Source of the DNA: Brachionus manjavacas
Taxonomy: Eukaryota; Rotifera; Eurotatoria; Ploima; Brachionidae
Length of the DNA stretch: 64,000 bases
Direction of reading: 5' to 3'
NCBI GenBank assembly: GCA_019054805.1
Contig: JAHQIY010000002.1
Span: 7,130,001 to 7,194,000, forward strand
The notes beneath the pieces were generated by a model. That model saw nothing but the letters and a program-made list of their open reading frames with translations. It had not been told where the DNA came from and ran no database searches. Each line of letters begins with the position of its first letter. The first letter of the stretch is position 1. Of the stretch, positions 1-64,000 are shown in pieces. Both the position numbers and the translations under genes were made by a program.

Positions 1-837
1 TGATGAAAATATCGATTCATTTGAATTAAATGATGCAGGTTTTAATTTAAGTAAAATAGAACAAATTTTGGTAGTAGTTAACTTTAAACTGTGAAAAGTA
101 TTTAGTTGGCTGTCTTTATAGGCCAAACGATTTTGTTGATATGAACGATATTGATTTAGTCTTCACACAAGCTAAAGACTATGTGGATGAAAAAGGTCTT
201 TAGGATATTCAAATAATGAGTGACTTTTACTTTCCATCAATCATCTGGTCAAATGACTGTGATTCAGAAATCTTAAACGAAAAAGGCATCGAACATGAAT
301 TCAGCGAGACGCTAAGCGACACTTTTCTATATCAGCATGTAAATTTTCCAACATTTCAAATGTCAAACGAAAAAGCTGTCAACACTTTCGATTTGATTTT
401 CACGACTCAGTCTGGCAGTGTGTATGCAATCGATACAAAATTTGTGCTTGGTAACATTAAAAAAAGGTTATCTGGTTATCTTTTTTAATTTTGTTCTCAA
501 AAACAAGGTTAGTAAGTAATCATATATTATTGAAAAATTTATTTATAGTCAAGCTGTCTTTGAAATATTTTCTGATTTTTTATCAAATATTGATTGGGTG
601 CACTTATTTGAGATTTAAAATATTCAGGAAATGTACAATGAGCTTATTTTCTATGTCAGCGAAGTTAGCAATCGATTCATTCCATTGACGGATGGCTCTT
701 AAAAGAAATATATATCAAAACTTTGAATAAAAGATGATCTCAAGATCTTATTTAGGAATAAAAAAAATCTTAGATACAGGAACTGTTCATGTAACTGGAA
801 GGATATGAATCTTTATAATGATTACAAAAGTATGTGT

Positions 838-1085
838 TAATTTGTTTCTTCGGAAATAAAAAGAGGCAAACTAACTTATGAACTAAATTTAGCGGTTAAA
901 GCTTAGAAAAATCAAAAATTTCTATACAAATATCGAATATGTATCATTTCGACAAGAATAATAATTTGTTTCTTCGGAAATAAAAAGAGGCAAACTAACT
1001 TATGAACTAAATTTAGCGGTTAAAGCTTAGAAAAATCAAAAATTTCTATACAAATATCGAATATGTATCATTTCGACAAGAATAA
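838..1085. repeat. Perfect 124-bp tandem duplication
   Basis: Bases 838-961 and 962-1085 are identical by eye over 124 bp with no spacer. The unit contains LINE linker coding sequence (reading KRGKLTYELN), the 8-bp target-site copy CAAATATC, and the first bases of the foldback element's left terminal repeat. The duplication therefore happened after the foldback insertion. The absence of differences suggests it is recent or gene-converted. Confidence 0.93.
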
Positions 1086-1637
1086 AAATTCGACTAATTA
1101 TATTTCGACAGGTAATTTTCGAAAAGAACAATTAGACCAATAAAATTTTAGACAAAGTTTATTTCGACAAATAAATTTTAGACAATTAGCATTTAGACAT
1201 AAAAAATTTAGACACAAAAAAAAAAAGTTTCGACAAAATTTTCGATAAATAAAAATACTAAATTAAAAATCAATCAATAAAGATATACTTTTTAAATAAT
1301 CAATTAACTTCTCTTGATTATAACTATCGACTAGCTGACTTAATTGCTCTTCGAAACGAACCTAAACTGGTTTACGTTTATCTATAATGCCTGTTGACAA
1401 CTTAACATAGTTATTTTGGATCTAGGCGAAATGATTAATTAAATTATCCATGTTTGAAAAAAAGTAAAAAAAAATTCAAGTGAGATTTCTTATGTCTAAA
1501 TACTATTTTTCGAAATATTACTAGTCGAAAAACAAGATTATTTGTCAAAATATTATATTGTCTAAAAATAATTTGTCTAAATTTACTTTTCGAAATATAA
1601 TTTGTCGAAATATTCTTGTCGAAATGAACGGATACCT
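1059..1637. mobile_element. Foldback/MITE element with TTTCGACAA-type subterminal repeats
   Basis: Left and right ends are inverted: ATTTCGACAAGAATA near 1070 matches TATTCTTGTCGAAAT near 1611-1625. Both arms, roughly 1070-1240 and 1490-1627, are built from degenerate units of the form TTTCGACAA or TTTAGACAA on the left and TTGTCGAAA or TTGTCTAAA on the right. An 8-bp direct repeat, CAAATATC, flanks it at 1051-1058 and 1638-1645. LINE coding sequence continues across the insertion, which confirms the boundaries. It has no coding capacity. An 8-bp target duplication fits hAT-like mobilisation; the superfamily is an inference. Confidence 0.82.
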
Positions 1638-1849
1638 CAAATATCTAAATGATCAACAATAATCAGAGAATCAATCAAAGCATTAAAGAGGTCAAACAAT
1701 GAATTAACGCAAGAACCGAAAGAGATATCAAATCTACTAAATAAATTTTTTTAAGATGTTTTTGTTATTGAACAAGATGGGGAGCTTCCACCTTTTGTAG
1801 TTGAACTTAATGAAAACTCCCAAGTAAAAATTTTGGCGAAAATTTTATG

Positions 1850-1950
1850 AAAAAATTTCGAAATTTTTAAGTAGTTTTTGGTTAAAAATTTCGAAATTTT
1901 TTTCGAAAGCTTATTCCGAAATTTAATCCGAAAAATTTTCGAATTTTATT
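1850..1950. repeat. Self-complementary TTTCGAAATTTT-rich stretch
   Basis: Several copies of a TTTCGAAATTTTT-like palindromic motif occur within about 100 bp, just after LINE homology is lost near 1831. They could form a stem or be the subterminal part of the element that replaced the LINE middle. No matching far end was found. Bases 1950-2160 are AT-rich, with nothing recognisable. Confidence 0.4.
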
Positions 1951-2159
1951 TAAGTAATTAAAAATTTAATTTTTGGATAAAATAAATTTGGACTAGATAA
2001 AAAAGTTTTTATAAAATGTTACTGAATTTATTTATTTAATTGATAGTATTAAAATTTTGTTTATAAAAAAACAAATTTCTTAAACATAACGGCATAGAAA
2101 AATTAAACAAAATTCCAAATTTTTTTTTTAAATTCGACAAAGCAGAAAAATTCATCTCT

Positions 2160-3450
2160 ATATTCATCTCTAGAGTGTGATGATTCGTCATCTGATTCAC
2201 TCGAAGAATCAGACTTCAAATTTGGCAATTCTAGCCCATTTTTTCTCATGTGATCTCGGCCTTTTGTACACATTTGACGTGTTGATATTTGGAACTCGGA
2301 GTTTGTGAGATTTATCTCTTTAGTTGCTAGAAACTCTTAAAAATAGCTTAAAAATTAAATTCACAAAAAGAATTTTTAATTTAAATTACCTCTTCCTACT
2401 TGAATAATCGATAAAATTTTTTTCTCATGGACCTAGCATTGTGGAATCCCCATGTAACCATATCAGGTATCAATGCTGTCAACAGTTCTTTAAAAATTAA
2501 GAGGTTACGTTTTTTCGATTCTATTGACATCATGATAGTTTGATATTTAATCTTCGATAGAATAACAGTAAGACAACGACTTAACAAAGCAACATTTGTT
2601 GAATCGTCACATAATCGTTTGAGTTCCTTTTTGAGTATTGAAAAAAAAACTAAATTAAATAATTTTTATTTAAAAAAAAATTTGAAATAAAACTTTAATT
2701 TTCTTCCTTATTAAATAAGATAAAATAAAAAATAATTTTTGTATAAGTCGTAGGGGTCGGACAGTTTGGCCGACATGGTCGGCCGAGCCGAAGCCGTTAG
2801 CAGGCCAGGTGGGCCGGCTGAACGGCGTTTCGATTTTATTAGAACCGCTGTTGTTCTAAAAATTTGTAAATATTTTTTTAATAAAATTAATCCTCAAGTT
2901 TTAAAAACAATGAAGAAAATTAAAAAAATTTTTAATACCTTGTAAAATTTCGGTCATTTTCAATTGCTCATTCAAACGTCCATTTTCTTTCTTTAGTTCT
3001 TCATTTTCAATTGTTAATTTGTCAATGATTTTGTTTCTCTCCTCAAGTTGTTCGTGAAATGACTTCGACACACTATTATTCCCTTTGACCGAAGACTCTT
3101 TAGTAGTTGCAGTAGATTTTGGAGGAGATTTCGAAGTTAAAGGAACATTTAAAGGAGCACTTGAAGTAGATTTTGAAGTTGAGGGAACATTTTTCTTAAA
3201 ATTAGCATTTTTGTTCGTTTTTATTAGTTTTGTTTTTTTGACACTATTTTCTTCTTTTTTTGTAGAATGATATTTTTCTTGATACCTTCAGATAAACTTT
3301 TCAATTGGGTATCGCAATCTGTATAATCTCCCATAAGCTTTACTTCGGCCTTCAATACTTCGCCTTCCCACTTGATGTCATAAATGGCATTAATTTCGCT
3401 CTCTTGGTCACGATCGACTGCAACTTCAGACTGTTCAACAATCGAGTTAT
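2160..3450 (-). pseudogene. Minus-strand coding remnants, possibly one multi-exon element-borne gene
   Basis: On the minus strand, 3450-2940 reads as protein-like sequence with a YDIKWEGEVLKAEVKL segment, a Ser/Thr/Pro-rich stretch and a short coiled coil (EERNKIIDKLTIENEELKKE). It ends in a good donor, CAAG|GTATTA, near 2940. The next open piece, 2640-2396, reads LKKELKRLCDDSTNVALL and later LLTALIPDMVTWG. A further piece at 2340-2160 is Ser/Asp/Glu-rich. The exon phases could not be joined cleanly and one frame change is present near 3270, so this is probably broken. The first segment recalls the N-terminus of some BEN-domain proteins, but no BEN domain was found. The same strand as the transposase-like ORF at 3549-4418 suggests one element. 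Confidence 0.35.
2747..2836. other. GC-rich islet in AT-rich surroundings
   Basis: About 90 bp rich in GGCCG, GTCGG and GCCGG motifs stands out sharply from the surrounding AT-rich sequence. It lies between two minus-strand coding remnants, where an intron would be expected. No ORF, tRNA or rRNA match was recognised. It may be a fragment of a foreign or GC-rich repeat. Confidence 0.7.
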
Positions 3451-3548
3451 CTTAAACTTTTAAACTTTTACTAGTTAAACTTATCATCGACTAGAAATTG
3501 GACTAGAACGTAATTTGTCTTATTTTTTTTTTTTTTTCATTTGCCATT

Positions 3549-4418
3549 CTAGAAAAAAAATTTTGCTAAGTAGATTGAGCCTAAATAAACAGGCCAGATA
3601 GTTGTTTTTGATGATTTAAAAACAGACATTCCATCAGTGTTAATTGTCGGAGTAATAAATCTTGAATTAACTTTTGCGATTTTGTTATAGATTTCATTAT
3701 CTAACACAACAAACGAGTCAAAAACATTGTTTTGTTTTAAAATAGTATTTAATTGAGCTGTAATACTCAAATGATAAAAATTATTGACTAACCTGTTACA
3801 AATAGAACATTTAATATTTTTTACTGTAGCTTTGTCAAGTAAAATGTCACACGCTGAACAATATTCATAGCTATCATATTTTAATAAATATTCTTTTTCT
3901 TCGTTAAAAGAAGTCACCAACGAGTCGAAATTTTTTGGAACATAATTTTCTCCGAAATGTCTGAATATTTTAATAAAAGCATTCATACAACTTTTAGTCG
4001 GCTTATAATCAATAAAAATGCTCAACAGACCAAGCTTAATTGAAAAAGCTAAATCGATTTGGTTAAATTTATAATTTTCATCTTCGATTATTGAGGTTGA
4101 AGTGTTATTTAAATCTTGTGAATTAGTCGATTTCAATAAACATGAAATTTGACTAAATGTTTCAGTTTGAGTCGAATTTTCGGACGATTGAATAATATTA
4201 TCGCTCTCCTGTTCACCTTGAAATTTATGATTAAAGTCATTATTCTCAAGGTTCTGCTCAGTATTACCAAACAATTTCTTTTTCGATTTGTTCGGGTGAT
4301 TAATATTTAAGTTATTTTGAATATTTTTTTTGTAACGTCTTAAAGTTGTATATGGAATTTTGCATTCATCGTTTTGAAGCCAAGACTTATATTCTCGAGG
4401 GGTTTGAGATATTTTCAA
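3549..4418 (-). CDS. Transposase-like protein, N-terminal part (TDG..SS..WP motif)
   Basis: A 289-codon ORF. Near its C-terminal end it carries NTDGMSVFKSSKTTIWPV. This resembles the TDG-x-x-x-F-x-SS...WP signature seen in Tnp2-like (CACTA-type) and related metazoan transposase proteins, where it begins the catalytic region. A C..C..C..C zinc-ribbon-like set (YCSACDILL, then KCSICNRLV) lies just before it, as in those proteins. The N-terminus (TPREYKSWL, then PYTTLRRYKK) looks like a DNA-binding start. The ORF stops about 15 residues after the WP motif, so the catalytic domain is missing or lies in an unrecognised exon. It is likely a dead or 3'-truncated DNA transposon gene. Superfamily assignment is tentative. 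Confidence 0.5.
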   Translation of the reverse strand: MKISQTPREYKSWLQNDECKIPYTTLRRYKKNIQNNLNINHPNKSKKKLFGNTEQNLENNDFNHKFQGEQESDNIIQSSENSTQTETFSQISCLLKSTNSQDLNNTSTSIIEDENYKFNQIDLAFSIKLGLLSIFIDYKPTKSCMNAFIKIFRHFGENYVPKNFDSLVTSFNEEKEYLLKYDSYEYCSACDILLDKATVKNIKCSICNRLVNNFYHLSITAQLNTILKQNNVFDSFVVLDNEIYNKIAKVNSRFITPTINTDGMSVFKSSKTTIWPVYLGSIYLAKFFF

Positions 4419-4861
4419 GACTTTTAATTTAATTTTACAAACAATTTAGTTTTTATTCTATAGGATAGAAAGAAAAATTCATGAAAAAAATAAAAATGAA
4501 TTAATATTTTAAAAAACAGAAACAAGAAAATAGAAACTTTACAAACAAAAATTGAGGAACAATTTAGAAAATTAGAAAAAAAAATTTATGAACATTTAAT
4601 ATTCGCTATGGAAAAGTCTTATTCGTTTGTCATACAATTTTATTTGTCCTAATTGTTTAATTACTTTACTTTATTTTTTTTTATTTTTTTTAACTTCGCC
4701 TACAAAGTATTCATTGAATATATTTTTACTATTATTATTATTTTATAAATGTTAAAATTGAACTTAAAAGGCAATGTTTTGTTTTATTAATTTCATTTTT
4801 TTTTCAAATAAAAAAAATAAGATGAGACTTGTGTTAAGAGGTGAAAATATAAATTTTTAAA

Positions 4862-5310
4862 AAAATTGGCTTTTGCTGTGCCTGTATGGTCTCCATTTCT
4901 TAAGTCGGATTGTGAGAATCTTGAGAGGATTCAACGCAGAGCTACGAAATTTGTTTCTTCAATTAGAAACAAACCGTATGAAAGCAGATTATAGGCTTTG
5001 AACATTCCAAATCTGGTGGAAAGAAGAAAAAGAGGTGATCAAATTCAATTATACAAGTTAATGCATGGAATAGAAATGGTTAAAAAAAGCAACAATATTA
5101 ATTTCACCAAAATCCAAGGAAGGGGTCACTGCTTTAAATATCACAAAGAAATTTCGAGGCTCCAACATAGAGATAACTTTTTTTCAAAAGAACCGCTAAC
5201 ATATGGAACTCACTGCCAAATCAATTAGTTGAAGCCCCGAATGTTAGCAGCTTTAAAGCAGGCATTGATTGCTGGATGAGCAGCAATCAATCACATCAGC
5301 TGTCATAGTG
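4862..5310 (+). mobile_element. LINE 3' part: C-terminal region after RT
   Basis: It reads as the characteristic tail of CR1/Jockey-like LINEs: FAVPVWSPFLKSDCENLERI, QRRATKFVSSI, YESRL, then NIPNLVERRKRGDQIQLYK, a RGH motif, NFFSK and IWNSLPNQLVEAPNVSSFK. One in-frame stop falls after YESRL and one frame change occurs near 5200. The 5' end is abrupt at about 4862. The peptide is close to the copy at 32280-32830, so both belong to one family. It may be the 3' end of the LINE at 1-1831. Confidence 0.85.
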
Positions 5311-6561
5311 TCGCTGAAAATTAATCAGAGAAAATTAATCTTTTAAATTTTTGCTGTTTTGGATATCTGGTAAAATTAAAATAAAATATATGTTTTATTT
5401 TTTTTAAATATTTGCTTAGACTACATAATTTAAGATCATCACCCTAATCAATTTTTCAGTTTAAGTGTCAAGAACTTTTTTTTAGCTAAAAAACATTAAT
5501 TTAAAGTGTCAAAAATCATTAATTTAAATTGAAAAAATTTAGCTTTTTTTGATGATGAAACAACATGAATTCAAATATGTTTCACTAAATTCAACAAAAA
5601 TTTTTGGAAAATATTAATAACAAAACAAAATATCAATATTTTGGAATTTATTTATTTCTTGTCTCTATGATCTATTCTAATCAGAATTTTTTTTGAATTT
5701 TGTAAATTTATTTTATTTAAATATTAAAATTCTGTCAACGTTCCAATTGTAAATATTTTATTTTTCATCCATAAGTTAACGTGCAATTTGTTAAAAACAA
5801 TCAATTTATTGGGAAACATTTATTTAAATTTTTTCTTAAATTGAACTGTAAAATGAAACACTGTTTGCTTCACCTTTTAAAAATTACAGAAAAATCTGTA
5901 ATTCAAAAGCAATATTTTTATTTAGAATTTAAATTTTGTTTTGGAATTTTTGTATGAAAATTCACAATTTCGACTTAAAGTAATGCAAATAATGAATATG
6001 TTACAATAAATTTTGACATAGGCTACCAAGAAGAGCTGCTTTGCATATTGGTGTTACAAATGTGTTTAAAAAATATTGGTATTTTTTAAACAATTATATT
6101 ATGGTAAAATTGTAAAGTTACTATTGCAAACAATAGTTTTATTTAAACATTGAATAAAATGCTAAAAATATTAAAAATTGCCGAAATTTTTATAATAATA
6201 TTTTTTTGTCATATAGCTATTAATAGTGATCGTTTTAAAAATAGAAAAAAAATTGTTTTAAAATATTCCCTATAAACCTCATTTTACTTTCGTCGATTAA
6301 CAAAAATTAAGATTTTTAATTTTTTAAAGAAGATGCTCGATTGCAGAGAGCATATATTTTTGTTTTGGTAAAAACTATTTTAAAATTTGGAAAAATTGTT
6401 CACATTTTTAAAATAAACATTTGTCATTTTTAAAATAAACATTCAAAATTAATTTAATTTTTTTAAAATAAATTCAGACAATATTTTTTGCATCAGATTT
6501 CATACAAAAAAATTTTTTGTTGTTGGCTTTAAATTGTTCAATTCATGCTCTTGATTACTTA
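5311..6561. other. AT-rich intergenic sequence
   Basis: No ORF, repeat family or RNA gene is recognised. The last few hundred bases should contain the promoter and 5' UTR of the HIRIP3-like gene, but no clear core promoter element stands out in this composition. Confidence 0.5.
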
Positions 6562-6570
6562 ATGCGCAAA

Positions 6571-9312
6571 ATGAGTTCTGAAAATAAAGAGAATTTTGAT
6601 TTTGAAAATATTCTGAAGCCACAGGTAAAAAAGATTTTTGAGAGCGCCGATGACAAGGATCAATTATCTTTTAAAATCATCAAAACCAAACTTGTGGACG
6701 AAATAAGCCGAAGTTTGAGCAAAGAAGAGTCAAAGTTTGTCAAAGACCTAGTAGTTAACTTGTACTTGGAATACCAGGAAAAAAAGGCTGATTGCGCAAA
6801 AATTGTAGATAATGAAAAAGATTCTAAAAAAAGATCTCGTTCATCTGATACTTCGGAAGGCGAAGCAAAATCTCCCAAAAAAACCAAAACTGAAAATAAT
6901 TGCATGGATGAAGAAATGAAGACAGATGAAAATAATGGTCTAGCTCCAATTGAAGAAGAAAAAGAAACAATAAATAACAAGACCAAGAGCGAAGAAAATG
7001 AGATTCAGATTTCACGAAGAACCAAAAAAAATTCAAGCAATAAATCAGATGAGGAAAAAAACAAAGAGGAAACGGCAAGCAACAAGGGCAGAAAAAACAA
7101 CAAAGCCAAGAGCATCTCAGATGATGAAATGGAGCATGAAAAAGAAATGTCTGATGATGATAAAGTTCCTAAATCTCCTAAATTAGATAAAAATTTAAAA
7201 TTAGCCACTCCTGAAAAGAATGAGGAAAAAAAAGATACAGATGATCCGAAAACAAAGCCAAAAACACCTAAATCTAAGAAAAATATCAACCTGCAGACTC
7301 CGAAAAAAATTGAAGAAAAAGAAATAAACGAGGCTCAAAACAAACCTAAAACTCCTCGAGGAAGAAAACCCAAAAAAGCTATGACTGAAGAAAGAGAAGA
7401 GGAAATGGAAAAAAAAGATGAGAAAAGTTCCGACAGTGAGGAGGAAAAGGAAAGTAAAGAGATCCAAAGTAAACCTAAAACTCCTCGAGGAAGAAAGTCA
7501 AAGAAAACTCTGGCTGAAGAAAGCGACGAAGAAAAGGAAAGCAAAGAGGTTCAAAGTAAACCTAAAACTCCTCGAGGAAGAAAACCCAAAAAAGCTACGA
7601 CTGAAGAAAGAGAAGAGGAAATGGAAAAAAAAGATGAGAAAAGTTCCGACAGTGAGGAGGAAAAGGAAAGTAAAGAGATCCAAAGTAAACCTAAAACTCC
7701 TCGAGGAAAAAAACCTAAAAAAGTTGTGGCTGAAGAAAGTGATGGAGAAATGAACAAAAAAGAGGCTCAAATTAAGCCAAAAACTCCTCGAGGAAAAAAA
7801 CCTAAAAAATATATAGAAAGTGATGAGGAAAAAGAAAGTAATGATGAGAAAAGTTTGAAAAGTGATGAAGACGAAGAAATGAAAAAAAATGATGAGAAAG
7901 GCTTGGTAAGTGATGAAGAAATGGAAAATAAAGAAGAAAAAGATGTAGAAATTGATGAAAACTGGGAAAGAAAAGAGATCCAAAATAAACCAAAAACTCC
8001 CCGAGGAAGAAAGTCAAAGAAAACTCTGGCTGAAGAAAGCGATGAAGAAAAAGCAAGTAAAGAGGTTCAAAGTAAACCTAAAACTCCTCGAGGAAGAAAA
8101 CCCAAAAAAGCTATGACTGAAGAAAGAGAAGAGGAAATGGAAAATAAAGAAGAAAAAGATATTGAAAGTGATGAAGGAAAGCAAAGTAAAGAGATCCAAA
8201 GTAAACCTAAAACTCCTCGAGGAAGAAAGTCAAAGAAATCTCTGATTGATGAAGATGGTGTTGAAGAAATGGACAAAACTGTTGAGAAAGAATCTGAGAC
8301 AAATGAAATTTCGAAGCAAAATAATTCCAAAAATGTAGATGAAGCGACCAAGGAGGCTGAAAAAAGTGATGAATGTGTTTCTACTGATGAAACAGAACAT
8401 GAGATAAATTCTGAAACTGATTCGGATGAAAAAAATGAATTTGAATCTGAAAAAGTGCTTAAACCAGACGATGACGATGAAAAGTCTGATCTGGAAAATG
8501 ATGAATTGGAATCTGATATTGATGAAAATAAGGAGACAAATAAAAAATCTAAAACTGTCAAAGCAAAGCCAAAAATAAACAGAGATGAAGTTAATGACGA
8601 AGCTAAAAAATCTGGAAAAAAAATTAAAAAACCTGAACCAGCAAAGACTCCAAAATCGAAAAAGTCAAAAAAAGAAAGCGAAAGTAATGGTAAAGATGGG
8701 GTATCAAGCGAAAAAGCTGATCTGGACGAATCAATTTCTTTGAAATCCGAAAATGATGAAGATGAAGCAGAAGATGATAAATCCAAGGCTTACTCTTTCG
8801 AAACTGATCCAAAAATTATTCGTCTAAGAAAACTCTTGAGGGTAGCTGGCCTCCGAATTGTCAGAAATACTGAACTAGAAGCATTCAAGAGCAAAAAGGC
8901 CAGATATGATTACTTGAAGAAAATCTTTACAGATGCTGGATACAAAGGTCAGTCGCTTTCAATTGCCAATCTCAAGCGATTCAAAGCTAAAAGAGACAGA
9001 GAGAAAGAAATCGCTGAATTAGATGTAAAAAATATAATTGACACTGGATCGTCAAGGGCCACAAGATCTACTTTAAGTCATAAAATCAAAGTTTCGTCTG
9101 AAAACGCAATCAAAAACCCGCATGTAAGACTAAAACGAGTCAATGTCAAACACGATTCGGACAAGGAATCAAGTGATGAACAAGAGGATCCATTGGAAAA
9201 AAGTATGTCTAGAATGAAAGATCTAATCGAAAGCGACAATTGTGACACTGAGAATGAGGATAAATCCAATAAGAGAAAAATATTGAATGATATCAATGAT
9301 TCGGATAATTGA
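6571..9312 (+). CDS. HIRIP3: HIRIP3-like H2A/H2A.Z-H2B chaperone with expanded repeat region
   Basis: Single-exon gene. The C-terminal 130 residues match the HIRIP3/CHZ histone-chaperone domain: PKIIRLRKLLRVAGLRIVRN, a K-rich middle, YKGQSLSIANLKRFKAKRDR, and LDVKNIIDTGSSRATR. In known HIRIP3 this region binds H2A-H2B or H2A.Z-H2B in the nucleus. The N-terminus (ILKPQVKKIFESADDKDQLS, then SKEESKFVKDLV) fits the conserved N-terminal helical domain of HIRIP3. Between them lie about 650 acidic and lysine-rich residues, with eight PKTPRG(R/K)K units. The open frame starts at 6517, but I prefer the Met at 6571 (MSSENKENFD; an alternative is 6562), because the 18 preceding residues look like translated 5' UTR. 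The protein is about 913 aa, longer than vertebrate HIRIP3 (roughly 550 aa) because of the repeats. A polyadenylation signal follows at 9405. Confidence 0.82.
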   Translation: MSSENKENFDFENILKPQVKKIFESADDKDQLSFKIIKTKLVDEISRSLSKEESKFVKDLVVNLYLEYQEKKADCAKIVDNEKDSKKRSRSSDTSEGEAKSPKKTKTENNCMDEEMKTDENNGLAPIEEEKETINNKTKSEENEIQISRRTKKNSSNKSDEEKNKEETASNKGRKNNKAKSISDDEMEHEKEMSDDDKVPKSPKLDKNLKLATPEKNEEKKDTDDPKTKPKTPKSKKNINLQTPKKIEEKEINEAQNKPKTPRGRKPKKAMTEEREEEMEKKDEKSSDSEEEKESKEIQSKPKTPRGRKSKKTLAEESDEEKESKEVQSKPKTPRGRKPKKATTEEREEEMEKKDEKSSDSEEEKESKEIQSKPKTPRGKKPKKVVAEESDGEMNKKEAQIKPKTPRGKKPKKYIESDEEKESNDEKSLKSDEDEEMKKNDEKGLVSDEEMENKEEKDVEIDENWERKEIQNKPKTPRGRKSKKTLAEESDEEKASKEVQSKPKTPRGRKPKKAMTEEREEEMENKEEKDIESDEGKQSKEIQSKPKTPRGRKSKKSLIDEDGVEEMDKTVEKESETNEISKQNNSKNVDEATKEAEKSDECVSTDETEHEINSETDSDEKNEFESEKVLKPDDDDEKSDLENDELESDIDENKETNKKSKTVKAKPKINRDEVNDEAKKSGKKIKKPEPAKTPKSKKSKKESESNGKDGVSSEKADLDESISLKSENDEDEAEDDKSKAYSFETDPKIIRLRKLLRVAGLRIVRNTELEAFKSKKARYDYLKKIFTDAGYKGQSLSIANLKRFKAKRDREKEIAELDVKNIIDTGSSRATRSTLSHKIKVSSENAIKNPHVRLKRVNVKHDSDKESSDEQEDPLEKSMSRMKDLIESDNCDTENEDKSNKRKILNDINDSDN
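7250..8244 (+). repeat. Coding minisatellite: PKTPRGRKxKK repeats in HIRIP3
   Basis: Eight units of K-PKTPRG(R/K)K-(P/S)KK plus one degenerate first unit (PKTPKSKK) alternate with acidic E/D/S-rich spacers of variable length. Several units are nearly identical in DNA; for example the stretch around 7331-7490 recurs around 7560-7720. This indicates duplication by slippage or unequal exchange. PRGRKPKK resembles an AT-hook (core R-G-R-P) but has Lys where the core Pro would be. The TP dipeptide next to basic residues is a plausible CDK or proline-directed phosphosite. Confidence 0.88.
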
Positions 9313-9404
9313 AAATTTTATCAAAATTTTTTATTCTAATTTTACTTGAAAAATCTTTAGATCCTGCAATCTAAATATTTTAAATCGTATATACTTTTTT
9401 CCTT

Positions 9405-9410
9405 AATAAA
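9405..9410 (+). terminator. Polyadenylation signal of the HIRIP3-like gene
   Basis: AATAAA about 93 bp after the stop codon, followed by TGTGT, a plausible downstream GU element. Confidence 0.6.
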
Positions 9411-10090
9411 TGTGTAAAAATGAGTTGTTGAAAAATTTTTATTAAGCTAAAAAAACGATCGAGAGTCAAAATACCTAAAAAAAGACTAAAATCCATAAAA
9501 AATATGAATCGAAAATAAATCCGTATAATTAATTTAAAAAAAAACTGAATTCAAATTTGAATATTCAAATATTCAAATTTTTTTTCCTGGTTTAAAATAA
9601 AATTCAAACTAAAAATTTATTTCAAACAAGATGATTAAATTAAAAATTGATTTAATTATTCAAAAGTAAATTCAAATGCTTTTTATTTACACGAACTATT
9701 TTTTTTATAATTTATTCTGAAGGAGCTCCAGCTCAGTACAGAAAGCAAATATATAAAGCAAAAGTACTTGAGCTTAGTTAAAGGTTTGGTTTATAAGCTT
9801 ATCGATCCTTTTTTGGTCCCTACTTGAAAAATTATTAATAACTTTTTTTTTTAATTTTTATTCAAATGACTAAATATTTTTTTTTACAAAAATAAATTTG
9901 ATTTTTAATTTTATGTTCTTTATATTTTTAAAAAATTAATTTTTTTAAATGTTTTGTTCAATAAGTCCAAAAAATATCTAAAAATGACAATAAAAAATGT
10001 TCCAAATACCTAAAAAAAGTCAGCAAAGTTTATTTGAATTTAATAATTAAAAAAAAATTAAAAAATATCTCAATTAAATCTTATTTAAAT
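9411..10090. other. Convergent intergenic region
   Basis: AT-rich. No gene was recognised between the 3' ends of the HIRIP3-like gene (+) and the receptor gene (-). GGAGCTCCAGCTCAGTACAG near 9721 recalls the short tails near 28915 and 53700 and may be a repeat fragment. Confidence 0.4.
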
Positions 10091-13000
10091 CTAACAATTC
10101 AGATTTTGAATATTGCCGTTTGTGTCCCGATTTGAAGTAATATATCCGTAGAAATTAGTTCTGAAAAAAATCATTGTTGTCATGGGCATACAAATCGAAA
10201 AAATAACAAAAAAAAGTCTGAATTAAAAATAATTAAATAATTAAGTTGAAAAAAAATGAATAATGAACTTACCTGTCAAGCACCAATGCCGCTTGTTTCC
10301 ATTCTTCATAGTACAACGACCTTTCCATATTTATCTTTTCTTTTCTGAAGTAATCCTCGATTTTTCGTTCGTCTTCCATATCTTTATCCAAATTTATTCT
10401 CATACACTTATTCAAAAGTCTTAGAGTGCTCAAAAGTTGATGTGTATTTTGATATATCATCTCTGCTGTCCCATTGTTGGTAATTACCTCAAAATCCACA
10501 ACGCATTTAGAAAAATTTTTATTCACACAAAATGCACTCTTTTTCCTTTGTTTATCTTTAGTTCTGGCTAGATTCGAATTTGCTGAATAAAGCTCATCTC
10601 TTTTGCGCAAGTAAAACTTAAGACACAAAAATGGTCCAATATACTTGAATAAAATTAATCGAAAGCCATATGGTAGTTGGTTTTCATGAGGCGACAGATA
10701 TGATGGCGACTTGTAGTAGAGTCTTAGGACCATGACTGTGAAAACACACGAGAGGAATACTAGAGAAAAATTGGTTAGTGTAAAAAGAGTTAAAATAGGA
10801 ACTTTTGAAAAGCCTCTTGGAATGTAATCAGAAGTTATTTGCAGATAGAAAACTAGGCTAAGCAAAATAGTCACATCCAGAGTTAGTTTTTCGCCAGAGT
10901 CAGGTGCTAGCCAAAATGTGAACAAGGTTATTGACGCAATTATGGTAAAGGGAAAAATTATTTTTAAAAAATAATGTGTGGTCACTCGGCGCAGTTTAAG
11001 AGAAAACTTCAAGACTGTATATTCGATGTTGATTGAGTTTTTGGTCAGGATTATGCTTGTTTCTTCAACTGATGAGTTGATAATGAACCATTCAGTCTTT
11101 ATGTTTTCCATTACTTTGGCCTTTACGTTTCGCTTTATGATACGCAGCATGTTTTTGTCTCTAGCTGATGAACGAAGGTTTAGCGAGCAAGTTTGCTCGT
11201 CGAATGGAAAATTCATCACGTCTATTGCGCAAAAGCTCTTGCTTAAGGTCTGATAATGCCATCTGATTTTGCCCGCTGAATTTACAATTATCAAATAATT
11301 GTCTCTGTATCCACGAAACAATTTTTCTTCTGCGGAATCCATTATTATTATATCCGGAGTCCAAATCATTGAGGATTTGACATAAAGTTGACTGACATTT
11401 CCATAGTCATTCGGATTCCATTTCAGAAACGAATCATTCTTGAAAATTTTTTTAAAATAAATCCAAATAATCTAAGAAGTTGTTCGTATTGGAACTTAAA
11501 ATAGCTAATAAAATAAAATTTTTGCTCTAAATTTTTTGAACGAATTTATTTATCTTATTTTTTTTTCTCACAATTTACCTGAAAATAAACAATTTTTTTT
11601 GTTATCTGTACAAAATAATTAGTTATTTAGCCACAAATTGACATTAAATTTTTTCTATTACCTTAAAATTGAAATCCATCAATCCATCAAATAAACTAAT
11701 TCAAGTTCATAAAGAAAATTAATTTTTAAGTAAGAACGAACAAGTTTGATCACATTCGAGTCTTACCATTGAAAACTAGCCCTTGTGTCCTTAGCTCTTC
11801 TTTTGTTAGCAATGAACTATTATCCCTAATTTCTAGTCATTTTACTAAAGATGCGCTCTTAATATTGCAAAATAACCTAACAACTTTGAGATCACAGGGT
11901 CGATTTATTTCTTGCAACTTATGTTTTTTATCTTGCGACTCCAAGTTTATCATTTGAAGTTCTTGTAATAAACATTTTCATTTAAAATATGTTAAAAAAG
12001 CTTATGCATCTTAAATCAAAAAATGGATTTGCGTCAATTGTAATACTAATTAATTAATATGAACATGTTAATGTTTTTTTTTATTTTTTTTTTCTAAAAA
12101 CTTGTGGCTTAATAAATATAGAAAATTCAATACAAATGTGGTGTATCTATTTTTGTCCATTTACCCATAAAATGTGTGAAAATTACCAATTTTTTTTCCG
12201 TAGAAATAATTTTAAGAACTTTTTTTTTAATTTGTTTATAATCTTTTATAATTTTTCGAATATTATTAATTAAAAAAAAATGGTATTAATTTCATTCAAT
12301 TGTTTAACTATTTTAAAAATCAATGTAACGCAATCATGAGGTATACATAGGTTGTTGTCACTTGAATAAACGATGGTGTTTCCCCATATATATTTTAGAA
12401 AAATAAATACAAATAAATACTAAAATTAATTTTATATAGCTTAAAAAATTTAATTTAAAATAACGTTTTCTTATCTAAACTGGCAACAAAAACACTAATT
12501 CAGATAAAAAACCATCGATTTTTAGTATTTTTTGAAATTTTTGATTAAATTACTAAATTAAATTTAATAATATTGAATCAATAATATTGAAATATGGTTC
12601 AATTTTTTGTGTTTGAATTAAAAAATGTATTCAATGTTGAACTAACATTGAAAAAGTGCGATGTTTCAAATATTTTTTTCAGTTTTAAAAAAATAATAAT
12701 TTAAAGTTGATACTCAAAGTATTTTCATATTTGAAATTTAACTCTTTAGTGAAATGGAATGAGTTTAATTTTTATTTTGGGGTTTGAAAAAAATATTGGA
12801 AATTCTTTTTTAACTTTTAAACAATTCGTTTATTTATTTTTTATCGAGCAAATGCTCCTTCATAGAATAAAAACATATGAAAAAACTAAAAATAAAGTTA
12901 AATAATATATAATAGAATAAAAAATGAAAAAAAATAGATAAATTATTCATTTAGATTAAAGTTTATATTCAATCGTTGAAAAACTGGGTCTAGTTGGTTA

Positions 13001-14943
13001 GGTGAACTATAGTTCACTTATTAACCGAAAACCCAATTTTTTTGTTTAATATAGAATTATACGAGTAATTTTAATAATATGTGAACAAATTGATTATTTA
13101 ATAGAATGCCTAATTCTAAAAACTGAAATAAAAATTAGTTAATAATGTTTTTGTTTTTTTTGTAAATTTGAAGGAGCTTTAGAAATACCATTTGCTCTGA
13201 TCTGGTTGACTTGGTATTACCCTTTCAACAATCTCAAATACCCAAATGCGCTCTCTACTTATATCTTTGTCTTTCAGCACAAATAATAAAAATTGAAAAA
13301 AATTGAAATTAATTTTTCACCCTTCAAATTAATAATTAGGTTAACATGAGCCTTAAGTTGATAAATTGACTGAGACATTTGTAGCATATTTTTTCATTTA
13401 AGGTAAGAATATATTTTGTTATATTTTAAACAATCCCATTGATATTTTAAAAGACAATTTTTTGAGACATTTATTCTTCCATACTTGGACTATGTGCTAA
13501 CGCTATATATTTAATAATATGTTAGTAATATATTTTCCAAAATCAACAACCCAGAAACTATTTAATCTTTTCTATTCGTCCTTGTTTAAACTGTTTAAAT
13601 TTTACTTTTCAAATTTTGAACACAACGATTTGAACAACTTTCTTAAGAAATATGGATTATTTGGGTTCCAACATAGATTTTTATCTAGACTCCTAAACTT
13701 TGGTTTTAAAATATTTAAACTAGACAATGGTCCTATTTTACTAAAAGAAAGTTTTAAATAAAATAAAGTTAGAAACCTTAACTACAATTTAAGAAATAAA
13801 ATTAATTGAATTGTACCATAAACAAAAAAAAAGTTTGGGGAGCTAACTTTTTGATTTTTTCCCAAAATTAATTAATAATTTTGTTATCGATCGTTAGTGT
13901 TTTACCTTCAATAATTTCAAAACATCTATTTTTTAATAATATAAATTTTTCTTTTCTTAAATCAATTAAAATTTTTGAAAAATTTAAATTGGTTTACATA
14001 AATTTTTACAAATCAATTAATTATATAAATTAAATTTTTTTTAAACAATTTTTTTTATATAAAATATTTTGATATATTGTATTTTAATCAATTATTTATT
14101 TTAATTGAAATAAATTAAGAGTTACTCAGTCTATTCAATAGATAAGGAAACTAGCCTTTTGATCAACCTTGAAACTTAACTTAATTATGATTGTTTTCGT
14201 CTAATTCGATAATTTTCAATACCATCGATTAACAAAAATAATTCGGCAAATTTTTTAGTTTACCAGAATAGTTTAAGTTCGTGCAAGCATTTAATTTTAT
14301 GACGATTTAAGTTAAGAATATATTTTATTTTATTGTAAACAATCCGGTTTATATGTTTGAGACATTAGCTGTCCGTCTAATAGATATTCCAAGGCAATTT
14401 TTCATCAAATCACATACTTCATTTATTTTCTCATCTATAGTAGGTTTTCGACCACTTTTAAGTAATTCCTCAACAGTACCAAATTGTTCCTGTTTTTTCA
14501 TTCGGGACCTTCCAGTTTTCAATAAAACTTCTTTTTTAACACCCTGTAAATTCAGCATTAGGAAAAAAAGATAAAGCCTGGCTAATTTTTTAGAATTTTC
14601 TTTAAATGTGATCTCCGATTATTTAACTGAATGAATTATCAAAATATCTTACCCAAATGAAAACAAGTTGAATGTTAACTGACATGATCTAAAAAGTGAA
14701 AAGCATTATCAATATTAGAAAAATTTCCAAAAAACCCACTTGACTTTTTTCACTCAGTCCAACTATTTGAAGTACATAGAGTCCAGTGCAAACATTAGTT
14801 ATTTGAGAAGAATTTTCAACTGGTCTAGATTGAGGATCATAGTTTTTAAACAAGTCTCGTTTAAGATTTAAAGCTGCTTGCTGGCATTTAGCACAACTTA
14901 TTCCAATTACATACAATAAAATTAGTTCCAACAATGGTCTCAT
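10091..14943 (-). CDS. Nicotinic acetylcholine receptor-like subunit (non-alpha), four exons
   Basis: I assemble exons 14943-14740, 14688-14653, 11438-10273 and 10217-10091. All have GT..AG borders and consistent phases, giving 510 aa. Exon 1 has a signal peptide (MRPLLELILLYVIGIS) and LKRDLFKNYDPQSRPV plus GLYVLQIVGLSEKSQ. Exon 2 adds 12 residues, ending VFIW. Exon 3 has KWNPNDYGNV, WTPDII, the 13-residue Cys loop from CAIDVMNFPFDEQTC, M1 to M3 (M2 begins DSGEKLTLDVTILLSL) and an M3-M4 loop. Exon 4 gives M4 (LFFVIFSICMPMTTMIFF) and a short tail. The Glu of DSGEK fits a cation channel. No vicinal Cys pair is seen in loop C (WFIINSSVEE), so it is a non-alpha type that would need an alpha partner. 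The protein should sit in the plasma membrane. The 3.2 kb second intron is packed with repeats. Ligand choice cannot be read from sequence. Confidence 0.85.
11439..12595 (-). other. Receptor intron 2, 3'-proximal part
   Basis: Mostly AT-rich. On the minus strand 11990-11755 reads with codon-like texture (MINLESQDKKHKLQEINRP, then SLLTKEELRTQGLVFN) and ends in a donor-like GGTAAGA, but with one in-frame stop. It does not match the receptor family and would break its phase, so I treat it as an unidentified pseudo-exon or repeat fragment. Confidence 0.35.
12596..13325 (-). mobile_element. Truncated copy of the long-TIR element seen at 24137-25335
   Basis: In reverse orientation it matches about 24695-25335 of the full copy. 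Shared landmarks are TTTGTGTTTGAATT near 12607, AAAAAGTGCGATGTTTCAAA, GTCTAGTTGGTTAGGTGAAC near 12990, and the block near 13200-13270 around TTCAACAATCTCAAATACCC. The second arm is absent, so it is one-ended. It lies in intron 2 of the receptor gene. Confidence 0.75.
13460..13761 (+). mobile_element. LINE C-terminal fragment (FQHR type)
   Basis: It reads FILPYLDYVLTLYI, then after a stop VIYFPKSTTQKLFNLFYSS, LNNFLKKYGLFGFQHRFLSR and PILLKESFK. This is the post-RT tail of a LINE group with the FQHR/FQKR motif, distinct from the family at 4862. It is 5'-truncated and antisense to the host receptor gene. Similar short blocks (TAAGAATATATTTT..AACAATCC..GAGACAT) occur near 13405 and 14312. Confidence 0.6.
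14349..14558 (-). pseudogene. Mariner/IS630-type transposase helix-turn-helix fragment
   Basis: It reads VEELLKSGRKPTIDEKINEV followed by CLGISIRRTANVSNI. This matches the end of the N-terminal paired helix-turn-helix of mariner/Tc1-like proteins (usually SGRP....DE....V...I......SIRR.A...). No catalytic domain follows. It lies on the same strand as the receptor gene, inside its second intron. Confidence 0.5.
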
Positions 14944-15973
14944 TTTTTCAAATCTAAAAAATTACATCTTACACTAAATAATTATTATATAAAGTCACGG
15001 ATTATTTTAAAGGCTTAAAAATACTTGATGATTAATATTTTATTCAATTGAAAACCTATTGTATTCTAGTTTCCTGCTGATTTATTTTTTTCTTAAACAC
15101 ATTCAATGAGATTAATTTTATCTGTACTATTAACTATATCCTATTATTTACAGAAAAAGGCACAATTTGTTCCGATTTTTGAAGAAATAATTAAAATTTT
15201 GTTAATGTAAGCATTTAAAAATACTTGGATAATTTTTTTATTGCATTAGAGTTTATCCAAGAGATCATTCGCAATGCAAAAGAATTTAAAATTTTTCGCA
15301 TTTGTCAAGAGTCCATTCACAAAACATAAAGCAAGAAAAATTAAAGGATAAAGCTATCAAAATTTATAAGTATTTACACAATTTTATCTAGTTTTTTAAT
15401 CTACTAATCTTTTTTTTTAATTTTATTAAACTTTTTGATTTCCTCTGAGAAAAGGAAATTGGCTTCACTTGACTAATTTACATGCAAATTTTCTTAAATA
15501 CAATTAAATCTTTCTAGCATACACTAAGTTCATCAAAACATACACACAATTTTAAAATAAAAATTGCTGAAAAAAATTTTAGTTTACTTCTTCTTTGCTA
15601 AAAATTTGGTCATTGCTCTACCGAAGGTCAGTAAAACGTGATGATAATTTGACTAAAAAAGTAATGTAAAGGATTTTTGAAATCAATTATCGGTTCAGTA
15701 AAAATTAAGAGTTAGATAACTTAACAAAAAAAAAGAACAAGAAGTTAAAACTTATATTAAAAGAGAATTTTTAAGTTTTACTTAAGATACAGAATTTAGA
15801 GCCATCTAATTACTCTTGATCTAAAATAGCTTTTAAAATTCTTGAAAGAGACCCATTTGATTAATATTTCATCATTTTTATCCATTTATAAAGACTTAAA
15901 ATTAGTTTATTTTGTAACCATTAATTATTTAAAATTTTTAACTTTAATTCTTAAATTAGTATCGTTTTCCCTC
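14944..15973. other. AT-rich intergenic region upstream of the receptor gene
   Basis: It holds the receptor promoter side. No gene or repeat family is recognised. The open frame at 15842-16138 overlaps the foldback arm and has no protein-like features. Confidence 0.45.
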
Positions 15974-16616
15974 GTTCGATCTTTTTGCACTACAAAACAA
16001 GTCACGCTTTTGTACCAAAGTAAATCTCGGGCATGCAAAACATTTTTGATTAAGAACGCATTGTCTAAAAGCAGTATCATGGGTTTAGGGCCGTGTCAAA
16101 CTCGGAAACTCTTAATTAAATGCGTCATCAAGACTTGAGTTTAAGACGAAAAATAAAAAGAGATATTTTTTATTATAAATTTGGTGCAGCACCAAGAATT
16201 AAGAAAATAAAATATTAGAAAATTTTTTTTTTTTGTTTCGATTTTTTTATTAGCTAAAGTTTGAGTTCCGATGCGGCATTATTGTTGCAAAATTTTAATA
16301 AAAAAGTAAAAAAATTTAAAGATTAAAAGTCGATTTTATCGTGATTTAGAGTTAAAAAAATTTGTTTTGTTTTGATTTTATTCTCTTATTTCTTGGTGCT
16401 GCATCAAATTCATAATAAAAAAAATTCTTTTTATTTTTTGTCTTAAACTCAATTCTTGATGACGCATTTAATTAAGAGTTTCCGAGTTTGACACGGCCCT
16501 AAGCCCATGATACTACTATTAGACCATGCGTTCTTAATCAAAAACGTTTTTGCATGCCCGAGATTTACTTTGGTACAAAAGCGTGTCTTGGTTTGTAGTG
16601 CAACATTATCGAACCA
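15974..16616. mobile_element. Foldback element with arms of about 240 bp
   Basis: Left arm 15974-16215 and right arm 16373-16616 are inverted copies. Landmarks include GTTCGAT, TTGCACTACAAA, CACGCTTTTGTACCAAAG, GATTTAGGGCCGTGTC-like sequence, CTCGGAAACTCTTAATTAAA, and GGTGCAGCACCAAGAA on the left against TTCTTGGTGCTGCATC on the right. The spacer of about 157 bp is AT-rich and noncoding. The arms differ at scattered sites, so this is not a fresh insertion. No clear target duplication was seen. Confidence 0.88.
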
Positions 16617-18625
16617 GGAAATACTGTATTTTTACAAAGTTTGATTGATTTCAAGAATGATTATAAGGATTTGTTACGGTATTGTATGGTTAAAAGGCTT
16701 CTAATGCAAGAATGAAAACTTTGTATGCTGAAAAAATTTATATGTGTGTTTAAATAACAATCTAAATTATTTCCCAAAATGGTCTTAAATAATAAATTTA
16801 AATAAAACATTCGGTTGAGTTTTGGTGTAATTTATAATTTTTTAGTTATTCAATTGAAGTCAATAAAACAATATTCAGATAGTGAGGATGTTTTGCTCCC
16901 CGTGAACCACTGATAGTTTTCTTTTAATTAATTTTGTATGTTATGGATTTTGCAGACTTGACATGGTAAATGAGATATCGATCTCATTAACCATGCCTAT
17001 TAGAATATAATTCATTAGATATACGAGAACCAAGTGTTTAAAATTTATTGTACGCTGCAACGAGTCTAATTATTTATATTTTTTTACAAAATTCTTAAAT
17101 AAATTAAATTATTGAGGAACCCAATTGACAAAGTGAATTATATTCTCTTATTTTTTGATCGGTTTTCTAAAAACAATATTTTAATTTTATTTAATTTTTT
17201 ATTTTTTGAAAATTTCTAAAATTTAAAAATTTAATTAAATTTAAATAAAGCATAAACCCTTGCCAGATCTTGATAAATTTATGGTGCGGTGTAAAAAATT
17301 AGGATTAAAAACTCAAAAATTAAGAGAAATAATTTTTTTATTTTAATTTTTCGTTACACCGTAATTCAACGATAACATGTCTGACTATGACTCTAAAATT
17401 TGAATTTTTTGCCACCAATTAAATTTTTAATTTTCACTTTTTATTTTTATTTCAATAAAATAAATGAAATTTAATTTTTTTACTTAGGTATTTTTGCTTA
17501 AAAAATGCAAATGGATATGATTTTATTTTTTTTAAATAAAATCGTAGAATCTAAATTGTTAAAAAAATTTAGTTTATGACTTATAAATAGTGGCATTTTG
17601 TAAAAAAAATGAAGACTCCCACAAAAAGAAAAATTTTCTTAACTTGAATTAAAAAAATCACATATTTACAATTTTTTTTAATTTGAACTAAATTCAAAGA
17701 ATAATTCTACTGAATAAAATTTTGAAAAAAATTTTAAAAAATTTATTTTATTATTTAAGAAAAAAAAATAAGTCAAACTTAATGGGAATATCTGATAATA
17801 TTTATTTAATAAATATTAAGATCGTTAATCAAATCAAATTTTAAAACTTGATAAATATTTAAAAAAATTTAGTCTATTAACTGAAAGCTCATAAGGTTTT
17901 AATTTTTTTAATAAAAAAAGGCAAGAAAATAAAAAAAGCACTGTGTCCAAAAAAAAGTTAATTTTATTTTAGAAATTTCTTTAAAATTTTTTTAACAAAA
18001 ATGATTTCGATTTTTATTAGTCATTAGATATTATTGTTGTCTTCATTTTTAAATAAATATCTTTAGTACAATTTGAAGAAGTTTTTCAAAGATAACAATA
18101 ATAAATAGACCAGAATCATATCTCAATAATTAAAATGAGTGAGACTTCGAAGATAAATGCATAAAACGACAGTTTTCATGAATCCCCACAGATACAAGAA
18201 TTAATTAGATAACTTATTATATCTGTTTGAATTCAAAGCGTATTTGTTTGAGTTAGTTGTTTACTCAAATAACAAAAAATAATTTGTTTTGTATGTTCGA
18301 GTTTCACTGCTGAGATTTCATTCTAATTTTTCTCATATTTACTAAGAAAATTATATTTGCTATGAAAATTTACATTTTAATTAAATTTTTGTTAGACGCC
18401 ATCAACTTCAAAAATCAGTGAATATTCAATCTATTGGAAAATATTCAGGCACCCAAAAACTTGAGCAGGTTAATGTACAAAAAAAACAATTCTTAAAAAT
18501 AATTTATTTTAAACTGATTTAATTTTTTTGGTTTCGAGATTAAATGATCAATTAATTCCTCAAATTGAGCACGTTCTTAAGCTTAAAAATTTTGATTTAA
18601 TTTTTTATTCAATTCTTTTTAATTT
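16617..18625. other. AT-rich intergenic region
   Basis: About 2 kb with no recognisable gene. A short imperfect inverted repeat (GGTGCGGTGTAA near 17283 against TTACACCGTAAT near 17353) may be a small repeat. The last bases contain the 3' end of COQ9. Confidence 0.45.
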
Positions 18626-21600
18626 TTAATTTACCACTGACAAAGATCCATTAATGGTTTGGCCCAATTCTGTCACCTAAAAACTAAAGTCTTAGAAAAA
18701 AAAATTCAGAAAAATATCAAAATTACATTTGACTTTAATTTATTAAAAGATCCCAAATCTTTTAAGCGATTGTCCAAAAAAGCATAAGTGTCTTTGAAGT
18801 TTTCGGATTTGTCCTGGATCATGAAAAGTTCGGTTGATTTATAAACTGCAGCTAGCGTCAATCTCTTTGTGTACCAATTCATCTAATAAATTTCATTATT
18901 AAAAGATAAAAAAAAGCTATTAAAATAATTACATCGGTTGAGTTGTCTCCTACTTGGTGCCATATCTGATCACATAATCTTAGCAAATTTTCAATAGCTA
19001 CAATAGCGTTTGATGGGTAAAATGTCTGAATAGCCATGGCCTTATTTAAAAAAAATTAATTTACTAAATTTTTCTTATTTTTTCTCCTACTTGTGGCCAG
19101 TGTTTAATGTACGGCTGAATTAAACTTAATCTGAAAATAATGCCTAAACGGATCAATTCATTTTTTCGTTTCACTTCACCTTTTTGAATCAAATCTTCCA
19201 AGTAAACTTCGAGGTCTTTGTTAGACTTCTTGTAAAAAAAATCAATTAGATCAAATGATCCTTTGCTGAATATTCCTTGAGACGCCGACGATAATCCGAG
19301 ATCCATTGCTCCTAAATAATTAAACTAAATTAGACTTGTTTGTTTAGCAGTTTAAATGACTAACAAAAGCTTAAAAAAATATAAAATTTTTTAGAATTTA
19401 ATTAAAAAATATTATGAAAAAAATGCATAAAATTTTCTTAATAGTTTATTTTCTAAAAAATTTAATCCAAATGCACGGAAATTCTTAAACAAACACAAAG
19501 CAAGTGTTTTTAAATTAAAAATAAGATAAAAACACTCCATATTTTTAAAGATAACTAACTGGACGACACACAAATTGTATTATAAATAAATTTTTATATA
19601 GTATATTAAAAAAATTTGTAAAGAATTTTTAATGGACTTTTAAAAATAAATTGTAAATGTAAATAATTAATTAATTAATATTGTAATTAATTAAAATAAG
19701 TTTAATGTTATTTTGTTATACATTTCTAAATAAATTGGGAATTTAATTTCAGCACAATAAAATTTCTTTTCACCCAAAACAATTAATTTCATGAAAAAGA
19801 AACAACAAGCAAAAAATACTGCTTTTAGTTTTTTACAGAGGAGATTTGGACAGCGAGAAAGTCCAAATTAACTGATCACGAGTTAAAGATTGTTGAAAAT
19901 CACCAAAAGCACGAAATACTTATGGATAATGACGTTCTTGATGAATTAAAACAAAACATTTGCAGAAGAAATGATGCTATCCATAAAAGGACTAAATTTG
20001 ATACTTCTATTATTAACAATATTGAACCACTTACTGGAAATTAAGATGGTGTTGATGAATGGTTCAACTAATTTGATAGAATAGCGTTTGCAAGCGGTAG
20101 GTCAAGAGAGGAAAAAGGAAGAAAACTGCCTGTATGGCTAAAAGATAAAGTCCATAATAATTGGTATGATATGTGTCAGGAAAGAAGACATGACTACGAA
20201 AAGGTGAAATTTAAGATAAAAGACAAAATGGACAGATTAAACAACATAGTATATCTACAGGAATTTTTTAACTAAACCCAGAAAAATGAAGAAGCAATGC
20301 ATAAACATTTAAATCGAGCCCAAGTGAAGATGCCAACAAGGCATTAGGTCGTTTTAGAGCAGGCATTATTGACACTTTGAAGTTTATGATCAATATTTGA
20401 TGCTCAAAATGATCATACTTAGTTTTAATTATGAAATAAATAGTTATTTCTAAATAGAATTAATGCAAAAGTACATTTTTGGATTTAACATACTTTTTTA
20501 AATTTAAAGCTAAATTCTGCAAAAAATTATTCAATTAAAAATGGCATCTTTTAGATGGTGTCACTCTGCAATGTGCGTTTTGTTAATGCAGAAGTTACCT
20601 TTAGACTTAACAAAAAATGTTACATCCAAAAATAAATCTCTGCATTAATTATATTAAGAAATAACAATTCATTTCATAATTAAAACTCAGAATGATCATT
20701 TTGAGCATCAAAAATTGGTCATAGACTTCAAAATGCCGCATTATTCTGGAAATCCAAAGTATTATGTGTACGCTATTATTCAAACATAAGATATAATCAA
20801 AGTAGGAGCAGGAGCAGATCCGATCAACCGCAAAAATAATGTAAAAATTGCCAAAAAAGGGGACATATTGCAAAAAATTCTTTCTCAGGCCAAACAAACA
20901 CTTTCAGCTACTCTCATCAAAATAAGAACAGAAATTTAGATTAAAAAGCACTGCACAAGCTCGTGCAGTTTCATACAAGTACCAACTCTCAAAATAATAT
21001 CACTGTAACCTATGTAAAAGCGATTATTGGCGTGACAAAAATGCTATTTATCTAAAGAAGAAATTTAAATCTAAAAAATTAAAACAGATTCAAATAAACT
21101 AATGATAATGATTTTGTCTAGTTGATGTAAATAAATCCAAATTTAATTGCCTACAAATAATACTTTTTAAATATGTTATGCTCATTTTTGCTTGTAGAAC
21201 ACTGGCTCCTTGTTCGATTATCTTTCAAAGTATTAATAAAAATATTTAAAAATAAAAATTGTGCTTGAAAATCAGAGAAAAGTGTTGGATTTGTTTTAAA
21301 TTAATAATAATAAATAAATAATAATAATAATAAATAAATAGCTACAGCAAGCGAGCTTGCGGAGATGGCTTACTCGGAAGCCATCTATGGTAGCTAAATT
21401 AATTTTAAAAAATAAATAAAACCATATTAATTTTTTATTGTTGGTCATATAAAGAAAAAAATCTGATCAATTCTTAATTAGCATCAAGGCTGTTTATGGA
21501 CGAAGTAAAATTTTGCTTCTCATTAAAAAAATTTTATCTACATAGTAATTCATTGAAATAAATAGAAGAATGGTTTTTAATCAAAGTTTTTTTTGGACAA

Positions 21601-21902
21601 CAAATATTCTAATATTTTAATCAGTTAAAATTTATTTTACCTTTACTGATAGCCTCTGAAGTAAATCCATATTCAGGCACAAATTTGAGAGCATTTTTTA
21701 AAATAGCATCTTCAACAGTTTCATCGTGCTCTTGTTCTTCTGTAAACTGTTGCTCAGTTGATTCAAATTTTGCCATTTGGTATTTGACATGGTTTGATTT
21801 GAGTTTATTAAGAGATGTAATTGGCAAGTAAAATCTTGACTGGTCAAGATATAAAGTACTTGTCCGTATCAATTTGGGAAAAAAAACCAAACGCTTTAGC
21901 AT
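18626..21902 (-). CDS. COQ9: COQ9, ubiquinone biosynthesis lipid-binding protein
   Basis: I assemble five exons: 21902-21641, 19311-19091, 19040-18933, 18882-18727 and 18676-18626. All have GT..AG borders and consistent phases (265 aa). The conserved COQ9 core is clear: ALKFVPEYGFTSEAI, GAMDLGLSSASQGIFSKG, DLIDFFYKKSN, IQPYIKHWPQAMAI, LCDQIWHQVGDNSTDMNWYT, KRLTLAAVYKSTELFMIQDK and TYAFLDNRL. The basic, hydrophobic N-terminus (MLKRLVFFPKLIRTS) fits a mitochondrial targeting signal. In known systems COQ9 binds lipid, presents ubiquinone intermediates to COQ7 and sits at the inner membrane matrix face. The first intron is 2.3 kb and holds retroelement debris; the others are about 50 bp. It lies 94 bp downstream of glomulin on the same strand. 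Confidence 0.92.
19800..21060 (+). mobile_element. LTR-retroelement gag fossil in COQ9 intron 1
   Basis: Scattered reading-frame pieces match a Gypsy-like gag: around 20050-20210 a DEWFN..D.IAFASG..REEKGRK block, LPVWLKDK and WYDMCQERRH; near 20835-20890 a CCHC-type zinc-knuckle-like segment. It is antisense to COQ9. It is heavily broken, with many breaks. An inverted duplication of part of the gag region lies inside it (about 20380-20470 against 20650-20750). No LTRs were found, so it is old and partial. Confidence 0.6.
21300..21410 (-). mobile_element. LINE 3'-UTR tail with AT-repeat end
   Basis: On the minus strand it reads TTTAGCTACCATAG, a short hairpin, GCTGTAGCTATTTA and then an ATT/ATTT repeat. 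The same frame of motifs (TTTTAGCTACCATAG...TGTAGCTCATATTATT) ends the LINE at 59740-59815. This supports a shared LINE 3' end that terminates in ATT microsatellites. Confidence 0.65.
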
Positions 21903-21974
21903 TTTCTAAGAACTACACATCGGAAAAAATCTTTTAAAAAACTTATGGCATAATTAAAGGCCATATATATATAA

Positions 21975-21991
21975 GCTAAGAAAAAAAAAAT
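21975..21991 (-). promoter_or_regulatory. Possible trans-splice acceptor between glomulin and COQ9
   Basis: On the minus strand, a run of about ten T then CTTAG sits between the glomulin stop (21997) and the COQ9 ATG (21902). It looks like a strong 3' splice acceptor with no donor in the same short spacer. In animals with spliced-leader trans-splicing this would mark the second gene of an operon. This is an inference only; a leader cannot be seen here. Confidence 0.35.
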
Positions 21992-21996
21992 TTAAA

Positions 21997-23595
21997 CTAT
22001 TTATTTCTAAAATCTTCGAACAATTCTTCAATTCTGATGTTAAGAGATTTTATGAGATTTATAGTTTGTAGGGAAGCTTCGATTGATTGAATTTGTTCTT
22101 TTTTGGTCGGTTCAGGGGTTAATTCGTGATTGATTTCTATTGTTTTTTTAATTTCTGAACATTTTTCGGACTCATGTAACAATTTTTTCAATTCAATAGA
22201 ATAAAAAGTTTGATTTTCTTCACAGGTAGACTCAATAAAATGAACATATCCAGTGACTTGACTCTTTAATTGTGAATGAATGCCAGTTCTGTCAGTTTTA
22301 TCTTTTAGCAAAATCAACCGAATTAGGCTCAAAAGTGAAATGACCAGTGATGACTCTTTGACCACATCCAATTTTTTGCTGTCCATAACAAGAGCAAAAA
22401 TTTTTTTTAAATTAGATTTTTTTGACACATAAAAGTCTTCATTTAAATTAATCGATTGGTTCACTTCCTCCTTGAGCAAGTACATCAGATAAGACAACAC
22501 ATAAGTGTTCATTGACTCGAATCCTTTGGAATAAAAATTGTAAAAATATATTATAAAATGAAATCTGGCTTCTCTAGTGAATAGGCTGAATACTGTTTTG
22601 AGAATTTGGTTCGATAGCTTACGACTAGACTCGAACTGAGCATGGACACTTGCTCGAAATAAAGATTCAAAGAGTTCTACTAGAGGACCGAATTCGAGGT
22701 ATTCTTCGGTAAGTACTTTTTGGTCAGGTCTCTCGGCTAAAAGTTTAGTTGCTAGTAGACCAGAATTGACAAAAAGTTCATTATTCAAGTCATCAAACAA
22801 ACGATTGAGAGTCTTTAGAAATTCACCGAAAATAAAAATATTTTGATAGACTTTCGGAAAATTGAGGTAGTCAAAATCTACTCTGGATTGTTTGACTAGA
22901 ATATAACTTGTGAATAGACTTAAGGCTCTTTTGTCAACTTCACTTTTCTTTCCTTCTAATTTAATTATTAAATTGAATAAATTTTTATTTATACTTTTAA
23001 TAAAATCAACTTTTTTTTCAATAATCAATTCTATTTTAGGATCAAGAAGATTGTTTTTATAAACATGCTTAAGCAGTTCGATTAAAAATGTTGTCATCAT
23101 TTCTTTTAATTGAACAGATTCATTGAATCTTTGTACCAGACTGGAGAGAAAGGCGAGAACTAGCTCGATTAGTGTTTGGTATTCCCCGGACGGAATTCGA
23201 GAGAGGTGCTTGTTGAATAGGTTAAAAATGCTTTTGAGGGAAGAGGTCAAAAATTTAATGTTACTTTTGAGAAAAATTGTCTGCATGAGATCGATGAAAT
23301 GATCGAAATTTCCGCTTTTTAGGAAAAGCTCCGAATTTTCTAGGTAAACTAGATAAATCTCTTTCGGGTTTGCGTAAAATTCACACAGCTGTTGGTTTAT
23401 TGTTTTTAAGAAATCGACCAATTCACTTCGATCTGCAGTCGAGTATTTGTTAAGATATGTGCTGAAGAGCAGCGCTAAGTCCCAGCTAAATTCGAATTTA
23501 AAATTTTCATTTTCAGGATTGAAATAAATTGTTTGAAAATTTTTTATATCATTTTGTTCCAACGCTTTTTCTAGCGTTCCATAGACTTCCATCAC
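21997..23595 (-). CDS. GLMN: Glomulin-like protein
   Basis: A 532-codon single-exon gene. It is an all-helical, HEAT-like protein. C-terminal landmarks match glomulin: SLIRLILLKDKTDRTGIHSQ aligns with the family's LLRYLVIKD....TG, followed by SIELKKLLHESEK and the final ASLQTINLIKSLNIRIEELF, like the ALFTFDLIESVLARVEEL end of vertebrate glomulin. The length is close to vertebrate glomulin (about 594 aa). Known glomulin binds the RING protein RBX1 and masks its E2 site, limiting cullin-RING ligases in the cytoplasm. RBX1-contact residues cannot be confirmed without alignment. The AATAAA at the end of the gene overlaps its TAG stop (AATAAATAG). COQ9 follows 94 bp downstream on the same strand. 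Confidence 0.72.
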   Translation of the reverse strand: MMEVYGTLEKALEQNDIKNFQTIYFNPENENFKFEFSWDLALLFSTYLNKYSTADRSELVDFLKTINQQLCEFYANPKEIYLVYLENSELFLKSGNFDHFIDLMQTIFLKSNIKFLTSSLKSIFNLFNKHLSRIPSGEYQTLIELVLAFLSSLVQRFNESVQLKEMMTTFLIELLKHVYKNNLLDPKIELIIEKKVDFIKSINKNLFNLIIKLEGKKSEVDKRALSLFTSYILVKQSRVDFDYLNFPKVYQNIFIFGEFLKTLNRLFDDLNNELFVNSGLLATKLLAERPDQKVLTEEYLEFGPLVELFESLFRASVHAQFESSRKLSNQILKTVFSLFTREARFHFIIYFYNFYSKGFESMNTYVLSYLMYLLKEEVNQSINLNEDFYVSKKSNLKKIFALVMDSKKLDVVKESSLVISLLSLIRLILLKDKTDRTGIHSQLKSQVTGYVHFIESTCEENQTFYSIELKKLLHESEKCSEIKKTIEINHELTPEPTKKEQIQSIEASLQTINLIKSLNIRIEELFEDFRNK

Positions 23596-23760
23596 TTGCG
23601 AACAAAATTTTATATAATGAAAAATGTTTGGAATTATATAATTTTCAAAATTTTAGATTTTTTCTACATTTGTATACAAATGTGTTAAAAAGAAATAAGC
23701 TTTAAAATAAACTTTATTTTTGTTCTTTTTCGGATTTTTTGAAGTTTTGTTTTTAAAATT

Positions 23761-23822
23761 TTTTTGATTTTTTAGCGTCTTTTTATTTTTTTGATTTCTT
23801 AGCGTCTTTTTATTTTTTTTTT
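23761..23822. repeat. Short tandem repeat, T-rich
   Basis: Two copies of a unit of about 31 bp, TTTTTTGATTTYTTAGCGTC followed by TTTTTATT, lie in the upstream region of glomulin. The 23596-24136 stretch otherwise holds nothing recognisable. Confidence 0.6.
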
Positions 23823-24136
23823 ATTTCAAAAAAAAATCAAAGCAACTAAAAAATTAGCAAAAATCTAAAGGAAAATATTTTTTCTTATCTGGTGGCATGA
23901 TTAAAATTCTGTCTTTTTTAGACAGCCACAAAATTTGCACAGTGAAGATTAGCCTAATTTTACATATCTTTCGAAAAAAATGATAAAAACAAAAAGTAAA
24001 ATATTGAGGAATTGTGAAATTTAGAAAAAATTGGACAAAAATTTTTCTTTGAAAGTATTTAAAAAAAAAAATCTGAAAAAAATATTGAAAATTGAAATTT
24101 GATTTTAATTTTTTCAAAAAAATCTTATTTTGATTT

Positions 24137-25335
24137 GGTTTAATTATTTGTGTTTGAATTACAAAATGAATCCAATGTTGAACCAACATTGAAAAAGTGC
24201 GATGCTTCAAATATTTTTTTGAGTTTCAAATAAAAAAATAATTTTAAGTTAATATTGCAAGCATGAAAAACTTGGTATTTTTTATGAATTTTGACTTTAG
24301 GTTTGTGATATGATGATCCTTAAGATAATATTTGTAGTTTAAAAAACTATCTACGCTCTGTTTTCCATTTTTTATCAATTGAGTATTTGTTAAAAGGCAC
24401 CAAACGAAAGTAAATTATCACCAAAGTCAAAATTTTATTTAGAAGAAAACAAAGTTTTTCGTGTCTAGTCGGTTAGGTGAACCAAAGTTCACTTATTATC
24501 CGATAGATTCTTGTTCTCAGGTATGATGACATATTAGTTCATCTAATCTAAAAATTGTTGACATTTAGAAAAGCTAATGTAATAATAAAAAATAAGATAG
24601 AAAAATAATTACATAAAAAATCTAAAGTTTGGCGGAGTAGGTAAATTTTGCGAAATAGATGAATCTTGGTTCCCCCAAAGTCAAACACTTGAAGGGTGAA
24701 AAATTTATTTTAATTTTCTTTAATTTTTATTGTTTTATGCTGAAAGGCAAAGATTCAAGTAAAGAGCGCATTTGGGTATTTGAGATTGTTGAAAGGGTAA
24801 TACCCAGTCAAACAGATCACAGCAAATGCTAGGCTATTTCTAAAGCTCCTTCAAATTAAAAATCTAATTATTATTAACTAATTTTTATATCAGTTTCGAG
24901 AATTAGGCATTCTATTTAATAGTTTTATTCAATTTGTTCACATAATCTAAAAAATGGTCGTCTAATTCCATTTTTAACAAAAAAATTGGGTAAATCAATA
25001 GTTCACAAAACCTGAGAACAAGAATTTTTCGGATAATTAGTGAACTTAGGTTCACCTAACCGACTAGATCCAGTTTTTCAACGATTGAATATAAACTTTA
25101 ATCTAATGAATTATTTAACTATTTTTTTTTATTTTTTTATTTTTATTCATTTTTTTTCTTTATATTATTTTACTTTATTTTTAGTTTTTTCATATGTTTT
25201 TATTCTGAAGGAGAATTTGCTCCGTAAAAAATAAATAACTGAAGTGTTTTAAATCAAATATTTGAAACATCGCACTTTTTTAATGTTGTTTCAACATTGA
25301 ATACATTTTGTAATTCAAACACAAAAAATTAAACC
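24137..25335. mobile_element. Long-TIR element, full copy of about 1.2 kb
   Basis: Ends are inverted: GGTTTAATTATTTGTGTTTG on the left against CAAACACAAAAAATTAAACC on the right. Inverted matches continue through AAAGTGCGATG..TCAAATA near 24195 and its complement near 25250. A second inverted block lies at about 24460-24520 and 25010-25072 (TCTAGTCGGTTAGGTGAAC; GAACAAGAAT). The middle, 24690-24900, is unique and noncoding. A truncated relative lies at 12596-13325, and terminal scraps lie at 28480-28610, 32940-33000 and 33390-33425. It is nonautonomous; the superfamily is unknown because no clear target duplication was found. Confidence 0.82.
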
Positions 25336-25351
25336 ATTTTTTATTTAATTT

Positions 25352-25931
25352 TTAATTTAAATTACAACCACATGACTTTAAAATTCGATCTATAATTTTG
25401 TCTGTTTCAAATCCTTTTGTTAATTTTTTAGTTTCGGATTGTTTTTTTTTTAATGAACTCACTATCGTGGGAGAGATCTAAAATTATTTTCCTAAAAAAT
25501 TAAATAAAAAAAGATTAAAATTAAATTATAAACGAAGAAATATTTTTATCAATCAAATACACAACTGAATTTAATTGTTTTTAAAAAATTAAAATTTGTA
25601 GTACGTCTGTACCCATTTTTAAATGAGAATTTGGATCTTAAGAAAAATATTTATTAACTCGAATAAATGAAAACTATTGTCTTTAATAAAATATGTTTTA
25701 TTTTTTGTTTAAAAAAAAATTGATGATAATATTTGAATCTTTTAAGTTTGAGTCATAATTAATAAAAAATTTTGTTAGTATTTTTTGATCAAAAATTATT
25801 TTTAAAGAGTTGTAAATCTGTCCTTTTTTATTTCCAATTGAACGGCTAATTCCAAGTACCCTATTTAAAACATATTGATGGCGGCTAGTTCGAGGTCTGT
25901 CACTAAACTGTTTTTGTTTTCCAGGTGCCAT
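25352..25931 (-). CDS. Small unidentified gene, probably two exons
   Basis: Exon 1 starts MAPGKQKQFSDRPRTSRHQY and stays open for 77 codons, though only the first 37 or so look protein-like. A strong acceptor at 25478-25479 (TTTTAG) opens a last exon, 25477-25352, reading SEFIKKKQSETKKLTKGFE then IIDRILKSCGCNLN and stop. The donor of exon 1 could not be fixed, so the joined protein is uncertain. The product would be small, basic and probably nuclear or ribonucleoprotein-like. I do not recognise the family. The stop lies only 17 bp from the end of the neighbouring transposon, whose edge may supply the AATAAA (minus strand, about 25345-25340). Confidence 0.4.
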
Positions 25932-26930
25932 GATTTAAAGGCTATTTTAAATATTTTATTCGTTAAATCACAAAGAAAAACAAGCTCAGCAAAATAACAA
26001 CAAAATGAAATATATTTAAAAAGAGAATAACACAACAAATTTGGATCCATTTTCTATGACTTTAAGGATCTAACCATAGAATCAGTTTTATATCATAAAT
26101 TAGACTGGCAACTTAAGTTCTAAGCTATTCTAGGATTTTTATTATTTTTATCAGCAATTAAAAGCGCCAGCCGCTAACAATATCTTTGTTTTATTTAATT
26201 AGATTTAAAATTTCTAGAATGGAATAAATAATCAATACAAAAAGATTTACAAATACATAATATGCTTTGTAGGTTTTTCCAGCGACTAAGTTTGGAAGAC
26301 ATAAAATTTTTATCAGCTGATACATTTTGCAGAACGAGTTTTCATCTGGAGAAATTTTTTTTATCAATTTTCAATTTATATTTTTGTTTTTAGTTCTAAA
26401 AATCAATCTCTCTTTAAGGGACTAATTTGATTTTCATTTTGTCAAGATCTACTCTATTAAATGTTAATTTTCGAATATTAATATTTCTTTAATAAGAAGA
26501 AGCATATTTTATGAATGTTTATCTGTAGATCACATTTAGATATTTAATAATTTTAAAATTTAATTTTATCTCTTTCTTACTCTCACTTGGCACAATCAAT
26601 TCCATTTTCGAGAATCTCGTCTAATCTTTCTCTTTTTGAAATAAATCTCTTTATAATAGAAAGAGTAAAAAAAAGTTATGAAGACTTATTTAATAAATTA
26701 GAAAAATTGGGTTAAAATTTGGCTTTTTACAGAACTAAATTATCTTAATTAACAAAAAAGTTATTGAAACTGTTCTGAATTGAAAATATTTAAATATAAA
26801 ACAAATATTAAATTTTATTGTTTAGAATAAAATGAAGTTTTTTTTTTTTTTCAATAAAAAATGATATTTAAATTAAAAACATGATTATAAAAACAATTTT
26901 ATTACATTTAAAATAATTAAATTTTTTGAT
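25932..26930. other. AT-rich intergenic region
   Basis: No gene, RNA or repeat family is recognised between the small gene and the 3' end of the TFIIE-beta gene. Confidence 0.45.
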
Positions 26931-27738
26931 TTAAATTGAAGATTTCTTTAGTGCAGGGTCATATTCTGTTAGTAATGAGCCCAAATGGTCATTATGCTTT
27001 TTTGACTGACGACCTCTTTGGGATGGTTTTTTCTTTCCGCCTATAAGAGCTTGATTTTTTCCCTCGAGGCCATCTTTCATCGATGTAATTCCTTTATTTT
27101 CCAAGTATTCGTCTATTTTTTTCTCATCCAAACCATCAACAGCCACATCTCTCCAGTATTTTACAATTTCTTCATCGAGTTGTAAATTTTCAGCTGACTT
27201 GGTATCGTTATAAAAGAAAACTTTCTTTTTCGCCTTTCCGGGCATTACCACAATATCGCTATTCTCACCGAGCTTTTTATTCACTCTTTCAAACTCTTCA
27301 GTTGTCATCGATTCCTGCACATCATCGACAAGTAATCCACCAAGTCCTTTGATTTGATGATCTTTAATCAAGTTAATCAAGTCTCTTCGGTTTCTGATCG
27401 GAAATTTAGGCTTGAATGTGTACTTTCTAACACCTTCTTCTATTATGGTCTCTAATTTGGGATTATTACAAAGCATCTTTACAAATTAATTAATTTTAAT
27501 TTAAAAAGTTTTTTTATTAAAAATTTGAAAAACCTGAGTGTCCAAGGTCATGCGAGATTTGGTATTCAAATCAATAATTTGGAGTTCATCAAGGATTTCT
27601 TCCAAACTAATCGGATAGTTTTCATTCCTTTGAAAACGTTGCTTGAAGGAAATTGCTTTTAATTTGAACCTTAACGCAAAGATTTTTTGTTCTTACCTTC
27701 ATGTGCATTATTATCTTTGGAAAGGCTTTTTGTTCCAT
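26931..27738 (-). CDS. GTF2E2: Transcription initiation factor IIE subunit beta
   Basis: I assemble exons 27738-27697 (possible start), 27641-27534 and 27476-26931. Borders and phases agree, giving 231 aa. Conserved TFIIE-beta features are IIMHMKQRFQR, NYPISLEEILDEL, MLCNNPKLETI, YTFKPKFPIRNRRDL, GLGGLLVDDVQES, KKKVFFYND, LDEEIVKYWRDVAVDGLDEK, IDEYLENKGI and KKHNDHLGSLLTEYDP. These cover both winged-helix domains and the C-terminal tail. TFIIE-beta pairs with TFIIE-alpha in the pre-initiation complex, recruits TFIIH and acts near the melting promoter. Human TFIIE-beta has about 60 more N-terminal residues. Here the first Met is at 27738, or a further 5' exon was missed. Confidence 0.88.
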
Positions 27739-28479
27739 TTTGACAGGGGCGAGTTTCTTGAATATTTTGCTTTTACAGAAAAATTAGAAATTTTTTATTT
27801 CAAAATTTGTGAGCATAATTTCAAATCATTTATTCTTTTGCATTTATTTTATGAATTATGAAATTATATGTATTTGTTGAAAAAATTTTATTAATTTTGA
27901 AGCTGAATTCTTAAATAGATATTTCTAAAAGCAATGACTTTAATGGACAAAAAAATCTATTAAAAAAATTTGACACCAAAATTATGAATTTGGTCCTTAA
28001 AGATTTTTTGACAATTTTGTTTTTTTTGAAAAAGCTGATGAAAAATTTTATTCATTACGAATTTTGAACCATTTATTCTTATTAATAAACAATTATTATT
28101 AATTTTAAAAAATTTAGTTATTTCAGACAAAAACTGTGCTTTCCAATTTTTTAAAGATAATTAAAATAATTAGTGTATACGTTGATAAAAAGACTAAAAA
28201 ATTTTTTTAAATTCTGAAATTATGTTATAGATTGGGTTTTTTATGGCTCTTTTTAAGTTATTTGACTTAAGATTTCAAAATATTGAAAATTGGTTTGTTT
28301 TATAATAAAATCAACAATGATTTGATTATCAATCATTTAATTCGATAATTAATTTTATGTTACTGGATTAAAGTTTAAAATTTAAAAAAAAAATTTCAAT
28401 ACTTATTTTTATATCCTTAAAATAAAAATTAAACTCGTTCTGTTTCACCAATAAGTTTAATTTCAAATATGAAAATGTT
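27739..28479. other. AT-rich intergenic region upstream of GTF2E2
   Basis: Nothing recognisable. It should hold the promoter and perhaps a first exon of the TFIIE-beta gene. Confidence 0.4.
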
Positions 28480-28610
28480 TGCAATATTCATTTAAAATTA
28501 TTTTTTTGAAACTGAAAAAATATTTGAAACATGCAATGTTATTTTTACTTTTGCAATGCTATTTTAACATTTTGTAATTGAAACTCAAAATATTAAATCA
28601 AATTGATTCA
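28480..28610. repeat. Terminal scrap of the long-TIR element family
   Basis: It contains AAATATTTGAAACATGCAAT, then TTTTGTAATTGAAACTCAAA and ATTAAATC, a diverged version of the right end of the 24137-25335 element. No second end was found. The following 28611-29221 is AT-rich. It includes TTTATTTGTTTTATCTGTAC near 28896, a short repeat also found (inverted) near 53710. Confidence 0.5.
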
Positions 28611-29221
28611 TTTAATTTTAAAAATCTTTGTATTAACTACTGTACCTTATTTTATTTTTATTTCGATTCTAAATAATCTTTAATGTTTAAGGTCCAAGAA
28701 CTTTATTAGATCTTGTCTTGATTTTACCGAAAAACCAATTACCGTTAGCATTCTTGTTCGATATTACTTTAGACGATTAATGTAAGTTTATATAATTTTT
28801 CGTAAATTACATGTTCTAAGTCTGGTAGACTTAGATTAATTCTTTAATCGGCAAATATTTTGTCTATCGACTTTATTTTAGTGATTATTATTTATTTATT
28901 TGTTTTATCTGTACCGACCTTAAGCTCCTTCTTATTAAAAAAAATAAAAATAAAAATAACATAATATAAAACAAAAAATATAAAGAAAAAATAAGATAAA
29001 ATTAAAATAAGTTAAATATATAACAAAAGACAATTAAAGTTGATAATTTATAAGAGTGAAATAATGAAATCTAGTTTACTTATAACTGATTGTTAAATGA
29101 GATTTAAATCAAGAGACGAAGAGACGATTTAAACCAATTTTCTGGTTTACATCGACCTCGCATTCAAGTAATCAACCAAATAATTATTTGACAAAAGCAT
29201 CGTGGGTACTTTGGAAATGAA

Positions 29222-31250
29222 AAACTAGCCCGTGAATTTTCTGCTAGACACTGGAACGGTTAGTACAATAATAGCGAAGCTAAATTGGAACCATTGCAAG
29301 AAACCAGGTGCAGCCCTAAAACCGTTGGATGAAACTTTAGAGGCTTGTGTTGGAGGCCCTGTTAAAGTAATTGGAAAGAGAAGATGTTCCGTGAAATTGA
29401 TAGGTTTTGAAAGTGATGTGAAAATACTTGTAGTGGATGAACTGGTAAACGACTGTCTGCTAGGGTTAGACGTCGCATTTAGACTCGCAGACATATAGGA
29501 CTATCTGGAATGCATCAGGTAAGCGCTGTCACAAAAAAATTCAGGAAAAACTTTAACTTGCAAATTAAAAAAGGGAAAAACGGTCCTCGGATTGGTGCCT
29601 GATCTCGAACATGATAATCCCGGAACTGTGGAAAAATCGACGAATATCGCGACCGAAAATTTTACAACATAGAAGTAAATGGTCAAAGACGAGTTCTCAG
29701 ATAAAAGCAAAGGAAAAATTCGGCTGTGTTTCGATTACCGGATACTAAATGAGGTTATCATAAAGGAAAGCTCCCCACTACCATAAATAGAAACATTGAT
29801 TGTACTGCTGAACGGAGCGACTAAATTTTCAAAATTCGATTTAACTTCGGGCTTTCATTAGATTAGTTTTATTAAGGAGGACAAGCTAAAAACTGCATTC
29901 ATCACCGAATTTGTGTGTTTGAATTCAACGTCATGTCATTCGTGCTAACATATGCAACATCGACGTTTAATCGAACCATGTAAAAATCACTAAAGGGAAT
30001 CTTGAACGTTTTTTGCATTGTCTATTTGGACAACATCATTATTTTCTCGAAGAAGTTGGGGAAGCATAACATTTATGTTCCGACAGTGCTTGAGCGGATC
30101 CGAGCTGCATTGCTAAAAAAATAATTGGGAAAAGTATCATCCATTGAATATCTCGGCCATGTCATCTGTAATGGCACTGTTAAGCCCTAACTAAGTAAAA
30201 TAGAAGTTTTGTTCAGATACGAAAGACCTAAGCAGCTAAGAAGAAAACGACTTGGACACCTTGGGGTAGATAAAACAATCGACAGGATAAAACATAGGTT
30301 CTACTGGCTAAAAAAACCTAAAGGATGTAGCAGAGTATATTCAGCAATGTGATCAATGCGCATTGGTAAAAGCTTTAAGAAGTTATACCAGGAAGCTTAT
30401 AGTTCCGATTCGGTCCGGCAGATCATTCTATTTAATAACATGGGACATCTTAGGTCCGTTACCACGGACAGATATTTATTATCTATACATCCTGGTTTTT
30501 ATTTGCCACTTTTCAAAATATGTTGAGTCGTTTCCGCTTAAGTCTCAAAAGCAGAAGATTTGGCGAATTTTTTAATTCAATTTATTTACCGACAAGGTGT
30601 ACCTGAAGCTGCGCTGTCAGATCGAAGAACCAATTTTAAATCCGAACTGATGAATCAGCTTTATGAGTTATTAGTTATCCAAAGATCTGCGTACCATCCT
30701 CAATGAAATAGGGAAACCGAAAGACTCAACCGCACTTAAGAAACAATGTTGGCATACTATGTAGCCGATTGACAAAGGGAATAAGACCTGACTTAGGAGG
30801 CGTCGCATATAACACCGTTGTGCACTATACGACGGGTTTAAAACGTTCGAAGTCATTATGGTCGAAAGCCGAAGCTATCCGTTGATATGTAGTTCCCTGC
30901 CCCTGACCTGAATTTAATTTAGATGTCCTGTCATATGCAAGTAAAGTCCGGGCTGATCTGCTCAGATGTTATGAGACCGTAGCCCGAAATTGAAACTTCA
31001 AGTTGAATAAATTTAAATTCTACGCGGACCGAAATGTGAGGCGATATGGCTACGATCTCGGGGACATGGCCTACTTGCTGAAACAAGCGACCAAAAAGGT
31101 TGTGCCAGAGTAACTGAGCCATGGAAAGGGCCTTTCACTGTTGTCAAAGTCCTAAGTGAGAAAAATTACCTGATCTGGTCCGCCGCTCACCAACGGGGGT
31201 AAACCGAAAGAAACTGTGCGTCCCATAAAATCAAGAAGGCCACCAGATCG
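29222..31250 (+). mobile_element. Gypsy-like LTR retrotransposon pol fossil
   Basis: Parts lie in canonical order on the plus strand: an aspartic-protease-like region (29230-29500, with a LLDTG core), reverse-transcriptase motifs (about 29720-30130), and integrase (zinc-binding and catalytic-core-like segments, about 30230-30900, with GHLGVDKT and WDILGPLP). It is broken many times. It is GC-richer than its surroundings, so it has not fully adopted local composition. No paired LTRs were recognised. An old, dead element. The 19800-21060 gag fossil may be from the same family, but this cannot be shown. Confidence 0.8.
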
Positions 31251-31399
31251 TAGCAAAATACATAATTACATATTTAAAAAAAAAAAATTAAGATAAGTTA
31301 AAAAAAAACTTTTTTTAAGACAAGTATGCTTTCTTATAGCATGTTAAAAGAAAAAAAATAATAAAAAAATTTAAAATTCAAGTCTAAAAAAAAATAAAA

Positions 31400-32110
31400 A
31401 AGAAATTTTAAATAGATCCACAACTTTGTAAGAAGGAAAAAGTACCGTCTGAGGGCCGAGCCGAACCCAGACCCACAATGCGCAGTTTTACTCGAAGTGC
31501 AGTGGAAGATAGGATCTTGACTAATGGTGGTCGCAAAGGTGGTGGACTACTGAGACGCCGCATTGTTGAAAGACGTCCCACTCCACTTTTGCTCGTGACC
31601 ATGAAAAAGATCCAGAAGAAAAGATTGCTTCTCGAAATGATCTGATCTCTTTGATGGGCAGCTAATGGCTTGTGGACCGGAAAACTATAATTTCCTGTTG
31701 GTTCCCGATAAGCGTACACCAGGAGCCAACATATCGGAGCCAGTCGGAAAAGAGAACCCCCGCAAAATCAACCAACAGGGAGACGGAAAATACAATGGAA
31801 AACACATTCGTCTCCACACCGGATCGGGAAATTCATATGTACCCCGACTCACAGATCAATGTCGGATAGATAATAATATTCGATAAAATTAGCGCACGCA
31901 AGATGTAATGTTTTCATTAGTACTTTTTGGCCCGTCTACCCGATCCTTTCGGAAGACGTATATGAGAAGCTATTTATGCTCCTAGATAAATAAAACGCTG
32001 ATGGTTAAGTTAATCATCTTTCCAGTGATACTGACAAAGATGTCGCTTATTCACATCTTCTCCCGCTTTTATAAAGCGAATGCTAGGGAGCTGTCGAACA
32101 TTGTGACCAC
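31400..32110. mobile_element. GC-richer sequence 3' of the Gypsy fossil
   Basis: About 700 bp with composition like the Gypsy fossil and unlike the rest of the window. It has short open frames on both strands without recognised domains. An AATAAA lies near 31986. It may be the 3' non-coding or LTR region of the same fossil, or a separate element. Confidence 0.4.
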
Positions 32111-32279
32111 TGCCTTTGGTCAGAGTATATTGATATTGAACTATATGATTTTAGTTATGAAATCGTTTTAAAAAAATTACAAAACCTATATCAAAATACA
32201 TCATGTGGTGTAGCTTCATCCGTTATAATTTAAAAACTGTGCAGAATCTGTTCCTTTAACTTTGATTTTCAGAGTATCT

Positions 32280-32830
32280 TTATCCAATAGTCAGCTTCAA
32301 GTAGAAGTCAGATCAGCAAATATTACCCCACTGTTAAAAAATATAATAATTCAATGCCGAGGAATTATCATCCTGTGTCTATAACTTCTATTCGGTGCAA
32401 AATTATGGAAATCATAATAAGAAAAATCAAGAATAAATCAAGTGATAGAGTGTACAAACAGAGCAAATCAAATATTAGGTCGCATCAGGAAATCATTCGC
32501 TCGTTTTGATTATAAGTTATTTCAATCTCTCTATTTTACTTTTGTTGGTCCTCTTTTGGAATTTGCGGGGTCTCCAAATCATTAATCTGACTGTGAGAAT
32601 GTTGAAAGAATTCAATGCAGAGCTCCAAAATTTGTTTTTTCAAATATATACAAACCGTTTGAAAACAGATTGAAGGCTTTGAACAATACAAATCTGGTTG
32701 AAAGGAGAAAAAAAAGTGATCTAATTAAATTATACAATTTCATGCATGGAACATAATTGGTTTAAAAAAGTACCAATTTTAATAACACAAAAAACCAAGG
32801 ATAAAAACGACTACCACTACTACATTATGA
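32280..32830 (+). mobile_element. LINE fragment with internal deletion, same family as 4862
   Basis: The first part reads PRNYHPVSITSIRCKIMEII (start of the RT domain). It then jumps to the end of RT and the tail: TNRANQILGRIRKSFARFDY, FQSLYFTFVGPLLEFAGSP, SDCENVERIQCRAPKF and LVERRKKSDLIKLYNFMHG. The catalytic centre (FADD) is missing. In-frame stops occur after SPNH and after MHGT. It ends near 32830 without a 3' UTR. Confidence 0.8.
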
Positions 32831-32939
32831 ATAATTTCGCTTGTATGAAACAAAAGTAACATAAAACTTAAATATAATTAATTTGAGTGTAAAATTTTTA
32901 AAACTAAATTAACATCAACAATATTATCGTTAGTTGAAT

Positions 32940-33425
32940 AAATAACAAATATTTGAAACAACGAATTTTGTCAATATTATTTCAACATTTAATAGTGTAA
33001 CACTATTAAATAAATTGAAAGTTTCTAGATCTAAATCATTATTCAAAACCGAAACTGAAAATAAAACTAAAATATAACATATAAATGAATAATTAATTAG
33101 AAGTTTAAAATTTTTTAAATTTTTTTTACTGTTTAATTTAAATTTATTTTGCAAAAATTAAAACCCTTGTATCTACAAACAAACTTGTATGTATAAATTA
33201 TTTTTTTAATTGAAACTAAATTAGCTAAAATATTATGCTTTTATCACTAATTTGTATCATTAATTGTGTCTTTCATTTTACTTTTTAATTTTAATACATC
33301 GTCAGAATTGGCGTTAAATGAAATAAATAAATAAATAAATATATAAAGAGAGACACAAACACATAGGTACGGAAGGTGTTACAAATATTGGAAAAATTTT
33401 GTAATTCAAATACAAAAAATTAAAC
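32940..33425. repeat. Element scraps and an AAAT microsatellite
   Basis: Bases 32940-33000 (AAATATTTGAAACAACGAAT, later TTTCAACATTTAATAG) and 33390-33425 (TTTTGTAATTCAAATACAAA, AAATTAAACC) resemble the right end of the long-TIR element. Between them, 33296-33345 reads CATCGTCAGAATTGGCGTTA, then GAAATAAATAAATAAATAAA. The small hairpin followed by (AAAT)n looks like a LINE 3' tail. Similar tails lie at 56622-56652, and perhaps 4688-4730 and 43650-43690. Confidence 0.45.
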
Positions 33426-34360
33426 CAAATAATCCTGAAATATTTCATAATTCGAATTCTATAAATTATCTGTAGACCAAAGAAAAAAAAATTTAAAAAA
33501 TTTAATGAAATATAAGACATTTTATCAAAATATATGAGATAAAATGTTAAAAAGCTAAAATGTAATAATTTTAAAATGTTATCAAAAATCAAAACTAAAA
33601 CAAGACGCTCCGTTAGCATTTTGGAATTAGGTGAAATATCGGTAATTTAGTTGAATTCGGAATCGAACTTGTCTTTCTGAAATACGAATACAAATTAATT
33701 AAAATAATAACCTTCACCTTTTTTTATTTTAACAAATTTTTAGCTTCACTAGAAATTCAAATTAAACAATAATTTAAACAAGATATCACTATCAAGATTA
33801 AACTTTTATATTCCAAAACATTCGCTTATTTTAAATTTAAATCTGATATTTTTTGAGAATATCAACACAAAAGCAATCTAAAAGCTTTTAACTTTGAATA
33901 TAAAAACCCTTTAAAAATAATATCTAAAATTTAAATATTCGTCTAATGTTAATTTAACAAAATAAATGAAAAAAAAACCGAATAACTAAAAAATTTATGC
34001 TCAACATTTCGTTACATCATCCAATTTTCTTTTCTTTGTCTTTATATTCCAGGTTTTCAGCAGTTTTAATTTATTCTCACCTTTTTCAGATGTCTTTTAC
34101 AACCTTAAAAATATCTAGTAAGAAATAGCATAATGTTTAATTAGTTATTTAAATTGGCTTCGGCTTGATGACAGCTTGGTTCATTTTAATGCAATGGCCT
34201 AGTAAGTTTACTATTTGGAAAATAGCTCGAAAATAGCTTTTTGCTCAGTAGACCTTTTTGTTGAATACTTTTACTTTTGATTTAGCAAATTAAATGCTTA
34301 CCTTTAATCAACTTATTTATTTTAACTTTAAGATACTTATCAAAAATTGGAAAATTCAAA
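33426..34360. other. AT-rich intergenic region upstream of the Fuseless gene
   Basis: No genes recognised. It presumably holds the promoter of the downstream membrane-protein gene. Confidence 0.4.
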
Positions 34361-35822
34361 ATGATAAAATACTTTTGTGCCCTGCTATTCGATTGTGTTT
34401 TTTCCATATTCATTGTTCTTAACCTAGTGGTGTTTATTTGGCGCATAATTTGGGACACCCAAGACATTTACCTAGAACACGGCAAATACCTGAACTCATT
34501 TGTTTCAATGATCATCTCATTTTTCCTAATGTTGTATGTAAAAGCATGTCAAATAAAACATCAGCTGAAGAAAGATGACACAACAGATGAATGGAAAAAT
34601 AAGGCCAAGATAAAATTTTTCATAATTGTTTTTGGTTTTGCCAACATAAATCAATGGCGTGGTGTGTGGTATTTAACTTTGTACTACACTGATGAATCTG
34701 AGATTGGTATTTACACAATTGGAGCCTTGTCAATTATTGGCCTGGTAGCTATGAACCGATTATGTGCTCTTTTATCTGTACCTTTTTCTTTGAGCGAGGA
34801 CAGTGCTCAACTTGCTTATCAAATACATCCTTTTTCTAGCAAATCGAATAAGTATCTTAAACTAAATGAATATAATGTAAGCTTTAATTTTATTTAATTT
34901 TATTTTATTTAAAAATTTAAATAAGATTAAAATGACAAGATGGTTGTTTATGCTAAATTTCATGCAAGAATATTTGGCAGATATTCTTACAATTCAAGCA
35001 TGGCGTTCTCTTTGGTTTTTGCTTGATAAAAAAGTCTTTCCAGTGCCAGAATTGGGACCGGATGGTTCTAAGCCAAGCAATCAAATGGTTTTTGACTTAG
35101 GGTTTAAATCCAGCATCTTTAGTTTAGTTTTTGGTCTTGGAATATACTTACTTTTACACAGCCTAAATGAGCCTATTAACAATTATTCATCTAAAAAAAT
35201 GATCAAAGAATTTGATGAGATTAAACATCAAACCGAAGAATTGATAAACAAAGATGAAAGGGAAAATTACGAAAAACCAAAGTTAACTTTTAAAAATCGT
35301 CTTTTTTTATACACTATTTTTATAATTGGTTTTGTATCGACTGTTAATTTATGGAGAGCTCTATGGATGCTGCAACTGTTGTTTTGTTATCCGCGGTTAT
35401 TCCAGTTCAAATGGCTTGATGTCCATGTCCTAAATATTTTTTATTTTGTATTGTCGTTGATATTTTTATGTTTATTTCATCTATCGTCTGCTATTCTGTC
35501 AAGATCGAGCTGTGAAGATGACTTTTTTACAACTAAGGATAATTTTATACTCACAAATAATAGTTTTGATATATTTTTTAGAAAAAAAGTATTTTATTTT
35601 TTGGTTTCTTGAAAAATAATTTTGGTAAAATTTGATTTTGTTTAGTTTTTTGTTAGCAAGTATTTTAAATCAATTAAATTAAAAGAGCTTGTCGATTACA
35701 AACAATTATTTGGAAGGTGTTCCGAGGATAGCAATTTTAAAACAGGAAAATGTGAGCAATTAATTCACCAGATTAATGGCCAAAATGAAGTTGTGTTAAA
35801 ATTTCAAGAGAATTTTGTGTAA
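34361..35822 (+). CDS. Fuseless-family multi-pass membrane protein
   Basis: I assemble exons 34361-34876, 34926-35588 and 35661-35822 (GT..AG borders, phase 0), giving 446 aa. There are about eight hydrophobic segments in two similar halves. The diagnostic repeated motifs are present: FIWRIIWDTQDIYL, NINQWRGVWYLTLYY, IQAWRSLWFLLD and TVNLWRALWMLQLL, that is repeated W-R-x-x-W at membrane borders. These fit the Fuseless family, whose Drosophila member acts at the presynaptic membrane and affects calcium-channel localisation at synapses. Cell location and role are inferred from that family. A hydrophilic loop (KHQTEELINKDERENYEK) splits the halves. The stop codon overlaps the polyadenylation signal (GTGTAATAAAG-like arrangement at 35818-35827). 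Confidence 0.8.
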
Positions 35823-35959
35823 ATAAAGGCGAAAAAAGGCATTTAAACTTATTTGTGGAATTTTTATGAAAATAATTAATAAAAAAAGCATAATATTATT
35901 GAGAAATAACATTAAAAAATAGTTTTTTTTTTGGTTAAATGAAAATACTTCATTCGACT

Positions 35960-36034
35960 TATATAAACTTAATAATCTGCTTCTTCCGGTCCAATTAAAG
36001 AAATACAAGGTTTACCCGTTGCTCCGTTTCTGGA
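35960..36034. repeat. Inverted-repeat partner of 37600-37637
   Basis: Read on the minus strand, 36034-36000 gives CGGAGCAACGGGTAAACC then TTGTATTTCTTTAAT. The plus strand at 37606-37640 gives CGGAGCAACAGGTAAAACC then TTGTATTTATTTAAT. Each is preceded by a CAG that could be a splice acceptor. The minus-strand piece stays open for 19 codons (GATGKPCISLIGPEEADY, then stop). It may be a repeat end or the relic of a last exon. Confidence 0.45.
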
Positions 36035-36131
36035 GTAAAAATAAATTTAAAATTAAGTTCTTTTATTAGTTTTAAATAATAATAAAAAAAGTTCAATTTT
36101 TTAAATTATTTTAATCGCAAATTGTCCAAAG

Positions 36132-36548
36132 CAGACTTTAGTCTTTCACTTTCATGCGAAATCCAAGTCAAAGTCCAAGTCCAGACTTTTTTATTTTATT
36201 TTCAAAAGTAATGTGTTTGACTTAAAAGATGAGAGAGATTTAAATGAGTTATACTTATTCGAGGTTTAAATTTAGCTAAATCGAATGCTTGCAAGTTTAT
36301 ATTTAACTGGTTGAATATGCATGCGTCTTCACCCAAAACCTGAAGATTTTTTTAGTTGAATTATTCTTGAACAAAGCCTAAGTTTCAATGCAACCAAGAT
36401 TTGGATAAATATTATTTTCACACTATTTAAGGATTTTCTAGTAATGATATTCATCGCAAAAAAAATTGCTAAGTTTTTGGACTTTTGAAAAAAAAATGAA
36501 AAAAAGTTCGGACTTGGACTTGAGACTTGTGACTTTTAAAAAACTCTG
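36132..36548. mobile_element. hAT-like MITE, copy 1
   Basis: Ends are CAGACTTTA...and...AAAACTCTG. The arms share GTCAAAGTCCAAGTCC(A)GAC on the left and GTCCGAACTT-type sequence on the right (for example CGGACTTGGACTTGAGACTT near 36509). It is related to the copy at 48374-48765, which has cleaner ends. Possible 8-bp target copies, GTCCAAAG and ATTAAAAG, agree at only 5 of 8 positions. Noncoding. Confidence 0.6.
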
Positions 36549-36722
36549 ATTAAAAGCAATAAATCGAATTATTAAAATTTAAAAATTTTTAAGATATAAA
36601 AATATCGGAAATAACTTATATTTCAAAAATGTTGCGTTAGTTTGCTTTTCTCACACATTTTTTGAAATTGAATTAATTGAGTGGGCATTAAACTAGAAAA
36701 AAGGATTTCAAATCTTACTATT

Positions 36723-37000
36723 TAAAACCCAAATGTGTGAAAAAAGTAAAATGTTCATACATATACTTACAATAACTAACTTTAATATTTAATTATATAC
36801 TGCTTTAAAAATTGTCTTATTCAAGATTTACTTTAACATAATTATATGTTGCTTTAAAAATTGTCTTATTCTGGATTATCTTTAACATAATCTTAATATT
36901 TAAAACCAAAATGTCTGAAAAAAAGTAAAATTTTCATGCATTTACTTTCGATAACTAACTTTAATATTTGAATATAGTACTTTTAAAATTGTCTTAATCC
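36723..37000. repeat. Diverged direct repeat, period about 178 bp
   Basis: Bases 36724-36795 (AACCCAAATGTGTGAAAAAA ... TAACTAACTTTAATATTT) recur at 36902-36970 with several differences. Between them, a unit of about 48 bp (GCTTTAAAAATTGTCTTATT) is itself repeated near 36800 and 36848. No coding potential. Confidence 0.7.
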
Positions 37001-37141
37001 ATTTTTTAGATTACATAATATATATTAATTTTTTTTCAATCTAAAATTAGATTTTAATTAAAAAATTAAGAAAAGACAAAAACATTCAAATTTATTGAAA
37101 TTCATTCATTCAAGTTTTTCTTACAAGAAATGTTGTTTGTA

Positions 37142-37448
37142 CAGTATGCCACAAAAAGTTAGAATCAAGTTGAAAAAAATAAAAAAATTGTTTTTTTGCA
37201 ATTAAAAAAAGTTAACTATGAATTTTTTTCAAATAATAGTTTTTTTAAAGTAAGACTACCTAAAAATCTAACAAAATAGAGAAAAAATGGGTAAAAATAA
37301 AATAACTGATCAACAGAGATGGCAAATTGCATTTTTTTTGATAAATCAGACAAAGACTGAAAGAGAAATAGCCGAGTTAATGAAATAATGAACAAAAAAA
37401 TAATCAGAATAAAAAAAAAGTTTGACTCTAACTTTTTGCGACATACTG
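37142..37448 (+). mobile_element. Tc1/mariner-like MITE keeping a transposase N-terminus
   Basis: A 307-bp element with ends CAGTATGCCACAAAAAGTTA and TAACTTTTTGCGACATACTG, flanked by TA at both sides, the target of Tc1/mariner insertion. Inside, 37287-37389 encodes a short ORF, MGKNKITDQQRWQIAFFLIN then QTKTEREIAELMK and stop. This is the first helix-turn-helix of a Tc1-like transposase (pattern: T..QRW.I..L......REIA.L). The rest of the transposase is deleted, so this MITE is an internal-deletion derivative of an autonomous element. Confidence 0.88.
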
Positions 37449-37737
37449 TACAGAAATATTCATTTAATCATTTAATCAAAACTTATGAAAAAAAATTTTT
37501 AAAATAAATTTTTAATAAGAATTTTTCAATATGATAAATAAAATAAATTAATCAATTAAATAATCAATACTAATTTATTTTTCATTTAATTTAATTATTC
37601 TGGCAGCGGAGCAACAGGTAAAACCTTGTATTTATTTAATATAAAGGATATTAAAATCAGAATTAAGTTTAATCAAAAAAGTTTAATTTAAATGGAATTG
37701 AAAGTTATGAATTAATATTATTAAAATCAAATTCGTT

Positions 37738-38666
37738 ATGAAAATTGCTTTTTTGATATTTCTAATTATATTGAATAAGCGAACATTTTATTCACAACTT
37801 ATTAGCCATTTTAAAGTTTTAAAAAATAAAGATGTTCCTTTTGGCAATTTCAGTCTAGTTCCTAATTCAACACCTTTAAAAATCAATAAAAACATTTGTC
37901 TAACAAAATGCATGAAAAATGAATTTTGTTCATTTGCTGTCCACAAAAAAGACTGGTCAATGGTTCAAAACATATTTTTTTTGTGAAAAACTTCATCATA
38001 AAGTAATTTTTATTTTTTAAAATGAAAATAACTTGAAATTTTCATTTATTTAATTTATTTAAAGTCACTGTCAAAGCTCTCCGTGCACGAATGGTGCAAC
38101 TTGTGATAACTAATTGGATGGCTATTAATGCTTATGTTCTGATCGATTTTTTGGAGCAAAGTTTGCATTTAAATTTTGATTTTTTTTTCATGTTGTTTAT
38201 TTTTGAATTTTCTTGAAGTTGTAGCAAAAATATGACTGATTTTGCATGTAATGATAATCATTTTCGGTTTAATGAAACAGAATCGTGCAAACCATGCAAA
38301 AGTGGATTTATGACATTTAATAATTATCCCTTTAATTGTTATCTTAGAAACGATAACACAGATTACGAATAAGCTAAATCATTTTGCCAAAATTTAGATT
38401 CACATTTGTTCAGACCAAAAACATTAACAAAACTTAGCTTATTTTATACAATAAAAGCTTGGGTTGATTCAAAAATAAGTTATATAGGAGAACCATTTGT
38501 TTGGCCTGATGGATCTAGAGTAAGAAGATTCGGAATAAATGAGCCTGAAAATAGAATGGGAAATAACTCCAATTTAGTAGAAACTGTTCTTATCTCTTAT
38601 AAATCGAAATTTCGTGATACAATAATTTTTTTTAATTTTCAAACTGTGTGCCAACAACTTTTTTGA
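37738..38666 (+). pseudogene. Secreted EGF/C-type-lectin-like protein gene, broken
   Basis: Exon 1 (37738-37980) has a signal peptide (MKIAFLIFLIILNKRTFYSQ) and a PAN-like piece with NICLTKCMKNEFCSFAVHKK. A second piece (about 38066-38165) reads as an EGF domain, CQSSPCTNGATCDN then DGY and CLCSDRFFGA, but with two in-frame stops. The third (about 38221-38666) reads ESCKPCKSGFMTFNNYPFNC, AKSFCQNLDSHLFRPKT, FVWPDGSRVRRFGINEPENR and VCQQLF, the layout of a C-type lectin domain with WPDG and EPEN-like positions. A stop lies before AKSFC. With at least three stops it is probably a pseudogene, unless these stops fall in unrecognised introns. Confidence 0.65.
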
Positions 38667-38699
38667 TACTTAAAATTTGATATTTTACAAAATAAATAT

Positions 38700-40039
38700 A
38701 TTGAATAAATATTAACTTTCTTTTTTTAATTTATTTACTTGAAAAGTTTTGTCCAGAATGAGCAATTAAATTTTAATTCTATTAAAAACTCAGAAAATGC
38801 TAAAATTTAAATTATAATTGATATTGATTGATTGTTATCGTTTTTTTTGATAATACGTAAATATCGATAATAATGTTACAAGACATTAATTTTGAAATAA
38901 AATTATCAGTTTTCCTGGTTTTTCTATTTTTCTCGTAATTAACTGAAATTAAAAAGATAAATATATTAATAATCTGAAATAAAGCGTAAATATGATAAAA
39001 AGTTTATTTATTTGAGCAAATTGTATTTGATCTATGACATCTGGAATTACACAAGAGGTTCGATTTTCTACAACCGCATCGATTTGCAATACATAAGGAT
39101 GTACAATTGCATCTTAGTTGCTTAAAACTATTCACGAAAGCTAATATCAAAAATATCTATTTTTAAACTAAATTATGATGGCCTATTAAGTATTTTAATA
39201 AACATATCATCTTTTTGAGTTGCTGCGAGTAAGAGATTTATTAGGGCAGGACTGACTCATTATTTTGCTTTGGTTGTCAGACTGGTAGAAAAATACAAAA
39301 TATGTCTCGTTTCTTAATCTATCGAATATCAACTCAAGAGTTTTGAATCTAAACATATTTTTTTAATTTTTAAGAATTAAAAAAAAGGTAATTACGGGAA
39401 ATTTTTTTTTAATATCTTTTCTTCTATTCCGGAAATTGTATATGAATTTTTTTTTACTAATAATAAAATAAAACTACATTATAAATCCAAATTCTAAAAT
39501 GTTCTATATTTTTTAGATATGTCTTTAAAAAATCGTAAAATACTGTAGCAATGAGATAAACAATTAAAAAAATTGTTAGTCATTTTACCCCGTCAACTAA
39601 ATTTTAAAGGATCTTTAAAGAGATTTCGGATAAATTTTTAGAGTCTTTTTAGAGATTATCGTACATTTTACCCTAAGATATCTTAAAAATTTTCTTTTAT
39701 TTTTTTCTAAAAATTCTTCAATTTTTTTTCAAAAATGATCAGTTTACCGTAAATATTTATTTATTAATTCCAATTAAGATGATTGAATGGAATTTTCAAG
39801 GACTAAGAAATTAAAGATGAAAATCATGATCGGTAAAGCTGCCATAAATAGCTTTATTATCAGTTTAAATTAATATTTTTGATTTATTTTTAATATAAAA
39901 AAATGTTGATAAACAATTAAAAAATCAAAAGTTGACGCTAATAATCTATATTTTCTAAAATTTTGTTGGCATTTACTGTCAATATTAGGATGATAATATG
40001 AAATAAAATCTTAGATCTTTTGAACAAAACCCGCTGATT
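38700..40039. other. AT-rich region with one cysteine-rich remnant
   Basis: Mostly featureless. On the minus strand, 39118-39014 reads a Cys-rich tail beginning CNCTSLCIANRCGCRKSN, with further LLCNSRCH and ICSNK, then stop. This C-x-C...C....C-x-C....C...CH pattern is seen at the C-termini of retroelement-derived integrase proteins. I see no other part of such a protein nearby, so it is a short fossil. Confidence 0.45.
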
Positions 40040-41600
40040 ACTTAAAAATCGAAAGTTTATTTATTTTCTGCCGTCGATCAAGTCGATTGTTAACTCTTTG
40101 AGGATTGTTTTGATACTTGTATTTGATGATTCTCAAGACACAATTTTGTATTTTTTCTATTTCAGCTTTTTTCTTCTGAGTCCGTGATTGAAGTATTATA
40201 AAAAAATACTGATTTTAAGAGTGAGACATAAAATTCTGTTGATTTCAAATGACGATCGCCACAAGGAGTTAATTTTAAATCGCCATTTTTTGCAGTAATC
40301 TATGATTCTTTTTAGTGCCTTTTGAAGAATTGAATTTCTCATTTACTGGCTTTGATTACCCAAATACAATGATTATTTGCGAAAAAGGTTATTTTTACAT
40401 CAGGAAGAGTGTGAGTGGTGAAATGAATGACTGGTTTAGGGTGAAAAGTGGGTTAAGACAAGGGTTCTTATTATCAACAGCGCTTTTTAATGTCTACATA
40501 GATTCCATGTCTCAATGTCAAATGGTAAAATAGTGCTGGCCACGAAATTGGCGGGGAAACTGCGTATTATAGCACTTCTTTACGCAGATGACTTAGTACA
40601 TTTATGCGAAAATGAAAAAGCTCTGTCCGAATGTACGAAACGGCTTGATATGACCATGCTAAAGTGGGGACTTAAGATCAACATCAAGAAAACAAAAAAG
40701 ATTACGAGACTCTGAGAATCAGGGGTGAAGAGGTTAAACAAGCTGACCATTTTATATTCCTGGGATGTCGTGTGACAAACGATTCGAAATCTAATACCCA
40801 GATCCAGAAAAGAATAGGTCTTGGAGCTCACAGATTTCAGTGCTTGAAACCGATATGGAAGAAACCGGTAATTATCATTAGAACTAAAAGTAAGATTTAT
40901 TTAGATACAGTAAAGGCAACTAACATTTATTGTGCAGAGTCGTGGACATGCAGTCCTTCTGACTTTAAAAAACTAAGTAGTTTTCACAGAAGACGTTTGA
41001 TGCAGATAGTGAGTCCTCGAAAAATTGGAATGACAGAACAAAAACTCTCCAGTCAAACGAAAACTGTTTCGCTTGATAAAATCGTCTGAACAATAAGGCT
41101 CAGATAGGTAGGATATGTACCGCGAATGTTGGACAAACTTTTACCAAAGATTGTTCTATTTGGTGATGTTTTAAGTGGAGGCGTGGAAGAGGAAGACCAG
41201 AAAGAGAGTGGACGGACTAATTTAAGAAGAAGATTGTGAGAGAGTTGGAATTTTCTGGACTAAATGGGTGAATGAATCGAAGGATCGCGAGAAAAGGTGA
41301 ATCAGAATATCGTCCCTTACCTCAAACAGATGAGGATAAATGACCCCTTTTTATTATTATTATTAAGTTTGGCTATTGAAGGCGGCAGTAAAAGAGCGTT
41401 TTTTGAGAAAGTTTTCAATCCATAGGAGAATAAACCAAGCATACAGCTTAGTAGAATTTTTGAGTTTTCTGTCCAATCTTGAATCTTTTGATTTACAATT
41501 TTTTCAAGCCATTTGGCTAAAAAATGAGGAGCGCGATGGGTCTGTTAGAGTCTAGACTACCAATTCTGTAATTTCGGCTGGATCGGTGGTATAATGGTTA
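40040..41600 (-). mobile_element. Minus-strand LINE split by another LINE
   Basis: Two minus-strand pieces fit one RT. Bases 41600-41375 read RPIALL and KWLEKIVNQKIQDWTENSKI (start of RT). Bases 40330-40045 read ALKRIIDYCKKWRFKIN and later KKAEIEKIQNCVLRIIKYK (after the catalytic centre). Between them sits a plus-strand LINE at 40311-41372. Both pieces carry frame changes or stops. The simplest reading is an older LINE interrupted by a younger one, with additional deletion. Confidence 0.5.
40311..41372 (+). mobile_element. LINE 3' part (RT to tail) with ATT-repeat end
   Basis: It reads VKSGLRQGFLLSTALFNVYI, IIALLYADDLVHLCENEK, KWGLKINIKKTK, ADHFIFLGCRVTNDSKSN, RIGLGAHRFQCLKPIWKK, IYCAESWTCSPSDFKKLSS and a KLLPKIVLFGD tail. 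The YADD box is the RT catalytic centre. The C...W.....(D/E)..KL..F..R.LR.I block is typical of RTE- and CR1-related LINEs with this tail type. It is 5'-truncated, has several frame changes, and ends in TTATTATTATTATTAA at about 41358-41372, the expected microsatellite terminus. Confidence 0.82.
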
Positions 41601-42242
41601 TTATTTTTTAGATTTATGAATCCAAAAAAATTGATTGAAATCTTTCAAATGAGTCAGTCTTCGGGAGCATGTTTTTAATACTTGGTTATATCGGATTTCA
41701 AGTGCTGGATTGTTGTGTTTTTGAACAAACCGTTTTAGCTTTCTCTTGAATTTTATAAGCTTTAAAATGTAATAAGGAAATTCTAATTTATTATTTTTTT
41801 TGATTTAGAAACGATGAGTACCGATTTTTTAGGAATTCTTGGATATCATTCGGTAAATTTTGAACTTATGTGTCAATACTTTTCGAAAATCTTAAAAAAA
41901 TAAACGAGAGAAAAACAAAAAAAAAATAATAAAACTTAAACCAAATTAATTAGATAAGAGACATCTTTAAATATTAAAAATCATTTAATAATTTCTTCTC
42001 TAAAATTTCTCAATATTTTCTTTAATTAATTGTGCACTAAAGATTTTTAAAAAAAATCTGTAATTAAAATAAAAAATATCTCTAACAAAACCCAGTCAAA
42101 TAAAATATTTCAGTAAGCATTTTTCAACGAGTTTTAAGAGCTATAAAGATTATTTTTATTTACAATAATAGATTTTCTTATCTCTATTACATCTCTATTT
42201 TTTCTTCAAAATAAGTCAAATTATAGGATTTTTTTATTAAAT
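41601..42242. other. AT-rich spacer between LINEs
   Basis: No gene recognised. A box-A-like TGGTATAATGG at about 41588-41598 has no matching box B, so it was not called as a tRNA or SINE. Confidence 0.4.
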
Positions 42243-43096
42243 GTTTGACTGGATTTAATAATTACAAACTCTTCAAGCCGAAATCTCCCAGTAGACATAT
42301 TCTATCTCGATTTTGCCAGAGCTTTTGATTGTCTACCGCATAAAAAGCTCTTATTTAAGCTACAAAAGTATGGCTTCAAACCAAAAATGGTTTACTGGTT
42401 TAATGCTTTTTTAACCGGTAGAAAACAAAGAGTAGTGATGGGTTACTGTATGTCAGACTGGGTAAATGTAACTAGTGGCGTCCCACAGTGCTCTGTCCTC
42501 GGTCCGATATTGTTTATAATCTATATAAATGATTTAGTAGACCACATTAAAAGTCTGTGCGAACTTTTTGCAGATGACACAAAATATGGAGAAGCTTTAG
42601 ATCACCCAAGTAAACCTATCTTATTACAAGAAAACTTAGACAAAACAAGCCAGTGGACAAAGTTTTAGGAGAATGCACTGAATGAAGTTAAATGCAAAGT
42701 GGTCCACTTTGGTGGTGAAAATCCTTGTCGCAATTACATTCTTAACGACAAAGTAGTATCAGACGCTGATAAAGAGCGCGATTTAGGTATTTTCATCTCC
42801 AAAAATCTAAAATGGTCTACTCACATAAGCTCCTGCGTTAGCAAGGCAAATTTTACCCTCGGTTTAATAAGAAGAACATTCAAATACCATAACGCAGTGA
42901 TATGAATATCAAAACTATACAAAACGTTCGTTCAGTCACAGCTCTGGAAAACTGCGAACAACTTCACAATTTTTTTGTTAACAGAGTGCCAAGTGTTTGG
43001 ACTGGATTTAATAATTACAAACTCTACAAGCCGAAATATATCAAACTGATACATAATACCTCTGGAAATTTAATTACTCATGAAGCCGATAGTTAG
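42243..43096 (+). mobile_element. LINE fragment with RT core, flanked by a 40-bp direct repeat
   Basis: It reads LPVDI.YLDFARAFDCLPHK, KLLFKLQKYGF, NAFLTGRKQRVVMGYCMSD, VTSGVPQCSVLGPILFIIYI, CELFADDTKYGEAL, WTKF, KVVHFGGENP, DLGIFISKNLKWSTHISSC and FTLGLIRRTFKY. This is a good RT domain (FADD box) of a Jockey/CR1-like LINE with at least two in-frame stops. Homology stops near 42945. The block TGGATTTAATAATTACAAAC plus about 20 more bases occurs at about 42247-42286 and again at about 43000-43040 with few differences. Confidence 0.85.
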
Positions 43097-44966
43097 TGTA
43101 AATTCTAATACAAATGTAAATACAGTGTTTTCAAATGTTTAAATTTTTTTTTTATTTTTGAGATCTAGTGATCTGGTTCTATTTTGGAAAATTTGAATAG
43201 AAGTTCTTCTTCAATCTAAATCAAAAGTATGGATAAATTTTTAATTGTAATTCTAAAAATTTTTTTTTTTCAAAGCAACTTTTTGACATGTTATGTCAAA
43301 TTTATTTCCATATATAACCCTTAGCCTATTTATTGAACTTTAATAGGTGTTAATTTTTAATTCATTTTAATAGAAATTTTTAAGACAAAAAAAAATTTGT
43401 TGTTTTAAAATTTATAATTTGTTTGAGTGGAAAAAAATATAAAAATATATAATTTGAATCCATGAATATAAAAAATCACAAAAAAAAAAAAATAAAAAAA
43501 TAAATTTTACTCGTTAAAAAAAACTAAAAACAAACTTATCAGTTTTTTTTTAATTCTATTAAATCATGTGGAAAAAAATTATTATTTTTATTCTAAAATT
43601 ATCTAGAAAGACAAATCTTTACTTTAATTTACTTTTTTTTATTTTATTTATTTTTTTTTACATCACCCACGCGGTCTTTACTGAATAAATTTTATTTTAT
43701 TTTTTTTATTTTTTTTTTATTAATATAACAATTATGATTTTGAATTTCTCAATTAACTTTACCTGAATCTTTTAAATTATTGAATGCTTTAAGATCAATT
43801 ATTTTGATGTTAATTTGATCTAAAACTTCAATTTGCCATTTAATTTAGTAGTCAAATAAGCAATGATTATTAAAATATTTTTTTCATCGATTAAAATGTA
43901 TCAATATTAAAATTTAAAAATAATTTCATCGTTCCCAAATCAATAATGATTCATCTATCAATTTTTATCGATTGATCATCGTTTTTTTTGTGACTGCGTG
44001 TTGCTTGCTTTGGTCTTTCACTTCTTTTCATTAATTGATACCATTAATGGATACTGAAAGAAGTTTAATACGAATTGCCATGCCAATTAGTTTTTGCACA
44101 TATATTTTTCATTTTAATATCTAAACATCAAGAAATCGAAAAATTTATTTAATGAAAATTTATCGGTATCGAGTAAAAAAAGTGGTGAAAAAAAAATTCT
44201 AAATTCTTGGATAGAGGAATTAAAATTAACTTCTGTTGCTATCAACTACATTATTCATGGCTTGTTAATAAAATCAATGATATTATTGATTCATTAAAAC
44301 AATAAAATGTAACTCTCGGCAAAATTTTGAAAATTAAATTGTTTACGCGCTTTTCAGTCTTATTGTTAAGCCAAATCCCAATGAACTCACTTTTTCCCAA
44401 TTAATTATTACATAATTTATTTCACGAAATTGTCGAAATGTAACGAAATGTAATTCTTTTTTAATTAGAAATAAATTCACCTAAATGAACAGAAATTTTA
44501 AGAATCTAAATTAAATTTTCAACTTTTTTGGGAGCAAATTTTTTTCCATTTTTAAATTAGTTTTCTAAGAGTCTAAGAATTATAATAAAAAATATTTGGT
44601 CAATTTGTTAGAAAAAGTAGCTTATATGTTTGTCAAAGATTTTGAAAAACTAAAAGAATCCTACTATTTGTGAGTAATATCGATAGACTCATAGCAATTT
44701 TTTTATTTAACATATTGCCTTAAGAAAAGTTGGAATTTCATTTTTTATTAGCTAATCTTAAAAAACAGTAGGAGATCAAACTCAATATTTATAATGTATT
44801 AAAAAATTTGTATTTTTAAATATTTTTTATTTGATATTTCAAACGTCAAATATATTACTAATTGTTTTTTACGCAAGAAAGTAATTACCAAAAAATCAGC
44901 TTGTAGCGATTTGTTTTCATTTTTATAGCCCTGTATATTCGTTTTCCAGATAGAATAGAAATAAAA
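43097..44966. other. AT-rich intergenic region
   Basis: No gene recognised. A T-rich patch with ACATCACCCACGCGG near 43658, followed by AATAAATTTTATTTTA, resembles a short repeat tail. The 3' part is the promoter side of the type II membrane protein gene. Confidence 0.4.
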
Positions 44967-47900
44967 TTGGCTATGGCTATTCGAAAAATGAAACGAATGA
45001 AGACATTTATAATTTTATTAATTATTTTTTCTTGTTTAATTTTGATTCAATTAAGTAATAGGCCAAAAAGAGTCCTTAAACGATCATTTATTTTTGATAA
45101 ACTATTTGAACCCGGAGCATTTGATGAATTTATTCTGCATTCAAACTGCGAATGTCAAAGAGAAGTGGTATACATACTCAGAAAAGAAAGTTGGTATAAA
45201 ATTAAAGTACAAAACTTCGCCGAATCGGCCTATTTTTCCTACAACATTAGCAAAGATGCTTTTGAATCACTGGCTTTTACGTGCAATCTGTACTCGGTTT
45301 TGCGCAAAGGCCCTCATCAAAATGTGATTAGTTATTCCTTGGATCACTTGTTAGACTCGCCAAAGGAAGTTTTTTTGGAAAAATTAGCTGATAGATTGGA
45401 GTTTATGAAGAGCAATTACAAAAATTGGAGAATGAGAGTGTATCACGATAGTTCGATTGACAAATCGTCCATTTGCCAGAAGCAGTGCATGGTTGACACC
45501 AATGGAGACTTGTTTGACAATGTAGATTTTTGTGATGTAACCCAAATGCCAGTAAGTTTGTTTAACAAGTGGAATGCAGATTATGTTCAACCGGACCTTT
45601 GGAAATGGTTTGCTTTGGGGGATGATTTTGTTGATAGAGTAGCTGTTAGAAATAAAAAATCTTGTTTAATTAGCAGAGAGACTGCGGCAGTCGATGAATG
45701 GATCAAATCAAGGAAAATATTTCACATAATGAGAGGTTAGTTTCAATTTTTAATTAGTTAAATAATAAAATAGTTTAGTTTTATAGAATAAAAGAAAAAT
45801 GCATTGAGTACATAACAACTAAATTCCATATTTTTCATTTGCATATTTATTTTAATTGTTTTACATAATCCTGAAAAAAATTTGTTAAATAATAAATTTT
45901 TCAAACACGCTCGTAGGATAAAATAATTTATTTTAGAGTTTTTAATCAAAAGAGCTTTGTCCTAAAATTAAATTTTTGTTTTATAAAAAATTTTTTTTGA
46001 ATGCTCTTAAATTAAGAAAAAAAAGATATCTTTTTTTTAATATGTATTTAAAAAAAAATAAGTTGAAAATTACTTTTCGTAAAAGAAATTGAAATTTTAA
46101 AACAAATATTTGACACTTTAGATTTGTTGGATTTTATGATCAATAAGAGGTAAAAATTAGGATGCAAAACCACACTCAAGTTGCCATAGTTAATTCTTTT
46201 GAGTCAAAATTTTCAGTCAAAATTTGTTTTTTCCATCTGACTGATCTTGATGCTAGGGTTTCAATCTCAACTTCCTTCACAAACAGTCAAATAATGTGTA
46301 GTTTTCACTGGTGATGCAACTTTTTTGTTATATTTCTTTAAATTTCTTTTCTTCGAAAACTTTAATAAACACGTTTTGTTAAATAGAATAAGACCTAAAG
46401 GTCCAACAAAAAACATGTTCTTTATTTCAACCTGAAGTAGTTTATAAACCCGAAGCAAAGGCTCAACACAAAGAACAATTTAAAATTTAATGTGTAAATT
46501 CCTAGAACGAAAAAATTGCTACCTGACACTATTAAATGATTTTTATTGAATAGATTTTTTTTACAGTCAAATGTCTGAAGTAAAGTAAAATGATTTGAAT
46601 TTTTTTTGGCAATTGCAGCCTCATAAACAGAAACACAGCTTTGATGCATGCAACAAACACCATCATTTTCATGTTAAAACATTTTTAACTTACTCTGCAT
46701 GCTCTAACGATGTTTTTTAAACCTTGAAAGGGCATAAAAATGGAGTTTTTTAAGCTTAATGCGTCATTGGAACTTAAGATTTTTTCAAAAAACTAAAAAT
46801 AAACTAATCACTTTTTCATCAGGGTTCAAAACCCGCTGAGGGTAAAAAAATCTTCAAAATATCTCTGCAATACGGGGCGAATGTTTAAACCTCTTTCATC
46901 ATAAAAATAGGGGGACCAGTTTCGACTGGGTAATATTTGCGGTGTAGATGATCAACTCGATGCAGTAGCCTCTGTGTCAGATCGGAGCCGTTGCTCAAAA
47001 AGGTGCTTGAAAAGGAAATGAGCGCCTCCCCATTATCCACTAGGATAGAATAGGAACAATTATTATTATTATTATTATTAATCATTTTTCCAATTTTTCT
47101 TTGAATTCAATTAATAAGGCTGAATTAAATAAAAAATTATTAGTTTTGGAACTAATAAGTTCTTAATAAATAATGCGATTTAAGTTGTCGGACTTATATT
47201 AATAATTTGTTCTAAAACTAATAAATTTTTTATTTGAATTTTTTAATAATATTTTTTAATAACTGTTTTTTTTCAAATTAAAGAAAAAAAATATAACCTC
47301 AATCGGAGAGCTTTGAAATTTTATGGACAGGTTTCTTTACTTAACAAAGTAAAATCATCTATAAATGACTATGCATCTGACCATTATACAAGATTTCCCA
47401 AGCACATTACCTTTTTGAAAAATTAGTGTCGCATCATCATAACGAAAATTTTACTAGGATTAAAAATATCTGATTAAATATAAAAATGATTTTGATACAA
47501 TAATCCATTCAGAAGTAAACCTTAAAAAGCCCTTAATTTTCCTATATTTCGAGTGTTTTCACATTTTTGATCATAAATTTAGATTAGAATAAGCTTTAGA
47601 CGTCAAATTTTTTTCTTGAAAACTCAATTGCCTAAGAATTAAGAAAATTAAAAAAAATTTAAAAAATAGAGTAGAAAATACGATTTAGATACAAATCAAA
47701 TTGAGAATTAAAAAACAAAAACTCAATTATCTCAAAAAAATTATAATTAGGTAATAAATATTTTAAAATTTCAAATAACTTAATCATCCAAATTAATTGA
47801 ATTAAAATTTAGTACTCTATTTTAGTGATATGTTATTCAAAATTGAGCACATTTTAAAACTATTAACATTTGTTAAATCTCATATTAATATCAAATTAAT

Positions 47901-49388
47901 ATCAAATCAAGATGTTGTTACTCAGGCTAAAAAAAAAATCATCCATAGTTTTCTCTTTGCCAAAAATAAGCGCTACAGATTTATTGGCATTGAAGTCATT
48001 TTTCCAAAATTTAGCAAAATCAGAACATTTATTTAGTATTATTTGACATTGACCAGCAGCAAAAAATCAATAAGTCTAATAACTGTTTTTTTACGCGACT
48101 TATATTAGTAGCAAAAGGACCAAAAAAGTAAGCACCCTACTCTTTTTTCAAAAAAAAAGATAACATATAAATCGTACCAAGTGAATTGTCAATTCATTAT
48201 TATAGAACCATTTTTGGTACACAGGTTCAGTTAACTTTTTGTACAGTTGTTCTTGTAAAAGTGAAACGGAATGGAAACCAATCCAAAAAAAAACATTTCC
48301 ATTTTAATCCATCCCCATTCCATGGAATGGATAGATGGGAGGGAATGGAATGGATGGAACGGAATGGATGGAGCAGACTTGTATAAAAGCCAGGAAAAAA
48401 AGTCTTAACAAGTCAAACTATGACTTAGACGTGAAAATATATTTTTTTAAAATAACAAGTCTTTATTTCGTATTGAAATTTTTTATTCAGGAAAAAATAA
48501 AATTATTTGTTTAAATTTCTTTTTCAATGTAAATATTAAAACATGATTTTTTAAACAATTCACATTATTGTCATATTTTTTTTCAGTGAATTTATTTAAT
48601 AAAAAACAAAAAAAATTTTAGAAATAAATTATACAAGATAAAAAATATAAAAAATCAAGAATTAAAAAATTTCGAAGAAAAAAAATTAATTACTTGTAAT
48701 TTTTATATTTTTGAAACAAGTCAAAGTCCTGACTTGCACTTGACTTGTGACTTTTATACAACTCTGGGATGGAACGGAATGGTTAGATGGAAAAAAATGG
48801 AACTGTTGTAACGGAACGGAATTAATGGAATAGGGATGGAATGGGAATGTTTTTTTTTGGAATGCGTCTCCATTCCGTTTCCCTTTTAGGAACGGAACAT
48901 TTCACTTATGCAAGAACCACTGTATGAATTAATTTAGCTCACAATTTATTATCGGATTTTCCAGCTTTTATTCATCAATTTTAATCTAAATTTTTAAATT
49001 ATAAGACCATCCATCTCAAGATAAAGAAGTCATCGATGGTCAATGGGGAGTATTCACGTGGCTTGATCGAAATGTCTCAAGATATCTATTCAGTTTATCA
49101 ACAGATCAGCACATTCTTGATTTATACAAGCCTAACATAGATTTTTCAGATTCACTGCTAAGAGACTATTTATGGCCATTGACAAAAAATTTAAGTACCT
49201 TTTCTCATGACAGCTATTATTGTGAAAAGTACAAGTCAATTTCGTTTCCGACAAAAAGAGAATCTAATTGTTACATAGGCTCAGAGTTGTGCTGTTCGGA
49301 CAACACAAAACCTCAGACCAATCTAGCTCAAATATGTCCGACTGAATGCCGTCCGGTTAACTATGAAGACGAGTGGATTTATTGTTAA
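44967..49388 (+). CDS. Type II membrane protein, Golgi glycosyltransferase-like, function unknown
   Basis: Two exons, 44967-45735 and 49006-49388, join in phase (HIMR|DHP), giving 383 aa. The N-terminus is basic (RKMKRMK), then one hydrophobic segment (TFIILLIIFSCLILIQL), as in Golgi type II proteins. The luminal part contains WKWFALGDDFVDR, a S-R-x-x-AAVDEW box, HIMRDHPSQDKEVIDGQWG and a Cys-rich end. I know this W-x-F-x-x-x-D...RE..AV.EW...H.MRDHP....I.G.WG signature from uncharacterised invertebrate and algal proteins that resemble glycosyltransferases, but I cannot name a reaction. Start choice: MAMAIRKMKR; the second Met (44973) is equally possible. The intron is 3.3 kb and holds nested MITEs. 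A polyadenylation signal lies at 49426. The gene converges with PRPF38A, 76 bp between stops. Confidence 0.72.
46880..47085 (+). mobile_element. SINE or LINE 3' end with ATT repeat
   Basis: About 200 bp of GC-richer, noncoding sequence (GGGGACCAGTTTCGACTGGG near 46910; GATCGGAGCCGTTGCTC near 46980) ends in (ATT)n at 47058-47083. The 46910-46930 stretch can form a small hairpin. The ATT terminus is like those of the LINEs at 41372 and 59815. No Pol III boxes or ORF were recognised, so a LINE 3' UTR is as likely as a SINE. Confidence 0.55.
48244..48922. mobile_element. GGAATGG-rich MITE with TA target, hosting another MITE
   Basis: Ends are CAGTTGTTCTTGTAAAAGTG and, at the right, CTTATGCAAGAACCACTG, inverted and flanked by TA on both sides (48242-48243 and 48923-48924). 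Inner inverted blocks are AAACGGAATGG with CAATCCAAAAAAAAACATTT and the complement near 48849-48890. Much of the arms is (GGAAT)n-like or its complement. Removing the nested element at 48374-48765 leaves about 290 bp. CAG ends and TA targets fit a Tc1/mariner-pogo type MITE. It lies in the intron of the type II membrane protein gene. Confidence 0.85.
48374..48765. mobile_element. hAT-like MITE, copy 2, nested
   Basis: Ends are CAGACTTGTATAAAAGCC and GACTTTTATACAACTCTG (inverted), flanked by 8-bp GGATGGAG (48366-48373) and GGATGGAA (48766-48773). The 8-bp target duplication and CAG...CTG ends fit hAT. Internal AAGTC-rich sequence (AAGTCAAAGTCCTGACTTGC near 48719) links it to copy 1 at 36132-36548. 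It inserted into the GGAATGG MITE, so it is the younger of the two. Confidence 0.85.
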
Positions 49389-49463
49389 ATTGATGAATTT
49401 TTTTAATTTTATTACATTTTTACAAAATAAAAACAAATCCAAAATTGATTTTTTTCTCAAAAA

Positions 49464-50420
49464 TTATTTTCTACTTCTTTTTTCCCTTGACTTTGATCTT
49501 CTCCTGTCGCGTTCTCTAGAATCATATCGTTTCTTGTGATGATCCCGGGACCTTGATCTCCTCCTTCGATCTGTCAATTCATCCTCATTTGGATCATCAA
49601 AGTCAACATATCTACTTGATCTAGTTGATTTTTTGTACCTGTTTCGACTCGAACTTCTACTTCTACTTTTAGATCGACTTTTGGTCCTACTTCTTTTTTT
49701 GTCTTTTTTTTTGCTTCTCGACGGACTCCTGCTCTTTTGGCGACTCTTTTTTTTATCTTTTTTCAGCTTCTTTTTAAGTTCTTCATCTGAATCTGTTTTT
49801 TCCGATTCAGCCGCGGATTCTTCGTCCTCCTCTTCCTCTGACGATTCTATTTCATCTAAATTAACTTCCAAAGGGCTTACTTTAACTTCCAATTCGTTCA
49901 GTTCTTCTAAAACGCTTCTTTTTTGAAGTCTAGGCAAAGTAATGTCACAAACTCGATCACTGTGAAGCAATTCATCAATAAATTCGTCCATGTAAATCAT
50001 TTCATATTTGGAATCCTTGTTCAAACGCTTCATTTTGCGGTAATCAATGTACAAAGGTTCCAAATATTTGTACACGTCCTGGGATGAGCCTGTTATTCGC
50101 ATGTAAAAAGCACCCAAAGCTCTCACATATTTGAATTCTTCATTTTTTATGAACTCTACAATGATGTCTTTTTCGGGCTGAATTTGAAGCATTTTGAGGA
50201 CCAGACACAAAAAAGGAGTCGGTTTTATATTTCCGCTATAAATTCCGCCGATCGATTTAAGCTCAATTGCCTTGTCGACCAAAAGTTCAGCAGTCAATGC
50301 AAAGCATTCTTCTTTCCAATATCTTGCTTCATAGATACGGGTGCGAACTATTTTCTCAACCAAATGCTGCGGATCGGTGCCTTTGATGTCAATGGCCTCT
50401 CTGACTGTAAGATTTGCCAT
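49464..50420 (-). CDS. PRPF38A: Pre-mRNA-splicing factor 38A
   Basis: Single-exon gene. The PRP38 domain is almost full and highly conserved: GTDPQHLVEKIVRTRIYEAR, YWKEECFALTAELLVDKA, GGIYSGNIKPTPFLCLVLKM, LQIQPEKDIIVEFI, FKYVRALGAFYMRITG, YKYLEPLYIDYRKMK, MDEFIDELLHSDRVCDITLP and RLQKR. An acidic stretch (ESSEEEEDEE) and an RS-rich tail follow, as in animal PRPF38A. The protein is a B-complex spliceosome component acting in the nucleus before activation. I prefer the second Met (50420, MANLTV), which matches the family start MANRTV; the open frame has another Met two codons earlier, at 50426. The length (about 318 aa) is close to human (312 aa). Confidence 0.95.
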   Translation of the reverse strand: MANLTVREAIDIKGTDPQHLVEKIVRTRIYEARYWKEECFALTAELLVDKAIELKSIGGIYSGNIKPTPFLCLVLKMLQIQPEKDIIVEFIKNEEFKYVRALGAFYMRITGSSQDVYKYLEPLYIDYRKMKRLNKDSKYEMIYMDEFIDELLHSDRVCDITLPRLQKRSVLEELNELEVKVSPLEVNLDEIESSEEEEDEESAAESEKTDSDEELKKKLKKDKKKSRQKSRSPSRSKKKDKKRSRTKSRSKSRSRSSSRNRYKKSTRSSRYVDFDDPNEDELTDRRRRSRSRDHHKKRYDSRERDRRRSKSREKRSRK

Positions 50421-50426
50421 TTTCAA

Positions 50427-51124
50427 ATTTTTCTAATAAAATATTTATTTCAACCATTAAATATACTAGTATGAATTAATTTCAACAAACTTCTAAATTT
50501 TTACTTTTTATTTATTTTTCTTAACAAATTCTCCACTCTTTTTTAATAAAAGAAATGCTTAATTATTAAGAAAAAATTTAGTTTTTTTAAAGTTTTGAAT
50601 TTTAAAATATAGAGTTTGATCGTTTTTTTAATTTATAGAGTAAAAAAAGTATTGTGTATTGTCTTTCAATGCTCAATTTCTATAGTTTGACCAAATTATA
50701 ATAAGAAGAGACAGGTAGAACGAAACATATATTTAGAAAAAAACCATAAAGCAAAATTTTCATTTAATTAAAGAGAAAAAAACATTTAATCAATTCAATA
50801 AAAAGATAAAAACATAAATTAAAAATCCCAATTTTTGAACTTTTTTGATACCATTAGTACTAATTTCTTCATTAATCATGTTGTAAGCAAGGACCAGCTT
50901 TCGCCCTACTTTGGGTCTATTTACGAAATATTTTGTGAATATATTTATATGAAATAATTTTTATCATATTATTAAAACTTTCAATTGGACTATTCCTCTT
51001 AGCATACCCTGCTTGCGTAACAAAAAATTGCCAATTATTGATAAAGAATCAATCCATTGTTTATTAAAAATAATTAATAAAATTTTTACTATTATTTTTA
51101 CTTTGTATCTTTTCCAGCATTTCA
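50427..51124. other. AT-rich region upstream of PRPF38A
   Basis: No gene recognised; promoter side of PRPF38A. An open plus-strand frame at 50184-50474 is antisense to the gene and is not credible. Confidence 0.4.
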
Positions 51125-51275
51125 TAGTGCAACATTCTAAGTTGCATTAATTGTCAAAGTCTGCTAATGTGCAAAATCTCTGCACTACGCTCAATTTTAT
51201 TGGAATTTAATTTCTGCTTTACTCTGCAAATTTTGCAAACCTTGAAATTTGATGCAATTTTGAATGTTGCACCAT
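51125..51275. mobile_element. Small MITE-like inverted-repeat element
   Basis: AGTGCAACATTCTAAGTTGC at 51126 is inverted against GCAATTTTGAATGTTGCACC at 51254-51273. The element is about 150 bp, noncoding, with AT-rich flanks. No clear target duplication was seen, so the class is uncertain. Confidence 0.6.
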
Positions 51276-51480
51276 CACAGAACTAATAATAAACTCTTAG
51301 AAAAAAAGTAATTCAGATTTTTTTAATTTTTTCTATTCTTTTTATCATTTTTAACAGAATTTTCAAAACCTAATTTTTTGTACATTACAAAAATAAATTA
51401 GCCGAGTCCCGAAATAATCAAAATCTTTTTGTACATTGTGTGAAGTAAGCTTAAATGTTGCCGGGTGAAATTTGAAGTTA

Positions 51481-52450
51481 CAGTCGAGTCTGGATAATAC
51501 GATGTGTTTGGGCGGAAAAAATGGACATCGTATTAACCAATATCGTATTAATCAAATTTGCATGTAAAAGGATGGTAAGAAAAAAATTGAAAATAATTTT
51601 TTTTAAGGAATTATTGTTCATTTAAAAATAATAAATAGATTAAAAAGAAAAATATTTATCAATTTTACTTTGAAAAGACTGATCGACGCTACAAAATTGA
51701 TCCATTTTAGACAACTGATCAATGAATAAAGACCAGTCTCATGTTGTGTCATGATGGCCACTGAAGTTATCTAAGAATAATAAAATATTACGATTTTCAG
51801 ATCTGAATTTTCTATCCTTTTTGGCCATTCTTTGAAAATGAAAGGCTTGCCAAAATGGATCACTGTTTTATTTGTTTTACGCTATTGCACGGTAAACCAG
51901 AAAAATACATAGTTTTATCAGGAATAGAGCTGTTTCATCAACATTGAAAATATTATTTAAACTGTACCCTTTGATTAAGTCGAGAAGAACTTTTAGCCAA
52001 TTTTCAATTGTAGTGGGATCGACTAAACCAGCTTCCCCAACAATAGTTTTAAAGGTAATATTATGCCTTTTTTTAAACCCGTTTAACCACCCAATACTTG
52101 CTTTAAAATCAGTTTGATTTAACATAGTTGCATATTTAATAGCCTGGGATTGAATCAAAAGACCGTTAAGAGTAATATTTTTATATGCCATAACTGATTT
52201 GAACCAGTGATCAAGGGCCTCTTCAATTTTAACAAAATTAGAACCCCTCATTCTTTTAGAGCTAGGATTGATAAAATTATTTTCATATAAGTTTTTTATC
52301 TTTTCTTGATTCTCTGCCATTAGAGTAGAAGAAACAGTTCTCTGAGGTCTATTATATTTTTTCACAAGTTCTGTGACAGTGAGATTATTTTTATTAAAAT
52401 CATTCGAAATTTCAAGTTAATCGTCTAATGACAAAGGTTTTCTTATAATT
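51481..52450 (-). pseudogene. Tigger/pogo-type DNA transposon remnant
   Basis: The 3' end shows a pogo-like terminus, TA then CAGTCGAGTCTGGATAATAC at 51481. The minus strand from about 52450 reads a CENP-B-type transposase: an N-terminal helix-turn-helix (PLSLDD, stop, LEISNDFNKNNLTVTELVKK YN), then SSKRMRGSNFVKIEEALDHW (second HTH), WLNGFKKRHNITFK, and the start of the DDE domain (GYSLNNIFNVDETAL, first Asp). After a frame change comes ILLFLDNFSGHHDTT, with the second Asp. The rest of the DDE domain and the other inverted terminus are missing. At least one stop and one frame change make it non-functional. Confidence 0.85.
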
Positions 52451-54113
52451 TAAGTGAATATTTTTTGTTTACATATGTATATAAATTTACCTATATATAA
52501 ACACAAGCAATTAAATTAACATTAACTTTAATATTTTAGAAATGGTATCAAAAGAGAAAATTATTTTAAGTAATAAAATATACTGCGAATTGTGTAATTC
52601 GTTTACGAGAAATTCCAACTTCGAGTTGTTTAGGGTCAGGAAATGGTGATAACCGTAAAAGGGTTGTTATGAATGCTTGTAAAATTTAATTTATTTAATT
52701 TTTTTAGTTAAGGCATTTAAAAAGAATTCTCGATGAATCAAAATAAGTACTAAAGATTAAAATAAAATATTATAGTAGATATTTTAAAATTTACCACACA
52801 CACAAGGTAATTATAGGAACGGGTCAAGTCCAAATTTGGATTTTTTCTAATTAAATAAAATTGTGGGATTCGCTAACGGATTTTCTGCGATTAAACATAT
52901 GTAATTACCGTAACAACAGTTTAAGTGTGTGTGGCTTTAGACTTAAACAAGATAAAAAGTAAGAACAAAAAAAATGAGGGGTGATCATGCGAGTTTTCTA
53001 ATTAAAGTTTTAGTTTTATATATATTTTAATATATGTCGAACAAAAAGATTTTACAAACGCCTTGAGATCTCTTTTAACAAGAGAATTTTCCAAATGATC
53101 ATAATGAAACAATGACATTCTATGAAAATAAAGATCATTTAAAATTTCTTGAAATTAAAAGCATGAAATATAATATTATTTAAGGAAAATTAAAGAAATT
53201 TGTGCAAAAAATTCAGCCTTTGATCTGGCCTGGGAAAGAGCAAGAGAAAACCTAAAAAACGCAAGGTCAAAGTCAATCAAGCCAAATAAATTGAAAATAA
53301 TTAAAATACGTTTTAAGTTTATAATATTATTTTTGTCTCGATATTTTTTCTTTCAAAAGTAACTTTTTTTTAACTCTATTTTATCTTTTTTTACATGAAT
53401 TTACGTAAAAATTGGTAAAAAAAGTTAAAAAAAAGTAACTTTTGTTAAAATATAATCAATACATGTCTAGCTAATTTTAGCCTGAGTTGGTTCAATTTAT
53501 CCTTTTTATTTTTATTCTTTTTAGGCTGAACTATTTCTTCAGAGGACAATAAAAATTTTAAAAAAATTTTAAAGATCAAATTCTTACTAAATAATTAAAT
53601 GAATTTGAGACAAAATAAAAGCTAATTCTCAAAAATCTAAAAAAAATATCAAATAATTGTCTAATCATAAATTGAAGTAAAGATTTAAAAAAAAATGTGA
53701 GGTAGCTCGGTACAGATAAACAAATAAATGAATCAAAACTGATCTTATGTTTTTGCATTTTTTGTCCTTTTAAATTATAGCTTAAAAATTTTTTTGATGA
53801 CATCTTTAGTGAGTTAAGATGTCATCTTGATGAATCAATTCAATTCGTAATAATTAAAATTCTAAACTTTCGCTGATTTTGAATTTATCTTTCTAATTTT
53901 CTACCAAAAATAATAGATAATATTGGCTTTGTTTAATAACAAACTAAAAAAATTGAAATATCCAAAGTTTGAATTTTTAAATAATAAAAAGATAGCTACT
54001 TATCTAAAATTCAATAATCAAAGTCCTCACGTTTAACATGCCGCATGATTTTTACATAATTTTTATTCAAAAAAATATATAAATTCAATTAAAAAAAAAA
54101 AGAAACTCAAAAA
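52451..54113. other. AT-rich intergenic region
   Basis: 52541-52650 reads MVSKEKIILSNKIYCELCNS, then FTRNSNFELFRVRKW and stop, a possible short coding scrap with one C..C pair. Near 53690-53735 the inverted copy of the TTTATTTGTTTATCTGTACC repeat appears. Otherwise nothing. The last 100 bp upstream of 54114 are the likely promoter of the acyltransferase gene. Confidence 0.4.
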
Positions 54114-57100
54114 ATGAAATTGCCAATTTTATTTTTGGCTAGTGTAGTCAGTCTTACTTTTGCTTCGAGCCAAATAAACCTAATTCAAAATCGAAAAAGT
54201 CTCATTCCACTTAATTTCAATGAAGCAATCAAATCTTTTCATAACAAATTAGAATTATTAGACAATATAAACAAATTCGAATACACTAATCTGAACAAAT
54301 TTGATATAATCAATAGCATAAGCGCTCTCAATTCTCCAAAAGCGCCTTTTCCTTTGCCAAATGTTTCAACAGACTGTCTATCTCAATTGACATCATTCGC
54401 TTTAGCTTTATCAAGTGGAGAATTATGGGCAGTCCAAGGTACAAATAAAAATTACTAAAATATAATTTTTAAATAAATTCATTATTTTTTAAAGTACTGG
54501 ACGCTTTCGGTAAGCCTCCCTCTGGCATTATTCAAGGATCTCTTTTCTGGGCTGGAGAATATAAAGAATGCATTAATATCACAGAAAACACTTTTGTTGG
54601 AAAATACTGTTCATTATCAAAGCCACAGATCCCCTCAATGAATCCAATAGCAGTACGTTTTAATTAAAATAATATCCTCTACCTTTTTCAATATTCTTTA
54701 GTCATTTAAATATGGACTATGTGCACCTAGCTTCTGTAACCATGATGATATTGCAGCAATTATAAATCTTGGTATTTATCAAAATAATTCAATCAAATTA
54801 AAAATTATTTTTTTTTTTAGGAATTTCTATTATACCTAAAAATATTACGGATTTACTGCCTGTAAATCTAAGCTTGATAGATTCATCGTATGTTACATGT
54901 GTAGAATCAGAACCACTAGATTCGGATGCAATATTGGCAATGTAAAATTAACTATTTTTAATTTTTTAATAACCATTCTATTTAAATAAAAGTGTGATAA
55001 TATCAATTTTGGCTTTATTGGTCTTACTTGGAACTGCTTATGATATCTTCAGAGACTATTCATTTAAAAATCATTTGAAATACATTAATAGTTCAGTTAT
55101 TATTCAAACCGATAATGGAAATGTTATTAATAATGACGAAAAAGAAAAAATAATTCAAACTTATGAACAAGAGAGTAAAATTTAAAATTTTGAATTTAAT
55201 TTAATTTTTTATTTATTCATTTAGATGAGTCAAAGCTTGGAAAAATTTTGCTTGGCTTTTCTTTAAATACAAATGCTAAAAAACTTTTTCATGTCACAAA
55301 AAGTGCAGATCAACTTCAATGTCTTCATGCTATTCGATTTTTATCAATATCCTGGTAAACCTAGAGATTAAATTCTTTAAATAGAAATTAATTTGTATAA
55401 AGGGTTGTCTTGGGTCACACTTATGCTTTTAAACTAGGAAATATTGGTATTTCATAAATAAAAATAAAAATTTATTATCAAAATAAATTTTTATTGAATT
55501 TTGTAGACAACATTTTGGTAATTACTTCATGGCTCAAGCGATTTTCTTTCTTGATCGTATCAAATGCTTTTTTCTCAGTAGACAGCTTTTTTTTGCTCAG
55601 GTTAAATTAAAAAATAAAAAAGAGAAAAAACTAATTTAAATAAATTTTAGTGGTCTTTTGACTTCATATATGTTTCTAAAAGAAACATCCAAAAGAAAAC
55701 TATCAGTCGGTCTAATGGCAAAATATTATTTTCACCGAATATGGAGGTTTCTTAGAAAAGCAGTTTTTGGCAGAAATAATTTTTTATTACTTTAGATTGA
55801 CTCCGCCCTACATCTTGGTTTTGATGTTCAGCGCAACCTTAACAAAATATCTCGGCACCGGTCCAATGTATCCAAAAGATGGCTTCGAAATCAACAAATG
55901 TCATGATACCTGGTGGACTAACTTGTTGTATGTGAATAATCTAGTGAAAACTAAACAACCAGTAAAACAAACTAAATTTGCTGATCGAAAGCTTTAATTT
56001 TGTGTCTTAAGTGCTTGAGTGTAAGTTGGTATTTGGCAAATGACATGCAATTCTATTTTATTGCTCCTTTGATGTTGATACCTTTGGCTCTTGGGTAAAA
56101 AAAATATAATTTTAAAAATGAAAACTTTCTTATAATTGATTTTACAAATAGAAAAAAATTTTTGGGTTTCGGAATTTGCATTCTATTATTAGTTGGAAAC
56201 ATTATTGCAGTTGCTTTGATTACTCATCACTATCCAGGAACAGAATTCGGAATTTTAGGGTAATTTTAACTAAAAAACATTTTAAATGTCGATTAAGAAA
56301 ATATTAAAATCCGATTGATGAAAAAAAATTCAAAAATGAATCTTATAAATTAAAATAATAATTATTGAATCGTATTTTAAGTAACAAAAAAAATTTTAAG
56401 AATCTTTAAATAATTTATTTTTTTATGAAGGTAAAAGTTTTATGCATTTTTTTTATGTAATGTTTTTCAAATATTACGTAAAAAAATATTTTTAAAAAGT
56501 TTTTGATTAAATTGATATAAAAAATAAACAAATTCAGATTAATCTCTAAAATTTTGTAAGGTTTTTATTACTAAATATTCTAATTATTTAATTTTTGTCT
56601 TCTTTTTTCTTTATTTTTTACTTGGAGGTGTTCAATGAAATAAATAAATACAATAAACATTGAATGTAAACCTTGAATTCTTTGTTCTGATTTTAGAGAA
56701 ACATATTTGATAATATTTGAAAGCAGAGTAGAAAATTTAAATATTACATTTAATGTTTAATTTAAAAAAAAACTTTTAGTAAAATTAAAGACTCAGAAAG
56801 GTCTAGATTTAGAAAATTGTAGTGTTAACCTTGCGATTTTCGTTTTCAATCAATGATAATTATCACCTTGAATTACTCATCTTATTAGAAAAAAAAATCA
56901 TGTCTGTATTATTTAATTGTGAATTTTAGAGCTAAATCATAAACGAAATAATTCACTACTAAGTTTTTTTTTCAAAAAAAAACAAAATTTATAATTAGAA
57001 TATTTTTTAGACTTTTAGGTCTTTTAGACAAAACTTTTAGGTCAAAAGTAAAATAGAACTAGCTTTAAAAGAAAATTTTTACCAAATTTAAAAAATACTT

Positions 57101-57852
57101 TTTTTTAAATATTATACTTTTAGTATAAAATTATTTTTTTTTAGATCAAAGATTCTAGTTTTTAACCCAATTTTAAAATTTAAGAAACAATCCGAACTAT
57201 TTTGAAAAACTTTATATTACCCCATGGTGCAGGATCGGACCATACATAGTTGGAATTATTCTCGGCTATATTATTTTACATTTCAAAAAAAAAGATAACT
57301 TCAAAATAAAATTTGAGTTTAATTTGTTGCTTTGGTTGATTAGTCTCGTAACTCTTGGATTAATGTTGTTCGGTATCTATCCAAATTTAAATGGAAATCC
57401 TTTGAGCCTAACAGAAAATATTTTATACCAAGCATCTTCAAGGTATTGAAAATAAAAATAATATTTTTTTAATTCTACTATTAATTAGAATAATTTGGGC
57501 AATGGGTTTGAGCTACGTAATATTTGCTTGTGTTACATCACATGGTGGAATAGTTAATTCAATGCTAAGCTGGTCAGTTTGGGTGCCATTATCACGACTC
57601 TCATATTGTCTTTATCTTTTTCATACAGTAGTTATTTTATACTATAACGCTGTACAGGATCATCCAATTCATATGCAAGACTCTAATATTGTAAGCAATC
57701 TTTTTTTCATTTTTAAAATATCTAAAAAAATTTTTAAGATTTTTAATTATATTGCCAACATGGTCGTCTCGTTAGCTTGCGCGTTTCTAGTTTCCATGAC
57801 TTTTGAAGTACCACTTTTAGGACTAGAGAAAGTTTTGCTCAAAAAGCATTAA
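54114..57852 (+). CDS. NRF-6-like membrane acyltransferase (acyltransferase-3 family)
   Basis: I assemble 15 exons: 54114-54438, 54495-54652, 54702-54771, 54821-54941, 54993-55174, 55225-55354, 55403-55446, 55507-55600, 55651-55746, 55796-55961, 56012-56094, 56152-56259, 57185-57442, 57489-57690 and 57739-57852. Every border is GT..AG and all phases agree; the protein is 716 aa. There is a signal peptide (MKLPILFLASVVSLTFASS), then the NRF lumenal domain (SGELWAVQVLDAFGKPPSGI, YGLCAPSFCNHDDI), TM1 (IVIISILALLVLLGTAYDIF), and the acyltransferase-3 membrane domain beginning LQCLHAIRFLSISWVVLGHT (conserved His). FFLLSGLLTSY, HRIWRLTPPYILV, WWTNLLYVNN, SWYLANDMQFYFIAPL, PWCRIGPYIVG and LSRLSYCLYLFHTV follow. 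Nematode NRF-6/NDG-4 relatives affect lipid or drug transport; the acyl substrate here is unknown. Introns are about 47-60 bp except the 925-bp intron 12, which holds repeat sequence. Confidence 0.9.
56260..57184 (+). other. Enlarged intron 12 of the acyltransferase gene
   Basis: All other introns of this gene are near 50 bp. This one contains a LINE-tail-like ACTTGGAGGTGTTCAATGAA then ATAAATAAATA (56622-56652) and AT-rich sequence. The enlargement is best explained by an insertion that has since decayed. Confidence 0.5.
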
Positions 57853-57855
57853 TTC

Positions 57856-57861
57856 AATAAA
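57856..57861 (+). terminator. Polyadenylation signal of the acyltransferase gene
   Basis: AATAAA starts four bases after the stop codon, in keeping with the very short 3' UTRs seen for other genes here. Confidence 0.55.
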
Positions 57862-58001
57862 AATTAATTGTTAAAAAAATTTTTCATTCATTCTTTTACA
57901 ATTTTACCCAAAAAAATCTTTTTTTTACATCAACAAATGTTTTTATTAAAAGTTCTAATTATTTAAAAATATTTATTTACAATGCTACAAAGGTGAAAAA
58001 A

Positions 58002-58466
58002 CTAGCATATTTTTGTCTTGATGCCAATTGTGTATGCGGGCGCTCTTTTTTTGATATAATTCACTGCTTTGGTTACATTGTAGATTGGTCCAGGACTGCG
58101 GCCACAACCATTAATATCAGTAGAGCTTTCGCGTCTAGTGCCAAATGAGTATTGGGGAGCTGATCTGCGCTGCGAATTTGGCAAATTGGGACCAAAAACA
58201 CGCTCTGGATTGTAGAATGGAGGGTTTGTGCGTCCACAATTAGATTGATTTTTATTCTTGTGATCTTGCTGGCTTTTATTGATGAATGAATTTGTTTGAG
58301 ATTGTTTTTTGACAATTCTAGGTCCTTTCTTTTCTTCGTAAAATGCTGGAACTGATGGAACTTCTTGCTCTGCGGCTATTCTAGGTGTTTCCGCTACTGG
58401 GTTAAGCTCTTGGACGTTGAATTGATAGGCTTCGTTTAGATTATCGTTATTCTCAACTTCTTCCAT
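58002..58466 (-). CDS. Small STPGR (SHIPPO)-like protein
   Basis: A single exon reading, from the preferred Met at 58466, MEEVENNDNLNEAYQF (154 aa). The open frame reaches an earlier Met (58562), but the 32 added residues are hydrophobic and look like translated 5' UTR. The C-terminal half has repeated Pro-Gly-rich motifs: NPPFYNPERVFGPNL, SAPQYSFGTR, GRSPGPIYNV and KRAPAYTIGIKTK. The pattern PGP.YN...APAYS.G.R is that of sperm-tail PG-rich repeats, found in ciliary and flagellar axoneme proteins (ODF3/CIMAP-like). A role in cilia is therefore likely but inferred. It converges with the acyltransferase gene, about 150 bp between stops. Confidence 0.6.
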   Translation of the reverse strand: MEEVENNDNLNEAYQFNVQELNPVAETPRIAAEQEVPSVPAFYEEKKGPRIVKKQSQTNSFINKSQQDHKNKNQSNCGRTNPPFYNPERVFGPNLPNSQRRSAPQYSFGTRRESSTDINGCGRSPGPIYNVTKAVNYIKKRAPAYTIGIKTKIC

Positions 58467-58562
58467 TTTTGAGTTAGTTTTGTACAAGATTAGGAAACAA
58501 ATTAGAAAATAAAAACATAGAAATTTTAAGTGTAAAGAACTAGACTTGATAAAATATATCAT

Positions 58563-59469
58563 TAAGTTAGAAAAAAAAATTAGAATAAAAGCCCTGGTGA
58601 GGAGTTTAATTTTTTTAATTGCTAAGAAAATTTTTATTTTTTTTCCAAATTTTTTTGATAATTTACATTTAAACGTAGAGTATTAGTAAAATTTATTTGG
58701 ACTTATTTTCTATAAGGAATGTGTGCGAATATGAGTGATGGTTGTAGGTTTTGTTTCCAATTTTTTTTATCGTTTGATTTGATATTAAAAAAATGATTTT
58801 GCGTTTGCTTATCATTTTTTAGGCGATAAATACTTAGACAAATTTTGGGGGTGAAATTTTTAGTTCTGCTTGCTTGAGAATTCTGGTTTTTCACTTTCAA
58901 AACAATATTGTTAAGTATTTTGTTTAAATTATTTAATGATTCAAAAATTTTTAATTAAATTAATGAATTAGAGCTATTTTAATTTGAAATAAATGATGCA
59001 ATTTACAATATTTTTTTTTAAATCTGAAATTTAAATCTTTTCTTCCTTTTGGTAAAGATGAAATATTTTAATTTTGCATTTCAAATATATAAATAAACAA
59101 AATTTATTATGTATTAATTGAAAATATACAGTTTTTTTTTGGAAAATTTAATAAGGGTTAATTTATTCTATCATGAATATACTGATTAAACATTGAACTA
59201 TCAAACATGCAGCAATGAAAAACAGAGTTGCATTTAAGTTTGTGTTCAGACTAGAAACATCATACATGAATTAAAAGAACGTGGTTACTCAATAAAAAGG
59301 CTCGATTCAATAAAATAATGGAGTATTAATGATAAAAAATTAGGAATTCTTAATTCATCAATTAATTTAATTAACTGAATCATTAATATTATTCTCCCTC
59401 TAATGGTTTTTCCAGGCTAAAAATTGGGTGATCCAAGCAAGGATAAATAAAAGATTATTTTATCTCACT
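58563..59469. other. AT-rich intergenic region
   Basis: No gene is recognised. The small minus-strand open frame at 58703-58900 has no family features. Confidence 0.4.
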
Positions 59470-59820
59470 TTTCAGTGAGTCAAAGCGGAATGTATTTCCT
59501 ATCTGGTTTCCGACTCGTTTATTATTAAAATAAATATTTACAGAGAGCATTTCATTCTAAATCGAGTAGTGGATAACTGGAATAGACTACCACCTGACGT
59601 ATTGGCTGCAACATCAAAAGACAATTTTAAAAAGAAACTGGATGATTTCTTAGCGTCATAACAACTACAGTTAATCAAAACTTATTATTTTTAGTTTATT
59701 TATCTAGTGTTTGTAACTCGTTTTAGCTACCATAGTGAGACTCTTAGTCTCGCTCTACAGGCTAATGTCTGTTGTAGCTCATATTATTATTATTATTATT
59801 ATTATTAAATAAATAAATAG
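59470..59820 (+). mobile_element. LINE 3' end with tail
   Basis: It reads YREHFILNRVVDNWNRLPPD then VLAATSKDNFKKKLDDFLA and stop, the last residues of a LINE ORF2. About 120 bp of 3' UTR (TTTTAGCTACCATAGTGAGA, with a hairpin around GAGACTCTTAGTCTCGCTC) and TTATTATTATT-type repeats at 59785-59808 follow. The 5' part is deleted or unrecognisable. The 3' UTR matches the inverted tail at 21300-21410. Confidence 0.8.
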
Positions 59821-60674
59821 AGTTTTCACAATTGTCTTTCAATAACTACAGTAGTAGCATAAGATTACAATTTTTTCAAAATATTATTTTGAATATTCAA
59901 TTTCCAAGATTGATAAACAGGCTGGAACCCTTGACATAGTAGAGTAATTAATACTTCATTTACTTCATAATACTTAATTTAATTAATAAAAATGAAAAAC
60001 TAACGATTGATAAATTTATGACATTTTTCTTTATTATTTTACAAAGTCAATATAAATCAAATTGATATTTTTCTAAATTGAAAGTTTAAATGTTGCATAT
60101 TTCACCATCGATTTCATGATCACAAAGCTATTTATCCATCTTGAATAAAAAAATCCAAAAATATTTTCACCATTAACAGACTTTGCCATTGTTTCAATCA
60201 ATTTCCCACTTTTCCTTTAGTTTTAGTTCAGATTCCTTGAGTCATTTTTCGACAGTCTTTTTTTTTCAGGCGAGTTATGATAGAAATTTGGAAATTAATG
60301 TTATAAAAAGTCAAAAAAATGAGGGTGAAGGGCAAAAATTTAAAATAAGATAAATTAAAAAATATATTCGGGTTCAAGAACATAAGGGGAACTAAATAGC
60401 CATTAAGAACGCAAATAATCTTAAACAAGCACTGCAATATCTAACTTTAAAAAAGTATTTATAAATCAGAACAACTGATTAAAGTGAACTTGAAAAAAAA
60501 CTATAAATCAAAAGAGAGAAATGAAAGGAATGACAAATTAACTGAAGGAAATAAGAGACATTACTATCTTAGCAAAGATTGTAGATAGTTGATTATACCT
60601 TACGGACGGATTAGAATTAATAATATTTTCATAAAAAAGTAGTTAAAATTTTTTTGAAAATTAATAAAAAGAGC
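59821..60674. other. AT-rich intergenic region
   Basis: Nothing recognised. Confidence 0.4.
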
Positions 60675-61501
60675 ATTACCCGGGATTTAAATAACGCAAA
60701 ATTTCACGCAAAAAAACGCATACGCCTGTTTTTATGCATAAACGCGTAATAATCTTTAACAAAACAGCGTTTTTAACGTGTTTTTAAGATTTTATAAAAA
60801 TAATGGCAAAAGTTCAAAATATAAATAAATAAATCAAAAAAGTTGATTTCATACGAAATTTAAAATCTCTTATTATTTTTGAAAGCATAAAAAATATTTT
60901 TAAAAATTATATTATTAGATTTAAAAATTATTTGTGTATTAGCGCATCGTCCTCTTCTTTGTTTTTGAGAGAAAAGTGGAGTTATGTGTATTTACGCACT
61001 AAAATGAGAGCTCAATATTTTTCAGCAAAAAATAATGAAAGATTGATAATTTTGATTGATATTTTAAATTAAAGTTAGAATTAGCCAATTTATAATCACC
61101 GTTTTTTTATTTTTGTTTGACTTGACTTGAAAAAATATCTCTTGCTGTATTTTGTTTTTATAATCTATTTCTTTGTTTAATTTTTATTATTTTGTATTTA
61201 TTATTTTATTTTTTATAATAAATTCGCCAACCTAGTTACATTCATACCTTTTTTATTAATTTTTTATTAATAAAAAATAATATTTTTTTATAATCTCGAT
61301 ATAATGGGTATTTATTAGTTTATTTTTAGTAAAAAATGGGACGTTTTTATGATTTTTGATGCAGTGTGCTTAAATGCGTCTAAATGAAAGATCCTATGAC
61401 ACCGAAAGTTATTTAATAAACGCGATTTTATGCTTAGATTTACTCAATTCTACAATTGTTTTTACGCGTAATATTTTGCGTAATTTTAATCTCGGGTATC
61501 A
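60675..61501. mobile_element. MITE with ACGC-rich arms, about 830 bp
   Basis: The left end reads ATTACCCGGGATTTAAATAA then CGCAAAATTTCACGC. The right end, reverse-complemented, reads GATACCCGAGATTAAAATTA then CGCAAAATATTACGC. Both arms carry several further ACGCGT/AACGCG motifs, for example near 60718-60775 and 61420-61470. The interior is AT-rich and noncoding. The arms differ substantially, so the element is old. The class is unknown. Confidence 0.75.
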
Positions 61502-62361
61502 CCGCACATATAGACAACCAATTGTGATAATATTTTATTTTTTATACTTTTTAGAATCTAAAGAACTCTTTTTTTATATTTTAATCACTTTATAGAAGTT
61601 TAAAAGCATCTTGATCAAAATTTACTTGAAATTTTCAAGAACAGATTATTTTAGTATCAGATCAAAACCAACTCCAAAATATTTTTGTTTTGTTTTTTTA
61701 ATTTTATTGAATCATTTGATTCTGTTTTATTTTTTTTACTCAGTGGTTGGGCTTCATTTAAATTAGCACTTAAATTGAGTTCTGAATTTGTAGCTTTAAA
61801 ATCACCATCATCATTGTGTGTATTTTCTACCAGATTTAATCTTATTTCTATCCTTTAATAAAGACAAAACCAATTTTTTTGTCCAATTTAGAGATATAAA
61901 TCCCCAAACTCAATTCAATACCAATAATGTGAGCACAATCAGCTTGAAAAACTTGGTTTAGGATTCTCCTTGACGATAAAAGCATTATTTTTAAAATCTT
62001 TGATGTTAAATGTACCAGTTTAAGAACAAAAATGATTTGACCCTTTGGAGCCAAACCACTTGGCTCGCATTAATTTTGAATTTACCTCATTTTTTGCATT
62101 GAAGTTGTTTGTTGTTTTTTTCCTGACTCCTCATCAAATAAAGAAGGTGATTTAGAAGATTGTGTTTCTAATTTTTCTTATTGCTTCTAATTAACTTAGA
62201 AATCTTGATTATGATCTTGGCAAAGTATTTATATTCCTTTATAAAGAATCTTAATTAGGAATCTGAATAAAATTCTTTTAAAAAATCTTGATGTTATCTT
62301 CGCAAATTTTTAACGCTTAGAATTTATTCAGGTAGGAATCTTGAACAAGTTAGTTAAGTTT
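61502..62361. other. Intergenic sequence with weak coding texture
   Basis: On the minus strand near 62070-61900, pieces such as MRAKWFGSKGSNHF and TFNIKDFKNNAFIVKENPKP look protein-like, but with stops. No family is recognised. It may be a decayed gene or element. Confidence 0.3.
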
Positions 62362-62583
62362 TAGTTTTTTTCTCTTTTTCATTTTTTAATTTAACCTGAG
62401 CAAAAAAAAGCTGTCTACTGAGAAAAAAGCATTTGATACGATCAAGAAAGAAAATCGCTTGAGCCATGAAGTAATTACCAAAATGTTGTCTACAAAATTC
62501 AATAAAAATTTATTTTGATAATAAATTTTTATTTTTATTTATGAAATACCAATATTTCCTAGTTTAAAAGCATAAGTGTGACC
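62362..62583 (-). pseudogene. Inverted partial copy of acyltransferase exons 7-8
   Basis: The minus strand from 62583 to 62362 repeats the plus strand from 55412 to about 55632. It includes the last 35 bases of exon 7, the whole intron between exons 7 and 8, exon 8 and the start of intron 8. By eye it is identical across exon 7, intron 7 and exon 8, with one substitution and a one-base length change in the intron 8 part. Retention of the introns shows it is a genomic DNA copy, not a retrocopy. It cannot make a protein on its own. Confidence 0.95.
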
Positions 62584-62681
62584 CTTAAAATATCAATAAT
62601 AGCATAAAATAAAGACTAGATTTTAAAAATTTTAATTTATAAATAATTAATAAACAGAATTGAATTTTGCATTAATAATTA

Positions 62682-63104
62682 CAATCGAACCTCGATATAA
62701 CGAGATCCCATATAACGAAGGATTATTATTAAATGGGTATTTATATTAATTATTTGTGTGTAAAAATGAATATTTTTTCGATATTTATTTTTTGTCAAAA
62801 TTACTGAAAAAGAAATAAAAAATGGGTACATAAAAATTATTGTCGATATTATAAAAATATTATAAAATTGATTCTTGGGTATTAAAGAAATGATTATTGA
62901 ATACTATAAAAATTATTAACAAAACAAAACAAAGATCTATTTCTGATTTTTCAAATAATTTTTATTTTGCTAACCATTTTTTTGTTTTTGTTTGAAAAAA
63001 TTTTAGAAACCAAATTTTTTTTTGTTCATCATTTTTAATGGGATTTCGATATAATGAGCAGGACAATTTCCGCCCGATTTGCTCGTTATATCGAGGTTCG
63101 ACTG
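62682..63104. mobile_element. Pogo/Tigger-like MITE
   Basis: Ends are CAATCGAACCTCGATATAAC on the left and TTATATCGAGGTTCGACTG on the right, inverted, with TA on both sides. The arm continues CGAG.....CGGGCGGAAATTG-like near 63065-63085. CAGTCGA ends and a GGGCGGAAA block are also present in the Tigger remnant at 51481, so this may be a nonautonomous member of a related family. Noncoding. Confidence 0.88.
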
Positions 63105-63664
63105 TACTTAATTTTTTAAAAGAAAGAGTAATATTTTTTAAATGCTTACAAATGAACCAAAAAAAAGCGCTTTAAAAGAAAATCAAAAAGATTATTGTTA
63201 TATTTAAGTAAGAACTTTCTTCCTATTTTTTTCACATTATGTTAACCCATTGAGTAAAGTAATACATATTTAAAAAAAAAGAGAAAAATATCGCCGAAAT
63301 CTTGAATATATATATTTAAATATTTTCATAAATAATTATTTTTATTTATGGTAACCAAGTTAGCCCGGCACCTTTTTTTATTGCATATTTCGCACCAATT
63401 TTTCGAAAACTTCAAAAATAGTCACCCAATTTCCCCGAATCTTTTTATGTCATCCTTTTACTGTTGTGTGAGGTCTTAAAGGATTTAAGCGGTTAACCCG
63501 ATTACAACTAAAATTGTTTACAATTACCCCGAAATTTAACCCTAAATGAAGAACTTAACTCATTTAACCCATCAAGGAATATTAGTAAAAAAGTAAATAA
63601 AAAAAACGAAACAAAACAATAGTGAGTTTAAAAGAAGATTTAATAAACGAGGAAAAACCAAGGT
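63105..63664. other. Intergenic region with repeated pyrimidine-rich CC motifs
   Basis: Near 63360-63570 the sequence is oddly rich in AACCC, CCCCGAA and TTTAACCC motifs (for example GTTAACCCGATT, TTACCCCGAAATTTAACCC). No ORF or known RNA. It may be a diverged satellite or element arm. Confidence 0.4.
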
Positions 63665-63835
63665 TTAATCATCACGATCATCACAAAAAAATTCTTTGTT
63701 TGATTTTTTTTAATTCTTTTGGTAAACAACTAAAATAAACCCAATTTGAACACGCTTCACAAGGAATCCATTTTGACGTATTCTCTTTTTCTTTAGCCAC
63801 TTTTGTTTCACATGAAGTGTACAATATTTTAGAAA
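63665..63835 (-). pseudogene. PHD-finger-like C-terminal fragment
   Basis: The minus strand reads WIPCEACSNWVYFSCLPKEL, then after a one-frame change FFCDDRDD and stop. The W..C..C..W.....C....C arrangement is the second half of a PHD zinc finger, often found at the C-terminus of transposon-encoded and chromatin proteins. The upstream part runs toward 63990 and the window edge and is not recognisable. Confidence 0.45.
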
Positions 63836-64000
63836 GAGAAAGAATGTTTATTTAATTATTTAAAAAAATAGATTAAATCTGTTTAACCCTCTAAAGCCTT
63901 AAGATTAACCCCATTTCATATATCATAAATAGCATATCCTCAAATTCTGAAAATATTCTCATATAAACTTTAAAATGTGCTGAATCGAATAGTCAAAAAA

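Follow-up and report, generated by a model that had tools for sequence, protein, structure and literature searches.

About 223 bp of an acyltransferase gene of the rotifer Brachionus manjavacas occur a second time, in inverted orientation, on the same contig. We examined this pair in a window of 64,000 nucleotides (contig JAHQIY010000002.1, positions 7,130,001 to 7,194,000; coordinates given without a prefix are those of the window). The best explanation, to which we assign a probability of roughly 0.78, is one recent local duplicative insertion of a repair or template-switch type, which would have left a functionless, drifting fragment.

The acyltransferase gene and its inverted partial copy

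The donor is an NRF-6-like (nose resistant to fluoxetine) acyltransferase gene on the plus strand (54114..57852), recognized from an exon model and Pfam matches. The model comprises ten exon pieces separated by GT/AG introns, and the translation is open in frame throughout; exons 1 to 9 and most of exon 10 were modelled, and the remainder to the stop codon was assigned by eye. The translated exon pieces match the Pfam families NRF (5.2e-21) and Acyl_transf_3 (1.1e-08). An AATAAA begins at 57856, just after the stop codon, whose last base is 57852. Exons 7 and 8, which are the subject of the duplication, lie at 55403-55446 and 55507-55600.

Direct comparison of the two 219-nt arms, the donor at 55412-55630 on the plus strand and the copy at 62366-62584 on the minus strand, shows 218 of 219 bases to be identical, with a spacer of 6,735 nt between the inverted arms. 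BLAST carries the alignment slightly further, from 55412-55634 to 62584-62361, at 99.1% identity over 224 columns with 1 mismatch and one 1-base gap. The donor arm is accordingly listed here as 55412..55634 (plus strand; pairwise comparison and exon model) and the copy as 62361..62584 (minus strand; pairwise comparison and assembly search). Chance is excluded for this match, because its E value is 1.7e-111 when the window is compared with itself and 5.0e-108 when the genome is searched. Beyond the block, the flanks of donor and copy are unrelated on both sides in pairwise comparison, so that the edges are sharp. The initial annotation had reported a nearly identical match of about 220 bp that included introns, with the copy at 62362-62583, and both statements hold, the coordinates to within a few bases.

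The copied block omits the first 9 nt of exon 7, continues through intron 7 and exon 8, and takes in 34 of the 50 nt of intron 8. An earlier description of the copy as exons 7 and 8 with introns is thus borne out by the exon model as to the parts of the gene involved, but it overstates their extent, since the copy lacks the start of exon 7 along with the preceding acceptor, and it stops 16 nt short of the end of intron 8. Both donor acceptor splice sites, the one before exon 7 and the one at the end of intron 8, are therefore missing from the copy.

With a single substitution and a single gap over about 223 bp, the substitution divergence between the arms is about 0.5%. Judged by this figure the duplication is recent, and its age in years would follow only with a mutation rate.

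The number of copies was determined by searching the animal's own assembly (114.17 Mb in 61 contigs), in which repeat counts are to be taken as lower bounds. The arm used as a query has two full-length places, both in the window, and two 33-bp matches inside the same arms. With 54100-58600 as the query, the inverted copy is the only other place of high identity. The next matches, at 8.23-8.29 Mb of the same contig, are 68 to 87% identical over short stretches and are probably paralogues of the acyltransferase gene; because of that low and patchy identity they are not the source of the copy. Further short matches elsewhere in the assembly are 71 to 90% identical. The many identical copies elsewhere that would have marked the block as part of a repeat did not appear, and a transposable element or repeat-family copy was rejected on the same two full-length places, with the counts again being lower bounds. 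The earlier claim of a recent duplication at the level of DNA agrees with all of these features: the introns are kept, the identity is 99%, the edges are sharp, and there are two full-length copies.

Surroundings of the copy and local duplications in the genome

The copy sits in intergenic DNA that is rich in repeats. On its left is a fragment of a dispersed repeat (62175..62348, no strand assigned), with 10 other places at 71 to 83% identity as a lower bound, the furthest-reaching matches of which end at 62348, 12 nt before the copy. On its right, at a distance of 95 nt, is a short MITE-like element with terminal inverted repeats (62680..63106, no strand assigned), recognized from its inverted arms and having at least 40 other matches within 62677-63119 (40 of 230 candidates were scored). 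The spacer holds a young interspersed repeat at 59540..59814, with other places at 84 to 99% identity, which by eye is probably the 3' end of a LINE, and a second interspersed repeat at 60663..61499, with other places at 81 to 96% identity, labelled by eye as a non-autonomous DNA element; neither was assigned a strand. Between the donor gene and the copy, and convergent with the donor gene, lies a minus-strand open reading frame (ORF) of 186 aa at 58002..58562. Its translation contains a sperm-tail PG-rich (SHIPPO) repeat, which Pfam SHIPPO-rpt matches at 4e-06 with 28 bits, the cut-off being 20. In the 10 kb past the window (L005), the minus strand carries four of the five ORFs of at least 90 aa, and the remaining ORF overlaps a longer one of these; three of the four resemble by eye one GTP-binding-protein gene, probably GTPBP1/2-like.

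Repeated sequence is also seen elsewhere in the window. A long ORF at 6517-9312 has internal repeats at 7311-8278 that are 63 to 87% identical, and related interspersed repeats, in both orientations and 75 to 93% identical, occur at 12568-13327, 24133-25364, and 28373-28604. At 838-1090, a stretch of 129 bp is directly duplicated in tandem, the two units being 99.2% identical.

The background of local duplications was gauged by self-comparison of a 194-kb sample made up of the window, the next 30 kb, and 50 kb each from contigs C1 and C3, with pairs accepted at an identity of at least 95% and a length of at least 60 bp. This gave eight pairs, of which six were set aside and two remain. Those set aside include the tandem pair at 838-1090 and three pairs with an arm having 5, 9, and 13 hits in the sample. 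Another is a 979-bp pair downstream of the window (L048:1213-2191 and L049:1080-2058), taken for LTRs by its length and spacing and without a genome count; its members are direct, 98.9% identical, and 8.9 kb apart, and they look like the ends of a young LTR element. The last, a 132-bp identical direct pair (L051:9818-9949 and L052:5626-5757), was set aside for its many genome copies: there are eight full-length places at 100% and two at 99%, several of them paired 5.4 to 5.9 kb apart. These copies identify it as a putative short-LTR-like element, which would have been active recently.

The two pairs that remain are the acyltransferase pair itself and, as its comparator, two direct copies of 256 bp on C1 (L051:170-425 and L051:8345-8600), 97.7% identical and 7.9 kb apart, for which the genome-wide search found two full-length and six weak partial places (lower-bound counts). 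Adjoining its first arm is a second local duplication that starts at L050:9639 and spans 533 columns at 94.4%, below the 95% cut; this piece belongs to an old dispersed repeat but has one other near-identical place, 5.2 kb away, at 97% over the 362 bases queried. The locality on C1 is therefore the product either of two recent duplications or of one complex one. Outside the window, then, comparable two-copy local pairs at 95% or above number 1 in 130 kb, in direct orientation, and this is the count free of selection, because the window was chosen for its pair. Small as it is, the 194-kb sample gives a hint that short local duplications of recent date are nothing unusual in this genome.

Origin of the copy

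In the sequence of events that we favor, about 223 bp of the acyltransferase gene would have been copied as DNA during the repair of a break, from a nearby template and by a strand-annealing or template-switch type of process. The copied piece would then have been inserted in inverted orientation 6.7 kb away in the repeat-rich intergenic DNA, and the inserted fragment, presumably functionless, would have been drifting from that time. We infer that copying ran from the gene to the intergenic DNA, with the copy as the derived member, because the gene is open over ten modelled exon pieces and the copy is partial.

The insertion site itself offers few further details. Flank searches of the assembly found no empty insertion site, and none can be read from the left dispersed repeat, because that repeat does not resume to the right of the copy. 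The 40-nt flanks of the copy share no direct repeat of at least 6 nt, and hence no target-site duplication of that length is seen. Read in the sense of the donor, the copy has an A-rich 3' edge, a stretch that the donor also has with one A fewer. At the left junction 11 nt match exon 10 of the gene; they were considered as templated filler left by serial template switching, and this reading was dropped when controls matched equally well: of 3000 segments, 442 equalled the match within 1 kb of the donor, 619 within the gene, and 1010 within the 10-kb range.

Several other origins could yield a similar pair. A retrocopy of the spliced mRNA is excluded, as intron 7 is retained whole together with the 34 nt of intron 8, and there is no target-site duplication of at least 6 nt. 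Retroposition of the unspliced precursor RNA by a LINE enzyme would accommodate the introns, and it could draw on the LINE-like repeat in the spacer (a label given by eye), on the A-rich edge of the copy, and on the 17 of 29 examined non-proximal cases with poly(A/T) tails in a survey of human duplications (PMC2671141). We nevertheless consider it quite improbable, given the lack of a target-site duplication of at least 6 nt, an A-rich stretch that was already in the donor except for one A, and a landing site only 6.7 kb from the source, which would be unexpected. The pair might also be an older inverted duplication whose arms have been kept nearly identical by gene conversion; ongoing conversion had been offered as an alternative in the initial annotation. 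Close inverted arms are able to convert, and 99% identity that extends through introns is compatible with conversion and by itself does not exclude it; however, the identity breaks off abruptly at either edge, where no decayed continuation follows, and a single recent event needs fewer steps. Ongoing conversion is thus unneeded and without positive evidence, and we give this origin a very low probability. An assembly artefact, for which the use of a single assembly leaves room, appears equally improbable, since both flanks of the copy match full-length at this place only, one base and one gap distinguish the copy from the donor, and it lies within a contig of 9.9 Mb.

The insertion by repair that we prefer has relatives among known duplications. 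Pace et al. (2009) described 824 human duplications with closely linked copies and lengths of up to 619 bp (PMC2671141), and the rotifer copy resembles them in its short size of 223 bp, its position on the same chromosome, and its close linkage. The human set sometimes includes exons and splice sites, as the copy here has exons; among the cases reported is an inverted copy of exon 7 of ACSBG2, which lies inside its own gene, whereas the copy here is in intergenic DNA (PMC2671141). At 223 bp including introns, the copy is within the insert size given there (a minimum of 50 bp of genomic DNA and, for proximal cases, a maximum of 619 bp). In the class that is confidently assigned to repair, donor and acceptor are less than 5 kb apart, a limit that the authors term ad hoc, and the 6,735 nt between the arms on this contig exceed it. 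Further hallmarks of such duplications, namely microhomology, deletion, or filler where the insert joins its surroundings, are judged there by comparison with an empty site. With regard to an added poly(A) or poly(T), the A-rich edge of the copy is shared by the donor, except for one A. In the cases examined there, poly(A/T) tails as signs of retroposition were present in 17 of 29 interchromosomal duplications versus 0 of 39 proximal ones. Because of this difference and the distance of 6.7 kb, we describe the insertion as working like those duplications and do not file it in the proximal class. Microhomology-mediated break-induced replication or template switching (PMC2621351) would yield a local, inverted, templated copy such as this one; the control comparison at the left junction showed no multi-fragment junction.

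In comparing the copy with retrotransposed genes, its introns, its local position, and the lack of a target-site duplication of at least 6 nt set it apart. Retrocopies are likewise partial gene copies with an A-rich edge.

Possible activity of the copy and its significance

If both arms were included in one transcript, about 219 nearly perfect pairs could form a stem, and it had been proposed that such a hairpin, or an antisense RNA, silences the acyltransferase gene or alters its splicing. The order of genes gives this proposal no support. The donor transcript would have to continue for 4.5 kb past the stop codon and AATAAA to reach the copy, crossing the convergent ORF at 58002-58562 on the way, and the copy is without the donor acceptor sites. 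The ORFs past the copy are mostly on the minus strand and, if read through, would produce the sense strand of the copy. Because the ORFs between and beyond are on the minus strand (including four of the five in L005, with the fifth overlapping), no neighbor seen would transcribe the copy antisense. A search of 54000-64000 against Rfam gave no family at the gathering score, and an exact-match search with the spliced leader of bdelloid rotifers had no hit. As judged from gene order, an effect of the copy on silencing or splicing is therefore extremely unlikely. The same very small probability applies to the idea that plus-strand transcription of the copy yields a young antisense regulator, newly born by duplicative insertion, which acts on the acyltransferase gene in trans.

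The copy looks like an ordinary scar of DNA repair, with no sign of activity. On present evidence nothing follows from it beyond its value as an example, which is that of one clean, young case of the local scattering of short gene fragments in a compact, AT-rich animal genome; gene-fragment copies of this kind can mislead both gene prediction and the mapping of small RNAs.
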